Assembly: GCF_009831555.1 (NCBI RefSeq)
Contig: NZ_WUUU01000009.1
Span: 1 to 42,888, forward strand
Source: Halobacterium bonnevillei
Lineage (GTDB): Archaea > Halobacteriota > Halobacteria > Halobacteriales > Halobacteriaceae
Length of the DNA stretch: 42,888 nucleotides
Reading direction: 5' to 3'
The notes under the pieces are model-generated. The model did no database searches, was not told where the DNA came from, and saw nothing but the letters and a program-made list of their open reading frames with translations. The position numbers and the translations under genes were made by a program. Numbering within the stretch: the stretch's first letter is position 1; the number at the start of each line of letters is the position of its first letter. Positions 1 through 42,888 of the stretch are shown in pieces.

Positions 1-486
1 GCTGCGTTCGTCTCACTGTACGTTCGCACGGACCGCGACCGCGTCGGCTTCCACGGCGTGCTCGCGGCCGTCGTCAGCGGCCTCGCCGGAGTCACGGTCG
101 GCCTCGGGTTCGCGCTCGGGCACGTCGCGCCGACCGCCGACCACGTCATCGCGCACTTCCGGCTGAACGTGCTCGGCCTGCTCGGCCTGTCCATCGTCGG
201 CGTCGTCTCCCAGTTCTACCCGCCGGCCGTCGGCGTGCTCCCCCACAGCGGCGACCGGACCGCGCTCGCCTCCATCGTCGCGCTCGCCGCGGGCCTGTGG
301 GTGGAGGCAGCGGGTCGCCTCGCCGGGAACGACGGCGTCGCCACTGCCGGACTCGGGGTCGGATTCACCGGTGCGCTCGCGTTCGCGTACGCGTCGCGAG
401 CGCGCTCCGTGCTCGCGCCGCGCGGCGGTGACGCCGGTCGACAGCGTCGGCGAAAACGGCGTCGCCCGGCGGAACGACCGCAGTAG
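1..486 (+). CDS. Polytopic membrane protein, C-terminal part (5' end outside window)
   Basis: The frame is open from base 1 to the TAG at 484-486, giving 161 residues with no start in the window. Four hydrophobic segments are visible. The second carries H-x-R-L-N-V-L-G-L-L-G followed by a V-S-Q-F-Y-P-P motif. That pattern is reminiscent of the helices of NnrS and haem-copper-oxidase subunit I-like membrane proteins, but the N-terminal part needed to decide is missing. The C-terminus is a short Arg-rich cytoplasmic-looking tail. The next gene ends 3 bases away on the opposite strand, so the two converge. Family assignment is tentative; that it is a real membrane protein is well supported by hydrophobicity and haloarchaeal codon use. 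Confidence 0.7.
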   Translation, partial: AAFVSLYVRTDRDRVGFHGVLAAVVSGLAGVTVGLGFALGHVAPTADHVIAHFRLNVLGLLGLSIVGVVSQFYPPAVGVLPHSGDRTALASIVALAAGLWVEAAGRLAGNDGVATAGLGVGFTGALAFAYASRARSVLAPRGGDAGRQRRRKRRRPAERPQ

Positions 487-488
487 CG

Positions 489-764
489 TTACCGGAGGAA
501 CGAGAGCAGCAGGACACCTAACCCGCAGGCGAGCGCGGGGGACTCGACGATGTGGACCTGGGTGAGCGTCAGCGCCGTCACCTCGAAGAGGACTCCCTCG
601 ACGAGCACGCCGAGCGTGATGAACGCGAACCCGAGCGACGCATTGCGAAGGTACGCGCTCGGATTCCGGCGGTACGCGCGGTGGCTGATGGCAGTCGTTC
701 CGACGCCCAGGCCCAGCAGGAGGACGCGCGCACCGATCAGCGCGAGCTGCCAGCCGTCGGTCAC
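489..764 (-). CDS. DUF7521-type small membrane protein
   Basis: A 91-residue protein with three hydrophobic helices. It has the layout of haloarchaeal DUF7521 proteins: a first helix, then an A-Y-R-R-N-P basic turn, then G-F-A-F-I-T-L-G-V-L-V-E-G-V-L-F-E and a last helix. The GTG start (764-762) overlaps the TGA of the upstream minus-strand frame (763-761) as GTGA, the arrangement of a translationally coupled pair. In haloarchaea DUF7521 proteins commonly sit next to a winged-helix regulator. Here the upstream partner is a truncated relative of itself (761-997). Function unknown. Confidence 0.75.
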   Translation of the reverse strand: MTDGWQLALIGARVLLLGLGVGTTAISHRAYRRNPSAYLRNASLGFAFITLGVLVEGVLFEVTALTLTQVHIVESPALACGLGVLLLSFLR

Positions 765-997
765 GAACCCCCGCCCCCTTCGGGAGACTTCGGCATGCGT
801 CCGTACAGCGAGTACAGCACGACCAGCATCCCGGCAGCGACAGGCGTCGTCTGGATGGCTCCGGCGACGTATATCGACAGCTCGAACACCTCGAACAGCA
901 CGCCCGCGAGGACCCGCCGGCGGACAAACCCGACGCCGTCCGCGAGAAGATCACTGAACTCAACGAGATGTGCAACTCGGCGCTCGGGCACGGCCAC
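761..997 (-). pseudogene. Truncated DUF7521-like protein with a foreign N-terminus
   Basis: A frame of 78 codons. Residues from about 30 on (A-G-V-L-F-E-V-F-E-L-S-I-Y-V-A-G ... V-V-L-Y-S-L-Y-G-R) match the last two helices of the neighbouring DUF7521 protein. The first 30 residues do not look like DUF7521: they are charged, lack the first helix, and lie antisense to a plausible acidic coding segment on the plus strand (about 872-1000). The simplest reading is a recombination junction near 890-905 that removed the true N-terminus. The frame still overlaps the downstream start (GTGA), so it may once have been the first gene of a two-gene operon. It could still be expressed as a short membrane protein. 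Confidence 0.45.
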
Positions 998-1000
998 TGA
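872..1000 (+). pseudogene. C-terminal fragment of an unrecognised acidic protein
   Basis: Frame 872-1000 (TGA at 998-1000) reads as an acidic, helical, haloarchaeal-looking peptide: Y-R-Q-L-E-H-L-E-Q-H-A-R-E-D-P-P, then K-P-D-A-V-R-E-K-I-T-E-L-N and a His-containing end (A-L-G-H-G-H). Third codon positions are nearly all G or C. Upstream of about 860 the same frame becomes low-quality, and the opposite strand becomes the better DUF7521 reading, so only the tail of a gene seems to remain. I do not recognise the family. Alternatively it is only a by-product of the antisense frame; codon periodicity statistics would decide. Confidence 0.3.
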
Positions 1001-1111
1001 CCGGAGTTCGCGGAGCGGGTTACGTCAGTGTCTGTCTAGTTCTCCCTGTCATCCAATCCGGGGCGGGTGGTCGTCCCGGCGCACTCGCTCGTGAGCCGCG
1101 GCGCCGCGTCC

Positions 1112-1459
1112 TCAGACCGAGTGCACGGACCCGACCTCGGGCGCGGTCGCGTCGACGCCGTCGGCTCGCAACTCCTCGGCGAACGCCTCGCAGCGGTCCC
1201 CGTGGTTCACGAGCACGTCGGCGTCCCGGTAGCGTCGAGGAACGCGAGCAGCCCCTTCGCGGTCGGCGTGCGCGGAGAAGTCGAAGCTCTCGACGCGCGC
1301 GGCCACTCGGAGGTGGCGCCCGTCGATCTCCGCGCTCCCGGTGTCCAGCAGGTCGCGGCCCGGCGTCCCCGCGACCTGGTACCCGGTGAGCGCGACGAGG
1401 TGCTGGGGGTTGCCCGCCACTGCCGGCACGTACGTCATCGCGGGGCCGCCCGAGAGCAT
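1112..1459 (-). pseudogene. C-terminal remnant of a beta-CASP metallo-beta-lactamase RNase-like protein
   Basis: The 115-codon frame keeps landmarks of the C-terminal half of archaeal beta-CASP exonucleases of the metallo-beta-lactamase fold: S-G-G-P-A-M near the start, L-T-G-Y-Q-V-A-G-T-P-G-R, F-D-F-S-A-H-A-D-R (metal-binding His) and V-L-V-N-H-G-D. Such proteins are usually around 400 residues, so the catalytic N-terminal half is gone. Between about 1231 and 1255 the expected L-L-A-F-L-D-A segment is present only in another frame. One extra G in a GGGG run (CCCC on the plus strand, 1252-1255) and one missing C near 1231-1235 compensate each other. Truncation plus paired indels indicates a decayed copy. 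Just upstream (1460-1525) no coding remnant is recognised. Confidence 0.7.
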
Positions 1460-1525
1460 CGCAAACGAAGATGTGCAAGTAGTTCGCCAGTGATCGTAAC
1501 CCTTCCCTGTTTCCCAATTCGCCGG

Positions 1526-2041
1526 TTACGCTTGGGCGTCGCAACAGTATCTCGCGTAGTAGTCGAGGGCCTCCTCGACGATGCTGAGTCGGTAACTGAC
1601 GAGCTCCCAGTTGCGTGCGGTGTGCTGTATGTCCCGTGTCCCCGCGGCGGTACTCGTGTCGGCGGCGAGCTTGCGTAGTCCCTCAGGGGAATCCACCCCG
1701 TACTCGTTTCGCCACTCCCTAATCTCATCTTGTAAATCGTCTTTCAATGCCACGAGCTCATCGCGGTCATTGTTGTCGATCAGGTCTCGCAGTGTCTGCA
1801 ACCGTGAGTAGAGTGGATCGGAAGCGTACCTAGTCGTTTCTCCGTGCTCACTCTTCAAGAGCACGCTCAGCTCTTCGAGACGTTCGAGATGTTCTCGAGC
1901 CGTATCTTCTGAGACCTGTGCTTCTTCTGCAATATGGGCCACCGACAGCGGCTTTGAGGCGGCTTCTGCGACTGACCGAACCCGGTCAAACGCGCTCGTC
2001 TTTGCTTGCCACGCCCCAACGTCCGAGGCGTTTCCTCCCAT
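1526..2041 (-). CDS. DUF7342-family winged-helix transcriptional regulator
   Basis: A 171-residue soluble protein. Residues about 18-75 form an ArsR-like winged helix: S-V-A-H-I-A-E-E-A-Q-V-S-E-D-T-A-R-E-H-L recognition helix region, then a wing with E-H-G-E-T-T-R-Y. A long charged helical region follows (about 85-171) with the R-E-W-R-N-E-Y-G-V-D-S-P signature common in haloarchaeal DUF7342 proteins. ATG at 2041. An AT-rich box (ATCTTTATTG on the minus strand, about 2065-2075) lies some 30 bases upstream, which fits a leaderless transcript. Its target is unknown. It stands alone among gene fragments and often such regulators accompany mobile or accessory DNA. Confidence 0.8.
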   Translation of the reverse strand: MGGNASDVGAWQAKTSAFDRVRSVAEAASKPLSVAHIAEEAQVSEDTAREHLERLEELSVLLKSEHGETTRYASDPLYSRLQTLRDLIDNNDRDELVALKDDLQDEIREWRNEYGVDSPEGLRKLAADTSTAAGTRDIQHTARNWELVSYRLSIVEEALDYYARYCCDAQA

Positions 2042-2284
2042 GGGTTCACTAACGATAGAAGCCTCAATAAAGATACTCAGGTCTATTGAAACCCACAGAC
2101 GTTGTTACAACGCTCATTCGAAGCACGTTGTTGGCGAGTTAGAGAACGGTTCGGACGATTTCTTTGAGAGCCTCTCAACCTGGTTTGGGGGAGATTCGTC
2201 GGCGAAGCTGGAAGGCTCTGAGATACAGCGTCAGCTTTTGAGACACCTCGGTGCGGGGAGAGCCACGCGTCGCTAGCGCGACTC

Positions 2285-2612
2285 CTAGTCGCGCTCGCGG
2301 CCTTTCAGCCACGCGGTGACGTACACTTCGTCGATTTCGACAGGGCCGACGAGGTTGATTGCGGGACGTCGGGCTTTCTGGCGAACCGCTTGACGCGCCG
2401 CCGGAGCGACCGGTAGGAGACGTCGATTTTTCAGCGTCTAGCTGGCGAACACTCGTACTTCCTGCTGATATTTTCGAGAACTGCCGTGTTTGATCACTGA
2501 CTCAGACCGGCAGCGCGGGCAGTAGAGGCCATCACGCCAGTGAACCAGCTCCAGCCGGGTCGCGGCGCTCGCCTCTGAGTTCAGTAATTCGACTGGGAAA
2601 ATTGCATCGGAT
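2285..2612 (-). mobile_element. Remnant of an IS1595-family (ISH4-like) transposase gene
   Basis: Read on the minus strand, three out-of-phase stretches reconstruct parts of one transposase. The first is an N-terminal zinc ribbon region, L-E-L-V-H-W-R-D-G-L-Y-C-P-R-C-R-S-E-S-V-I-K-H-G (about 2478-2560). The second is T-S-V-R-Q-L-D-A-E joining, after a frame change, I-D-V-S-Y-R-S-L-R-R-R-V-K-R-F-A-R (about 2375-2460). The third is I-N-L-V-G-P-V-E-I-D-E-V-Y-V-T-A-W-L-K-G-R-E-R-D (about 2288-2360), which ends at a premature TAG. The E-I-D-E-V-Y block holds the first catalytic Asp of the DDE domain. Internal sequence is deleted and the rest of the catalytic domain is absent. A small hairpin (8-base arms, 3-base loop) lies at 2276-2294. 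No terminal inverted repeats were recognised. Confidence 0.75.
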
Positions 2613-2727
2613 GACGCGGTCGCGTCACCCTTGCCCGATACGCATCGACAGCGCCAGATCTACTCAACCAACAATCTGCTTCCCAAGAGCGTACTATTAT
2701 GCAGTTCGTTGTTTCAATGATAGGGGT

Positions 2728-2965
2728 ATGGGAGCACGTGACGACCGCCCTCTCTTGAGCGCAAGTGCGATTGGCCAGTTCTTCCGTCTCCAGAGCTGTC
2801 CCATGTATCTGCAATGGGAGTACGATGATGACGCGCAGGACCGGATCGAAGCGCGTGACTGGTCCCCGGCCTCGGTCAACCCTGTGCTGACAGGGGAAGG
2901 TGACAACTTCGAGTTCGAGCAGTTAGAGTATCTCGTCGACGAGGCGGATGCAGTCTTCGGCACGC
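2728..2965 (+). pseudogene. N-terminal fragment of a RecB/Cas4-like (PD-(D/E)XK) nuclease-type protein
   Basis: From the ATG at 2728 about 75-80 residues look genuinely coding: L-L-S-A-S-A-I-G-Q-F-F-R-L-Q-S-C-P-M-Y-L-Q-W, then N-P-V-L-T-G-E-G-D-N-F-E. This is the start pattern of RecB-family nucleases, where an S-x-S-x-I/L-x-x-Y/F helix precedes a Cys that helps bind an Fe-S cluster. A TATA-like box (CTATTATG, about 2692-2700) lies about 30 bases before the ATG, so the gene seems to have kept its promoter. Beyond about 2965 the frame runs on for another 300 codons, but only as antisense of other genes. The nuclease core is therefore missing. Family assignment from such a short piece is moderate. 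Confidence 0.5.
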
Positions 2966-3083
2966 AGAAGGCCAGGTCGTCGGACCCCGCAGCGTCCAGC
3001 GCGTCGACCCCGTTCACGGTGGTGTCCGGTCCCGTGAACGGCGCGTCGAGGAACGACGCGACCGCACTGGCGGCCACCGTCAT
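2960..3083 (-). pseudogene. N-terminal fragment of an LpxD-like sugar N-acyltransferase
   Basis: From the ATG at 3083 (minus strand) about 40 residues match the N-terminal uridine-binding domain of LpxD-type UDP-3-O-acylglucosamine N-acyltransferases: F-L-D-A-P-F-T-G-P-D-T-T-V-N-G-V, then L-D-A-A-G-S-D-D-L-A-F-C. The left-handed beta-helix that should follow is absent. Downstream of about 2960 the frame becomes the antisense of the nuclease fragment. Haloarchaea lack lipid A, but LpxD-like enzymes occur in their sugar clusters, so this may be a leftover of the glycan cluster further right. Its possible promoter is the element at 3171-3190. Confidence 0.55.
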
Positions 3084-3170
3084 CGTCCCCGTTCGACGTC
3101 GCGTCGATTCCGTTCCGTGGCTTGGCTCAGTGTACCAATCACGCTCGGTTTCGACTCCACGCGGGGACCG

Positions 3171-3190
3171 CTTACTTATACGTCTTGTAA
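3171..3190 (-). promoter_or_regulatory. TWAY-N6-TATA type promoter element
   Basis: On the minus strand the site reads TTACAAGACGTATAAGTAAG. It has the same layout (TTAC, six bases, TATA box) as nine other sites in this window. It lies 90-odd bases before the LpxD-like fragment and 3' of the DUF457-like gene. It is probably the surviving promoter of the truncated LpxD-like gene. Confidence 0.45.
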
Positions 3191-3207
3191 GGGGCGGTCG
3201 GCGTTCG

Positions 3208-3801
3208 TCACCGTCGCCGGTGGGGTTCCGCGTGGTCGACGACCCACTGCTTGGCCTCCCGCAGGACCGGCCAGCCGTCGTAGCTCCAGAGCGCGGCCAC
3301 CGCGCCGAACAGCACGACGTAGAGGCCGACGTAGAACGACGCCTCGCCGGAGAGGACGTCAGACCCGAACGCGAGGAAGTACGACGTGAACCGCTCGACG
3401 AACCCCCTCCGGGTCTCGTACCCGGCCAGATCCACGACGGGCCAGAGGACGCGCCCGAACACGACAGACTTCGAAAGCACCGCCGCGAGCGCGACGTCGG
3501 CGAGCAGGTGCGAGCCGTATCCGACGGCGAACGCCAGCCCGTACTGCCGGCGGTCGACGTGGTGGGCGAGTACCGCCACTGCGGCGACGGCCGGCACCGC
3601 GACGAACACGGAGTGACCCGCCCCGAATCCAGTCTCGAACGTCCGCAGCGACCACGACAGCGGTTTGTCCACGAGGTCCGGGAGCTGGGTGGCGACGGCG
3701 AGCACGAGCGTCGGCCCGCCGACCGGCGCTTCGCCGAACGACGCCCGCGACGACAGCGAGTACAGCAAGTAGCCGAAGGCGAGATGGCCCCACGGCCACA
3801 T
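3208..3801 (-). CDS. Membrane-bound metal-dependent hydrolase-like protein (DUF457/YdjM family)
   Basis: A 197-residue protein with several hydrophobic helices. It starts M-W-P-W-G-H-L-A-F-G-Y-L-L-Y and has a later A-T-Q-L-P-D-L-V-D-K-P-L-S-W motif, then G-A-G-H-S and a G-S-H-L-L-A-D segment. The spaced His and Asp residues (GH, PD-xx-DK, HS, HLLAD) are the conserved metal-ligand-like pattern of the YdjM/DUF457 family, which resembles membrane phospholipase-C-type hydrolases. Length fits the family. The ATG at 3801 lies 2 bases after the TGA of the DUF1616 gene, so both form an operon. The substrate is unknown; the neighbourhood suggests a cell-surface role. Confidence 0.8.
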   Translation of the reverse strand: MWPWGHLAFGYLLYSLSSRASFGEAPVGGPTLVLAVATQLPDLVDKPLSWSLRTFETGFGAGHSVFVAVPAVAAVAVLAHHVDRRQYGLAFAVGYGSHLLADVALAAVLSKSVVFGRVLWPVVDLAGYETRRGFVERFTSYFLAFGSDVLSGEASFYVGLYVVLFGAVAALWSYDGWPVLREAKQWVVDHAEPHRRR

Positions 3802-3803
3802 CG

Positions 3804-4847
3804 TCAGGAACTGCCCCCGTCCCCAGTGACGTCGAGGAAGACGCTGAGGGACCGGTGGGCGTTCTCGCGGGACGGATCCGAGGGCGGGTCGCCCTCGTAC
3901 AGCAGGTAGACGACTCGGTACTCGGAGCCGGACTCGAGGGGGCCGACCTGGTGGCTGAGCCGCTCGGTCTCACCGGACGCGACCTCGGCATCGAGCGTCG
4001 TACGCGTGTCTCTGCCGAGGACCTCGACGCCCGAGTCGGTCCGCTCCACGCGCTGGAGTTCGACGACGACCGAGTACTCGTGGTCGGTGCCGTTTTGGTT
4101 CGTTATCGTCGGGTGGAGCGTCTGCTGGTCGCCGGCGGCGAGCGTGGACGGGACGGCGTCGACAGTGTACTCGCCGTCGCCGTTCTCGCCGACCACGTAG
4201 AACTCCGTGAACTGCTGGTCGTCGGTCGGGGCGGTGTACGCGAACGCCGCGCTGGCGAGCATCGCGAGCACCGCGACGACCACGAGAACGTTGAGCGCGA
4301 CTTCGCGACGGGAGGTCGGTCGGCTGTCGTCGGCCTCCAGCAACGCTGCCGAGTGGACGGTGAACTGCCCGCCGAACGAACTCAGCGTCGAACGCAGCGG
4401 GAGTCCGCTCCGGCGCTCCGACTGGAGGCCGGCGCGTCTGACGAACGCCACGACGAAGAGCGCGACTGTCAGCGACGCGACCGCGACGAACATCGGTGCT
4501 GGCCGGATACCGAACGGCGAGAAGTTCACGACGAGTGCGACGAGCGCGGTCAGTGCCGCACTGGAAACGACTGCGAGGAGAAGGCGCTCCCCGGGTGCAA
4601 TGCCCGCGTAGACAGCGTCGCGGACGAAGCCGTGCGACGACGTCGTCGTCGAGTCCGCGTCCGCGTGTCGTTGCGGGTACATCGCCGCCAGGAACGCGTA
4701 TCCCGGGACGAGCAGCGCGAACGGGAGCGCCAGCGCGGCGCGAACACCGCCGGTCACGCCGACTGAGAGCACCGCGACGGGGACGAGAATCGCGTAGGCG
4801 GTGCCGACGAGGAGGTCCAGTCGCCACCGGACTGAGTCTGTTGCCAT
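3804..4847 (-). CDS. DUF1616-domain membrane protein
   Basis: A 347-residue protein from ATG 4847; a GTG two codons upstream at 4853 is a less likely start. The N-terminal half has about five hydrophobic helices with the DUF1616 hallmarks: L-P-F-A-L-L-V-P-G-Y-A-F near residue 45 and a G-E-R-L-L-L-A segment near 85. A further helix near residues 186-205 precedes a roughly 140-residue polar domain, T-D-D-Q-Q-F-T-E-F-Y-V-V-G-E onward, that looks like an extracellular beta-sandwich. DUF1616 proteins are common in archaeal surface-polysaccharide regions. A T-rich TATA-like box lies about 28 bases before the ATG. First gene of a two-gene operon with the DUF457-like hydrolase. Biochemical role unknown. 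Confidence 0.85.
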   Translation of the reverse strand: MATDSVRWRLDLLVGTAYAILVPVAVLSVGVTGGVRAALALPFALLVPGYAFLAAMYPQRHADADSTTTSSHGFVRDAVYAGIAPGERLLLAVVSSAALTALVALVVNFSPFGIRPAPMFVAVASLTVALFVVAFVRRAGLQSERRSGLPLRSTLSSFGGQFTVHSAALLEADDSRPTSRREVALNVLVVVAVLAMLASAAFAYTAPTDDQQFTEFYVVGENGDGEYTVDAVPSTLAAGDQQTLHPTITNQNGTDHEYSVVVELQRVERTDSGVEVLGRDTRTTLDAEVASGETERLSHQVGPLESGSEYRVVYLLYEGDPPSDPSRENAHRSLSVFLDVTGDGGSS

Positions 4848-5030
4848 CGTCACGTGGTTCGGGGGTCGGACAAAAAACTACAAACATCATAGGCGGGCAG
4901 CGGCGCGCGCGATCACGCCCGATTGGCGAAGACGGCCGCCAGTACCCGCAGAGCGCGAGCCTTGGAGTACAGCCAGGATCGTTGCAGATTATTGTTCTGG
5001 CCGATGAGCGGGCAGAGCGGCGCTGAAATG

Positions 5031-5049
5031 CTTTACATCGGTTGTAAAG
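5031..5049. promoter_or_regulatory. Perfect inverted repeat upstream of the DUF7344 gene
   Basis: CTTTACA (5031-5037) and TGTAAAG (5043-5049) form a perfect 7-base inverted repeat with a 5-base spacer. It is followed at 5052-5077 by TTGCA ... TGCAA enclosing two direct copies of ACGGTC. The block sits 40-60 bases upstream of a TATA-like TTTATCTTA (about 5090-5098) that precedes the ATG at 5123. The layout suggests an operator for a dimeric winged-helix regulator, perhaps the product of the downstream gene. Function is inferred only from symmetry and position. Confidence 0.5.
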
Positions 5050-5122
5050 TGTTGCAACGGTCCGAAACGGTCTGCAATGACTGTTCCCCTTTATCTTATC
5101 GCCGCTTTTGGGGTGAATCACG

Positions 5123-5749
5123 ATGCCAGCCAACGACGCAGCGACGACAGTTCGACCGAATAGCGCCGGCACGGACGTCATGAACCACCAGCGGCTGTCG
5201 GACGACAAGATCTTCCACCTGCTGCAGAACGAGCGTCGCCGGGCCGTCATCCGGTACCTTCGGGACGAGGAGGGCACGGTCAGCATGCGCGACATCGCCG
5301 AGCAGGTCGCCGCGTGGGAGCACGACACGTCAGTCGCCGCGCTCGACTCGGACGAGCGCCAGCGCGTGTACATCCCGCTGTACCAGAACCACCTGCCGAA
5401 GCTCGACGAGGAAGGCGTCATCGAGTACAACCAGAGCCGCGGGACAGTCGAGCGAACGTCCGTCGCCGACCAGCTCGAACAGTACCTCACGGATGACCTC
5501 GAAGCGTCCGCGAGCGTCGCCCCCAGCCAGCCCAACCATGCGGTCTCGACGGGCGACTGGACGGAGGGGTACATCGGCGCGACCGCGCTCTCGGGCGTGT
5601 TCTTCCTGGGCGCGGTGTTCAACGTCCCGGCAGTGTCTGACCTGCTGCTCGCGTCCCTGATGCTGGTCACGTTCGCAACCGTGACGTTCCTCCACGCGAC
5701 CGCTGATTCGTATGCGTCGCTCTCCCCGACGAACTTCTTCCCCGGCTGA
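5123..5749 (+). CDS. DUF7344 winged-helix protein with C-terminal membrane helices
   Basis: A 208-residue protein. Residues about 25-115 are a winged-helix domain of the DUF7344 type: D-D-K-I-F-H-L-L-Q-N-E-R-R-R-A-V-I-R-Y-L-R, then M-R-D-I-A-E-Q-V-A-A-W-E and the characteristic Q-R-V-Y-I-P-L-Y-Q-N-H-L-P-K-L-D. Two hydrophobic helices (about 150-167 and 171-187) end the protein, so the DNA-binding domain would be held on the inner face of the membrane. ATG at 5123 with a TATA-like box about 30 bases upstream suggests a leaderless mRNA. An inverted repeat upstream (5031-5049) may be an operator. A second protein of the same layout lies at 20949-21470. Confidence 0.85.
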   Translation: MPANDAATTVRPNSAGTDVMNHQRLSDDKIFHLLQNERRRAVIRYLRDEEGTVSMRDIAEQVAAWEHDTSVAALDSDERQRVYIPLYQNHLPKLDEEGVIEYNQSRGTVERTSVADQLEQYLTDDLEASASVAPSQPNHAVSTGDWTEGYIGATALSGVFFLGAVFNVPAVSDLLLASLMLVTFATVTFLHATADSYASLSPTNFFPG

Positions 5750-5786
5750 CGCGGAGCGCACCAACGACCGACCCGATTGGTACCAA

Positions 5787-5972
5787 ATGTCTGCTGAAAC
5801 GTACCGTCTGGTCTCGGAGCTCGTTCGACCCGGCGACCACTTCGACGTTCCGAACGGCGTCCAGCCAGTTGTCGAAGGAGTGGACCGCCGGGGGTTCGTC
5901 CGCGTCACTTACCTGAAACAGGTCACGGCGATTCCGATCGAGAACGACCCGGAACTCGAGTACGTCGAATAG
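5787..5972 (+). CDS. Small haloarchaeal protein of unknown function (61 aa)
   Basis: From ATG 5787 the frame gives 61 residues: M-S-A-E-T-Y-R-L-V-S-E-L-V-R-P-G-D-H-F-D-V, then a compact beta-rich stretch ending in an acidic tail. The frame is open upstream to 5712, but that part overlaps the previous gene and is Arg-rich, so the internal ATG is the better start. Small acidic beta-strand proteins of this size are common and mostly uncharacterised in haloarchaea. It lies 38 bases after the DUF7344 gene in the same direction and may be cotranscribed. No family recognised. Confidence 0.6.
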   Translation: MSAETYRLVSELVRPGDHFDVPNGVQPVVEGVDRRGFVRVTYLKQVTAIPIENDPELEYVE

Positions 5973-6444
5973 CGTCCCAGCCTGGTCGTCGATTCACCCG
6001 TCCGCGGATTCGAGGCGGTTCCGTGTGGGAGTACGATTAGAAAGCACGGACGGTCCGTCCGAGAACCCCTCGAGTGTACCCGCGTGGAGGTGGCGCCAAT
6101 AGGAACGCGTGGACCGACACGGCCGGTCGCTTCGGGGAAACGGCCCACCGTACGTCGCGAGGCGGTGGTCAGTTCCGTCGCTGCAGTCGTCCGACGCGGC
6201 GAGTCACCAGGGAGGGACGACGCCCGCACGACAGGCGGAAGACAAACTACGTACTTGAGAGATAATTCAACGTTTGCAAACAGTTTCACGCAGTTTGGGG
6301 CCTCGCAGTCCCCCGATTGTACGCCACTATGAAGACAATCTGTTATGTAGTTCGACAGAGATGAAAGCGGTGGGTTTCGATGCAACGGTCGGCCAAAAAG
6401 TATACGCTCACGGATTCCAGAGATACGTTAACCGCGAAGTCAAA
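5973..6444. other. 472-base intergenic region with a palindrome
   Basis: No gene was recognised on either strand; frames here are Arg/Ser-rich shadows. Features seen: a perfect 10-base palindrome GTTTGCAAAC at 6272-6281, and a TATA-like AGTATACG at about 6399-6406 some 40 bases before the ATG at 6445. The second half (about 6245-6440) is clearly more AT-rich than the first. It is probably the promoter and regulatory region of the TSP3/winged-helix gene. Confidence 0.5.
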
Positions 6445-7716
6445 ATGGGGGGTACGAATTTCCACGCTCTGCTGGCATTCCTCGTGCTATCCGTCGCAGT
6501 CTTAGTGGCTTCGACGAGCGGTGTTGCCTCGGCAGGGGCAGCGGACCTTTCATACGCCTCGAACGATTCGACCGCGGCGACCAACGCGACCGTCGAGAAC
6601 GTCACGTTCTCCGAATCGGCGGCAAACACGACGAACGAGGGTCACCCCGTCATCTGGCAGGGCCAGTCCTTCGAGACGACTGTCGAATATGATCCGCCGG
6701 ACAAGTCCGGCTACGAGGTCTGTCTCTGGGCGGATACGTCCGAGGTTCAGAGCTGCAAGACGGTCAATCTCGGCGACCCCGCGAACCGCACGTCCGTGAC
6801 GTTCGAACTGTCGGAGTGGCCGACCGACGAAAACGGGAAGGTGGCCCTCAGCACCGAGTTGCGATTCGACGGTGAGACGCTCGACAGTTCGACCACGGAC
6901 GTCGTCGTATTGGCCCAAAACGGCAGTTACGACGGCGACAGCCTCCAGAACACGGAGGAACTCGGAATGAACTCGAGCGTACTCTCGGCCGACACCGACA
7001 ACGATGGCCTGAGAGACGGCCGGGAGATCGAACTCGCCACCGACCCTACTGATCCAGACTCCGACGACGACGGCCTGAGAGACGCACGCGAACTGGAACT
7101 CGGCACCGACCCCACCGAAAAAGACACCGACGGCGACGGCCTCACCGACGGCCGCGAAGCCGAACTCGGCACCGACCCCACCGAAAAAGACACCGACGGC
7201 GACGGGTTGAGCGACGACACGGAGGTCACGTACGGCACGAACCCGACGAGTTCGAAGTCGCCGTTCACGGTCGCGGTCGGCGTCGTCGTCACGGGAGTGG
7301 CCGGCATCATCTTCGCAACGCGTCGATTCGATGGGGGCCTGTTCCAGTGGCGGGCCAACGACCGGAGTATACTCTCGTTCCCGGCGCGGTCCGGGCACAG
7401 CGAGTCACCGTCTCAGGAGCAGCAGGACGCCGACGAGGAGCCAGCGACAGAGACACAGCAGGCAGAGACTCCGGGCGTCGCCGCCAATCGGGCCATCGAC
7501 CCGGACCGCGAGAGGGTACTGCGAATCCTCCAGGAGAGCGGCGGCCGGATTCGTCAGCGGCAGGTCGTCGACGAGACCGACTGGTCGGCGTCGAAGGTGA
7601 GTCGCCGACTCTCGAAGATGGAAGACGACGGCCTGATCAGCAAAGTGACCATCGGTCGCGAGAACATCGTGATGCTAGACGACGAGGACCACGGGGCGGA
7701 CTTCGACGAGACCTGA
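6445..7716 (+). CDS. Membrane-anchored TSP3 calcium-binding protein with cytoplasmic winged helix
   Basis: A 423-residue protein from ATG 6445. An upstream in-frame extension to 6274 lacks a signal and is not favoured. It has a signal peptide (about 1-33), then a polar extracellular domain with several N-x-T/S sequons. Four thrombospondin type-3-like Asp-rich repeats follow (about residues 185-270, D-T-D-x-D-G-L-x-D-G/D pattern), each expected to bind Ca2+. One membrane helix (about 274-292, A-V-G-V-V-V-T-G-V-A-G-I-I-F-A) comes next, then a charged linker. A C-terminal winged helix (about 350-415) carries R-V-L-R-I-L-Q-E-S-G-G-R-I-R-Q and W-S-A-S-K-V-S-R-R-L-S-K-M-E-D-D-G. The architecture suggests a one-component transmembrane regulator that senses Ca2+ or surface state outside and binds DNA inside. 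Ligand and targets are unknown. Confidence 0.85.
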   Translation: MGGTNFHALLAFLVLSVAVLVASTSGVASAGAADLSYASNDSTAATNATVENVTFSESAANTTNEGHPVIWQGQSFETTVEYDPPDKSGYEVCLWADTSEVQSCKTVNLGDPANRTSVTFELSEWPTDENGKVALSTELRFDGETLDSSTTDVVVLAQNGSYDGDSLQNTEELGMNSSVLSADTDNDGLRDGREIELATDPTDPDSDDDGLRDARELELGTDPTEKDTDGDGLTDGREAELGTDPTEKDTDGDGLSDDTEVTYGTNPTSSKSPFTVAVGVVVTGVAGIIFATRRFDGGLFQWRANDRSILSFPARSGHSESPSQEQQDADEEPATETQQAETPGVAANRAIDPDRERVLRILQESGGRIRQRQVVDETDWSASKVSRRLSKMEDDGLISKVTIGRENIVMLDDEDHGADFDET

Positions 7717-7885
7717 CCGACGCAGCCAGCGCGCGGGACGGACCCAACAGAACTCCCACCCGGCCGTGCAAGTCGGCACCGGGTATCCGGCTTCGAGTTC
7801 GACGAGGTCAGCAGACGCGCGGGGACTTCGCTTACCGACGGACAGCCAACACTCCCCGGATTCGGCTGCCAACTGACCGCCGGCC

Positions 7886-8707
7886 TCAGTCGTCGCGCGC
7901 TGCTAGCGTCCGGAACTGTTCGCGGGTGGCGTCGACATCCAGGTTCGGCGCAGTGACTGAATCAGACGTGACGACCCGGGGGACGGCGTCGGCGTCCAGT
8001 TCCTGGAACCGCGTCGAAGCCGCCCGAACCGCGTCGCTGTGCCCGGAGCCCGTGAACTCGGCTTCGAACTGGTCAGTGGGCTCCACGCCAGCCTCGGACG
8101 CGAACCGAGCGAGCGCGTCTGGTTGCGCCCACGCCTCCCGCTCCGGCGGCTGATTCGCGAACACGTACTCGAAGTACTCCCAGTAGGCGTCCGGGTCGAC
8201 GTGCCACGCGGCGAGTCCGGCGCGGGACGCGCGCGGGGCGTCCTCGCCGAGGAACGGTTCGTCGCCGTCGTACGCAACAGACCGGAACTCGAGCGCGACG
8301 TCCCCGGACGCGACGAACTCGGCGACGAGTTCGGGGAGGCCCGTCCGAACGAATTCCCGCGTGTACGGACACTTCCAGCTCCCGTAGACTGTCGCGACCG
8401 GCGCGTCCGACCGCGCGCTCATCGTGGCGTACTCGTAGTCCGCGGGCGCGTCGGGAATCGGCGTCTCGGCTGCGAACACGTCCGGCTCCGTGATGTCGAC
8501 GTCCGTCGCTTCCGGACCGTTCGAAGTCGTGCCGTTTTCGGGCGTTGTGTCGCTTGTTTGCGTATCGTTTCGCGTCGTCTGTGCTGGCTCCTCGGCCGAG
8601 GACTCCGAGTCGTCGAACGCGCCTGTGAGACTCGCACAGCCGGACAGCGACCCGGTGAGCCCGGTCGCCGCGAGGGCCAGCGCGTAGCGGCGTGTCGTCT
8701 CGTGCAC
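7886..8707 (-). CDS. DsbA-like (thioredoxin fold) Tat lipoprotein, monothiol CPYT type
   Basis: A 273-residue protein from GTG 8707. A GTG at 8716 is in frame, but 8707 lies the usual ~29 bases from the TATA box and gives a compact signal. The signal has twin arginines (T-T-R-R-Y) and a lipobox with Cys24 (S-L-S-G-C). A Ser/Thr/Asn-rich spacer follows (about 30-75). Then comes a DsbA/thioredoxin_4-like domain (about 95-270) with A-T-V-Y-G-S-W-K-C-P-Y-T-R-E-F. The active-site motif is C-x-x-T (Cys113), so the second Cys of CxxC is missing and ordinary disulfide exchange is unlikely without a partner thiol. The same domain is fused to beta-helices at 29430-31358 and 33812-35740. Convergent with the TSP3 gene. 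Confidence 0.85.
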   Translation of the reverse strand: MHETTRRYALALAATGLTGSLSGCASLTGAFDDSESSAEEPAQTTRNDTQTSDTTPENGTTSNGPEATDVDITEPDVFAAETPIPDAPADYEYATMSARSDAPVATVYGSWKCPYTREFVRTGLPELVAEFVASGDVALEFRSVAYDGDEPFLGEDAPRASRAGLAAWHVDPDAYWEYFEYVFANQPPEREAWAQPDALARFASEAGVEPTDQFEAEFTGSGHSDAVRAASTRFQELDADAVPRVVTSDSVTAPNLDVDATREQFRTLAARDD

Positions 8708-8730
8708 GTCCCACACCAGAACTCCCCGCT

Positions 8731-8751
8731 GGTTTATTACTCAGTTTGTAA
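8731..8751 (-). promoter_or_regulatory. Promoter of the DsbA-like lipoprotein gene (TWAY-N6-TATA element)
   Basis: Minus-strand TTACAAACTGAGTAATAAAC ends 24 bases before the GTG at 8707, with the TATA-like GTAATAA about 29 bases away. This spacing fits leaderless transcription. It overlaps the near-palindrome GTTTGTAAAC (8744-8753, plus strand), which differs by one base from the palindrome at 6272-6281. It is one of ten related elements in the window. Confidence 0.6.
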
Positions 8752-8841
8752 ACGTCCACCGCCACAGCCGACCACCTCGTCCGTTCCCCCAGCCACGCGT
8801 ACGCCCCGAATTTCGGCCTCTAACACCTGTATATCCAGTGA

Positions 8842-8860
8842 TTAGACTGAATATAGTAAT
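8842..8860 (+). promoter_or_regulatory. Probable glmS promoter (TWAY-N6-TATA element)
   Basis: TTAGACTGAATATAGTAAT matches the recurrent element. A start of transcription about 25 bases downstream (near 8880) would leave a leader of about 160 bases before the glmS ATG at 9038, unusually long for a haloarchaeon. Confidence 0.5.
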
Positions 8861-8936
8861 GGACCGGCCGGGTGTTGCCAGAATCGAGTCCGCATCGAAC
8901 CCTGTCAGGGCCGCGGTGCGGTAAGGGCACACGACC

Positions 8937-9038
8937 ATGCACGACACAGACAGTTCGATTCCCGTCAGTACGCGGATCGAATACGGCCGCTCGAGTTGGA
9001 CCACTAACGATCAGCCCCCCGTTGTGGGGTGGACGTGA
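8937..9038 (+). CDS. Possible 33-codon leader ORF coupled to glmS
   Basis: An ATG at 8937 opens 33 codons that end with TGA at 9036-9038, sharing its last base with the glmS ATG (TGATG). The peptide begins M-H-D-T-D-S-S-I-P-V and ends P-P-V-V-G-W-T. A C-rich/G-rich pair (CCCCCC at about 9015-9020, GGGG at 9026-9029) could fold just before the glmS start. The TGATG overlap suggests that translation of the small frame may feed ribosomes to glmS. No homology is recognised and the frame may be fortuitous. Confidence 0.3.
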   Translation: MHDTDSSIPVSTRIEYGRSSWTTNDQPPVVGWT

Positions 9039-10855
9039 TGTGTGGAATTATCGCCTGCGTCGGTAGCGGCCGGACGGTCCCGACGCTGCTCGACGGGCTC
9101 GACAACCTCGAGTACCGGGGCTACGACTCCGCGGGCGTCGCAGTCCAGAACGGCGCGGGCGTGTCCGTGTACAAGCGCGCCGGCTCCGTCTCGGACATCA
9201 AAGACGATATCTCGCGGGCCGCGCCGGACGGCGACGTCGGCATCGGTCACACGCGGTGGAGCACCCACGGACCACCGACTGACGCCAACGCCCACCCCCA
9301 CACTGACGGTGCCGGTGACGTCGCCGTCGTCCACAACGGCGTCATCGACAACTACCAGACCCTCCGCTCGGAGCTCGAGGACCGCGGCGTCGAATTCACC
9401 AGCGACACGGACACGGAAGTCGTGCCGCACCTGTTCGCCGAGCACCTCGAGGACTACGCGGACACCGAGACGGCGTTCCGGCGCACCATCGAGACCATCG
9501 AGGGCAGTTACGCCATCGCCGCAGTCGTCGACGGCGAGGACGCGGTGTACGCCGCGCGGAACGGGACGCCACTCGTCGTCGGCGTCGACGACGACAGGTA
9601 CTTCCTCGCGAGCGACGTGCCGGCGTTCCTCGAGTACACGCAGGACGTCGTGTTCCTGGAAGACGGCGACGTCGCGGTCGTTCGCCCGGACGACATCGCC
9701 ACGAAGAACGTGAGCGGCGACTCGGTCAACCGCGCCGTGGACCGCGTCGACTGGGACCCCCAGGAGACGGGGAAGGGCGCCTACGACCACTACATGCTCA
9801 AGGAGATCAACACCCAGCCGACGGCCCTCAAGCAGACCATCGAGGGGCGCCTCGACGTCGAGGACGCGACGGTCGACATCGAGGACTTCGACAGGGGAAC
9901 CTTCTCGGAGTTCGACCGAGTGCAGTTCGTCGCGTGCGGGACCTCCTACCACGCCGCGCTGTACGGGTCGAAGCTCCTCGACGACGTCGGCGTCGACTCG
10001 ACGGCCTACCGCGCGAACGAGTACGACACGAACACCGGGCCGGCGTGCCCCGACACCCTCGTGGTCGCCGTCACCCAGAGCGGAGAGACCGCTGACACGC
10101 TCAAGGCGATGCGGTACGCCGAAGCTGACGGCGCGACGACGCTCGCCGTCACCAACGTCGTCGGGTCGACCGCTGCACGCGAGGCGGACCACTCGATGTT
10201 CATCCGTGCCGGCCCCGAGATCGGGGTGGCCGCGACCAAAACGTTCTCCTCGCAGGTCGTCTCGCTTGCGTTGCTGTCCCGGCAGTTCGCGATGGACTTC
10301 CCGGACGCATCGCCGCGTGCGGACTTCGACGAACTCGCAGAAGCGCTCGCACGACTTCCGAGCGACGTGGAGACGGTCCTCGACCAGTCGAACGCCCGCA
10401 CCATCGCGAACCGCTACGTCAACGACGACGCGTTCTTCTTCATCGGGCGGGACCTCGGATTCCCGGTCGCGAAGGAGGGCGCGCTCAAGTTCAAGGAGAT
10501 CACCTACCAGCACGCCGAAGGGTTCACGTCCGGCCGCCTCAAGCACGGCCCGCTCGCGCTGGTGACGCCGTCGACGCCGCTGTTCGCCATCGTCACGGGC
10601 CGGCACAACGAGAAGACGCTGACGAACGCCAAGGAAGCAAAGAGCCGGGGGGCGCCGATCGTGCTCGTCACGGACGACCCCGACGCGCACTCGGACCTCG
10701 CAGACGTCGGGCTCGAGGTCCCCTCCACGCACCCGCTGCTTGAGGGACTCCTGGCGAACGTTCAGTTGCAACTGCTGGCGTACCACGCGGCCGACCAGCT
10801 CGGCCGCTCGATAGACAAACCCCGGAACCTCGCAAAGAGCGTCACCGTGGAATGA
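9038..10855 (+). CDS. glmS: Glutamine--fructose-6-phosphate aminotransferase (isomerizing)
   Basis: Converts fructose-6-phosphate and glutamine to glucosamine-6-phosphate, the entry step to UDP-GlcNAc. ATG 9038 gives M-C-G-I-I-A-C-V-G with Cys2 as the glutaminase nucleophile after Met removal. Residues about 1-220 are the class-II glutamine amidotransferase (H-T-R-W-S-T-H-G-P-P, H-N-G-V-I-D-N, then S-D-T-D-T-E). Two SIS domains follow (Q-F-V-A-C-G-T-S-Y-H, T-Q-S-G-E-T-A-D-T, K-E-I-T-Y-Q-H-A-E-G). The C-terminus K-P-R-N-L-A-K-S-V-T-V-E is the conserved GlmS end. 605 residues, normal length. It is followed after 16 bases by the asparagine-synthetase-like gene. Expected cytoplasmic. A 160-base leader with a small coupled frame may affect its expression. 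Confidence 0.97.
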   Translation: MCGIIACVGSGRTVPTLLDGLDNLEYRGYDSAGVAVQNGAGVSVYKRAGSVSDIKDDISRAAPDGDVGIGHTRWSTHGPPTDANAHPHTDGAGDVAVVHNGVIDNYQTLRSELEDRGVEFTSDTDTEVVPHLFAEHLEDYADTETAFRRTIETIEGSYAIAAVVDGEDAVYAARNGTPLVVGVDDDRYFLASDVPAFLEYTQDVVFLEDGDVAVVRPDDIATKNVSGDSVNRAVDRVDWDPQETGKGAYDHYMLKEINTQPTALKQTIEGRLDVEDATVDIEDFDRGTFSEFDRVQFVACGTSYHAALYGSKLLDDVGVDSTAYRANEYDTNTGPACPDTLVVAVTQSGETADTLKAMRYAEADGATTLAVTNVVGSTAAREADHSMFIRAGPEIGVAATKTFSSQVVSLALLSRQFAMDFPDASPRADFDELAEALARLPSDVETVLDQSNARTIANRYVNDDAFFFIGRDLGFPVAKEGALKFKEITYQHAEGFTSGRLKHGPLALVTPSTPLFAIVTGRHNEKTLTNAKEAKSRGAPIVLVTDDPDAHSDLADVGLEVPSTHPLLEGLLANVQLQLLAYHAADQLGRSIDKPRNLAKSVTVE

Positions 10856-10871
10856 CGCCCCGGAGGAGACG

Positions 10872-12563
10872 GTGAACAAAGAGCTGTTCGGCGTGTTCGG
10901 CGGTCGGACAGCATTCGAGCGCGTCCGGTCGCCCGCAGCGTTCGACCGCGTCGTCGAGGGCCCCGCAGTCACGGTCGGCGTTCGGGACGACGGGCTGGAC
11001 GTTCCCGGATGGACGCAGGTCGAGTCCCGGGACGACGGCTGCTGCGTGGTCTGGGGAGAGGCGTACGTGCCGGATTCGGACTCCGACCCGGCGACCTGGC
11101 TGCTCGACCAGTACCCGAGTCTGGGCGCGAAAGCGCTGTCCGCGCTGAACGGTTCCTTTCTCGCTGTCGTGGACGACGGCTTCCGGCCGGTCGTCGCGGG
11201 CGACCCGCTGCGGACGCGGGAGTGCTTCTTCACGGACCTGGAGGAGAATCGGGTCTTCGGGACGGACCCGACGACAGTGGTGAACCTGCTTGAGGACCCG
11301 AGTCCGTGCCGGCGATCGCTCGTGGAGTTCGTGCACCTGGGCGTCGTGCTCGGGGACCGCACGCTCTTCGAGGACGTGGCGCGCGTGCCGTTCGACGGCT
11401 ACCTCGAACCCGACGACTCCGGGGCGCTGGACAGGTTCGTCTACGACGCGCGGGAGTTCAACTACGCCGATTCGCTGGCCCGCCGCCTGCAGCGCGCAAT
11501 CGACCGGCGGAGCGGCCAGCCCGGACGGACCGGCGTCATGCTCAGTGCGGGCTACGATTCCCGGGTACTGCTCGCGGAACTCGACGACGTGGACCGCTGT
11601 TACACAGTCGGCCGTCCGGACAGCGACGAGGTGTCGGTCTCACGGCAGCTCGCCCACCAACACGGCGCGGACCACCACGTCCTCGACCCGGCCGACGGGT
11701 ACCTGAACACGCGCCCGGAGACGATCCAGTACGGACAGAGCATCAAGGAATCCCTGCAGGTGCACCAGGCCGTCGACGGCGCCCACATCGACGTCGACTC
11801 CCTCCACCACGGATTGTTGTTCGACACGCTCCTGTCCGGCCACTTCCTCCCGCGGCGGACCATCGACGTCCTGGACTACACGTTCCCGCTCCGGGGGCTC
11901 GAATCGGACCCGGACGTCGCGGAGACGCTCCTGTTCGACAACTTCGGGTTCTGGACGATCAGCGACCTCGTCCCGTCGGGGACCGTCTCGCCCCCCGAGG
12001 ACAGCGTCGAGTTCTGCCGGGACGCGATCGAGACCCAGTACGACCGGCTCGCCGACCGGTTCGACTCGCCGTACGACGCCATCGCGGCCATCGGCATCCA
12101 GAACCAGCCGGCTGTGCCGTTCCACACGCACCTCGCCGACAACTCGTTTGCGACGTTCCTCGCGGCCGACGCGGAACTAGTCGACTGGCACCTCAACACG
12201 CCGCCCGAACACCGGAACAAGCGAACCTACCGGCGCGCACTCGAACAGGTCGACGCGTCCCTGCTGTCGCCGCGGCCGCCGGACCGCCCCCACGATAGCT
12301 ACCAGCTGAATCAAATAGAGCAGTTCCTCCGCCGAGTGCTCCCCGGAGTCACGGCCTTCGAGTCGCCGTGGCCGGACCGCGCCGAACAGTACGACCGCAG
12401 CGACCTCGACGACCGCCTGTTCGACGAGGGGAGCGACCTCCGCGAGTTCCCGCCGCGCCTGAAACTCCGCCTGCACGACGCGGTCTGTTGGTTCGATTCG
12501 ATCGCCGACGGGACGCACGTCGACCCGGTCGACGTCTTCTCCTCGCCCCTCGAGACGCGGTAG
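10872..12563 (+). CDS. Asparagine-synthetase-like amidotransferase without glutaminase cysteine
   Basis: A 563-residue protein from GTG 10872, with GGAGGAG (10863-10869) just upstream as ribosome-binding site. The C-terminal half has an ATP-pyrophosphatase loop L-S-A-G-Y-D-S-R (about residues 224-231, a variant of SGGxDS). Further asparagine-synthetase-like blocks follow (S-G-H-F-L-P, P-E-H-R-N-K-R-T-Y-R). The N-terminal half resembles the amidotransferase fold (G-V-F-G-G-R-T-A-F, L-N-G-S-F-L-A-V-V-D-D-G-F), but position 2 is Asn rather than Cys. It therefore should not hydrolyse glutamine and may use ammonia or another amine. It probably adenylates a carboxylate and amidates it. In a uronic-acid glycan cluster the carboxylate of a sugar is a reasonable substrate, but this is inference. 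Cotranscribed with glmS. A relative is encoded at 16877-18606. Confidence 0.8.
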   Translation: MNKELFGVFGGRTAFERVRSPAAFDRVVEGPAVTVGVRDDGLDVPGWTQVESRDDGCCVVWGEAYVPDSDSDPATWLLDQYPSLGAKALSALNGSFLAVVDDGFRPVVAGDPLRTRECFFTDLEENRVFGTDPTTVVNLLEDPSPCRRSLVEFVHLGVVLGDRTLFEDVARVPFDGYLEPDDSGALDRFVYDAREFNYADSLARRLQRAIDRRSGQPGRTGVMLSAGYDSRVLLAELDDVDRCYTVGRPDSDEVSVSRQLAHQHGADHHVLDPADGYLNTRPETIQYGQSIKESLQVHQAVDGAHIDVDSLHHGLLFDTLLSGHFLPRRTIDVLDYTFPLRGLESDPDVAETLLFDNFGFWTISDLVPSGTVSPPEDSVEFCRDAIETQYDRLADRFDSPYDAIAAIGIQNQPAVPFHTHLADNSFATFLAADAELVDWHLNTPPEHRNKRTYRRALEQVDASLLSPRPPDRPHDSYQLNQIEQFLRRVLPGVTAFESPWPDRAEQYDRSDLDDRLFDEGSDLREFPPRLKLRLHDAVCWFDSIADGTHVDPVDVFSSPLETR

Positions 12564-12816
12564 CGGCGCTGGGTTCGACGCACCACCCCGCGCTCGTCAG
12601 TCGCCGTCGGCCTCCCGCGGCGGGGCGGCGGCTTGCTCTCGAACCCCGACGGATTCCTTGACCCGGAGATACTCGGTCAGTTTGGGCGACCCTGCCCCAG
12701 CTATCGCTTCGGGTCTCGACTGACACCACACGTCCCGAACCGTAGATTCTGCCGAGCGAAGCGCGCCCGATCGGGGAGCGACAAGAGCGTGTCTCCCCCT
12801 CGAGGCTGAGTGGTGG
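12564..12816. other. Convergent intergenic region, possible coding remnant on minus strand
   Basis: Lies between the ends of the asparagine-synthetase-like gene and the flippase. On the minus strand about 12600-12725 reads as a plausible acidic C-terminus: S-P-K-L-T-E-Y-L-R-V-K-E-S-V-G, then an Ala/Pro-rich end and TGA at 12597-12599. No start or family can be given. It may be the tail of a lost gene. No terminator structure is evident. Confidence 0.3.
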
Positions 12817-14922
12817 TCAGAGGAACCCGTCGTCCGTCGTCGTGTTGTTCGCAGTCGTCGAAGTGTTGTTCGTCGTCGTAGTCGTGGTGTTGCCCGTCGT
12901 GGTGGTGGTGTTGTTCGTGGTGTTCGTGGTGGTCGTGGTGTTCGTGGTGGTCGTGGTGGTCGTGGTGTTCGTGGTGGTCGTGGTGGTTGTCGACGTGGTG
13001 TCGTTCGTCGTGGTGGAAGTCGTCGTGTCGTTCGTCGTGGTGGTCGTGTTGTTCGTGGTCGTACTCGTCGTGTTGTCCGTCGTGGTGGTCGTGTCGTTCG
13101 TCGTTGTGGGCATATTCTCCGTCGTCGTCGGTCCCGCCGTCGTATTCGTCGGGGGTTGGTCAGTGGTGTCGGTCGGTCCGCTCGTCGTGGATTGGTCCGT
13201 TCCGGTCGACGGCTGGTCCGTCGTGTTCGGCGACGTCGTCGTCGGTGCAGACGTCGTTCCCTGGTCGGCGTCGTCGCCACCGCCGAGAACCGGGAGCGCG
13301 CCCGCGCCGGCGACAGAGAGGACGATGCCGACGACGAAGAACACCGCGCCTGCCGCGAACAACCACCGCTGGAACTGGGCCCGTGACGGGTCACGGTCCC
13401 GGACTGGCCCCGCGAGACGTCGCCGCACCCGTTCCGCAACGTTGCCGAATGGCCCGGGAAGCGACCCGAGGAAGTGCGTCACTTCGATGGGGTCCAGCGC
13501 ACCGGTGACGAACGCGGCGAGCGTGAACACGACGAGTCCGACCGGCGGGACGACCACTATCGCGAGCACGTCGCTCGGAATTGCCCGGGCGACCACGAAC
13601 AGCACGGGCGCCGTGACCGCGACGGTCGCCAGCGTGCGGGCGAGACGGATGTCCGCGAACGGGTCGAACCCGATACTGCGCGCGCTCCAGACGTGGAACC
13701 ACAGCATCGACCCGTAGGCCGTCGTGGTCGCGACCGCCGCGCCGGTCATCCCGAACCGGGGGATGAGCAGGGCGTTCAACGCGACGTTCAGCGTGGCCGC
13801 CGTTGCGGTGCCGATGACGAGCGAGCGGAGGTCCCCGCTCCCCTGCCCGATGCTGAGGATCGGGCGCGCGACGGCGAACCCGAACGCACCCGGCAGGAGG
13901 ATGTACAGCGGCACGATGCCGGCGAGGAACTCCTGGGAGTACAGCACTGGGACGACGATGGGTGCGAGTACGGCGATCCCCAGCCCCATCAGCAGCGTGA
14001 GCAGGGTGGTGTACCGCGTGATCCGGGCGGACATCGCCTTGATGCGCGCGTAGTCGTCGCGCTCGAACAGTTCGCTCGTGGACTGGAGCAACACCGTCTG
14101 GAGGGCCACGGGGACGAACCAGAGGAACTCGGCGAACAGCAACGCGACCTTGTAGTAGGCGGCCGCCGTCTCGCTCTCGAACACGCGGAGCAGGATGACG
14201 TCGACGTGGTACAGCGACGTCAACAGCAGGATGAGCACGACGCTGAGGCTGTTGAAACTCAGCATCTCGCGACGCGGGAGGCCGCTCGTCGACGACGAGA
14301 CGACCTTCCACAGCGACACGCGCCGCGAGAGGAAACCGAGGCCGACGAACCCGACGAGGACGCTGGTCAGGATGTGGCTCGCGAGCACGCCCTCGACGCC
14401 GTACCCGAGTGCGACGAGTGCGACCGCACCGACGAGAAATCCGGACTTGTAGAGCACGCGCAACGACTCCGAGTACTGCTCGAGTTTGAAGCCCATGAGC
14501 GCGCGGCGGACGTACGCGCGGAACTGGGCGGTGACGACGAGCACGGCGAGCAGCCGCAGGTACAGCCCCAGGTTGTCCGCGTCGACGAACCGCCCGATGA
14601 GGTTCGTGGACGCGACCAGCCAGAGTCCAACGGCGCCCACGAGCGCGGCCGCCGTCGCGTACCGCAGGTAGAACCCGAGGACGCGTTCCTCCCAGTTCCG
14701 GCGGTCCCGGTTCTCCGAGAGGAACTTCCGCACGCCGTCCGTGACGCCCGTGCTGACGAGTGTCATGTAGAGGCTGAACAGCGAGAACAGGAACACGTAG
14801 CTCCCGTACGGCTCCGCTCCGAGGTAGCGGACCAGCAGCGGCGACCCGACGATGCCGACCACGAGCACGAACACCTTGGCGGCCACGACGAAGCTGAAGC
14901 CAGTTGTGACGCTCCGTGACAC
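12817..14922 (-). CDS. Polysaccharide/oligosaccharide flippase with sequon-rich mucin-like tail
   Basis: A 701-residue protein. Residues about 1-500 are a MATE/Wzx-type (polysaccharide_synt) flippase with some 14 hydrophobic helices. It starts S-V-T-T-G-F-S-F-V-V-A-A-K-V-F and has P-L-L-V-R-Y-L-G-A-E-P-Y-G near residue 30 (typical Wzx start), with a helix-loop L-L-P-G-A-F-G-F near 340. Such proteins translocate lipid-linked glycans across the membrane. A further helix (about 523-545, W-L-F-A-A-G-A-V-F-F-V-V-G-I) precedes a 145-residue tail made almost only of Thr and Asn. Usual family members stop near 480-510 residues. An added odd helix would place the tail outside the cell, where its about 18 N-x-S/T sequons could be glycosylated. 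It is the second gene of an operon with glmU (gap 69 bases). Confidence 0.9.
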   Translation of the reverse strand: MSRSVTTGFSFVVAAKVFVLVVGIVGSPLLVRYLGAEPYGSYVFLFSLFSLYMTLVSTGVTDGVRKFLSENRDRRNWEERVLGFYLRYATAAALVGAVGLWLVASTNLIGRFVDADNLGLYLRLLAVLVVTAQFRAYVRRALMGFKLEQYSESLRVLYKSGFLVGAVALVALGYGVEGVLASHILTSVLVGFVGLGFLSRRVSLWKVVSSSTSGLPRREMLSFNSLSVVLILLLTSLYHVDVILLRVFESETAAAYYKVALLFAEFLWFVPVALQTVLLQSTSELFERDDYARIKAMSARITRYTTLLTLLMGLGIAVLAPIVVPVLYSQEFLAGIVPLYILLPGAFGFAVARPILSIGQGSGDLRSLVIGTATAATLNVALNALLIPRFGMTGAAVATTTAYGSMLWFHVWSARSIGFDPFADIRLARTLATVAVTAPVLFVVARAIPSDVLAIVVVPPVGLVVFTLAAFVTGALDPIEVTHFLGSLPGPFGNVAERVRRRLAGPVRDRDPSRAQFQRWLFAAGAVFFVVGIVLSVAGAGALPVLGGGDDADQGTTSAPTTTSPNTTDQPSTGTDQSTTSGPTDTTDQPPTNTTAGPTTTENMPTTTNDTTTTTDNTTSTTTNNTTTTTNDTTTSTTTNDTTSTTTTTTTNTTTTTTTTNTTTTTNTTNNTTTTTGNTTTTTTNNTSTTANNTTTDDGFL
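12820..13254 (-). repeat. Low-complexity Thr/Asn codon repeat (flippase tail)
   Basis: 435 bases made of ACG/ACC (Thr) and AAC (Asn) codons on the minus strand, seen on the plus strand as repeated GTCGTGGTGGTCGTG-like units. By eye the encoded 145 residues contain about 18 overlapping N-x-S/T sequons. Short near-identical units are prone to slippage, so length may vary between strains or be misassembled. Confidence 0.85.
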
Positions 14923-14991
14923 ACGTCTACGCCACCCCCGGACGTTCTGGTGGCGCCCAGTCCACGTTCAGCGGCCGGTTGTTCGCGCCGT

Positions 14992-16173
14992 TCATCGGTC
15001 TCGAGTCACCGATTCCCCGGGCCGCGTCGTCGCCCCGGATGAGAGTTTTACGCCCGCGTTCAGACTGGTGTTGATGCCGGTTTTCGCCCCGTCGCCGACG
15101 ACGACCCCGAACTTCCGGCGACCCGTGTCGACCGCGTCGCCTTTCACGTGCACGCGGACGGACTGGTCGTCGTGCCGGAGGTTCGCGACGTTCGTGCCCG
15201 CCCCGAAGTTCACGTCCCTGCCGAGAACGCTGTCCCCGACGTACGAGAGGTGGCTGACGCTCGTGTCGGCCATCACGACGCTGTTCTTGATTTCCACCGC
15301 GTGCCCGACCTCGACGCCGCGTCCGAGGAGCGTGGCGCCGCGGACGTACGCGTTCGGTCCGACCGACGCTCCCTCGCGGACGAGTACGGGGCCTTCGAGG
15401 ACGGCGCCCGAATCGACGGTGGCGCCCGGCTCCACGGCGACGGCGCCGCGAACCGTAGCGTCCTCGTGCACGTCGCCGTCGAGTCGCTGGGCGAGCCGGC
15501 CGAGGCGGCGCTCGTTCGCCTCCAGGAGTTCCCACGGCCGCCCGACGTCCAGCCAGCGGTCGAACTCGACGGGGGTCACGTCGAACGAGTCGGCGACGCT
15601 CGCGAGGACGTCAGTCAGTTCGCGTTCCCCGCGTTCGCTCTCCTCGACCTCCAGCCACCGGAGTGCTCGCTCGGGGAAGACGTACGCGCCCGCGTTCGCC
15701 ATCCTGCTGTCGGGGTTCGCCGGCTTCTCGACGACTTCCGTGACCACGCCGCCGTCGGTGGTGAGAACGCCGTAGTTCGATGGGCGCTCGACTTCGTAGG
15801 CGGCGACGCTCGGCGACCGCTCGACGAGCCGCTTGACGTCCCGCGCCGCGTAGAGGTTGTCGCCGTTGAGTACGAGGAAGTCACCGTCGATCGTGCGACG
15901 CGCGGTGTCGACGGCGTCGGCCGTGCCGTCGGTGGCCCCCTGTTCGACGTACAGCACGGGGACGGTGCGATAGCTGTCGCCGAAGAACTCGCGAACGGTG
16001 TCCGACTCGTACCCGACGACGAACACGAGTTCCTCGGCGCCGGCTTCGACGGCCGCGTCGGCGACGTGTGCGAGGAGTGGTCTGTCGGCGACTGGGAGCA
16101 TCGGTTTCGGATGGCTGTCTGAGAGCGGTCGTATACGAGTACCACGTCCTGCAGCCAGAATTACGGCCTGCAT
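14992..16173 (-). CDS. glmU: GlmU-type sugar-1-phosphate nucleotidyltransferase/acetyltransferase
   Basis: A 393-residue protein from ATG 16173; upstream in-frame codons to 16410 contain promoter sequence and are not coding. The N-terminus M-Q-A-V-I-L-A-A-G-R-G-T-R-I-R-P-L and H-P-K-P-M-L-P-V is the nucleotidyltransferase signature, with L-N-G-D-N near residue 103 holding the metal-binding Asp. Residues about 240-390 are a left-handed beta-helix of hexapeptide repeats (E-D-A-T-V-R-G-A-V, N-A-Y-V-R-G, then G-A-G-T-N-V-A-N-L-R-H-D), as in archaeal bifunctional GlmU. It probably makes UDP-GlcNAc from GlcN-1-P by acetylation and uridylylation. A dTDP/UDP-glucose pyrophosphorylase with a beta-helix is the alternative. 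First gene of the operon with the flippase; promoter at 16205-16223. Confidence 0.85.
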   Translation of the reverse strand: MQAVILAAGRGTRIRPLSDSHPKPMLPVADRPLLAHVADAAVEAGAEELVFVVGYESDTVREFFGDSYRTVPVLYVEQGATDGTADAVDTARRTIDGDFLVLNGDNLYAARDVKRLVERSPSVAAYEVERPSNYGVLTTDGGVVTEVVEKPANPDSRMANAGAYVFPERALRWLEVEESERGERELTDVLASVADSFDVTPVEFDRWLDVGRPWELLEANERRLGRLAQRLDGDVHEDATVRGAVAVEPGATVDSGAVLEGPVLVREGASVGPNAYVRGATLLGRGVEVGHAVEIKNSVVMADTSVSHLSYVGDSVLGRDVNFGAGTNVANLRHDDQSVRVHVKGDAVDTGRRKFGVVVGDGAKTGINTSLNAGVKLSSGATTRPGESVTRDR

Positions 16174-16204
16174 CGTTGTACGATTCACTACCGGGCGGGC
16201 GGGT

Positions 16205-16223
16205 TTCATTATAAGCAATATAA
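16205..16223 (-). promoter_or_regulatory. glmU promoter (TWAY-N6-TATA element)
   Basis: Minus-strand TTATATTGCTTATAATGAA, TATA part about 38 bases before ATG 16173, giving a very short leader. It is one of the recurrent elements and the likely main promoter of the glmU-flippase operon. Confidence 0.6.
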
Positions 16224-16410
16224 GGTGATCTGCCGGCGTTTCCCGGTTGTTCGGCCTCGCTGGGCGTTTCCGAGCGGCGGGACGCGGACCGATTCGACCC
16301 GGAGAAAATAGTTCCGAAAAGGGGAGGCGGTTCGGAAGGGCGGGCGGTCCGGTGTTCGACGCCACCAAGCGTCCCCAGACCGTCCCACGAGAGACGACGA
16401 CGGCCACCAT

Positions 16411-16430
16411 TCTTACTATACAGTTGGTAA
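16411..16430 (-). promoter_or_regulatory. Second upstream minus-strand TWAY-N6-TATA element
   Basis: Minus-strand TTACCAACTGTATAGTAAGA is a textbook copy of the recurrent element, but its expected start lies about 215 bases upstream of glmU. It may be a second glmU promoter giving a long leader, or may drive an unrecognised transcript. Confidence 0.5.
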
Positions 16431-16560
16431 ACCCGCTCGGAGTCGTGGGATCGCCCGTCGCTTCGGCGGCCGTCTCCCGGCCGAACTGCTTACACGCGTG
16501 CTAAATTCCTGAACGGTCGGGGGTGTACTTGAACGGGGGCGCACAACGGATTGCCAGCCA

Positions 16561-16854
16561 ATGCCCGACCTGACAGCCTTACAGCGCGACATCTTGTTCG
16601 CAGTTGCAGGACTGGACTCGCCGAACGGCCAGGAGATTCGACGCGAACTCGCCGAGACCCAGGGCCGGAACGTGCTCTCCGGGCACATCTACATCACACT
16701 CGGACAGCTCGTCGACAAGGGGCTGATAACGAAGCGGGCGCGGGACGGCCGGTCGAACGAGTACTCGCTCACCGACCGCGGCGACAGGTGGCTGCGGGAC
16801 CGACTCCAGTGGGAGGACGCCTACGTCTCCCTCAAGCGCGTCGAGGGTGTATGA
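16561..16854 (+). CDS. PadR-family winged-helix transcriptional regulator
   Basis: A 97-residue protein: L-T-A-L-Q-R-D-I-L-F-A-V-A-G-L-D, G-Q-E-I-R-R-E-L, S-G-H-I-Y-I-T-L-G-Q-L-V-D-K-G-L-I, then a wing (R-S-N-E-Y-S-L-T-D-R-G). This is the PadR-type winged helix, where the Y-x-x-L-x-x-L helix binds DNA. It has only the DNA-binding domain plus a short C-terminal helix, like other small haloarchaeal PadR proteins. It ends 22 bases before the asparagine-synthetase-like gene and is probably cotranscribed, so it may control that gene or the glycan cluster. Confidence 0.85.
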   Translation: MPDLTALQRDILFAVAGLDSPNGQEIRRELAETQGRNVLSGHIYITLGQLVDKGLITKRARDGRSNEYSLTDRGDRWLRDRLQWEDAYVSLKRVEGV

Positions 16855-16876
16855 CGCGACGTCGGCCGCCGGAACG

Positions 16877-18606
16877 ATGACCGAGGTTCGCACGCTGTTT
16901 ACGGACCCCAAGACGGTCGCCTTCGAGGGCGCGTACGGCACCTGGCTGGTGTCCGGCGTCGCCACCAACCGGATTCGGGACCTGGTCGTGAACGCCGACG
17001 GCCTACGCGCTGTCCGCGACGAACTCGCGGCACAGGTCGAGGACGCAATCGTCGTGTTCGTGTCCGCGACGGACGAGGGCGGCCGCCTCGCGGCGTTCCG
17101 GAGCGTGACCAGCAGCCGGGACGTCTTCTACCTGGAGGCCTCGGACGGGACAATCGTGCTCACCGACCACTACCGGAACGCGGTGAGCCAGCTCGACCCC
17201 GCCGACCGGACCGTCGACCGGAACGCGGTCGTGGACCACCTCCTGTTCGGGTCGCCGGTGGAGCCGTCCACGTTCGTCGTCGAGATCGGGCGGCTCGGCC
17301 GCGGCGAATGCATGCACTGGAACGGCGTCGACCGCGAGTGGACGCGGACGCTCGTCGACAGACTGGACACCGTCGAGCGGTACAGTCAACGCGAGGCAGT
17401 CGGCGAACTCGACGACGCGCTCGCGAACGTCGTCCGCGTCGGCGTCCGCCCCGACGCCCGATCGATGCTCTCGGGCGGAGTCGACTCCACCCTCCTCGCG
17501 TCGTATCGGCGCGACTCGCCCCGCCCCGTGCAGGTGACTGTCGACGCGCCGGAGTACCAGCCCGGAGTCGACGCCGGTCGCGAGGCTGCCGACCTGCTCG
17601 ACGCGTCCCGCGACGTCGTCTCGCTGTCGGGGAGCGCGTTCCTGGACTACCTCGAGTCGACCGTGGACGCGCTCGGACTGCCGCCCCGGTACAAACAGAC
17701 CGTGCTCGTCTCGGCGGGATTGCAGTCGCTTGACCCCGGCCAGTACGTCGACGGCCAGGGGTCGGACCCGCTGTTCGGGCTGCCGGGCGTGAAGGCCGCG
17801 CGAATCGCCGACTGGACTGCGCCCCTGCTCGAGTCAAGTGTGGTCTCGCGCGCCGCCGACGCCGCTCCGGGCGACGTAACCGACGTCTACGATGCACTCG
17901 CTACTCGGCGGCGACAGCTTGCCCGGCCGGTCGCGAACCCGAAGTCGTTCGCGCAGACCCTCGCAGCCGACGTCGACCCCGACGCAGTCGCGGAGATATT
18001 CGACCCGCAGGTCGTCAGAGACCGTGCCCGCCGGCGCGTCGAGTACGCCGCCGAACGCGCGCGCTGGACGCGGAGTCGACGTTCGCGAGACAGGCAGCGA
18101 CCGGGCACCTCGTGGAGTTTCTCTCCCACGACGCGGCGAATCGGCGGCGGCAGCTCGGATTCGGGCGGGGGCAGGACGTCGTCGCGCCGTTCCGCACGCG
18201 ACGGGTCGCGCGAACCGCAATCGCGGTCCCGCCCGAGCGGCGATACGTGCAGGGGCTCCGTGCCGTGGGCGCGCTCTCGTCGAAGTACATCCCGAAGACG
18301 CTGCTGTCGCGGCGCCTCCCGGAGTTCAGCGGTCCACGGGAAACCGGCGACAGTTCGGTCCCCGTAGCGCGGTACCTGACCGACGGCCCGCTGCAGTCGG
18401 CCGTCGAGCGCTACGACCCGCCCGCGTTCCTCGCGCCCGCGAGCTACGAGCGCCACGTCCAGTCCGACGGGTCGCTGACGTGGGAGTTACTGACGTACAG
18501 CGTCTGGCGCGACCGAGTCCTCCGCGAACCCGACCTCGGACTCGTCCCGGGAACCGAGCGACGCTACCTGCGGTTGCCGATGGAGCCGGCGCCACCACCG
18601 ACCTGA
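16877..18606 (+). pseudogene. Asparagine-synthetase-like protein, interrupted by a frameshift
   Basis: Two frames together encode a protein of about 575 residues, similar in size to that at 10872-12563. From ATG 16877 the first frame has an amidotransferase-like N-terminal domain without Cys2 (M-T-E-V-R-T-L-F) and an intact ATP-pyrophosphatase loop M-L-S-G-G-V-D-S (about residues 196-203). It also has a G-Q-G-S-D-P-L-F-G block. Around 18055-18063, in a CGCGCGCGC tract, sense passes to another frame: A-L-D-A-E-S-T-F-A-R-Q-A-A-T-G-H-L-V-E-F-L and on to TGA 18604-18606. Continued in the first frame the translation becomes Arg/Ser-rich junk. An indel in a CG dinucleotide run, by real mutation, phase variation or sequence error, is the simplest cause. 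If intact, it would act like its relative, amidating a carboxylate with ATP. Confidence 0.75.
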
Positions 18607-18796
18607 ACCGCGAGAGGCGCTCCAGTTCGGTGCGCAGGTGCGGGAGTCGACGCCCCGCGGGTTCGAGGATCGGACGCTGTAGGTGCGAGTGTCAGAAGCT
18701 GACCCGGAAGCAGGACTCGACCGCAGACCCAGCGCTTGGGTCGGTTCGATGAACGGACGCGAAAAATTCGGCGGTTCTCCGAACGTCGAGGGCGGC

Positions 18797-19762
18797 CTAG
18801 CTCGTCCCGTTCTCGGTTTCGACGTCTATCGTGACCTGGTCGCCGTCCTTCAGGACGTACGTGCTCGGGTCGACCGATTCACCGTTCACTTCGATGGTGA
18901 ACGACGTGCCGGGGTCGCTGCGCTCGTAGGTCGTGTTGTCGTACGTGATGCTGTCCTCGGTGACGTTGATGCCAGCGAGGGTGCTCATGCCGTACTCGAT
19001 GGTCACGCTCCACGAATGCGCGTGCCACAGCGGCGCAGAGTCGCCCTCGAAGTGGAAGTGCTGGTTGTGGCCGGGCGTCTCGTATTTGGGCTTGCTGAAG
19101 TTCACGTTCTCGCCGTCGACAGTCATGTTCACGTGGCCGTGGACGTGCAGTTCGTCGTGGTCGATGTGGTCGCCGGGGACGGACTGATCGAGCGGGTGCG
19201 TGATCGCGACGACCCAGACCTCGTCGCCCTGCTGGAGGACGTACTCGTCGGCGTCGACGGATTCACCGTTCACGCGCACCGCGACGTTGGTGTCGTTCTC
19301 GGTGTCCTGGTACGTCGTCCCCTCGTACTCGATACCGTTCTCTGTGACGTTCACGCCGAGTTTCGACAGCCCCTCGGCGAGCGTGACGTCCTCGTCTGTT
19401 CGCTGCCACTCCGCGGTTGCGCCCGCGTCTTCGATCCAGAACGACGAGGTATCGTTGGCCTCCGAGGCCGCAGACACGTCGAGGCGTTCGTCGTCGACGA
19501 CGACCGCCATCCGCCCGCTCGCTGCCGCCGAACGGGTCTCACCGTCGCTCGTGCCGTTGTCCGTGTCGGACTGGGTCGTCGTCTGGCCCGTGTCGGACTG
19601 GGTCGTCTGTTCTTCGGTCGGTTGCGTAGTCGAAGCGTTCGTTTCTGTCTGCGTGGGCTGTTCCCCGGACGTGCCGAACCCGGCACAGCCCGCAGTGACC
19701 ATCAGAACGGCCACTCCGATGACAATTCCGTAGCGTCTCACAGTCGGCTGGCTATCAGCCAT
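18797..19762 (-). CDS. His-rich lipoprotein with duplicated domain
   Basis: A 321-residue protein from ATG 19762 with a signal and lipobox (M-V-T-A-G-C), then a Thr/Gln/Ser-rich spacer (about 30-75). Two related units follow: L-G-V-N-V-T-E-N-G-I-E-Y-E-G-T-T-Y-Q-D (about 145-200) and A-G-I-N-V-T-E-D-S-I-T-Y-D-N-T-T-Y-E-R (about 265-318). Both end in V-N-G-E-S-V-D and Y-V-L-x-x-G-D. Between them lies a His cluster (H-I-D-H-D-E-L-H-V-H-G-H, then H-N-Q-H-F-H-F, W-H-A-H-S-W), a likely metal site. It is presumably anchored outside the membrane. A role in copper or zinc handling is a guess. Promoter at 19787-19806, spacing fits leaderless transcription. Confidence 0.8.
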   Translation of the reverse strand: MADSQPTVRRYGIVIGVAVLMVTAGCAGFGTSGEQPTQTETNASTTQPTEEQTTQSDTGQTTTQSDTDNGTSDGETRSAAASGRMAVVVDDERLDVSAASEANDTSSFWIEDAGATAEWQRTDEDVTLAEGLSKLGVNVTENGIEYEGTTYQDTENDTNVAVRVNGESVDADEYVLQQGDEVWVVAITHPLDQSVPGDHIDHDELHVHGHVNMTVDGENVNFSKPKYETPGHNQHFHFEGDSAPLWHAHSWSVTIEYGMSTLAGINVTEDSITYDNTTYERSDPGTSFTIEVNGESVDPSTYVLKDGDQVTIDVETENGTS

Positions 19763-19785
19763 GCTGTGTTCGCCGGCCCGTAGCG

Positions 19786-19806
19786 TGTTTATTATCTGCC
19801 TGTTAG
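19786..19806 (-). promoter_or_regulatory. Promoter of the His-rich lipoprotein (TWAY-N6-TATA element with hairpin)
   Basis: Minus-strand CTAACAGGCAGATAATAAAC, with the TATA part about 30 bases before ATG 19762. The element is embedded in a perfect inverted repeat CTGCCT-AAC-AGGCAG (19797-19811), adjoining the TATA box, which could be an operator. Confidence 0.55.
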
Positions 19807-19887
19807 GCAGCCGGCTTACGAGCAGTGTAAACCAGTTCGTCGACGCAGCGACCGGTGGCCGCCACACCTCCCCCCGCCGAACGCGGC

Positions 19888-19907
19888 TTACCCCTCGTAT
19901 AGTAAAA
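19888..19907 (+). promoter_or_regulatory. GT2 gene promoter (TWAY-N6-TATA element)
   Basis: TTACCCCTCGTATAGTAAAA, about 36 bases before ATG 19938. A GGGAGGGG stretch (19909-19917) follows and may serve as ribosome-binding sequence if the leader includes it. Confidence 0.6.
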
Positions 19908-19937
19908 CGGGAGGGGTGTGTACCTTCCCCCGTTCAA

Positions 19938-20846
19938 ATGCCGACTGTCAGCGTCGTGGTCCCGACGTACAACCGGGCGCGCATGCTCCACCGGAGCGTC
20001 GAGAGCGTGCTCGCACAGACCTTCGAGGACTTCGAGTTGATCGTGGTCGACGACGGGTCGACGGACCACACGAGGAACGTGACGAACAGCTACGACGACG
20101 ACAGACTCACCTACATCCGGCACGAGACGAACCGGGGCGCGAGTGCCGCCCGGAACACCGGAATCGAGCACGCCTCCGGCGAGTACATCGCGTTCCTCGA
20201 CTCCGACGACGAGTGGCTGCCCCGGAAGCTGGAACGCCAGGTCGCAACGCTGGAACGCCGGCCGCCGGAGTGGGTCGCGGTCTACTGTGGCGTGGAGATC
20301 GCCGACGACGCCGGCGTCCTCACGGAGTTCGCCAGAGCGGCCGGCCTGTGCCGGCTGGCGGAAACGGAGGGCGCGGAGGGCGGCGCCGAGCTCGTGAAGG
20401 ACGTGCTCCTCGACCGACTCCACACGAGCGCCGGCTCGACGCTCCTCGTGAAGGCGAACGTCGTCGACGCAATCGACGGGTTCGACGATTCCTTCCAGCG
20501 GTTCCAGGACCCCGAGTTCCTGATTCGCGTGCTCCGCCAGGGGAAACTCGCGTACGTCGACGAGACGCTCGTGCACCGGTACGACACGGGGCGACCCCCA
20601 GCATCGATCATCGAGCGCTCGGACCGAAAGTACCTCGCGAAGTTCTCGGACACTGTCGACGCCCTCGAGCACGACGGCCACGACGTTCGAGGCGTCCACC
20701 ACCGCTTCCTCGCGAAGTTCTACTTCCAGGACGGGCAGTTCCGCGAGGCACTCCGACACACGCGACGAGCGTCGGTTCCGGGCGTCCGCCAGTTTCCCGG
20801 ACTGCTCCAGGCTGTCGTCTCCGGCGTTACGCCGTCCAGTCCGTGA
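19938..20846 (+). CDS. Family 2 glycosyltransferase
   Basis: A 302-residue GT-A-fold glycosyltransferase without membrane helices. The N-terminus M-P-T-V-S-V-V-V-P-T-Y-N-R-A and L-I-V-V-D-D-G-S-T-D are the GT2 nucleotide-binding motifs. N-R-G-A-S-A-A-R-N-T-G and F-L-D-S-D-D-E-W carry the metal-binding DxD-type motif. The C-terminal half (F-Q-D-P-E-F-L-I-R-V-L) fits the usual E-D/W-region of the family. ATG 19938 is chosen because the motifs begin immediately; the upstream frame is promoter DNA. Expected to add one sugar from an activated nucleotide donor to the lipid-linked glycan on the inner membrane face. Donor and linkage cannot be read from sequence. Confidence 0.92.
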   Translation: MPTVSVVVPTYNRARMLHRSVESVLAQTFEDFELIVVDDGSTDHTRNVTNSYDDDRLTYIRHETNRGASAARNTGIEHASGEYIAFLDSDDEWLPRKLERQVATLERRPPEWVAVYCGVEIADDAGVLTEFARAAGLCRLAETEGAEGGAELVKDVLLDRLHTSAGSTLLVKANVVDAIDGFDDSFQRFQDPEFLIRVLRQGKLAYVDETLVHRYDTGRPPASIIERSDRKYLAKFSDTVDALEHDGHDVRGVHHRFLAKFYFQDGQFREALRHTRRASVPGVRQFPGLLQAVVSGVTPSSP

Positions 20847-20948
20847 CCGGCGGTCGGCGACCGTTCTCAGCGTATTCGGCCACTGTTCGCGCAACATCCT
20901 CCCGGTCAACCTAATTTAAGTGCGTTCGGCCGCTTTTGTCCGAGTAGC

Positions 20949-21470
20949 TTGACAGTCGACCGCTCGAGGTCTGACGACTCCGGCCCGGGAACGACTCGCC
21001 GGCGTCGCGAGCACGTGGTCGCCGTCCTGGAGCGCGAGAAGACGCCGATGACGATCGACCAGCTCACCGACTACGTCGTCGAGTGGGAGGCCGAGCGCTC
21101 GACTGCGCAGTCGCCGGACCGACGCCAGGTCAGGACGGAACTCCACGACGTCGACCTGCCGGCCCTCGACGACAGGGGCGTCATCGAGTTCAACAGCCGG
21201 GAGGGACTGGTCGGCCACCACGACGCGGAATCCGACTCACCGGTCAGCACCGAGGCGTCGACACCCACCGACTCGGAGCAGCCGGGTGACCGACGGCGGT
21301 GGCGACCGTTGCTCGCCACGCTGGGCGTGACGCTCTCGGCGACCGTCCTCGCTGCCCTCGTTCTCGGGGAAACGGTTGCGGCCGTCCTGGTCGGTGTGCT
21401 GGTCGGGGTCGCCTCGGTCGGTGCGGCCGTCTATCGGCTGGCCCGGCGTCCCGACGCGGGCGGGTCGTGA
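20949..21470 (+). CDS. DUF7344-like winged-helix protein with C-terminal membrane helices
   Basis: A 173-residue protein opened by TTG 20949. A TATA-like TTTAAG (20915-20920) lies about 32 bases upstream, so TTG would be the first codon of a leaderless mRNA, an uncommon start. Residues about 15-90 form the winged helix (R-R-E-H-V-V-A-V-L-E-R-E, M-T-I-D-Q-L-T-D-Y-V-V-E-W-E, R-Q-V-R-T-E-L-H-D-V-D-L-P-A-L-D). A polar linker follows, then two helices (about 119-139 and 141-160). The layout equals that of 5123-5749, so two membrane-tethered regulators of one family bracket the first half of the glycan cluster. It probably regulates adjacent surface genes; targets unknown. Confidence 0.8.
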   Translation: MTVDRSRSDDSGPGTTRRRREHVVAVLEREKTPMTIDQLTDYVVEWEAERSTAQSPDRRQVRTELHDVDLPALDDRGVIEFNSREGLVGHHDAESDSPVSTEASTPTDSEQPGDRRRWRPLLATLGVTLSATVLAALVLGETVAAVLVGVLVGVASVGAAVYRLARRPDAGGS

Positions 21471-21496
21471 CACGGCGCGGGGCGCCGTCCGGTATT

Positions 21497-21516
21497 CTAA
21501 CAAACTCATAATAAAG
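21497..21516 (+). promoter_or_regulatory. Promoter of the aminotransferase operon (TWAY-N6-TATA element)
   Basis: CTAACAAACTCATAATAAAG is very close to the element before the DsbA-like lipoprotein. The expected start near 21540 would leave a leader of about 170 bases before ATG 21715, without any recognised structure. Confidence 0.55.
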
Positions 21517-21714
21517 CCAGTCTGGCGCGGACGAGCGCATAGTGCCAGTACTAAGCAAGCGAACGGCCCCCGTACGCCAGTGCGATGGACCGCAGTCGGG
21601 CACAACTCGGCACCGAAGCGAGTGCTGCCGTGGTCGAAGCGGCGCCGACTGCCGTCCTCGTCGTAGCATCGCCGAGCACTGGTGTGGTTGCACCGACGCC
21701 GGGGTGGTCGCGGC

Positions 21715-22836
21715 ATGACTCAGTCCAGGCAGTCCCCCGACCACATCTCGATTGCGGCCCCCGACATCGGCACCGAAGAGACCGAACGCGTCGTCGACGT
21801 CCTCGAGTCCGGGCAGCTCGCGGAAGGCAGCGAGGTGGAAGCGTTCCAGTCGGAGTTCGCCGACCAATCGGGCGCTACCCACGCCGTCGCCACGTCGAAC
21901 GGAACGACGGCCCTCCACGCCGCGCTGGAAGCCGTCGGCGTCGGCGACGGCGACACGGTCGTGACGACGCCGTTCTCGTTCGTCGCGAGCGCGAACGCGA
22001 TCCGGCTCGCGGGCGCCGAACCCACGTTCGCGGACGTCGATCCGGAGACGTACACGCTCGACCCCGACGAGGTAGTGGAACGCATCCGCGCCGAAGCCGG
22101 CGGCGTCGACGCGATTCTGGCCGTCCACCTCTACGGACTCCCCGCTGACGTCGACGCACTCGAGGCGGTCGCCGACGACCACGACGTACCGCTCGTCGTC
22201 GACGCCGCGCAAGCCCACGGGGCACGGTACGACGGCAATCCCGTGGGTACGCACGGGGACGTCGCGTGCTTCTCGTTCTACCCGACGAAGAACATGACCA
22301 CTGGCGAGGGCGGGATGATCACGACCGACGACCAGGACATCGCGAGGAACGCCGCGCGCTTCGTCAATCACGGCCGCGACCGCGCCGGCTACGAGCACGT
22401 CGACGTCGGACACAACTTCCGGTTGACGGACATCGCCGCCGCAATCGGCCGGACGCAACTCGAGAAGCTCCCCGAGTACAACGAAGCGCGCCGGCGGAAC
22501 GCGGCGATGCTCGACGAGCTGCTGGCCGACACGAACCTGGTGACGCCGACCGAGCCGAACGGCCGCAGGCACGTCTACCACCAGTACACCGTACGGTGTG
22601 GGAACCGGGACGAGGTGTCGTCCGCCCTCGAAGCCAACGCGATCGACACCGGCGTCTACTATCCGATCCCGATCCACGAACAGCCGGCGTTCGATCACGT
22701 CGACTGCGACGCGCCGGTCGCGGAGACGGTCGCCGACCAGGTGCTCTCCCTGCCCGTCCACCCCGGCCTCTCGGACCGCGACCTCGAGCGGGTCAGTCGG
22801 GTGCTCTCCGAAGAGGTGACAGTCGCCCATGTCTGA
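21715..22836 (+). CDS. DegT/DnrJ/EryC1 family PLP-dependent sugar aminotransferase (WbpE/WlbC-like)
   Basis: A 373-residue enzyme. It transfers an amino group from glutamate to a keto sugar nucleotide; the context suggests C3 of a UDP-3-keto-GlcNAcA. Motifs: S-N-G-T-T-A-L-H-A-A-L (PLP phosphate binding), T-T-P-F-S-F-V-A-S, V-V-D-A-A-Q-A-H-G (Asp binding PLP nitrogen), and S-F-Y-P-T-K-N-M-T-T-G-E-G-G with the Schiff-base Lys192. Normal length for the family. ATG 21715 is chosen because the conserved N-terminus starts here. Its last 8 bases overlap the start of the Gfo/Idh dehydrogenase, a pairing also seen in bacterial wbpB/wbpE-type loci. Confidence 0.9.
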   Translation: MTQSRQSPDHISIAAPDIGTEETERVVDVLESGQLAEGSEVEAFQSEFADQSGATHAVATSNGTTALHAALEAVGVGDGDTVVTTPFSFVASANAIRLAGAEPTFADVDPETYTLDPDEVVERIRAEAGGVDAILAVHLYGLPADVDALEAVADDHDVPLVVDAAQAHGARYDGNPVGTHGDVACFSFYPTKNMTTGEGGMITTDDQDIARNAARFVNHGRDRAGYEHVDVGHNFRLTDIAAAIGRTQLEKLPEYNEARRRNAAMLDELLADTNLVTPTEPNGRRHVYHQYTVRCGNRDEVSSALEANAIDTGVYYPIPIHEQPAFDHVDCDAPVAETVADQVLSLPVHPGLSDRDLERVSRVLSEEVTVAHV

Positions 22837-23818
22837 ACATCCCGTCCGCGCGGGCGTCGTCGGCGTCGGCAGCATGGGGCAGAACCACGCACGCGTCTAC
22901 GATTCGCTGTCCGGCGTCTCGCTCGTCGGCGTCGCGGACGCGGACGAGTCGCAGGCGGCCGCCGTCGCGGCAGCCTGCGGAACGACCGCGGTCGAAGACG
23001 ACGTGCTGTTCGAGCAGACTGACGTCGTCTCCATCTCGGTGCCGACGCAGTACCACTACGACATCACGCGGCGCGCACTGGAGGCCGGGGTCGACGTGCT
23101 CGTCGAGAAGCCGTTCGTCGCCGAGCCAGCGGAGGGCCGGGAGCTCATCGAGTGCGCCGAACGGAACGATGCGATAATCCAGGTCGGTCACGTCGAGCGG
23201 TTCAATCCGGTCGTGGAGGCCCTCGAACGCATCGTCTCGAACCTCGACGTCATTGCGACGCACGCGCAGCGCCTGAGTCCGCCGCCGGACCGGGACATCG
23301 ACGACACGGCGACGATGGACCTCATGATCCACGACATCGACCTGGTGCGGACGCTCGTCGACGGATCCGTCGAATCCTGTGGCGCGTTCGGCGCCGCGAA
23401 CGGCCGCTACGCCGTCGGCACCCTGCAGTTCGACTCCGGCGTGGTGTCGAACCTGACCGCGAGCCGGGTGACCCAGGAGGAAGTCCGCCAGCTCACCGTC
23501 TCCGCGAAGACGTGCCGCGTGAAAGCGGACCTGCTCGAGCAGACGGTCGAGATTCACCGTGATTCGGCGGCCGAGTTCGCCGACGACATCGGGGACGTCG
23601 ACTGCCGCGGCGAGGACGTCGTCGAGCAGATCGCCGTCCAGGACGCGGAACCACTCGAGCGAGAGCTCCGAGCGTTCGTGGAGGCCGCCCGCGCCGGTGC
23701 GGAGCCGCGCGTGACCGGCGAGGACGGCCTCCGCGTGCTGGAGATTGCCCACGCGGTCGAGAGCGACCGCGTCCACGGCGAGCGTCGGTCGGATCGGTCC
23801 GAAGTCATGCCGAGCTGA
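22829..23818 (+). CDS. Gfo/Idh/MocA family sugar-nucleotide 3-dehydrogenase (WbpB/WlbA-like)
   Basis: A 329-residue NAD(P)-dependent oxidoreductase. Rossmann motif G-V-V-G-V-G-S-M-G-Q-N-H-A-R-V-Y at residues about 9-24. The catalytic E-K-P-F with Lys94 is next, followed by H-V-E-R-F-N-P-V and the family H-D-I-D-L (H-x-x-D) motif. Beside a DegT aminotransferase and a hexapeptide acetyltransferase, the likely role is oxidation of C3 of UDP-GlcNAcA, as WbpB/WlbA do. Exact substrate is inferred from context. It overlaps the aminotransferase by 8 bases and ends 55 bases before a fresh promoter element. Confidence 0.88.
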   Translation: MSEHPVRAGVVGVGSMGQNHARVYDSLSGVSLVGVADADESQAAAVAAACGTTAVEDDVLFEQTDVVSISVPTQYHYDITRRALEAGVDVLVEKPFVAEPAEGRELIECAERNDAIIQVGHVERFNPVVEALERIVSNLDVIATHAQRLSPPPDRDIDDTATMDLMIHDIDLVRTLVDGSVESCGAFGAANGRYAVGTLQFDSGVVSNLTASRVTQEEVRQLTVSAKTCRVKADLLEQTVEIHRDSAAEFADDIGDVDCRGEDVVEQIAVQDAEPLERELRAFVEAARAGAEPRVTGEDGLRVLEIAHAVESDRVHGERRSDRSEVMPS

Positions 23819-23873
23819 GGGTCAATCCCCGCTCAGTCACGGAGTTTCGCTTAACGGTACTGTAACGCGGCGC

Positions 23874-23893
23874 TTATCGGATTTATAGTGAAG
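23874..23893 (+). promoter_or_regulatory. Promoter of the acetyltransferase/dehydrogenase operon (TWAY-N6-TATA element)
   Basis: TTATCGGATTTATAGTGAAG. Transcription starting near 23912 would give a leader of about 110 bases to ATG 24020. In-frame codons exist from 23888 and 23963, but the protein's family start supports 24020. Confidence 0.5.
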
Positions 23894-24019
23894 GCGTCTA
23901 CGTGCCTGTCCCCGACACGTCATGACTGGCAGTACGACGTTCGAACACCAATCGCGTCAGAGATGGCCTGTCGCCACGGACGCGTCCGTCGAGGGACGAC
24001 GGCAGACGCAGCGAGACAC

Positions 24020-24601
24020 ATGACGGTGCCAACGACCGGCGCCGACTGTGCGATAGATCCCGACGCCACTGTCGGCTACGAGTACGACGGCGCGTCCGAA
24101 GCCGCGCAGCTCGGAGACGACGCGCGGGTCCGCTCCGGCACGATAATTTACGCCGACGTCGAGGTCGGCGACCGGTTCCGGACCGGCCACAACGCGGTCG
24201 TTCGGGAGGACACGACAATCGGGGACGACGTCCTCGTCGGTACGAACGTGGTCGTCGACGGGCGGACGACTATCGGGTCGAACGTGAGCATGCAATCGGG
24301 CGTATACGTCCCCCGGAACACGGTCGTCGGCGACGACGTGTTCCTCGGGCCGTACGCGGTCCTGACGAACGACCCGTACCCGCTCCGGGAGGAGGTCGAG
24401 AACGTCGGCCCCACCATCGAACCCGGGGCATCGGTCGGCGCGAACGCGACGCTGCTCCCGGACGTCACCGTGGGAGCGGACGCATTCGTCGCGGCCGGCG
24501 CAGTCGTGACCCGGGACGTTCCCCCGAACACGCTCGCAGTCGGCGCGCCCGCCGAGTACCGCGAACTACCCGAGGTCCTCGACGGAGGGAACGGCCGATG
24601 A
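24020..24601 (+). CDS. Hexapeptide-repeat sugar N-acetyltransferase (WbpD/WlbB-like)
   Basis: A 193-residue left-handed beta-helix protein made of hexapeptide turns: I-D-P-D-A-T-V-G-Y, then G-T-I-I-Y-A-D-V-E-V-G-D, followed by G-H-N-A-V-V-R-E-D-T-T-I-G-D-D-V-L-V-G-T-N. A V-F-L-G-P-Y-A-V-L-T-N-D-P-Y-P segment carries the Asn-Asp seen in WbpD-type enzymes. The C-terminus G-A-P-A-E-Y is the usual end of these acetyltransferases. It likely acetylates the 3-amino group of the UDP-sugar made by the upstream pair. ATG 24020 chosen because it matches the family N-terminus. Its TGA overlaps the next ATG (ATGA at 24598-24601), so it is tightly coupled to the dehydrogenase gene. Confidence 0.9.
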   Translation: MTVPTTGADCAIDPDATVGYEYDGASEAAQLGDDARVRSGTIIYADVEVGDRFRTGHNAVVREDTTIGDDVLVGTNVVVDGRTTIGSNVSMQSGVYVPRNTVVGDDVFLGPYAVLTNDPYPLREEVENVGPTIEPGASVGANATLLPDVTVGADAFVAAGAVVTRDVPPNTLAVGAPAEYRELPEVLDGGNGR

Positions 24602-25989
24602 CCAGCGCGCTCGACGAACGCGTGAAGCTCTACGAATCGGATCTCGCGGCGGACCGCCAGCGCTCCGTGTTCGTCTCGGGACAGGTGCCCGTCGGCGTGT
24701 ACGGACTCGGGAAGATGGGGCTCCCGCTCGCGGCGGTGTACGCGGAAACCACTGGCAACGTCGCGGGCGTGGACGTCGACCCCGAGGTGGTGCGGTCCGT
24801 GAACCGCGGCGAGAATCCAATACAGGGGGAGCCCGGTCTGGATAGCCTCGTCCGGGAGAACGTCGTCGAGGGGGCGCTCGAAGCATTCACTGACGGCGAG
24901 AGCGTCGCCGAGGACGTCAGCATCCACGTCGTCATCGTCCCGACGCTCGTCGACGACGACGACAAGCCGGACCTGTCGGTCGTCAAGAGCGTCGCGGCGG
25001 ACATCGCGGCCGGACTCGAGCGTGGCGATATGGTCGTCTTCGAGTCGACGCTCCCGCCGCGGTCGTGCCGGGACGAACTGCTCCCGCTGCTAGAGGACCG
25101 CAGCGGGCTCGACCGCTCGGAGTTCGGCCTGGCGTTCTGCCCGGAGCGGACGTCCAGCGGCCGCGCGCTCCGAGACGTCCGCGGCGCCTACCCGAAGGTC
25201 GTCGGCGGCATCGACGGCGAGAGCACGCGCGTCGCAGAACTGATCTACGGGGAACTCACGAACAACGACGTGATTCCCGTCGCGGACGCCACCACGGCGG
25301 AGGCCGTGAAGGTCTTCGAGGGCGTCTACCGCGACGTCAACATCGCGCTCGCGAACGAACTCGGACGGCACGCCGACGAACTCGGTATCGACGTCGTCGA
25401 CGCCATCGAGGCCGCGAACACGCAGCCGTTCTGCGAAATCCACACGCCCGGCGCGGGCGTCGGCGGGCACTGCATCCCGTACTACCCGCACTTCCTCATC
25501 CAGCGATTCGAGACGCCCAGCCACCTCATGGAAACCGCACGGGAGACGAACGAGATGATGCCGCTGTACACGACAGAGCTCGCGCTCAACGGCCTCCGCG
25601 AAGCGGGCGTCCCGCCGAGTGAGGCTGACGTGGCGGTACTCGGGTTGACGTACCGACCAGGAATCGCCGAAATCCGTTCGACGCCCGCGCTCCCGATCGT
25701 CGAACACCTCAACGACGTGGGCGCGGACGTCACCGCCGTGGACCCCGTCCTCGACGACTACACGGCGTTCGAGGACGTCGGCGCGACCGTCGAGTCAGTG
25801 ACCCGGCTCGAAGACCACACGTTCGACGCCGTCGTCCTGGTGACCCCCCAGGACGCGTTCGCGTCCGTGGACGTCAGGTCGCTGCGGCGGCCCGGCGGGC
25901 AGTTACTCGTAGTGGACGGCCGCCAGGAGTTCACGCACCTGCGTGACGCGGTGGACGTCGACTACCGCGGAGTGGGGTTGCATGACTGA
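24598..25989 (+). CDS. UDP-sugar 6-dehydrogenase (WecC/WbpA superfamily), copy 1
   Basis: A 463-residue enzyme oxidising C6 of a UDP-N-acetylhexosamine to a uronic acid with NAD+. N-terminal Rossmann motif V-G-V-Y-G-L-G-K-M-G-L-P-L-A (about residues 31-44), preceded by an unusual 30-residue extension. F-E-S-T-L-P-P, F-C-P-E-R-T and A-E-A-V-K-V-F-E-G-V-Y-R-D-V-N-I-A follow, then the catalytic Cys292 in G-V-G-G-H-C-I-P-Y-Y-P, and the C-terminal G-L-T-Y-R-P-G-I-A-E-I-R-S. The Y-Y-P in place of I-D-P after HCIP sets it apart from copy 2. Substrate could be UDP-ManNAc or a 3-acetamido sugar. It overlaps both neighbours. Confidence 0.9.
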   Translation: MTSALDERVKLYESDLAADRQRSVFVSGQVPVGVYGLGKMGLPLAAVYAETTGNVAGVDVDPEVVRSVNRGENPIQGEPGLDSLVRENVVEGALEAFTDGESVAEDVSIHVVIVPTLVDDDDKPDLSVVKSVAADIAAGLERGDMVVFESTLPPRSCRDELLPLLEDRSGLDRSEFGLAFCPERTSSGRALRDVRGAYPKVVGGIDGESTRVAELIYGELTNNDVIPVADATTAEAVKVFEGVYRDVNIALANELGRHADELGIDVVDAIEAANTQPFCEIHTPGAGVGGHCIPYYPHFLIQRFETPSHLMETARETNEMMPLYTTELALNGLREAGVPPSEADVAVLGLTYRPGIAEIRSTPALPIVEHLNDVGADVTAVDPVLDDYTAFEDVGATVESVTRLEDHTFDAVVLVTPQDAFASVDVRSLRRPGGQLLVVDGRQEFTHLRDAVDVDYRGVGLHD

Positions 25990-27280
25990 GACGTCCGAGG
26001 ACGTGGTCTGCGTGGTCGGTCTCGGGTACGTGGGGCTCCCGCTCGCGCTCGCGTTCGACGAGTCCGGCCTCGACGTTGTCGGGTACGACGTCGACGAGGC
26101 GAAGACGGCCGCACTCACTGACGGCACGGACCCGACCGGCGAAGTCGGGGACAGCAGGATCACGGCCTCGAACGCCTCGTTCACGCACGATCCGGCGGCA
26201 ATCGGTCGCGCGGACTACGTGATCGTCACCGTTCCGACGCCGGTCGACGACATGCAGAACCCGAATCTGGAGTACGTCGAGGCGTCCGGCCGCACCATCG
26301 GCGAGTACATCACACCGGGGACGACTGTCGTCCTCGAGTCGACAGTGTACCCTGGGGCGACGAGGAAAGTCCTGGTGCCCGCCATCGAAGCCACCTCCGG
26401 GTACGCGGTCGACCAGGAGTTCGCTATCGGGTACTCCCCCGAACGCGTCTCACCGGGCGTCGACGGACGCGGGGTCGAGGACGTGAGCAAAATCGTCGGG
26501 GCCGGTCGCGAGACGGTCCGCGAGGACCTCGTGTCGCTGTACGGCCGAATCGTCGACGCCGAGATACACCCGGCGCCGGACATCGAGACCGCGGAGGCCG
26601 CGAAAGCCATCGAGAACGTCCAGCGGGACATCAACCTCGCGCTCATCAACGAACTCGCGATGGCCTGCGACCACATGGACCTCGACACCCACGACGTGCT
26701 CGAAGCGGCGGGGACCAAGTGGAACTTCGACGACACCTACAGCCCGGGGCTCGTCGGCGGGCACTGCATCCCCATCGACCCCCTGTACCTCGTCTACCGC
26801 TCGGAGAGCGACGGTTTCTCGCCGAAACTAATCCTGCAGGCCCGCGAGATCAACGAACACGTCCCCACGCACGCCGCGCGGCTCGCGTTGCGGGCGCTCA
26901 ACGACACTGGGCGCGTGCTCGCAGAGAGCAGCCTGCTCCTCCTCGGACTCGCGTACAAACCCAACGTCGCGGACGTGGAGAACTCCGCGGTCGGCGGCGT
27001 CGTCAGCACGCTGCAGTCCTACGACGTGACGGTCGGCGGCTACGACCCGCACGCAGACGACGCGAGTATTCGACGGACCTTCGACGTCGACGTCCACGAC
27101 TCGGCGGACTTCAGGGGGTACGACGGCGTCGTCCTGACGACTGCCCACGACGAGTTCCGGGACCCGGACCTCGCGGCGATGGCCGCGGACCTCGACGACG
27201 ACCCGGTATTCGTCGACGTTCCCGGAATCGTCGACCAGCACCGAGCCGAAGCAAACGGATTCGTCTACGACAAGCTATGA
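25982..27280 (+). CDS. UDP-sugar 6-dehydrogenase (WbpA/WbpO-like), copy 2
   Basis: A 432-residue enzyme of normal length. Rossmann motif V-V-G-L-G-Y-V-G-L-P-L-A-L-A-F (about 10-24), T-V-P-T-P-V-D-D, L-E-S-T-V-Y-P-G-A-T, G-Y-S-P-E-R-V-S-P-G, and Lys in A-E-A-A-K-A-I-E-N-V-Q-R-D-I-N-L-A. Catalytic Cys262 lies in V-G-G-H-C-I-P-I-D-P-L-Y-L, with C-terminal G-L-A-Y-K-P-N-V-A-D-V-E-N-S. These are the hallmarks of UDP-GlcNAc/UDP-GalNAc 6-dehydrogenases. In this cluster it best fits the first step from UDP-GlcNAc to UDP-GlcNAcA. ATG 25982 overlaps the upstream gene by 8 bases. Confidence 0.92.
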   Translation: MTETSEDVVCVVGLGYVGLPLALAFDESGLDVVGYDVDEAKTAALTDGTDPTGEVGDSRITASNASFTHDPAAIGRADYVIVTVPTPVDDMQNPNLEYVEASGRTIGEYITPGTTVVLESTVYPGATRKVLVPAIEATSGYAVDQEFAIGYSPERVSPGVDGRGVEDVSKIVGAGRETVREDLVSLYGRIVDAEIHPAPDIETAEAAKAIENVQRDINLALINELAMACDHMDLDTHDVLEAAGTKWNFDDTYSPGLVGGHCIPIDPLYLVYRSESDGFSPKLILQAREINEHVPTHAARLALRALNDTGRVLAESSLLLLGLAYKPNVADVENSAVGGVVSTLQSYDVTVGGYDPHADDASIRRTFDVDVHDSADFRGYDGVVLTTAHDEFRDPDLAAMAADLDDDPVFVDVPGIVDQHRAEANGFVYDKL

Positions 27281-27351
27281 CCGCCAGACCAGTCACACGG
27301 ACAGACCGCACGCGGGCCCTCGACGAGGTGGTCCTGTCGTGGACGTCGTAA
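27277..27351 (+). CDS. Possible 24-residue coupling ORF between dehydrogenase and DUF354 gene
   Basis: ATG 27277 overlaps the TGA of the dehydrogenase (ATGA). The frame closes with TAA at 27349-27351, thirteen bases past the GTG start of the DUF354 gene. The predicted peptide (M-T-A-R-P-V-T-R-T-D onward) has no recognisable feature. Its position at both ends suggests it may carry ribosomes across an otherwise uncoupled gap, or simply be chance. Confidence 0.25.
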   Translation: MTARPVTRTDRTRALDEVVLSWTS

Positions 27352-28364
27352 TCAGCATCCAGCACCCCGGACACGTCCACCTCTACCGGTACGTCGCTCG
27401 CGAACTCCAGTCGCGAGGCCACCGAGTCCACGTGTTCGCCCGCGACGAACCCATCATCCGGGCGTTACTGGACACGTACGGCCTGGAGTACGAGGCACTG
27501 GCGGGCCCCGGCCGTTCGCCGGGGCCGCGGGCAGTCGGCCAACTCGCCTACGAGTGGCGGCTGCTCCGACGCGTCGCGCCGCTGTCACCGGACGTCATGA
27601 CCGCAGTCGGCGGCGTTTCCGTCGCCCACGTGTCAAAGCTCGTCGGCGCGAGGTGCGTCGTGTTCACCGACACCGAGCACGCGACGCTCACGAACGCGCT
27701 CGCGTTCCCGCTGGCCGACCGCATCTGTACGCCGCGGTACTACCGGGACGACCACGGTGCGAAACACCACCGCTACGACGGGTGTCACGAACTCGTCTAC
27801 CTCCACCCCGACCGGTTCACACCCAACCCCTCGATACTCGACGAAGCGGCGGTCGACGCGGACGAACGGTACGTCGTGTTGCGGTCGGTGGCGTGGACCG
27901 CCGCCCACGACGCCAACAACGGCGGGTTCGACGACGTCGCGGAGGTCATCGAGCGCATCGAGAGCACCGGCGCGCGCGTCCTCCTCACTGCGGAGGGCGA
28001 CGTCCCGCTGGGCTTCGCCGACCGCTGCGTGGACATCCGTCCGCACCAGATGCACGACCTGTTGTACTACGCCGACGCGTTCGTCGGAGAGGGCGCGACG
28101 ATGGCCGTCGAGAGCGGCGTCCTGGGTACGCCTGCGGTGTACGTGAATACGCTCGAGACCGGGCTCACGGACGCACTCGCCGAAGAGTACGGCCTGCTCT
28201 TCCGCTGTCACGGCGACAGCCGCCAGGAGCGCGCCGTCGAGCGCACCGTCGAACTGCTGGAGCACGAAGCGGAATACGACTGGGAGCGCCGCCGCGTCGA
28301 CCTCCTCGCGGACGTCGACGACCCCCTCGAGGCGGCAGTGAACGAGATCTGTGGCACGGCCTGA
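27339..28364 (+). CDS. DUF354 family protein (GT-B / UDP-GlcNAc 2-epimerase-like fold)
   Basis: A 341-residue protein from GTG 27339. Begins M-D-V-V-I-S-I-Q-H-P-G-H-V-H-L-Y, the DUF354 start, and continues with V-F-A-R-D-E. Later segments are A-V-G-G-V-S-V-A-H-V, F-T-D-T-E-H-A, and C-terminal A-D-A-F-V-G-E-G-A-T-M-A-V-E-S-G-V-L-G-T-P. These look like the UDP-binding half of GT-B enzymes. DUF354 is distantly related to UDP-GlcNAc 2-epimerases and glycosyltransferases and is common in archaeal glycan loci. It may be a transferase, or a 2-epimerase giving the ManNAc form; the sequence alone does not decide. It sits between the dehydrogenases and the GT4 gene in one transcription unit. Confidence 0.85.
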   Translation: MDVVISIQHPGHVHLYRYVARELQSRGHRVHVFARDEPIIRALLDTYGLEYEALAGPGRSPGPRAVGQLAYEWRLLRRVAPLSPDVMTAVGGVSVAHVSKLVGARCVVFTDTEHATLTNALAFPLADRICTPRYYRDDHGAKHHRYDGCHELVYLHPDRFTPNPSILDEAAVDADERYVVLRSVAWTAAHDANNGGFDDVAEVIERIESTGARVLLTAEGDVPLGFADRCVDIRPHQMHDLLYYADAFVGEGATMAVESGVLGTPAVYVNTLETGLTDALAEEYGLLFRCHGDSRQERAVERTVELLEHEAEYDWERRRVDLLADVDDPLEAAVNEICGTA

Positions 28365-28365
28365 G

Positions 28366-29289
28366 ATGCACGTACTCCAGATCGTCACGACCGCGTCGCC
28401 GTTCTTCGAACAGCAGGTGGAGGCGCTGGAAGCCCGCGGCGTCGACTGTACCACCGTCGAGGTTCCCGACGCCGACGGGACGCCAGCCACCCTCGACGCC
28501 TACCGGCAGTTCTACCAGCGCGTGCTCCGGGAGGGAATCGGTTCGTACGACCTCGTGCACGCGAACTACGGGCTCGTCGGACCGTTCGCGCTCGCACAGC
28601 CGACGCGCCCCGTCGTGCTCTCGCTGTGGGGCTCGGAGGTGCTCGGGGAGTCGAGACGACTGACGGCGGTGAGCACTGCGGCCGCGCGAGCCAGTGACGC
28701 CGTCGTGCTCCCGTCGGAACCGATTTCGCGAGCGTTCGACGTCCCTCACCGCGTGATTCCGTTCCCCGTGGACACTGAGACGTTCCGGCCGATTCCGCGG
28801 GCTGCGGCCCGCCAGCAGGTCGACTGGGAGCCGGACCCCCGGATCGTCCTGTTCCCGTACCACCCCGATAGGGGGGTGAAGAACTACCCGCGTGCGGAAC
28901 GTATCGTCGCGGCGGTCGACGACCGCATCGAGGACCCGGTCGAACTGCGCTGGATCTGGGGCGTCCCCCACGACGAAGTGCCGCTGTACATGAACGCCAG
29001 CGACGCGGTCCTCGTGACCTCCGACCACGAGAGCGGCCCGATGGTCGTCAAGGAGGCCGCCGCCTGCAACGTGCCCGTCGTCTCCACGGACGTCGGATTC
29101 GCGTCCGCCGTGCTGGACGGCGTCGAACACTCCCACGTCTGCAGCGCGGACGAGGGCTTCGTGGACGCCCTCACCGACGTTCTGGCGGCGGGCGAGCGGT
29201 CGAACGGCACGTCGACGCTGGAACTTCCGGACAGCGAACGCACGGGCGAACGCCTCCACGACGTCTACCGGAGCGTCGTCGAAGCGTAA
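28366..29289 (+). CDS. Family 4 glycosyltransferase (GT-B fold)
   Basis: A 307-residue protein from ATG 28366, 1 base after the DUF354 stop; a GTG at 28351 is possible but overlaps. N-terminal domain M-H-V-L-Q-I-V-T-T-A-S-P-F-F-E-Q-Q-V, then V-H-A-N-Y-G-L-V-G-P-F-A and L-S-L-W-G-S-E-V-L-G. Linker F-P-V-D-T-E-T-F. The C-terminal GT1/GT4 signature D-A-V-L-V-T-S-D-H-E-S-G-P-M-V-V-K-E-A-A-A-C carries the two-Glu (E-x7-E) pattern that binds the donor nucleotide. No transmembrane segment. It probably adds a sugar to the growing lipid-linked glycan. It closes the operon that starts at 24020. Confidence 0.9.
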   Translation: MHVLQIVTTASPFFEQQVEALEARGVDCTTVEVPDADGTPATLDAYRQFYQRVLREGIGSYDLVHANYGLVGPFALAQPTRPVVLSLWGSEVLGESRRLTAVSTAAARASDAVVLPSEPISRAFDVPHRVIPFPVDTETFRPIPRAAARQQVDWEPDPRIVLFPYHPDRGVKNYPRAERIVAAVDDRIEDPVELRWIWGVPHDEVPLYMNASDAVLVTSDHESGPMVVKEAAACNVPVVSTDVGFASAVLDGVEHSHVCSADEGFVDALTDVLAAGERSNGTSTLELPDSERTGERLHDVYRSVVEA

Positions 29290-29429
29290 CCCGCGTTGGA
29301 CGTTCCGAAGCGTTCTCTCCGCGGATACTACCGACGACCGCTCGGGCGGAGGGCCGCGGATGAACCGTCCGCCACCGGAGCGGAGACAGACACCGATCGT
29401 CGCTGACCGGTGGGCGAGACGCCGGTGGG

Positions 29430-31358
29430 TTACAGGCGCGCCTCGATCCAGTCGAGAATCGCGTCGGTCTCGTGGTGCGGCGGGGTCGTGTCGCCGTCGA
29501 GTTCGAGTTGCGGCACGAACGAGAGGCCGAGGTCTGCGGCGGCCGCGGTCGTCTGCCGGACCGGACGTTCGTAGCTGTCGTCGTCGACGCGCGCGCTGAC
29601 CTTTCCGTGGTTCCTGACGCCCGCCGCTTCCATTGCGTCAGTCAGGGCGTCCAGCGACGTCCAGTCGAGCGCCGACTGGTTGTCGAACACGTACTCGAAG
29701 AACGCCCAGTAGCTCTCGGGCTCGACGTCCCAGACGCCGAGTGCGACCTTGGAGACGAGGTCGTTCGACGGGTCCTCGAGGACGTACGATTCACTCGGGT
29801 CGTCGGGCTGGTGGGCGACGTCGCGGTACCGGACGTTCAGGTCGCCGGTCGCCACGAACTCGGTGCCGATGGCTTCGAAGTTCCCCTGGACGAACTCCTG
29901 CGTGTACGGGCACTTGAAGTTCCCGTAGACTGTCGCAGTCGGATTCCCGGGGTCAGTCCCCGTCACGCCGTACGTGTACTCGTCGACGCCCTGGGGGAGC
30001 GGCGGCCCGGTTCTCGGTTCGCCCGCGTCGTCGTCCGCGGCTTCGTCGTCGCCCCCGCTGATCGCGTCCGGCATCGCACAGGTCCCCGTGGAGTCGATGC
30101 CGCTGACGTCGACGTCACCGCCGCCGGCGACGACCTGTCCGGGGACGTCGATGGTCGCGTTGTCGACGGCGCAGTTCTGCGCTGTGTCGGTGAACACGAG
30201 GCCGTCGCGGTCGGTCCCAGTCTGGTGGACGCAGACGTCCTCGACCACGACGTCGTCGCGCCGGATCGAGGCCGCACCCCGGTAGGCGCCCCCGCCCGTG
30301 ATGGCGACGTTCTCGATGGTGGTCGTCCCCGGGTCGTCGATACCGGTCGGTTCGTCGACGAACACTGCGAAGCTCGTGGAGTCGCCGCCGGAGCCGACAA
30401 TCGCGTACGCTTCGCCGATGTAGATGCGGGAGTTCCGCAGGCGGAGGCGACCACCGGAGTACGCGTTGACGACGCCGCCGCCGCCCTGGCCGCTCTCCAT
30501 GACGATCTCGCAGCCCGAAACCTCCACGGGGCCCGGGCCGTCGGCCACCCGGATGCCGCGGGAGTTGTCGTGCTCGGGGTGGGGTTCGTCGACCGCGACG
30601 GTCGCGTTGGTGACCGAGCTGCCGGGGCTGCCGAGGCGGATCTGGGCGATGTCGTTGTTCTTGTACACGCCCCCCTCGACGTGCACCGGCCCTTCGGAGT
30701 GCGAGGCGTAGAGGCCGTTGTTGCCGAAGCCCTCGACGTGGCAGTCGCGGAACGTCACCGTGCCCTTGGAGTCGACGTAGACGCCGACGGCCGTCTGGGG
30801 TTCACTGCCGTCGGGCATCCGGAGGTTCTCCACGTAGCCGTCGCCGTCTTCGTCCCAGATGGAGACGCCGAAGGCGGTGTTTTCGCCCTCGTGGGACCCC
30901 TTCTTGCGGACGTCCCGGACGACCAGGTCGTCGTAGGCGGAGAACCCGACTGTCGGGTGGTGTTCGTCGGCCGTGTTGTCGAGGACGAACCCCTCGAAGC
31001 GGAAGTCGCGCAGACTCGCACCGCCGATCCAGACGTCGACGTCGTAGTCGGGGCCGGGGACGAGTGTCGCGTTGTCGCCCACCACGGCGACGTTCGTCGC
31101 GCCCGTGAAATCGAGGTTGTTGGCGACGTAGCGACCCTCCGGGAACCGGATGAGCGTGTCGTCGTCGACGTGTTCTTCGACGACGTCGTCGACGGGGTCC
31201 TCGCCGGTGGGGTCGGCACCCTCCTCGACGACGTCCACGACTGTGTCGTAGTCCGACGCGAGCGTCGCCGCACCCGTTCCGACGAGCGACAGCGATCCGA
31301 CCGCGACGCCAGTGCTCTTCAGGAGTGAGCGCCGTGACAGCGTGATTGGGTCTGGCAC
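29430..31358 (-). CDS. Tat-exported beta-helix protein fused to a DsbA-like domain (copy 1, CPYT)
   Basis: 642 residues from GTG 31358 (TATA-like GTTATATC about 29 bases upstream, leaderless); an ATG at 31439 would put sequence before the signal. Tat signal L-S-R-R-S-L-L-K. A pectin-lyase-like start follows: V-E-E-G-A-D-P-T-G-E-D-P, then F-P-E-G-R-Y. Right-handed parallel beta-helix turns run to about residue 435 (N-N-D-I-A-Q-I-R-L-G-S-P-G-S, N-S-R-G-I-R-V-A-D-G). An acidic linker (about 436-460) joins a DsbA-like domain (about 465-640) with V-Y-G-N-F-K-C-P-Y-T-Q-E-F, Cys483, single thiol. The same domain forms the lipoprotein at 7886-8707, and the whole layout recurs at 33812-35740. The beta-helix may bind or cleave surface glycan. 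Function unknown. Confidence 0.85.
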   Translation of the reverse strand: MPDPITLSRRSLLKSTGVAVGSLSLVGTGAATLASDYDTVVDVVEEGADPTGEDPVDDVVEEHVDDDTLIRFPEGRYVANNLDFTGATNVAVVGDNATLVPGPDYDVDVWIGGASLRDFRFEGFVLDNTADEHHPTVGFSAYDDLVVRDVRKKGSHEGENTAFGVSIWDEDGDGYVENLRMPDGSEPQTAVGVYVDSKGTVTFRDCHVEGFGNNGLYASHSEGPVHVEGGVYKNNDIAQIRLGSPGSSVTNATVAVDEPHPEHDNSRGIRVADGPGPVEVSGCEIVMESGQGGGGVVNAYSGGRLRLRNSRIYIGEAYAIVGSGGDSTSFAVFVDEPTGIDDPGTTTIENVAITGGGAYRGAASIRRDDVVVEDVCVHQTGTDRDGLVFTDTAQNCAVDNATIDVPGQVVAGGGDVDVSGIDSTGTCAMPDAISGGDDEAADDDAGEPRTGPPLPQGVDEYTYGVTGTDPGNPTATVYGNFKCPYTQEFVQGNFEAIGTEFVATGDLNVRYRDVAHQPDDPSESYVLEDPSNDLVSKVALGVWDVEPESYWAFFEYVFDNQSALDWTSLDALTDAMEAAGVRNHGKVSARVDDDSYERPVRQTTAAAADLGLSFVPQLELDGDTTPPHHETDAILDWIEARL

Positions 31359-31707
31359 AGGGGAGACGTGGGAAGACGCAGAGATATAACTGACGGAAAT
31401 ACTACATGATACATTCTTTTCATGGGTCAGTTGTTCCACATGTTGGTGCTAGTTGGTTGTTCCCGGCGTTAAAGCCAGTCCAAGACCCCATGCAAAGAGA
31501 ACATATTCAATTTATTACGTACCGGCGCGGCCGTAGAACAGCGGGTGCGTTCGAGACCCGAAACGCGCGCCGGTGGACGCACGTCAGACCGCCGCCACGA
31601 CGGACCGCTACACCAGCCCCGGACCCAGTGCAAACCGGGATTAGACACTGTACAGCCGGCTCTTACACGACATATAATAAACCGGCCCCCGCCAGAATCC
31701 GAATGCG
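31359..31707. other. Divergent promoter region between beta-helix copy 1 and GT-C-like gene
   Basis: 349 bases with no gene. It contains the minus-strand TATA-like GTTATATC (31384-31391) for copy 1, an AT-rich stretch around 31385-31425 and 31500-31520, and the plus-strand element at 31663-31682. Nothing else was recognised. Confidence 0.5.
31663..31682 (+). promoter_or_regulatory. Promoter of the GT-C-like gene (TWAY-N6-TATA element)
   Basis: TTACACGACATATAATAAAC, TATA part about 32 bases before ATG 31708, consistent with leaderless transcription. Confidence 0.6.
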
Positions 31708-33603
31708 ATGGGTTGGTTTGCGCGCAGACGCCTCGACCGCGTCGTAGCGGTACTCGGATTGCTCGCCGCTCTCGGCATCTTCCCGCTCCGGTTCGTCGTC
31801 TCGCACGTCTACGCGACGACGCTGCCACTCGTCCTCGGACTCGCGTCCATCCTGTACCTGCTCGCGACCAGGACCGACTCCGCGCTCGACTACCCGCTAC
31901 CCACTGTCTCCACGACCACCGCACGGGCGCTCGAAGCACTCGCGTTCGGCGGCGTCGCCGCCCTGTTCGCGTACGGCGGCATCGTCGGACAGCGCACGAT
32001 TCTGTTCTACGACGGCGCGGCCCTCGTCGGTTCGCTCCTGTTTCTCCAGATCCTGTTCGTCAGGGACACCGACCTGCGCCCGGGGGTCGTCCTCGCGGAA
32101 GTGCTCGCGCTCGCGTTCGCCGTCCGCTTCGTCGGCCTCTACTCGTACACGAGCTACATCGGCATCGACGTCTGGTCGCACATCGCCTACGTGGAGGGCA
32201 TCAGAGTCCAGGACTCCCTCCGCGCGATGAACACGAAGTACGTCGCCTCCCCGTTCTACCACCTGCTCGTGGCCGTGACGGCAGACTTCACCGACCTCCC
32301 GAATCGCGAGGCGCTGTACCTGTCGGTCGGCGTCGTGGTGACCCTCGCGTCCGGACTGGTCTACTACGGCGCGCGCCGGTTCACCGAACCCCGGTGGGCG
32401 CTGTTCGCCACGGCGCTGTTCGCGATCAGCGCGCAAGTGATCCGCTGGGGCCTGCACGTCATCCCCACCAGCCTCGGGCTGGCGTTCTTCGTCGTCTTCA
32501 TGACGTACCTCGCGCGCGTCCTCCAGGAGTACCGGACGCGCGACGTCGGCCTCCTGGTCGGCGCCATCGTCGCGGTCACTCTCACGCACCAGTTGTCGGC
32601 GTTCGTCACGCTGGTGGTGGTGACGCTGGCGTTTCTCACACAAGTGCTCGTCCAGAGCGACTGGATTGCACCCGAGGGGGAACCGGTGAATGTGACCGGC
32701 TTGCTCGCGTTCTCGGCCGGCTTCGTCACGCTGGACTGGAGCATCACGCCGTACTCCGGCGAGTCGTTCACGAGTGTGATGTTGCTCCGCCTGCGGAACA
32801 CGCTGTTCCGATCGACCGAGATGCTGGACGTCTCGAGTTCGAAGAACGTCTCCTCGACCGCGGGCGCCGAGAGCGCGACCCTGCTGACGAAAGTCGTCGC
32901 GTACATCGACATCTTCGGCTTCCTCGCGTTCCTGTTCGTTGCTGGCCTTGGGGCGTACTACGTCCTCCAGTCCCACAACCGGACCCACGACCGCCTGTTC
33001 CAGGTCGCCACCATCGGCGTCATGTCCGTCGTCGTCCTCGCGCTCCCGATACTCGGCGTGAGTCTGTTCCTGCCCGGGCGCTGGTACGCGTTCATGTACG
33101 TGCCGATGGCGATCGTCGGCGCGCTCGGGCTTCGGTATCTCGTCTACCACCTGAATCCGCGGCTCGTCGCGGTCGGTCTCGTGGTGTTCGTGCTGGTGCT
33201 CCCGGGGACGATGCTCGTCTCGGGTGCTGCCACCATCGACAACCCCGTCTTCGATTCGAAGCAGCCGCGGTACGCGTTCACCGAGTCGGAGGTCGACGCC
33301 GTGGGAACCGTCGGCGACGTGACGACAGCCGAGACACCGCCCATCTACACGGACGCGCCGTACACGGCCATCTTCCAGCGGACGGACACCCACACGACTG
33401 CGACGATGCAGGTGCCGAGAGGTGGCCGCGCGGTGAACGAGCTGGTCCTGTACCGGACTTACCAGTCGGAGGGCGCGCCGCTGGTCGCAGACGAGAACAG
33501 GACGTCGCGACTGGAGCAGGTCTCCCGCGAACAGGTGTGTCCGTCCACCCGGAGTCACCTCTACACCACGGGAGACGTGTCGCTTTGTAGACTGGAGTCG
33601 TGA
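31708..33603 (+). CDS. Polytopic GT-C-like membrane protein
   Basis: A 631-residue protein with about 12-13 hydrophobic helices up to residue 510 and a C-terminal polar domain (about 515-631). An acidic motif in the first large outside loop, Y-I-G-I-D-V-W-S-H-I-A-Y (Asp at about 153), is followed by an amphipathic S-P-F-Y-H-L-L segment. This resembles the Asp-containing loop of GT-C enzymes of the Dol-P-mannose or oligosaccharyltransferase kind. Overall it matches archaeal large membrane glycosyltransferase-like proteins, but no single family is certain. It could transfer a lipid-linked sugar on the outer face, or polymerise glycan. It lies between two paralogous beta-helix proteins, with its own promoter. 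Confidence 0.8.
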   Translation: MGWFARRRLDRVVAVLGLLAALGIFPLRFVVSHVYATTLPLVLGLASILYLLATRTDSALDYPLPTVSTTTARALEALAFGGVAALFAYGGIVGQRTILFYDGAALVGSLLFLQILFVRDTDLRPGVVLAEVLALAFAVRFVGLYSYTSYIGIDVWSHIAYVEGIRVQDSLRAMNTKYVASPFYHLLVAVTADFTDLPNREALYLSVGVVVTLASGLVYYGARRFTEPRWALFATALFAISAQVIRWGLHVIPTSLGLAFFVVFMTYLARVLQEYRTRDVGLLVGAIVAVTLTHQLSAFVTLVVVTLAFLTQVLVQSDWIAPEGEPVNVTGLLAFSAGFVTLDWSITPYSGESFTSVMLLRLRNTLFRSTEMLDVSSSKNVSSTAGAESATLLTKVVAYIDIFGFLAFLFVAGLGAYYVLQSHNRTHDRLFQVATIGVMSVVVLALPILGVSLFLPGRWYAFMYVPMAIVGALGLRYLVYHLNPRLVAVGLVVFVLVLPGTMLVSGAATIDNPVFDSKQPRYAFTESEVDAVGTVGDVTTAETPPIYTDAPYTAIFQRTDTHTTATMQVPRGGRAVNELVLYRTYQSEGAPLVADENRTSRLEQVSREQVCPSTRSHLYTTGDVSLCRLES

Positions 33604-33689
33604 CGAGGCCCCTCTGAGCGGTCGGCGTAACGGCCCGAATTCGGTTCTGTCGCTTCTCGGAGAACAAGTTTTCGATATAACTTTATAAC

Positions 33690-33773
33690 TTGTAAAATCG
33701 TGGGGATTCCTGACAATCGGTAGACGGCGCTATCCTCCCCCGGACATACCTCCACCGGCTGACTATTTTACAA
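33690..33773. promoter_or_regulatory. Widely spaced inverted repeat upstream of beta-helix copy 2
   Basis: TTGTAAAAT (33690-33698) and ATTTTACAA (33765-33773) are perfect inverted 9-base copies about 66 bases apart. They frame a promoter-rich, AT-rich region before the ATG at 33812. Similar TGTAAA/TTTACA sequences occur at 5031-5049 and 8744-8753. They may be two operator half-sites; unproven. Confidence 0.4.
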
Positions 33774-33811
33774 CCTTAGTAATTAGGGAAAAAACTATTA
33801 AGACACATCTA

Positions 33812-35740
33812 ATGGTGGTTAGCGTGTTCGACGCCACCACCCCTAGCGGACACTCTCACAGTCGTAGAAGCTATCTGAAAACTACCGGTGCGGCGCTCGC
33901 GGGACTCACGTTCGCGGGCACTGTTTCGGCCGAGACGTCCCAGTACGACACGGTCGTCGATATCGTGGACGCGGGTGCCGACCCCACCGGCGAGGAACCC
34001 ATCGACGACGTGCTCGCCGAGTACAACGTGGACGACACCCGCATCGAGTTCCCAGACGGGCGTTACAAACTCAATAAACTCGGGCTTTACAAACGTCGTA
34101 ACTTCGCGATGGTCGGGACGGGCGACGCCACGCTCGTCCCGGGGCCCGATTACGACCGCGACCTCTGGATCGGCGGCGGGTTCGTCAGAGACCTCCGTTT
34201 CGAGGGATTCGTCCTCGACCACTCAGCGGAGAACACGGACCCGCAGGTCGCCTTCGGCGGTTTCGACAACGTCGTCGTCCGCGACATCACCAAACGCGGC
34301 TACCACGACGGTGAGACGACGGCATTCGGGTTCTCGGCCTGGGACGAGAACGGTCACATCCTCGTCGAGAACCTCCGGATGGCCGACGGCAGCATCCCCC
34401 AGGACCCAGTCGGCATCTACGTCAACACGACCGGCACGGTGACGTTCCGCGACTGCCACGTCGAGGGCTTCGGCAACAACGGCCTCTACGCTTCGTCCTC
34501 TGACGGCCCGGTCCAGGTCGAGGGGGGCGTGTACAAGAACAACGACATCGCACAGATCCGCCTCGGCAGCCCCGGCAGTTACGTGAAGAACGCGAAGGTC
34601 GTCGTGGACGACGACCACATGGACCACGACAACTCCCGCGGCATCCGGGTGGCCGACGGTCACGGCCCCGTCGACATCGAGGGCTGCGAGATCGTCATGG
34701 AGAGCGGCCAGGGCGGCGGCGGCGTCGTCGGTGCGATGTCCGGCGGGAACTTCAACCTCAGCAACTCCCGCATCTACGTCAGCGAACAGTACACCAGCGT
34801 CGGTTCCAACGGGACCCGGGGCGCCGGCGCCATCCTCGTCGACGAACCCACCGAGATAACGGACCCGGGAACGAATACAATCCAGAACGTCGCCATCACG
34901 GGCGAAGCGAAGTATCGCTCCGCAATCTGTCTGCGCCGGGACAACAACGTCATCAAGGACGTCTGTATCCACCAGACCGGCGACTACCGGGACGGCGTCG
35001 TCGCCGAACGGGACGCATCGAGCAACCGCGCAGAGAACGTGAACATCAACGTGCCCGGCACCGAGATCGTCGACGACGACGGCGACATCTCTGTCTCCGG
35101 ACTCACACTCGACGACGCCTGTGCGTTCCCGAGCGGTGTCACCGGGATGGAGACCACGTCCACCGACACGAACTCGCTCGCCGATGCCCCGTGGCCCAGC
35201 GGCTCCAGCAGGCTGACGTACGCGACGATGGGACACGACGACACGGTGACCGCTGACGTGTTCATGGGGTTCGAGGACAGCGAGGACGAAGAGGCGGCGC
35301 TGTTGGCGATGCCCCACCTCCTCCAGGAGTTCGTCGAGGCCGGCGAACTGAACGTTCGCTTCCGCCCCTACGGTCTCGAGAGCGAGCGCGGCGAGTTCCT
35401 CGCGGGCCTGCTCCAGGGCGTCTGGGACCACGAGTGGTCCGAGTTCTGGGACTTCTTCAGCTGGGCGTACGAGAACCACCACGCCTACGACCTCGACTCC
35501 TACGAGAGCGGCAGTGACTTCCTCACGGCGTTCGGCATCCGTAACTACGGCAAAATCACCGTGCGGGCCCTCGAGAACTACTACGCCGACACCCGGGCCG
35601 ACACCGCAGACGTCGCCGCCGAGCACGGCATCCCGGAGGGGATCCCGTGTATCCTCCTCGACGGCGACATGACGTGGGTCGACCGCGACGACCCCCACGA
35701 GCGCGACGACCTCGATGCCTGGATTCGCGAGCGGCTGTAG
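33812..35740 (+). CDS. Tat-exported beta-helix protein fused to a degenerate thioredoxin-like domain (copy 2)
   Basis: 642 residues from ATG 33812. A GTG at 33824 is better spaced from the TATA-like CTATTAAG (33795-33802), so the exact start is uncertain. Tat signal H-S-R-R-S-Y-L-K-T-T-G. Beta-helix sharing long identical blocks with copy 1 (G-F-G-N-N-G-L-Y-A-S, K-N-N-D-I-A-Q-I-R-L-G-S-P-G, E-S-G-Q-G-G-G-G-V-V). The C-terminal domain (about 465-640) aligns with the DsbA-like domain of copy 1 (L-Q-E-F-V-E-A-G-E-L-N-V-R-F-R, F-G-I-R-N-Y-G-K-I-T-V-R). At the active-site position it reads F-M-G-F-E-D-S-E-D: no Cys, so redox chemistry is lost. It may now act only as a binding or scaffold domain. 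Confidence 0.85.
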   Translation: MVVSVFDATTPSGHSHSRRSYLKTTGAALAGLTFAGTVSAETSQYDTVVDIVDAGADPTGEEPIDDVLAEYNVDDTRIEFPDGRYKLNKLGLYKRRNFAMVGTGDATLVPGPDYDRDLWIGGGFVRDLRFEGFVLDHSAENTDPQVAFGGFDNVVVRDITKRGYHDGETTAFGFSAWDENGHILVENLRMADGSIPQDPVGIYVNTTGTVTFRDCHVEGFGNNGLYASSSDGPVQVEGGVYKNNDIAQIRLGSPGSYVKNAKVVVDDDHMDHDNSRGIRVADGHGPVDIEGCEIVMESGQGGGGVVGAMSGGNFNLSNSRIYVSEQYTSVGSNGTRGAGAILVDEPTEITDPGTNTIQNVAITGEAKYRSAICLRRDNNVIKDVCIHQTGDYRDGVVAERDASSNRAENVNINVPGTEIVDDDGDISVSGLTLDDACAFPSGVTGMETTSTDTNSLADAPWPSGSSRLTYATMGHDDTVTADVFMGFEDSEDEEAALLAMPHLLQEFVEAGELNVRFRPYGLESERGEFLAGLLQGVWDHEWSEFWDFFSWAYENHHAYDLDSYESGSDFLTAFGIRNYGKITVRALENYYADTRADTADVAAEHGIPEGIPCILLDGDMTWVDRDDPHERDDLDAWIRERL

Positions 35741-35871
35741 TACAACCGGCAGCGGTCGTCGTCTCTCAGGAGCCGGCGACCCCGAACAGCCTGCGGCGGC
35801 GGCGACCGCCAGAACCGGGTTCGGTGTCGAGGCAGCCACGTTTTGTGTACGCGCCACGAACAGGGAGGCGT

Positions 35872-36639
35872 ATGCGGTCTGCCCTCCCCGCCGTCACTGT
35901 CGCCGCCCTGCTCGTCCTCGCCGGCTGTAGCGGCGCCGACCCGATCCCAGATGGCCCCGACGAAACGACTGACTCCGTCGAAGCGTCGCCGTATCCGCCA
36001 GGCGTCAACGAGTCTGCCGTCGTGTCGACGAACACACTCCTGGCCGCCCACCAGGACCGGACGCGGCAGGCGGGCGCCGTCGTCGAGGTGACCCAGTCGG
36101 TGACGCTGCCAGATACCAACGGCACCGTGACACTCCAATCCCTGTCCACCGTCCGCAGCACGCCTGGGTTGACCAGGGTCCACCGCCAGCAGCAGTACGA
36201 GGTGTTCGGCGACGACGGCTCGGTGGTCACCAGATACCACGCGACGTACGCCAACGAGTCGGCCATCGTGACCCGAGCGGGCAGCGGGGAGAACGTCACG
36301 GTGACTACCGACCCCGCCGAGCACCGCAGCGAGTTCGTCGCCAAGCAGGTGACTCGCATCGACGTTCTCAGACAGACCCTGACTGGGCACGACTTCCAGG
36401 TCGTGGACACGGACCGCCGCGACGGACGGACGGTGACGACACTCGTCGCCCAGGAGACGGAGTTCACCGAGGACGGCAAGCGCGTGTTCGACGCCACCGT
36501 GGAAGTGGCGTCCAGCGGCCGCATTCGCTCGCTGTCGGTGACGCGGAACGACGACGCGAACACGGCGGCGTACAGGCGACAGATGGACGTCACGTGGTCG
36601 AACGCGACGGACGTCGACCCCCCGTCGTGGGCGCCGTGA
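35872..36639 (+). CDS. DUF7537-family lipoprotein
   Basis: A 255-residue protein from ATG 35872, with GGGAGG (35863-35868) upstream. Signal and lipobox L-L-V-L-A-G-C-S-G, mature N-terminus Cys20, then Y-P-P-G-V-N-E-S-A-V and T-L-L-A-A-H. These are recurring starts of haloarchaeal DUF7537 lipoproteins, which have a LolA/LppX-like beta-barrel character. Later segments such as V-V-E-V-T-Q-S-V-T-L and a beta-rich remainder fit this. Probably membrane-anchored and facing outside. Ligand unknown. Confidence 0.85.
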   Translation: MRSALPAVTVAALLVLAGCSGADPIPDGPDETTDSVEASPYPPGVNESAVVSTNTLLAAHQDRTRQAGAVVEVTQSVTLPDTNGTVTLQSLSTVRSTPGLTRVHRQQQYEVFGDDGSVVTRYHATYANESAIVTRAGSGENVTVTTDPAEHRSEFVAKQVTRIDVLRQTLTGHDFQVVDTDRRDGRTVTTLVAQETEFTEDGKRVFDATVEVASSGRIRSLSVTRNDDANTAAYRRQMDVTWSNATDVDPPSWAP

Positions 36640-36687
36640 ATGCAGGACTCGGTGCGTTCGAGGCCCACGCGTCGTCCGTCCGGTCGG

Positions 36688-37251
36688 TCAGTACACGACG
36701 TACAACAGCAGGTAGACGACGATGCCGAGCGCGAACGACACGAGCCACAGCGCAGCCGCGACGCGGCCGACTCGAGCGTGGTTCGTCGCGGGGATCTCGC
36801 AGACATCCCGCGTCCCCGCGAGCAAGAGCGCGTAGTACACGAGCGGGATGCAGACGATTGCCAGCCCCATGTGGACGACCAGCACCGGGAGGTAGACGAA
36901 CGAGTACACGACGTCCGGACCGGCGAAGTGCGTGGTCCCCTCCACGACGATGCGGTAGAGGTACAGCGCGAGGAACGTCGCGAACAGCACGGCTGACGTG
37001 CCCATCGCCGCCCGGTGTCTGGACACGTTCCCGTTTCGGATCGCGCGCACGCCCGCGAGAATTGTGACGATGGCGACGGCGCTCAGGACGGCGTTGACGG
37101 TCGGAATCGCGGCGAGGACGGCGTCTGGCGCTCGCGGCAGGAGCGACGCGGGAACGACCCCGCGGACGGCGGCGACCACGAGCGCGAGCGAGACGGCCGA
37201 GAGGACGGCCGTCAGCGACGTGACGTTGCGGCGAGCGAACCCGTCTGGCAT
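36688..37251 (-). CDS. DUF420-family membrane protein
   Basis: A 187-residue protein with about five hydrophobic helices: P-T-V-N-A-V-L-S-A-V-A-I, then R-N-G-N-V-S-R-H-R-A-A-M-G, Y-L-Y-R-I-V-V-E-G-T-T-H-F and H-M-G-L-A-I-V-C-I-P. The paired R-H-R-A-A-M and T-H-F/H-M-G positions are the DUF420 pattern (YozB/CtaM-like), with conserved His residues often linked to haem-copper oxidase assembly. Single gene, convergent with the DUF7537 lipoprotein (49-base gap). Confidence 0.85.
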   Translation of the reverse strand: MPDGFARRNVTSLTAVLSAVSLALVVAAVRGVVPASLLPRAPDAVLAAIPTVNAVLSAVAIVTILAGVRAIRNGNVSRHRAAMGTSAVLFATFLALYLYRIVVEGTTHFAGPDVVYSFVYLPVLVVHMGLAIVCIPLVYYALLLAGTRDVCEIPATNHARVGRVAAALWLVSFALGIVVYLLLYVVY

Positions 37252-37344
37252 ACCCGTGGCTGGGGCGAAGAGCTACTTGAGACTTGTTCACCCGGTCCGT
37301 TGACTGACTCCACGGGGATGCGCCACGGGCAGCACTGCCGACGC

Positions 37345-38028
37345 CTAGATTGCGTCCTTCAGGCGGTCCAGCAGGTCCTCGGTGGCGTCGGTCTTGCTGT
37401 ACAGCTGGACCGCGCCGCTCTGGTAGAACCCGAGGGTGAGGTCCCGGCCGTCGTGTACCAGCTTCGTCCCGAGGAAGTAGACGTTCGAGCCGTACTCGTC
37501 GAGCAGGCCGTCGACGTCCGCGTCGCCGTCCAGGCGGAGGAAGCAGTCGCCGTCCGTGTGCGCCATCGGGGAGAAGTTACGGATGCGCACGGACGTCGGC
37601 GTGGCGTCGAGGTCGCTGGCCTGCAGAGCACCGTGCAGCGACGGGACGTCGATAGTGTAGTCGCCGAACGTCGCGTCGATTTCGTCGAGGGCTCCGAGGT
37701 GCTGTTGGACCGAGCGAGCGTCTGCGCGACTCGCGAACACCTCCAGGAGGTCGTTCGCGAAGTCGATGCGGAACGGCACGAGTTCGGTGCGGTCGACTTC
37801 CTGCTCGGAGACGTCGCCGGTGCCCGCGTCGTACGCCTCGACCGTCGTCGGCGACGAGACGACGAGGTTCGCGGAGATGGCGTCCTGCTGGAAGGTGTCC
37901 GTGGCGAACCCAGCCGCGTCGCCGTCCGCGTATTCGGCGTTCTGTAGCGCGAGTGCGACGTCGTCGTAGGTCGTGTCCGTGAACTCGATGGTGGAGAGTG
38001 TGTCGACCAGCGGCGAGTCCGCTATCAT
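37345..38028 (-). CDS. Acidic soluble protein of unknown function
   Basis: A 227-residue protein from ATG 38028; an ATG at 38067 adds 13 residues of poor quality. No signal or membrane helix. It begins M-I-A-D-S-P-L-V-D-T-L-S-T-I-E-F and has alternating acidic helices and beta-strands: L-V-P-F-R-I-D-F-A-N-D-L-L-E-V-F, later Y-F-L-G-T-K-L-V-H-D-G-R-D-L-T-L-G-F-Y-Q-S-G-A-V and C-terminal L-L-D-R-L-K-D-A-I. The pattern suggests a compact two-domain haloarchaeal protein, but I do not recognise a family. It is probably real given length and codon use. Confidence 0.7.
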   Translation of the reverse strand: MIADSPLVDTLSTIEFTDTTYDDVALALQNAEYADGDAAGFATDTFQQDAISANLVVSSPTTVEAYDAGTGDVSEQEVDRTELVPFRIDFANDLLEVFASRADARSVQQHLGALDEIDATFGDYTIDVPSLHGALQASDLDATPTSVRIRNFSPMAHTDGDCFLRLDGDADVDGLLDEYGSNVYFLGTKLVHDGRDLTLGFYQSGAVQLYSKTDATEDLLDRLKDAI

Positions 38029-38227
38029 ACCACACCCGCCAGCGCCCGGCCTCAAGACGTTTTCCAAATGTTCGTCGCAGTGTCATGCCGAGCGCGGGGA
38101 CGCAGCCTCGACGGGGTGAACGCCAGGACCCCTTGTGGCGTCGTGACCCACACTCGCAGGCAGGCGCCCAAATCGTAGGGGTTTTAATTGGTCGGTGGGT
38201 ACGGTTGATTGCGAACGCACGTAGCGA

Positions 38228-38312
<85 letters not shown>

Positions 38313-38527
38313 TCGCACCGGGGTGTAATTCCCCAGACGCGATGCACGGTGATTCCCCTCCCGGGACATCACCCACGCACAATCCTTCCGAGAACCACAC
38401 TCCGTAGCAGTAGTGCTGGCTGTGTGCAACCGGGACCCCGACTGGAGACTCGACACTGCCTAGTCGCGCTGCCGTCGAAGGATACGCGTCGCCGGCGAGC
38501 CGTCCGCGGACAAGGAGAAACAGCCGA

Positions 38528-38725
38528 TTACTCGGTGTCGGGGGCTTCGATTGCGTCGTCGAGGCCGTGCTCGCGGGCGTTGTCGGCGACGTACGTGGTT
38601 ACGTCGCGGTCGTCGTCGTTCTGGAGGCGCCGGTCGGGGCCGTCAGTCCGGCGTTCGGTGATCGTGTCGCGTCCGGTGAGGTCCACGAACAGGGACGCGT
38701 AATTGTTCTCAGTCGTCTGCGACAT
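38528..38725 (-). CDS. Small acidic protein following an HTH gene
   Basis: A 65-residue protein: M-S-Q-T-T-E-N-N-Y-A-S-L-F-V-D-L-T-G-R-D-T, then an acidic/Arg-rich stretch. It overlaps the end of the upstream HTH gene by 17 bases, so both are translationally linked. Small proteins of this type follow winged-helix genes in several haloarchaea. Unknown role, perhaps a partner of the regulator. Confidence 0.6.
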   Translation of the reverse strand: MSQTTENNYASLFVDLTGRDTITERRTDGPDRRLQNDDDRDVTTYVADNAREHGLDDAIEAPDTE

Positions 38726-39134
38726 TGCCCTGGGTGGCGAACGAGGTGCCGAAGGAGGCGGTTGCGTCTGCGTCCGCGGGCGAGACCGAGAGGGAGATGC
38801 CGTCTTCGGTGTCGATGGAGAGTGTGAGGTCGTCGAGGCCGCAGGCGTACTCGCTGACGTGCTTGCCCGACTGGTGGATGCGCAGCGACTCGTCGAGCAG
38901 GTCGGCGTCCGAGAGAATGTCGACCTTGCGGTAGGCAGTGGACTGCGCGAGGTCGCAGGCGTCGGCGATCTCGTTGACGGTCAGCGAGCCCTCGCACGTA
39001 GCTTCGAGGATGTCGCGACAGTCGGCGTCGTCGACCGCGTCGAGCACGCCCTGGATGGCGTCGCTGTCGGTGAATTTCGTGGGTTCGTCTGCGGGCTTCG
39101 AGCGGAACGCGGCCGGCCGGTGACTCTGGCTCAT
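38709..39134 (-). CDS. Winged-helix transcriptional regulator (ArsR/HTH_20-like)
   Basis: A 141-residue protein from ATG 39134. The helix-turn-helix is D-A-D-C-R-D-I-L-E-A-T, then L-T-V-N-E-I-A-D-A-C-D-L-A-Q-S-T-A-Y-R-K-V-D-I-L-S-D-A-D-L-L (about residues 35-80). A C-terminal beta-rich dimer or wing region follows (G-K-H-V-S-E-Y-A-C-G-L-D-D-L-T-L-S-I). A TATA-like TACTTAAACC lies at about 39189-39198, about 60 bases upstream. A leader with GGAGGG (39144-39149) gives a ribosome-binding site. Followed by an overlapping small gene. Target unknown. Confidence 0.85.
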   Translation of the reverse strand: MSQSHRPAAFRSKPADEPTKFTDSDAIQGVLDAVDDADCRDILEATCEGSLTVNEIADACDLAQSTAYRKVDILSDADLLDESLRIHQSGKHVSEYACGLDDLTLSIDTEDGISLSVSPADADATASFGTSFATQGNVADD

Positions 39135-39391
39135 ACTACGAGGAATGCCCTCCGGGGGGAGGAGTGTACGACCCCTGTATCGCGGGGGGTTTAAGTACGA
39201 ACGGACGGTTCCCGGTTTCTGGAGCCGCGCCAGCGGGGTTCGGTGGGCACGTACGTGCCGCCGAGAAGCGCACTGACTACCGAGACCGGAGGGACTGTCG
39301 CAGGCGCGCGCTGCCGCAGCGGCGCGGACCGTCGCGGCTGTGTGGGCTGTCGGAGCGGGACGGGCTGGCGCGGCTGCGGCCACCGCAGGCG

Positions 39392-40039
39392 TCAGCCGTC
39401 TTCCTCGAGAACGTCGCCGAGCAGTTTGCGCTGGGCCGCCGTGAGGTGTTCGGTGAGCGTGGACGCCGTGATTCCGAGTTCGTCTGCGACCTCGCCGGCG
39501 TTCGCGCCCCGCGGCTGTTCGAAGTACCCCATGTCGTAGGCAGTCTGGAGGACCTCGTACTGGCGGGCGGTGAGCTTCCCGCGGTTCACGAACACCGTGT
39601 CTCGGGACGTGCCGCCGGTCGGGGCGCGCACCATCCGCTGGATGTCGACCTCGTGGAAGCGCTCGCGGAACTCCGCGACGATGGCCTGGAGTTGCTCGAA
39701 GTCCCGCGCGTGGAAGACCACTTCGAGGTCGCCCGAGCGCGCGAAGAACCGGTCGATGGGCGTGTCGTACTCCCCGAGGCAGACGCACGGGCAGTCCGCG
39801 TCCGCGTCGTGGACGACGCGGTGGAGGTGGCGGTCCGCGTACTCGAAGACCGGGTCCTCGTAGTCCTCGGGAACGGCCTCGGCGTCGACGAGGAACTCCG
39901 TGACGCAGGTGGCGTCCGACGCGGCCGCGACGCTCGTGGAAACGTCGCTGATGACGGTGTTCGCGCGCTCGGAGAGCGACGCGACCGGACAGACCGGTGG
40001 CGCCGGGAACGCAACCGTCACGCGAATCCCGCCAGTCAT
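39392..40039 (-). CDS. Bat-type HTH_10 transcriptional regulator
   Basis: A 215-residue protein from ATG 40039. The C-terminal domain (about 150-215) reads K-L-T-A-R-Q-Y-E-V-L-Q-T-A-Y-D-M-G-Y-F, then P-R-G-A-N-A-G-E-V-A-D-E-L-G-I-T-A-S-T-L-T-E-H-L. This is the hallmark of HTH_10, the DNA-binding domain of bacterioopsin activator-like regulators. The N-terminal part (about 1-145) resembles the beta-rich half of the family and has no recognised PAS or GAF motif. A single gene with no clear partner. Confidence 0.9.
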   Translation of the reverse strand: MTGGIRVTVAFPAPPVCPVASLSERANTVISDVSTSVAAASDATCVTEFLVDAEAVPEDYEDPVFEYADRHLHRVVHDADADCPCVCLGEYDTPIDRFFARSGDLEVVFHARDFEQLQAIVAEFRERFHEVDIQRMVRAPTGGTSRDTVFVNRGKLTARQYEVLQTAYDMGYFEQPRGANAGEVADELGITASTLTEHLTAAQRKLLGDVLEEDG

Positions 40040-40240
40040 CGTGTCGGCGTTGGCCGCGTCCGCACTTGAGCGTGCGGGTCCAAGCAAACCCCTGGCGTGT
40101 GTGCCGGCAGACGGCAGCGCCGAGTCGGCAGGACGACGCGGAGAAGCAGCCGAATGCGGACGACGAGGACGCCGTTGCCCGTCGGTGCGTCGTCTGTGGA
40201 GCGCGGCGTCAGCGGCCTCGAAGCCGGCATCCGATCGCGT

Positions 40241-40699
40241 TCAATCGTGGCGCGGCTCGCTGAGTTCGATGTGTCGGCCGCTGATGGAGTCCGTCCGGAG
40301 TTCGTACAGTTTGATGTCCAGTTCGGGTTTCGAATCGCCCCAGATCTCGAACAGCGGGCGCTTGGCGTCCCCGTACTGTTCGATGTGCTCGACTGTCATC
40401 GCGTCCCGGGGTACCTCGACCAGTTCGCCCGTGACTACGACGCTTCGGTACGTCGGTTCGGCCTCCTCGTAGACGACGAGTCGCGCGTCGGGGTTCGAGG
40501 AGAGGAACTTGCGTTTCTCGCTGTCGGGCGTGGAGACGAGTCGAAGGTAGAACGTTCGCTCGTCGGCGTCGTACCCGTAGGAGATGGGGATCGCGTACGG
40601 GTCGTCGTCGCGAGCGAGCGAGAGAACGCCAGTCTCGTGGCGGCCGAGGAGCGCGTCCGTCTCGGACTGCGACATCTCGGTCTGCTTCTCCAGGGCCAT
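40241..40699 (-). CDS. Pyridoxamine 5'-phosphate oxidase family (FMN split-barrel) protein
   Basis: A 152-residue protein of the PPOX split-barrel type. It has E-T-G-V-L-S-L-A-R-D-D-D-P-Y-A-I-P-I-S-Y-G-Y, then F-Y-L-R-L, K-R-K-F-L-S-S-N-P-D-A-R-L-V-V-Y, and S-V-V-V-T-G-E-L-V-E-V. Such proteins bind FMN or F420 and include nitroimidazole-reductase-like members. The substrate is unknown. ATG 40699 is preferred over 40675 by its ~30-base distance from the TATA box TATAAAGATA (40727-40736, minus strand). An imperfect inverted repeat covers the expected transcription start. Confidence 0.85.
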   Translation of the reverse strand: MALEKQTEMSQSETDALLGRHETGVLSLARDDDPYAIPISYGYDADERTFYLRLVSTPDSEKRKFLSSNPDARLVVYEEAEPTYRSVVVTGELVEVPRDAMTVEHIEQYGDAKRPLFEIWGDSKPELDIKLYELRTDSISGRHIELSEPRHD

Positions 40700-40703
40700 A
40701 GTG

Positions 40704-40730
40704 GATATCCCGTCCTTGTTCGGGAATATC
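40704..40730. promoter_or_regulatory. Imperfect inverted repeat at the PPOX gene promoter
   Basis: GATATCCCG (40704-40712) and CGGGAATATC (40721-40730) pair except for one bulged base. They sit between the TATA box and ATG 40699, where a repressor would block initiation. Function is inferred from placement. Confidence 0.4.
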
Positions 40731-40826
40731 TTTATACTTGCCCATCCGCGTTCGTCGGACTCCCTGAGAGGCCGAGAAGTGGAGACACAGGCGCCAGTGA
40801 GGGCGTTTGCGTTCTCGGTGTCGTCG

Positions 40827-40991
40827 TTACTGGTCGAGTGACTGGCTGGACGTCGAAAATGCGGCGGGTGTGAGTTCAGCCCCGCAGACGACGCATCCGT
40901 TCTCCAGGAGCGCGTCTTTCATCGCGGGATTGACCTCCATGGACTCACCGCAGTCCGGGCAGACGAAGGTGAACTCCTCACTGGCGGTCAT
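40827..40991 (-). CDS. DUF7560-like zinc ribbon protein
   Basis: A 54-residue protein from ATG 40991; the longer frame to 41039 is less likely. Contains F-V-C-P-D-C-G-E-S-M-E-V and G-C-V-V-C-G, two CxxC knuckles that can bind one Zn2+. This matches small haloarchaeal zinc ribbon proteins such as DUF7560. Function unknown; perhaps binds nucleic acid or a protein partner. Confidence 0.8.
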   Translation of the reverse strand: MTASEEFTFVCPDCGESMEVNPAMKDALLENGCVVCGAELTPAAFSTSSQSLDQ

Positions 40992-41255
40992 CAACTGAGC
41001 GTATGCTCGCTCCCCGTAAATGAACCCCCCTGTTTCCAAATCTCTGGGAAGTCCTCACAGCCTGCCGGGTCGACGGGAGTGACCACCCGAGTTCGCCCGT
41101 GAGCGCGGAGACCCGAGACTCGCAGCGGCCGGACAGCGACCAGGCGACCGCGAACCACCCGGTGCAGGACCAGCGAACGGCACGCGGTCGGTGGCTTCCC
41201 GGGTTCGTGCGTCGCGAGTCGGGGTCGACCTGGCGTATCCGGCCGACAAGCGGGG

Positions 41256-41263
41256 TATTAAAA
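41256..41263 (+). promoter_or_regulatory. TATA box of the aMBF1 gene
   Basis: TATTAAAA about 29 bases before ATG 41289, in an otherwise GC-rich region, typical of a leaderless archaeal gene. The stretch 40992-41255 contains no other recognised feature. Confidence 0.6.
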
Positions 41264-41288
41264 TGTCGGCGCCTCCATACAGCAGCGT

Positions 41289-41783
41289 ATGCCGAAGTAT
41301 TCGACCGGTGGCGCCGGCAGTGGCGGCGGCGGCCAGACCTGCGAGCTCTGCGGGTCGGCGTCGGACTCGCTGCAGTCGGCGAACGTCGCGGGCGCGGAAC
41401 TCACAGTCTGCCCGGACTGCGCGAGCAGCCACGACGAGACCCCGGACACCGAGCGGGAGACGGACCAGGAACGCAAGAAGCAGGCCGCGCAGAACACGGC
41501 CCGCGCACTCGACAAGGCGACCGGTGACTCCAGTCACTGGGAGGAGAACGGGACGGACTACGAGCGCGACCAGCTCCCGTACCTGGTCTCGGACTACGGG
41601 GAGCGCGTCGTCCGCGCCCGCCAGGACGCCGGCCTCCAGCGCGAGGAGCTCGCAACGGAACTCGACGTCGACGAGTCCGACCTGCTCGCCGTCGAGCAGG
41701 GCCGCGCCACGCAGGCGAGCGTCGGCGGATCGGTGGTCGCGGCGCTCGAGGACTTCCTCGACGTGCAACTCAGCGACGAGTAG
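41289..41783 (+). CDS. Archaeal multiprotein bridging factor (aMBF1)
   Basis: A 164-residue protein. An N-terminal zinc ribbon (T-C-E-L-C-G at residues about 17-22, C-P-D-C at 41-44) is followed by a long charged linker. A C-terminal Cro/XRE helix-turn-helix (about 105-160) reads G-E-R-V-V-R-A-R-Q-D-A-G-L-Q-R-E-E-L-A-T-E-L-D-V-D-E-S-D-L-L-A-V-E-Q-G-R-A. This is the layout of archaeal MBF1, a ribosome- and transcription-associated factor. It lies 40 bases before the AlaX-type gene in the same direction. Confidence 0.93.
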   Translation: MPKYSTGGAGSGGGGQTCELCGSASDSLQSANVAGAELTVCPDCASSHDETPDTERETDQERKKQAAQNTARALDKATGDSSHWEENGTDYERDQLPYLVSDYGERVVRARQDAGLQREELATELDVDESDLLAVEQGRATQASVGGSVVAALEDFLDVQLSDE

Positions 41784-41823
41784 CGGCGATTCGCTTTTCT
41801 ACCGGGAGCGACTCCCGACGCGT

Positions 41824-42888
41824 ATGGCAGACACACTGGCACCCAGTGACCCGTACACGACGTCGTTCGTCGCGACGGTGACGGGCGTCGACGGCGATGC
41901 GGTGACGCTCGACGAGACGTACTTCTACCCGAAGGGCGGCGGCCAGCCGGCCGACCGGGGCACGCTGGGCGGCGCGTCAGTCGAGCACGTCGAATCCACT
42001 GGCGGCGACGTCGTCCACCATCTCGCCGAGGCCCCGGACGTCGAGGCTGGCGACGAGGTGCGGGCGGAGGTGGACCCGCAGTTCCGGCGGTACTGCCGGC
42101 GCGCACACACCGCGAGTCACGTGCTGTACGGTGCGGGCCGGCGCGTCCTCGAGGACCTCGGGTACGGCGGGTTCGACATCTCCGAGGAGAAGGTGCGCGT
42201 GGACTTCGAGACGAGCACCGACATCGACGACGACGTGCTCGTGGAACTGGAGCGGTTGACGAACCGCGCGGTCTGGGACTCCCACGACGTCTCGTGGACG
42301 GAGATTCCAGCGGAGGACGCGCGCGAACGCGAGGACGTGGCGTTCAACACGAAGACCGAGGAGGGCGTGATGGCGGACGCGGATACCGTTCGCATCGTCA
42401 CTGTCGAGGACTGGGACGTCGCGGCCTGCGGCGGCACCCACGTCGGGAACACCAGGGAAATCGGTCCCGTCTCGGTGCTCTCGCGGTCGAACCCCGGCGA
42501 GGGGTTGACGCGCGTGGAGTTCACGGTCGGGCCGTCGGCGGTCGAACACCGGGCCGACGTCCGGCGCGCGACGCTGGACGCCGCGGCTGCGCTCGGCGTT
42601 CCGGAGGACGAACTCGGGGCGGCCGTCCAGCGCCTGCAGGCCGACGCCGCGGACCTCGAAGCCGAACTCGAGGACCTCAAAAGCGAGGTGCTAGACTCGC
42701 GCGTCGCCGGCCTCGACGCCGTCCAGAAGGACGCGCGACCTGGCGGGTGGGAACGGTCGACGGCTTCGACGCGAACGCCGTCGGCGAGGCCGCGAAGGAC
42801 GCCGTCGAGACGGACGGGGATGTGGTCGCTGTCGCGGGCGGCGACGGTGGCACGTACGTGGTGGTCGCTGCCGGCGACGACGCGCCCC
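41824..42888 (+). CDS. AlaX-type alanyl-tRNA editing protein with DHHA1 domain (3' end outside window, frameshift)
   Basis: From ATG 41824 the product begins with the AlaRS editing fold. Y-F-Y-P-K-G-G-G-Q-P-A-D-R-G is near residue 33. Zinc ligands come from R-R-A-H-T-A-S-H (about 92-99) and from C-G-G-T-H-V-G-N-T (about 202-210). It hydrolyses mischarged Ser- or Gly-tRNA(Ala). A coiled segment (A-D-L-E-A-E-L-E-D-L-K-S-E) leads into a DHHA1-like part, as in long AlaX forms. Around 42733 the sense frame changes. The expected K-D-G-A-T-W-R-V-G-T-V-D-G-F then continues in the other frame to the window end (G-G-D-G-G-T-Y-V-V-V-A-A-G-D-D-A). One base (a G) seems to be missing in GGACGCGCGACC. This may be sequence error. 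Confidence 0.88.
   Translation, partial: MADTLAPSDPYTTSFVATVTGVDGDAVTLDETYFYPKGGGQPADRGTLGGASVEHVESTGGDVVHHLAEAPDVEAGDEVRAEVDPQFRRYCRRAHTASHVLYGAGRRVLEDLGYGGFDISEEKVRVDFETSTDIDDDVLVELERLTNRAVWDSHDVSWTEIPAEDAREREDVAFNTKTEEGVMADADTVRIVTVEDWDVAACGGTHVGNTREIGPVSVLSRSNPGEGLTRVEFTVGPSAVEHRADVRRATLDAAAALGVPEDELGAAVQRLQADAADLEAELEDLKSEVLDSRVAGLDAVQKDARPGGWERSTASTRTPSARPRRTPSRRTGMWSLSRAATVARTWWSLPATTRP

Follow-up and report, generated by a model that had tools for sequence, protein, structure and literature searches.

Two exported beta-helix/DsbA-like fusion proteins at the end of a putative surface polysaccharide locus of Halobacterium bonnevillei

Overview

A gene cluster of Halobacterium bonnevillei, described here together with two exported fusion proteins encoded at its end, probably directs the synthesis of an acidic sugar polymer for the cell surface. 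In the explanation that we favor, and to which we give an even chance, the two fusion proteins act on an acidic polymer of amino-uronates, by modifying or binding it, and carry a thioredoxin-fold accessory module without redox use. The window, that is, the whole 42,888-nucleotide stretch of DNA analyzed here, contains the open reading frames and coordinates of the preliminary description: two 642-residue Tat-type proteins placed around a GT-C-like membrane protein. The proposal that these three genes form a surface module gained support as to its glycan-locus setting; the unit, however, is larger, since these genes close a polysaccharide locus of ~33 kb (3208-35740). The features central to the argument are as follows.

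29430..31358, minus strand: fusion copy 1 (P0001, 642 aa), Tat-type signal, beta-helix and DsbA-like domain
30078..31250, minus strand: right-handed beta-helix of copy 1, ~residues 37-427 (PF13229, AF2, Foldseek)
29433..29993, minus strand: DsbA-like domain of copy 1, ~residues 456-642 (Thioredoxin_4, BdbD profile, tree)
31708..33603, plus strand: GT-C-like polytopic membrane protein (P0004, 631 aa), divergent from copy 1 (PMT_2)
33812..35740, plus strand: fusion copy 2 (P0002, 642 aa), Tat-type signal, beta-helix and diverged DsbA-like domain
33932..35113, plus strand: beta-helix of copy 2, ~residues 41-434 (Pfam, identity to copy 1)
35186..35737, plus strand: DsbA-like domain of copy 2, without Cys (tree, intermediate HMMs; weak model)
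7886..8707, minus strand: P0003, a monothiol (CPYT) DsbA-like Tat lipoprotein (Pfam, BdbD profile, tree clade A)

Each fusion copy has one twin-arginine motif, SRRSLLK or SRRSYLK. The start of copy 1 is a GTG adjoining VPDPITLSRRSLLK, and another in-frame GTG lies upstream at 31439. The two copies are 63% identical across their beta-helices and 34% identical across their C-terminal domains, which agrees with their description as diverging paralogues around the GT-C gene.

The beta-helix and its possible action on a polymer

The beta-helix expected in both copies is borne out by matches to Pfam Beta_helix (PF13229) above its cut-off (E 1.9e-7 for copy 1 and 3.6e-7 for copy 2) and by a confident AF2 model of copy 1 (pLDDT ~90 over residues 40-420). 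In a Foldseek search of the PDB, the lyase RbmB was the best match (E 4e-6), followed by GH110, the C5-epimerases AlgE6/AlgE4 and GH87. Judged from the predicted model, the nearest solved structures are polysaccharide lyases and C5-epimerases, with RbmB leading, at low TM-scores (TMq 0.2-0.3) and for a fold in which all members look alike. A sequence-profile search against the PDB returned no match for the beta-helix, and Pfam and NCBIfam gave nothing but the generic Beta_helix for this domain, with no lyase or epimerase family match. RbmB, likewise an exported right-handed beta-helix, is an exopolysaccharide lyase that Vibrio cholerae directs at the polysaccharide of its own matrix (PMC11637428), whereas for the archaeal proteins a lyase activity is a prediction; the two share ~9% identity, and RbmB is without a DsbA-like domain. 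The AlgE/AlgG mannuronan C5-epimerases are also beta-helix enzymes that alter uronates at the polymer level, but their DPHD-type motif is not seen in the archaeal proteins, whose identity to AlgE is 12-13%. Some AlgE/AlgG-type epimerases are encoded together with biosynthetic genes.

The beta-helix proteins could instead be non-catalytic scaffolds or adhesins that hold polysaccharide at the surface, with variable C-terminal domains that anchor or cross-link, an alternative that we regard as possible but rather unlikely. It would fit with the finding that no catalytic motif of the known beta-helix enzyme families was found in the fusion proteins, with the many beta-helix paralogues per genome and with the interchangeable C-terminal modules, different domains replacing the DsbA-like one on beta-helices of other loci. 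Nevertheless, the closest structures are mostly enzymes, and the invariant polar residues of the beta-helix (D127, R148, E209, N214, R241, N265, R267, R367 and R384) exceed the needs of a scaffold. Arginine occupies 5/30 invariant positions of the beta-helix versus 19/394 (p 0.01, in an Arg-only test on one 15-sequence alignment), and such an excess at the invariant sites of an acidic protein fits an anionic ligand. It is plausible that the beta-helix handles glycan and that the thioredoxin fold serves in binding.

The C-terminal domain as a diverged DsbA-like module

A DsbA-like C-terminal domain, as had been claimed for both copies, was recovered by Pfam for copy 1 and by intermediate HMMs for copy 2. 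Thioredoxin_4 matched copy 1 (E 2.2e-7) and P0003 (E 1.1e-10) above its cut-off, with copy 2 below it, and profile searches matched the copy 1 domain (E 7.4e-8) and P0003 (E 2.6e-15) to BdbD. The copy 2 domain scored E 1.2e-29 with an HMM built from the remaining fused domains, 2.5e-18 with free haloarchaeal monothiol domains and 4e-8 with CPYC DsbAs, whereas shuffled controls gave E 1.3 at best; these scores and controls make it homologous to the DsbA-like family. The structure models were poor in this region: in the model of full-length copy 1, pLDDT stays <50 over most of the domain, and the copy 2 domain, modeled by itself, reached 62. The order of elements in the latter is compatible with a thioredoxin fold plus a helical insertion, and its Foldseek search gave no significant match, BdbD being among the weak ones. 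Therefore, the thioredoxin fold of the C-terminal domain is assigned by sequence homology and not by models. Copy 1 and P0003 resemble the BdbD/DsbA thiol oxidoreductases in sequence, but here the second cysteine is absent, the first is lost in most fusions, and a beta-helix is fused. By description, P0003 shares the Tat-lipoprotein form of the Haloferax volcanii DsbA Hvo_1245 (PMC2945643). The best NCBIfam match was the Rcas_1661 family of thioredoxin-like (seleno)lipoproteins (NF041057), although P0003 scores 53 bits and copy 1 scores 31 bits, far under its 190-bit cut-off.

The cysteine status that had been reported holds: the CxxC motif is missing from all, since copy 1 and P0003 have CPYT, copy 2 has DSED, without Cys, and the other fusions have GPYT or YPNT. 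The DsbA-like family has further fusion partners: related domains are joined to AstE/AspA hydrolases, in loci of the same type, or to H-lectin-like repeats. The first cysteine is kept in 1/15 domains fused to a beta-helix or AstE versus 32/32 others, and the exception is copy 1, whose C483 (within C-P-Y-T) is the sole such cysteine found in a fused domain. The proposed loss of the redox cysteine from the thioredoxin fold thus stands as a loss that accompanies fusion (14/15), but not for copy 1. At least 3 changes of Cys state occurred on the tree of DsbA-like domains; counted as independent events, the correlation of Cys loss with fusion comes down to 1-2 independent pairs and is not significant. 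In the tree, the fused domains form a clade sister to clade A, to which P0003 belongs. The fused domains are homologous to the P0003 domain, as suggested earlier, but P0003 is not their parent, and derivation of the fused domain from this neighbor was rejected. Because the cysteine is usually lost when the domain is fused, the tail probably took on a non-redox job. In the graded series of CPYC, CPYT and no Cys, the redox role of the thioredoxin fold appears to be given up once it is fused to polysaccharide-handling proteins.

The fused domains might also be decaying relics without function, in keeping with their fast divergence (end branches of 2.02 for copy 2 and 0.93 for the fusion of Haloarchaeobius sp. 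FL176) and with the loss of the active-site segment in copy 2. We consider this unlikely, since the open frames are full-length in 7/7 beta-helix/DsbA fusions, 23 positions within 453-641 are invariant across them, including P616, the proline assigned to the cis-Pro loop, and the domain is carried by two unrelated partners, the beta-helix and AstE. That the domain is still a redox enzyme, a monothiol reductase or a helper for extracytoplasmic disulfides such as one at C611/C627 of the GT-C protein, is quite improbable: the CPYT of copy 1 and of the lipoprotein in the locus, the Cys kept in 14/14 clade A lipoproteins and the two cysteines invariant among GT-C homologues favor it, but the site Cys is absent from 14/15 fused domains and the partner Cys of CxxC was already gone from both clades.

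The polysaccharide locus and a proposed mechanism

Beyond the fusions, P0003 and the GT-C gene, the locus contains the following genes.

3208..4853, minus strand: YdjM-like and DUF1616 membrane proteins at the opposite end of the locus (PF04307, PF07760), kept in relatives
9029..10855, plus strand: GlmS-like protein, GATase and SIS (Pfam)
10872..12563, plus strand: asparagine-synthase-like protein, a possible amidotransferase (PF00733, 9e-7)
12817..14922, minus strand: polysaccharide flippase, Wzx/MurJ-like (PF13440)
14992..16410, minus strand: sugar nucleotidyltransferase with hexapeptide repeats (PF00483, 3.7e-39)
19761..20846, plus strand: family 2 glycosyltransferase (PF00535)
21682..22836, plus strand: DegT aminotransferase, WbpE-like role (PF01041)
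22829..23818, plus strand: Gfo/Idh/MocA dehydrogenase, WbpB-like role (PF01408)
23888..24601, plus strand: hexapeptide acetyltransferase, WbpD-like role (PF00132)
24598..25989, plus strand: UDP-sugar 6-dehydrogenase 1, WbpA-like role (PF03721/00984/03720)
25943..27280, plus strand: UDP-sugar 6-dehydrogenase 2 (Pfam)
27339..28364, plus strand: DUF354 protein, GT-B/epimerase-like (PF04007, 1.2e-16)
28351..29289, plus strand: family 1 glycosyltransferase adjoining copy 1 (PF00534)

Four enzyme families of the WbpA/B/D/E type lie adjacent in the locus. The Pseudomonas WbpA/B/D/E pathway makes UDP-diacetamido-uronic acid; the same four protein families recur here, but in an archaeal locus and with a match at the family level only. 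Going by Pfam families only, the sugar pathway probably has amino-uronate roles of this type. P0004 matched PMT_2 marginally (E 2.9e-6, 28.0 bits against a cut-off of 26.1). Its residues D154-x-W156-x-H158, H185, H294 and C611/C627 are common to 15/15 homologues, and D154-x-W156-x-H158, not a classical DxD, is a candidate for the conserved acidic motif that GT-C enzymes have in their first outer loop. An assignment as an AglB/STT3 oligosaccharyltransferase was rejected, as the WWDYG motif is absent from the sequence. P0003 adjoins the glmS-like gene in divergent orientation, and a GlmS-like neighbor is conserved beside P0003-type lipoproteins.

We propose the following mechanism, in which we infer the sugar made, the catalysis, the ligand of the module and the donor and acceptor of the GT-C protein. 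UDP-linked acetamido-uronic sugars are the probable product of the cytoplasmic enzymes (DegT, Gfo/Idh/MocA, hexapeptide acetyltransferase and UDP-sugar dehydrogenases). The glycosyltransferases and flippase would build the chain and export it, and sugars may be added or transferred at the outer face by the GT-C protein. Both fusion proteins would be exported folded via Tat and then act on the polymer outside the cell: the groove of the beta-helix would bind it and probably cleave or epimerize uronates, as RbmB and AlgE do on theirs. The C-terminal domain may derive from a secreted DsbA-like protein of the monothiol type; once fused, it would have been freed from redox dependence to serve in docking or binding, copy 1 being the least changed. 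More tentatively, and with somewhat less than an even chance, the secreted DsbA-like fold could be a recurrent non-redox module in haloarchaea that targets exported enzymes to the surface polysaccharide encoded by their locus, with the Cys lost after fusion. If so, the enzymes targeted would be beta-helix lyases/epimerases and AstE/AspA-type hydrolases, and copy 1 and the lipoprotein of the locus would be intermediates of the change.

Conservation of the locus

Relatives were sought with P0001 as a lone query, which gave none, and with an alignment-based query, which gave 24 loci. The beta-helix/DsbA architecture does extend beyond this genome: besides the present one, three Haloarchaeobius genomes were the only ones found to carry such fusions. 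A viral origin was rejected, a pattern search of viral contigs giving no relatives. Literature searches found no published description of the layout, and a two-copy layout as a conserved trait was rejected: in FL176 a single fusion adjoins the GT-C gene and copy 2 is missing, and the beta-helices beside GT-C genes are mostly unfused in relatives. The conserved part is the linkage of GT-C and beta-helix genes, which lie within 20 kb of each other in 50/72 haloarchaeal genomes, where ~1 is expected. Little is understood of the genetics of surface polysaccharides in halophilic archaea, and the analysis now defines a locus that is widespread and encodes exported enzymes open to testing. Gene order is kept in the GT-C/beta-helix linkage and in FL176, with which the locus is collinear over 22 elements in matching relative orientations.

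Layout of the fusion proteins and their polysaccharide locus

In our analysis, the arrangement of two exported beta-helix/DsbA-like fusion proteins around a GT-C membrane protein proves real. As a fusion it is rare, and the locus around it is conserved; its novelty is a new combination of known kinds. The three genes lie at the end of a ~33-kb polysaccharide gene cluster (3208-35740), which includes the following features.

7886-8707, minus strand: P0003, a monothiol (CPYT) DsbA-like Tat lipoprotein, beside a glmS-like gene
29430-31358, minus strand: copy 1, a real full-length frame (642 aa) whose codon bias is haloarchaeal
31708-33603, plus strand: GT-C, a PMT_2-like membrane protein
33812-35740, plus strand: copy 2, likewise a real full-length frame (642 aa) whose codon bias is haloarchaeal
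Upstream of the fusions: flippase, sugar nucleotidyltransferase, GT2 and GT1 glycosyltransferases
Also upstream: DegT, Gfo/Idh/MocA, hexapeptide transferase, two UDP-sugar dehydrogenases, DUF354
Also upstream: GlmS-like protein, Asn-synthase-like protein, DUF1616, YdjM

In Haloarchaeobius sp. FL176 (search family f3; the window is f1), all 22 of 22 query elements were found with their order kept, orientation matching and 35-70% identity, and this locus is without copy 2. Across a sample of 72 genomes (those with both proteins among the matches listed, several families included and kinship ignored), GT-C and a beta-helix lie at most 20 kb apart in 50, against about one expected. The window's genome holds a third beta-helix relative (L005, G000:C10:584-1984), of the Tat-lipoprotein type and without a DsbA domain, which adjoins a second DegT/Gfo/hexapeptide/UDP-sugar dehydrogenase set. 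As a separate observation, 6274-7716 encodes a predicted membrane regulator with a single transmembrane stretch, whose TSP3 repeats would face outwards and whose DUF7343 winged helix would lie inside; its place beside the DsbA lipoprotein is kept in FL176.

The PMT_2 match of the GT-C is marginal in Pfam, and D154-x-W156-x-H158, with further polar positions, is common to 15 GT-C homologues. Close to the C-terminus of this protein (31708-33603), C611 and C627 are also invariant in 15 homologues, a pair that could possibly form an outer disulfide.

Domains of the fusion proteins

Pfam matched Beta_helix in both copies and Thioredoxin_4 in copy 1 and P0003. For the C-terminal part of copy 2, the Pfam search gave no passing match, and HMMs of related domains picked it up far over shuffled controls. 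Between the copies, identity is 63% in the beta-helix and 34% in the C-terminal domain. The DsbA-like domain was poorly modelled because the alignment input was limited to three or four sequences, and its fold therefore rests on sequence, where the Thioredoxin_4 matches and the profile-based matches to BdbD (7.4e-8 for the fusions, 2.6e-15 for P0003) support a predicted thioredoxin fold. The thioredoxin fold that the preliminary description had assigned to the C-terminal part is thus upheld by homology, and its structural side consists of a poor model. Another Thioredoxin_4 protein of the window's genome lies at G000:C254:2265-2615 (L141).

The beta-helix was modelled with a pLDDT of about 90. 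Its nearest Foldseek neighbour is the V. cholerae lyase RbmB, followed by GH110, AlgE epimerases and GH87, a ranking with low TM-scores in which members of the whole fold class all look alike.

Distribution and duplication of the fusion

At the family level, the fusion occurs in the window's genome only among 26 genomes; at the class level (392 genomes), the only others to carry it are three Haloarchaeobius genomes, and a phylum draw of 295 genomes gave no further fusion at E 1e-100. In two of these three Haloarchaeobius genomes, the GT-C is flanked by a pair of fusions, and an AstE/AspA-type protein lies between them. In the beta-helix tree, copy 1 joins FL176 (94/92) and copy 2 falls outside that pair, a grouping from which the duplication seems to predate the copy 1/FL176 split; the Haloarchaeobius fusion pairs lie on separate branches. 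Polysaccharide deacetylases are found near the Haloarchaeobius fusions (L051:10671-11867, minus strand; L049:17836-19134; L051:18177-19481).

Cysteine loss in the fused DsbA-like domains

We placed 47 DsbA-like domains in a tree with CPYC proteins as outgroup, in which some joins are unsure because of long branches. One clade comprises 14 monothiol Tat lipoproteins, including P0003, all with the cysteine, and a glmS-like gene adjoins most of those fetched with flanks. In a second clade, free monothiol proteins occur together with fusions to a beta-helix or to AstE/AspA. The free proteins keep the cysteine (CPYT, CPVT, CPYS or CPSS); the fused domains read GPYT, YPNT, DSED or Ser-rich, copy 1 being the exception. 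The cysteine is kept in 1 of 15 domains fused to beta-helix or AstE versus 32 of 32 others, and the tree needs a minimum of three changes to account for this; the independent contrasts between fusion and cysteine loss were too few for significance. The thioredoxin-fold module of the Cys-less fusions is most likely no longer redox-active, and may bind a ligand.

Proposed role and exchange of modules

We propose that the exported proteins would modify or bind an acidic amino-uronate glycan, with substrate, catalysis and surface location all putative. Gulosaminuronic acid was reported in the Halococcus morrhuae wall (PMC4187196), and therefore amino-uronates occur in haloarchaeal envelopes, although nothing ties that wall polymer to the window's locus. 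RbmB, a beta-helix lyase of the matrix polysaccharide of its own organism (PMC11637428), is a precedent for a beta-helix acting on its own organism's polymer; the archaeal activity is a proposal by analogy.

In the family f4 loci (L116-L123), the AstE fusion and the lipoprotein occur in one gene set. This finding favours a pool of exported modules that can replace one another: beta-helix, DsbA-like, H-lectin-like, AstE/AspA and DUF7259-like. The fusions of a Cys-less DsbA-like domain to an AstE/AspA-type hydrolase in L116, L117, L118, L119, L120, L122 and L123 are 455-488 aa long; most of them adjoin nucleotidyltransferase, glmS-like and Asn-synthase-like genes of the kinds found in the window's locus. 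One of the 32 cysteine-keeping domains bears H-lectin-like repeats; in this protein (L124:8275-9843, minus strand), the CPYT DsbA-like domain comes first and the repeats follow.
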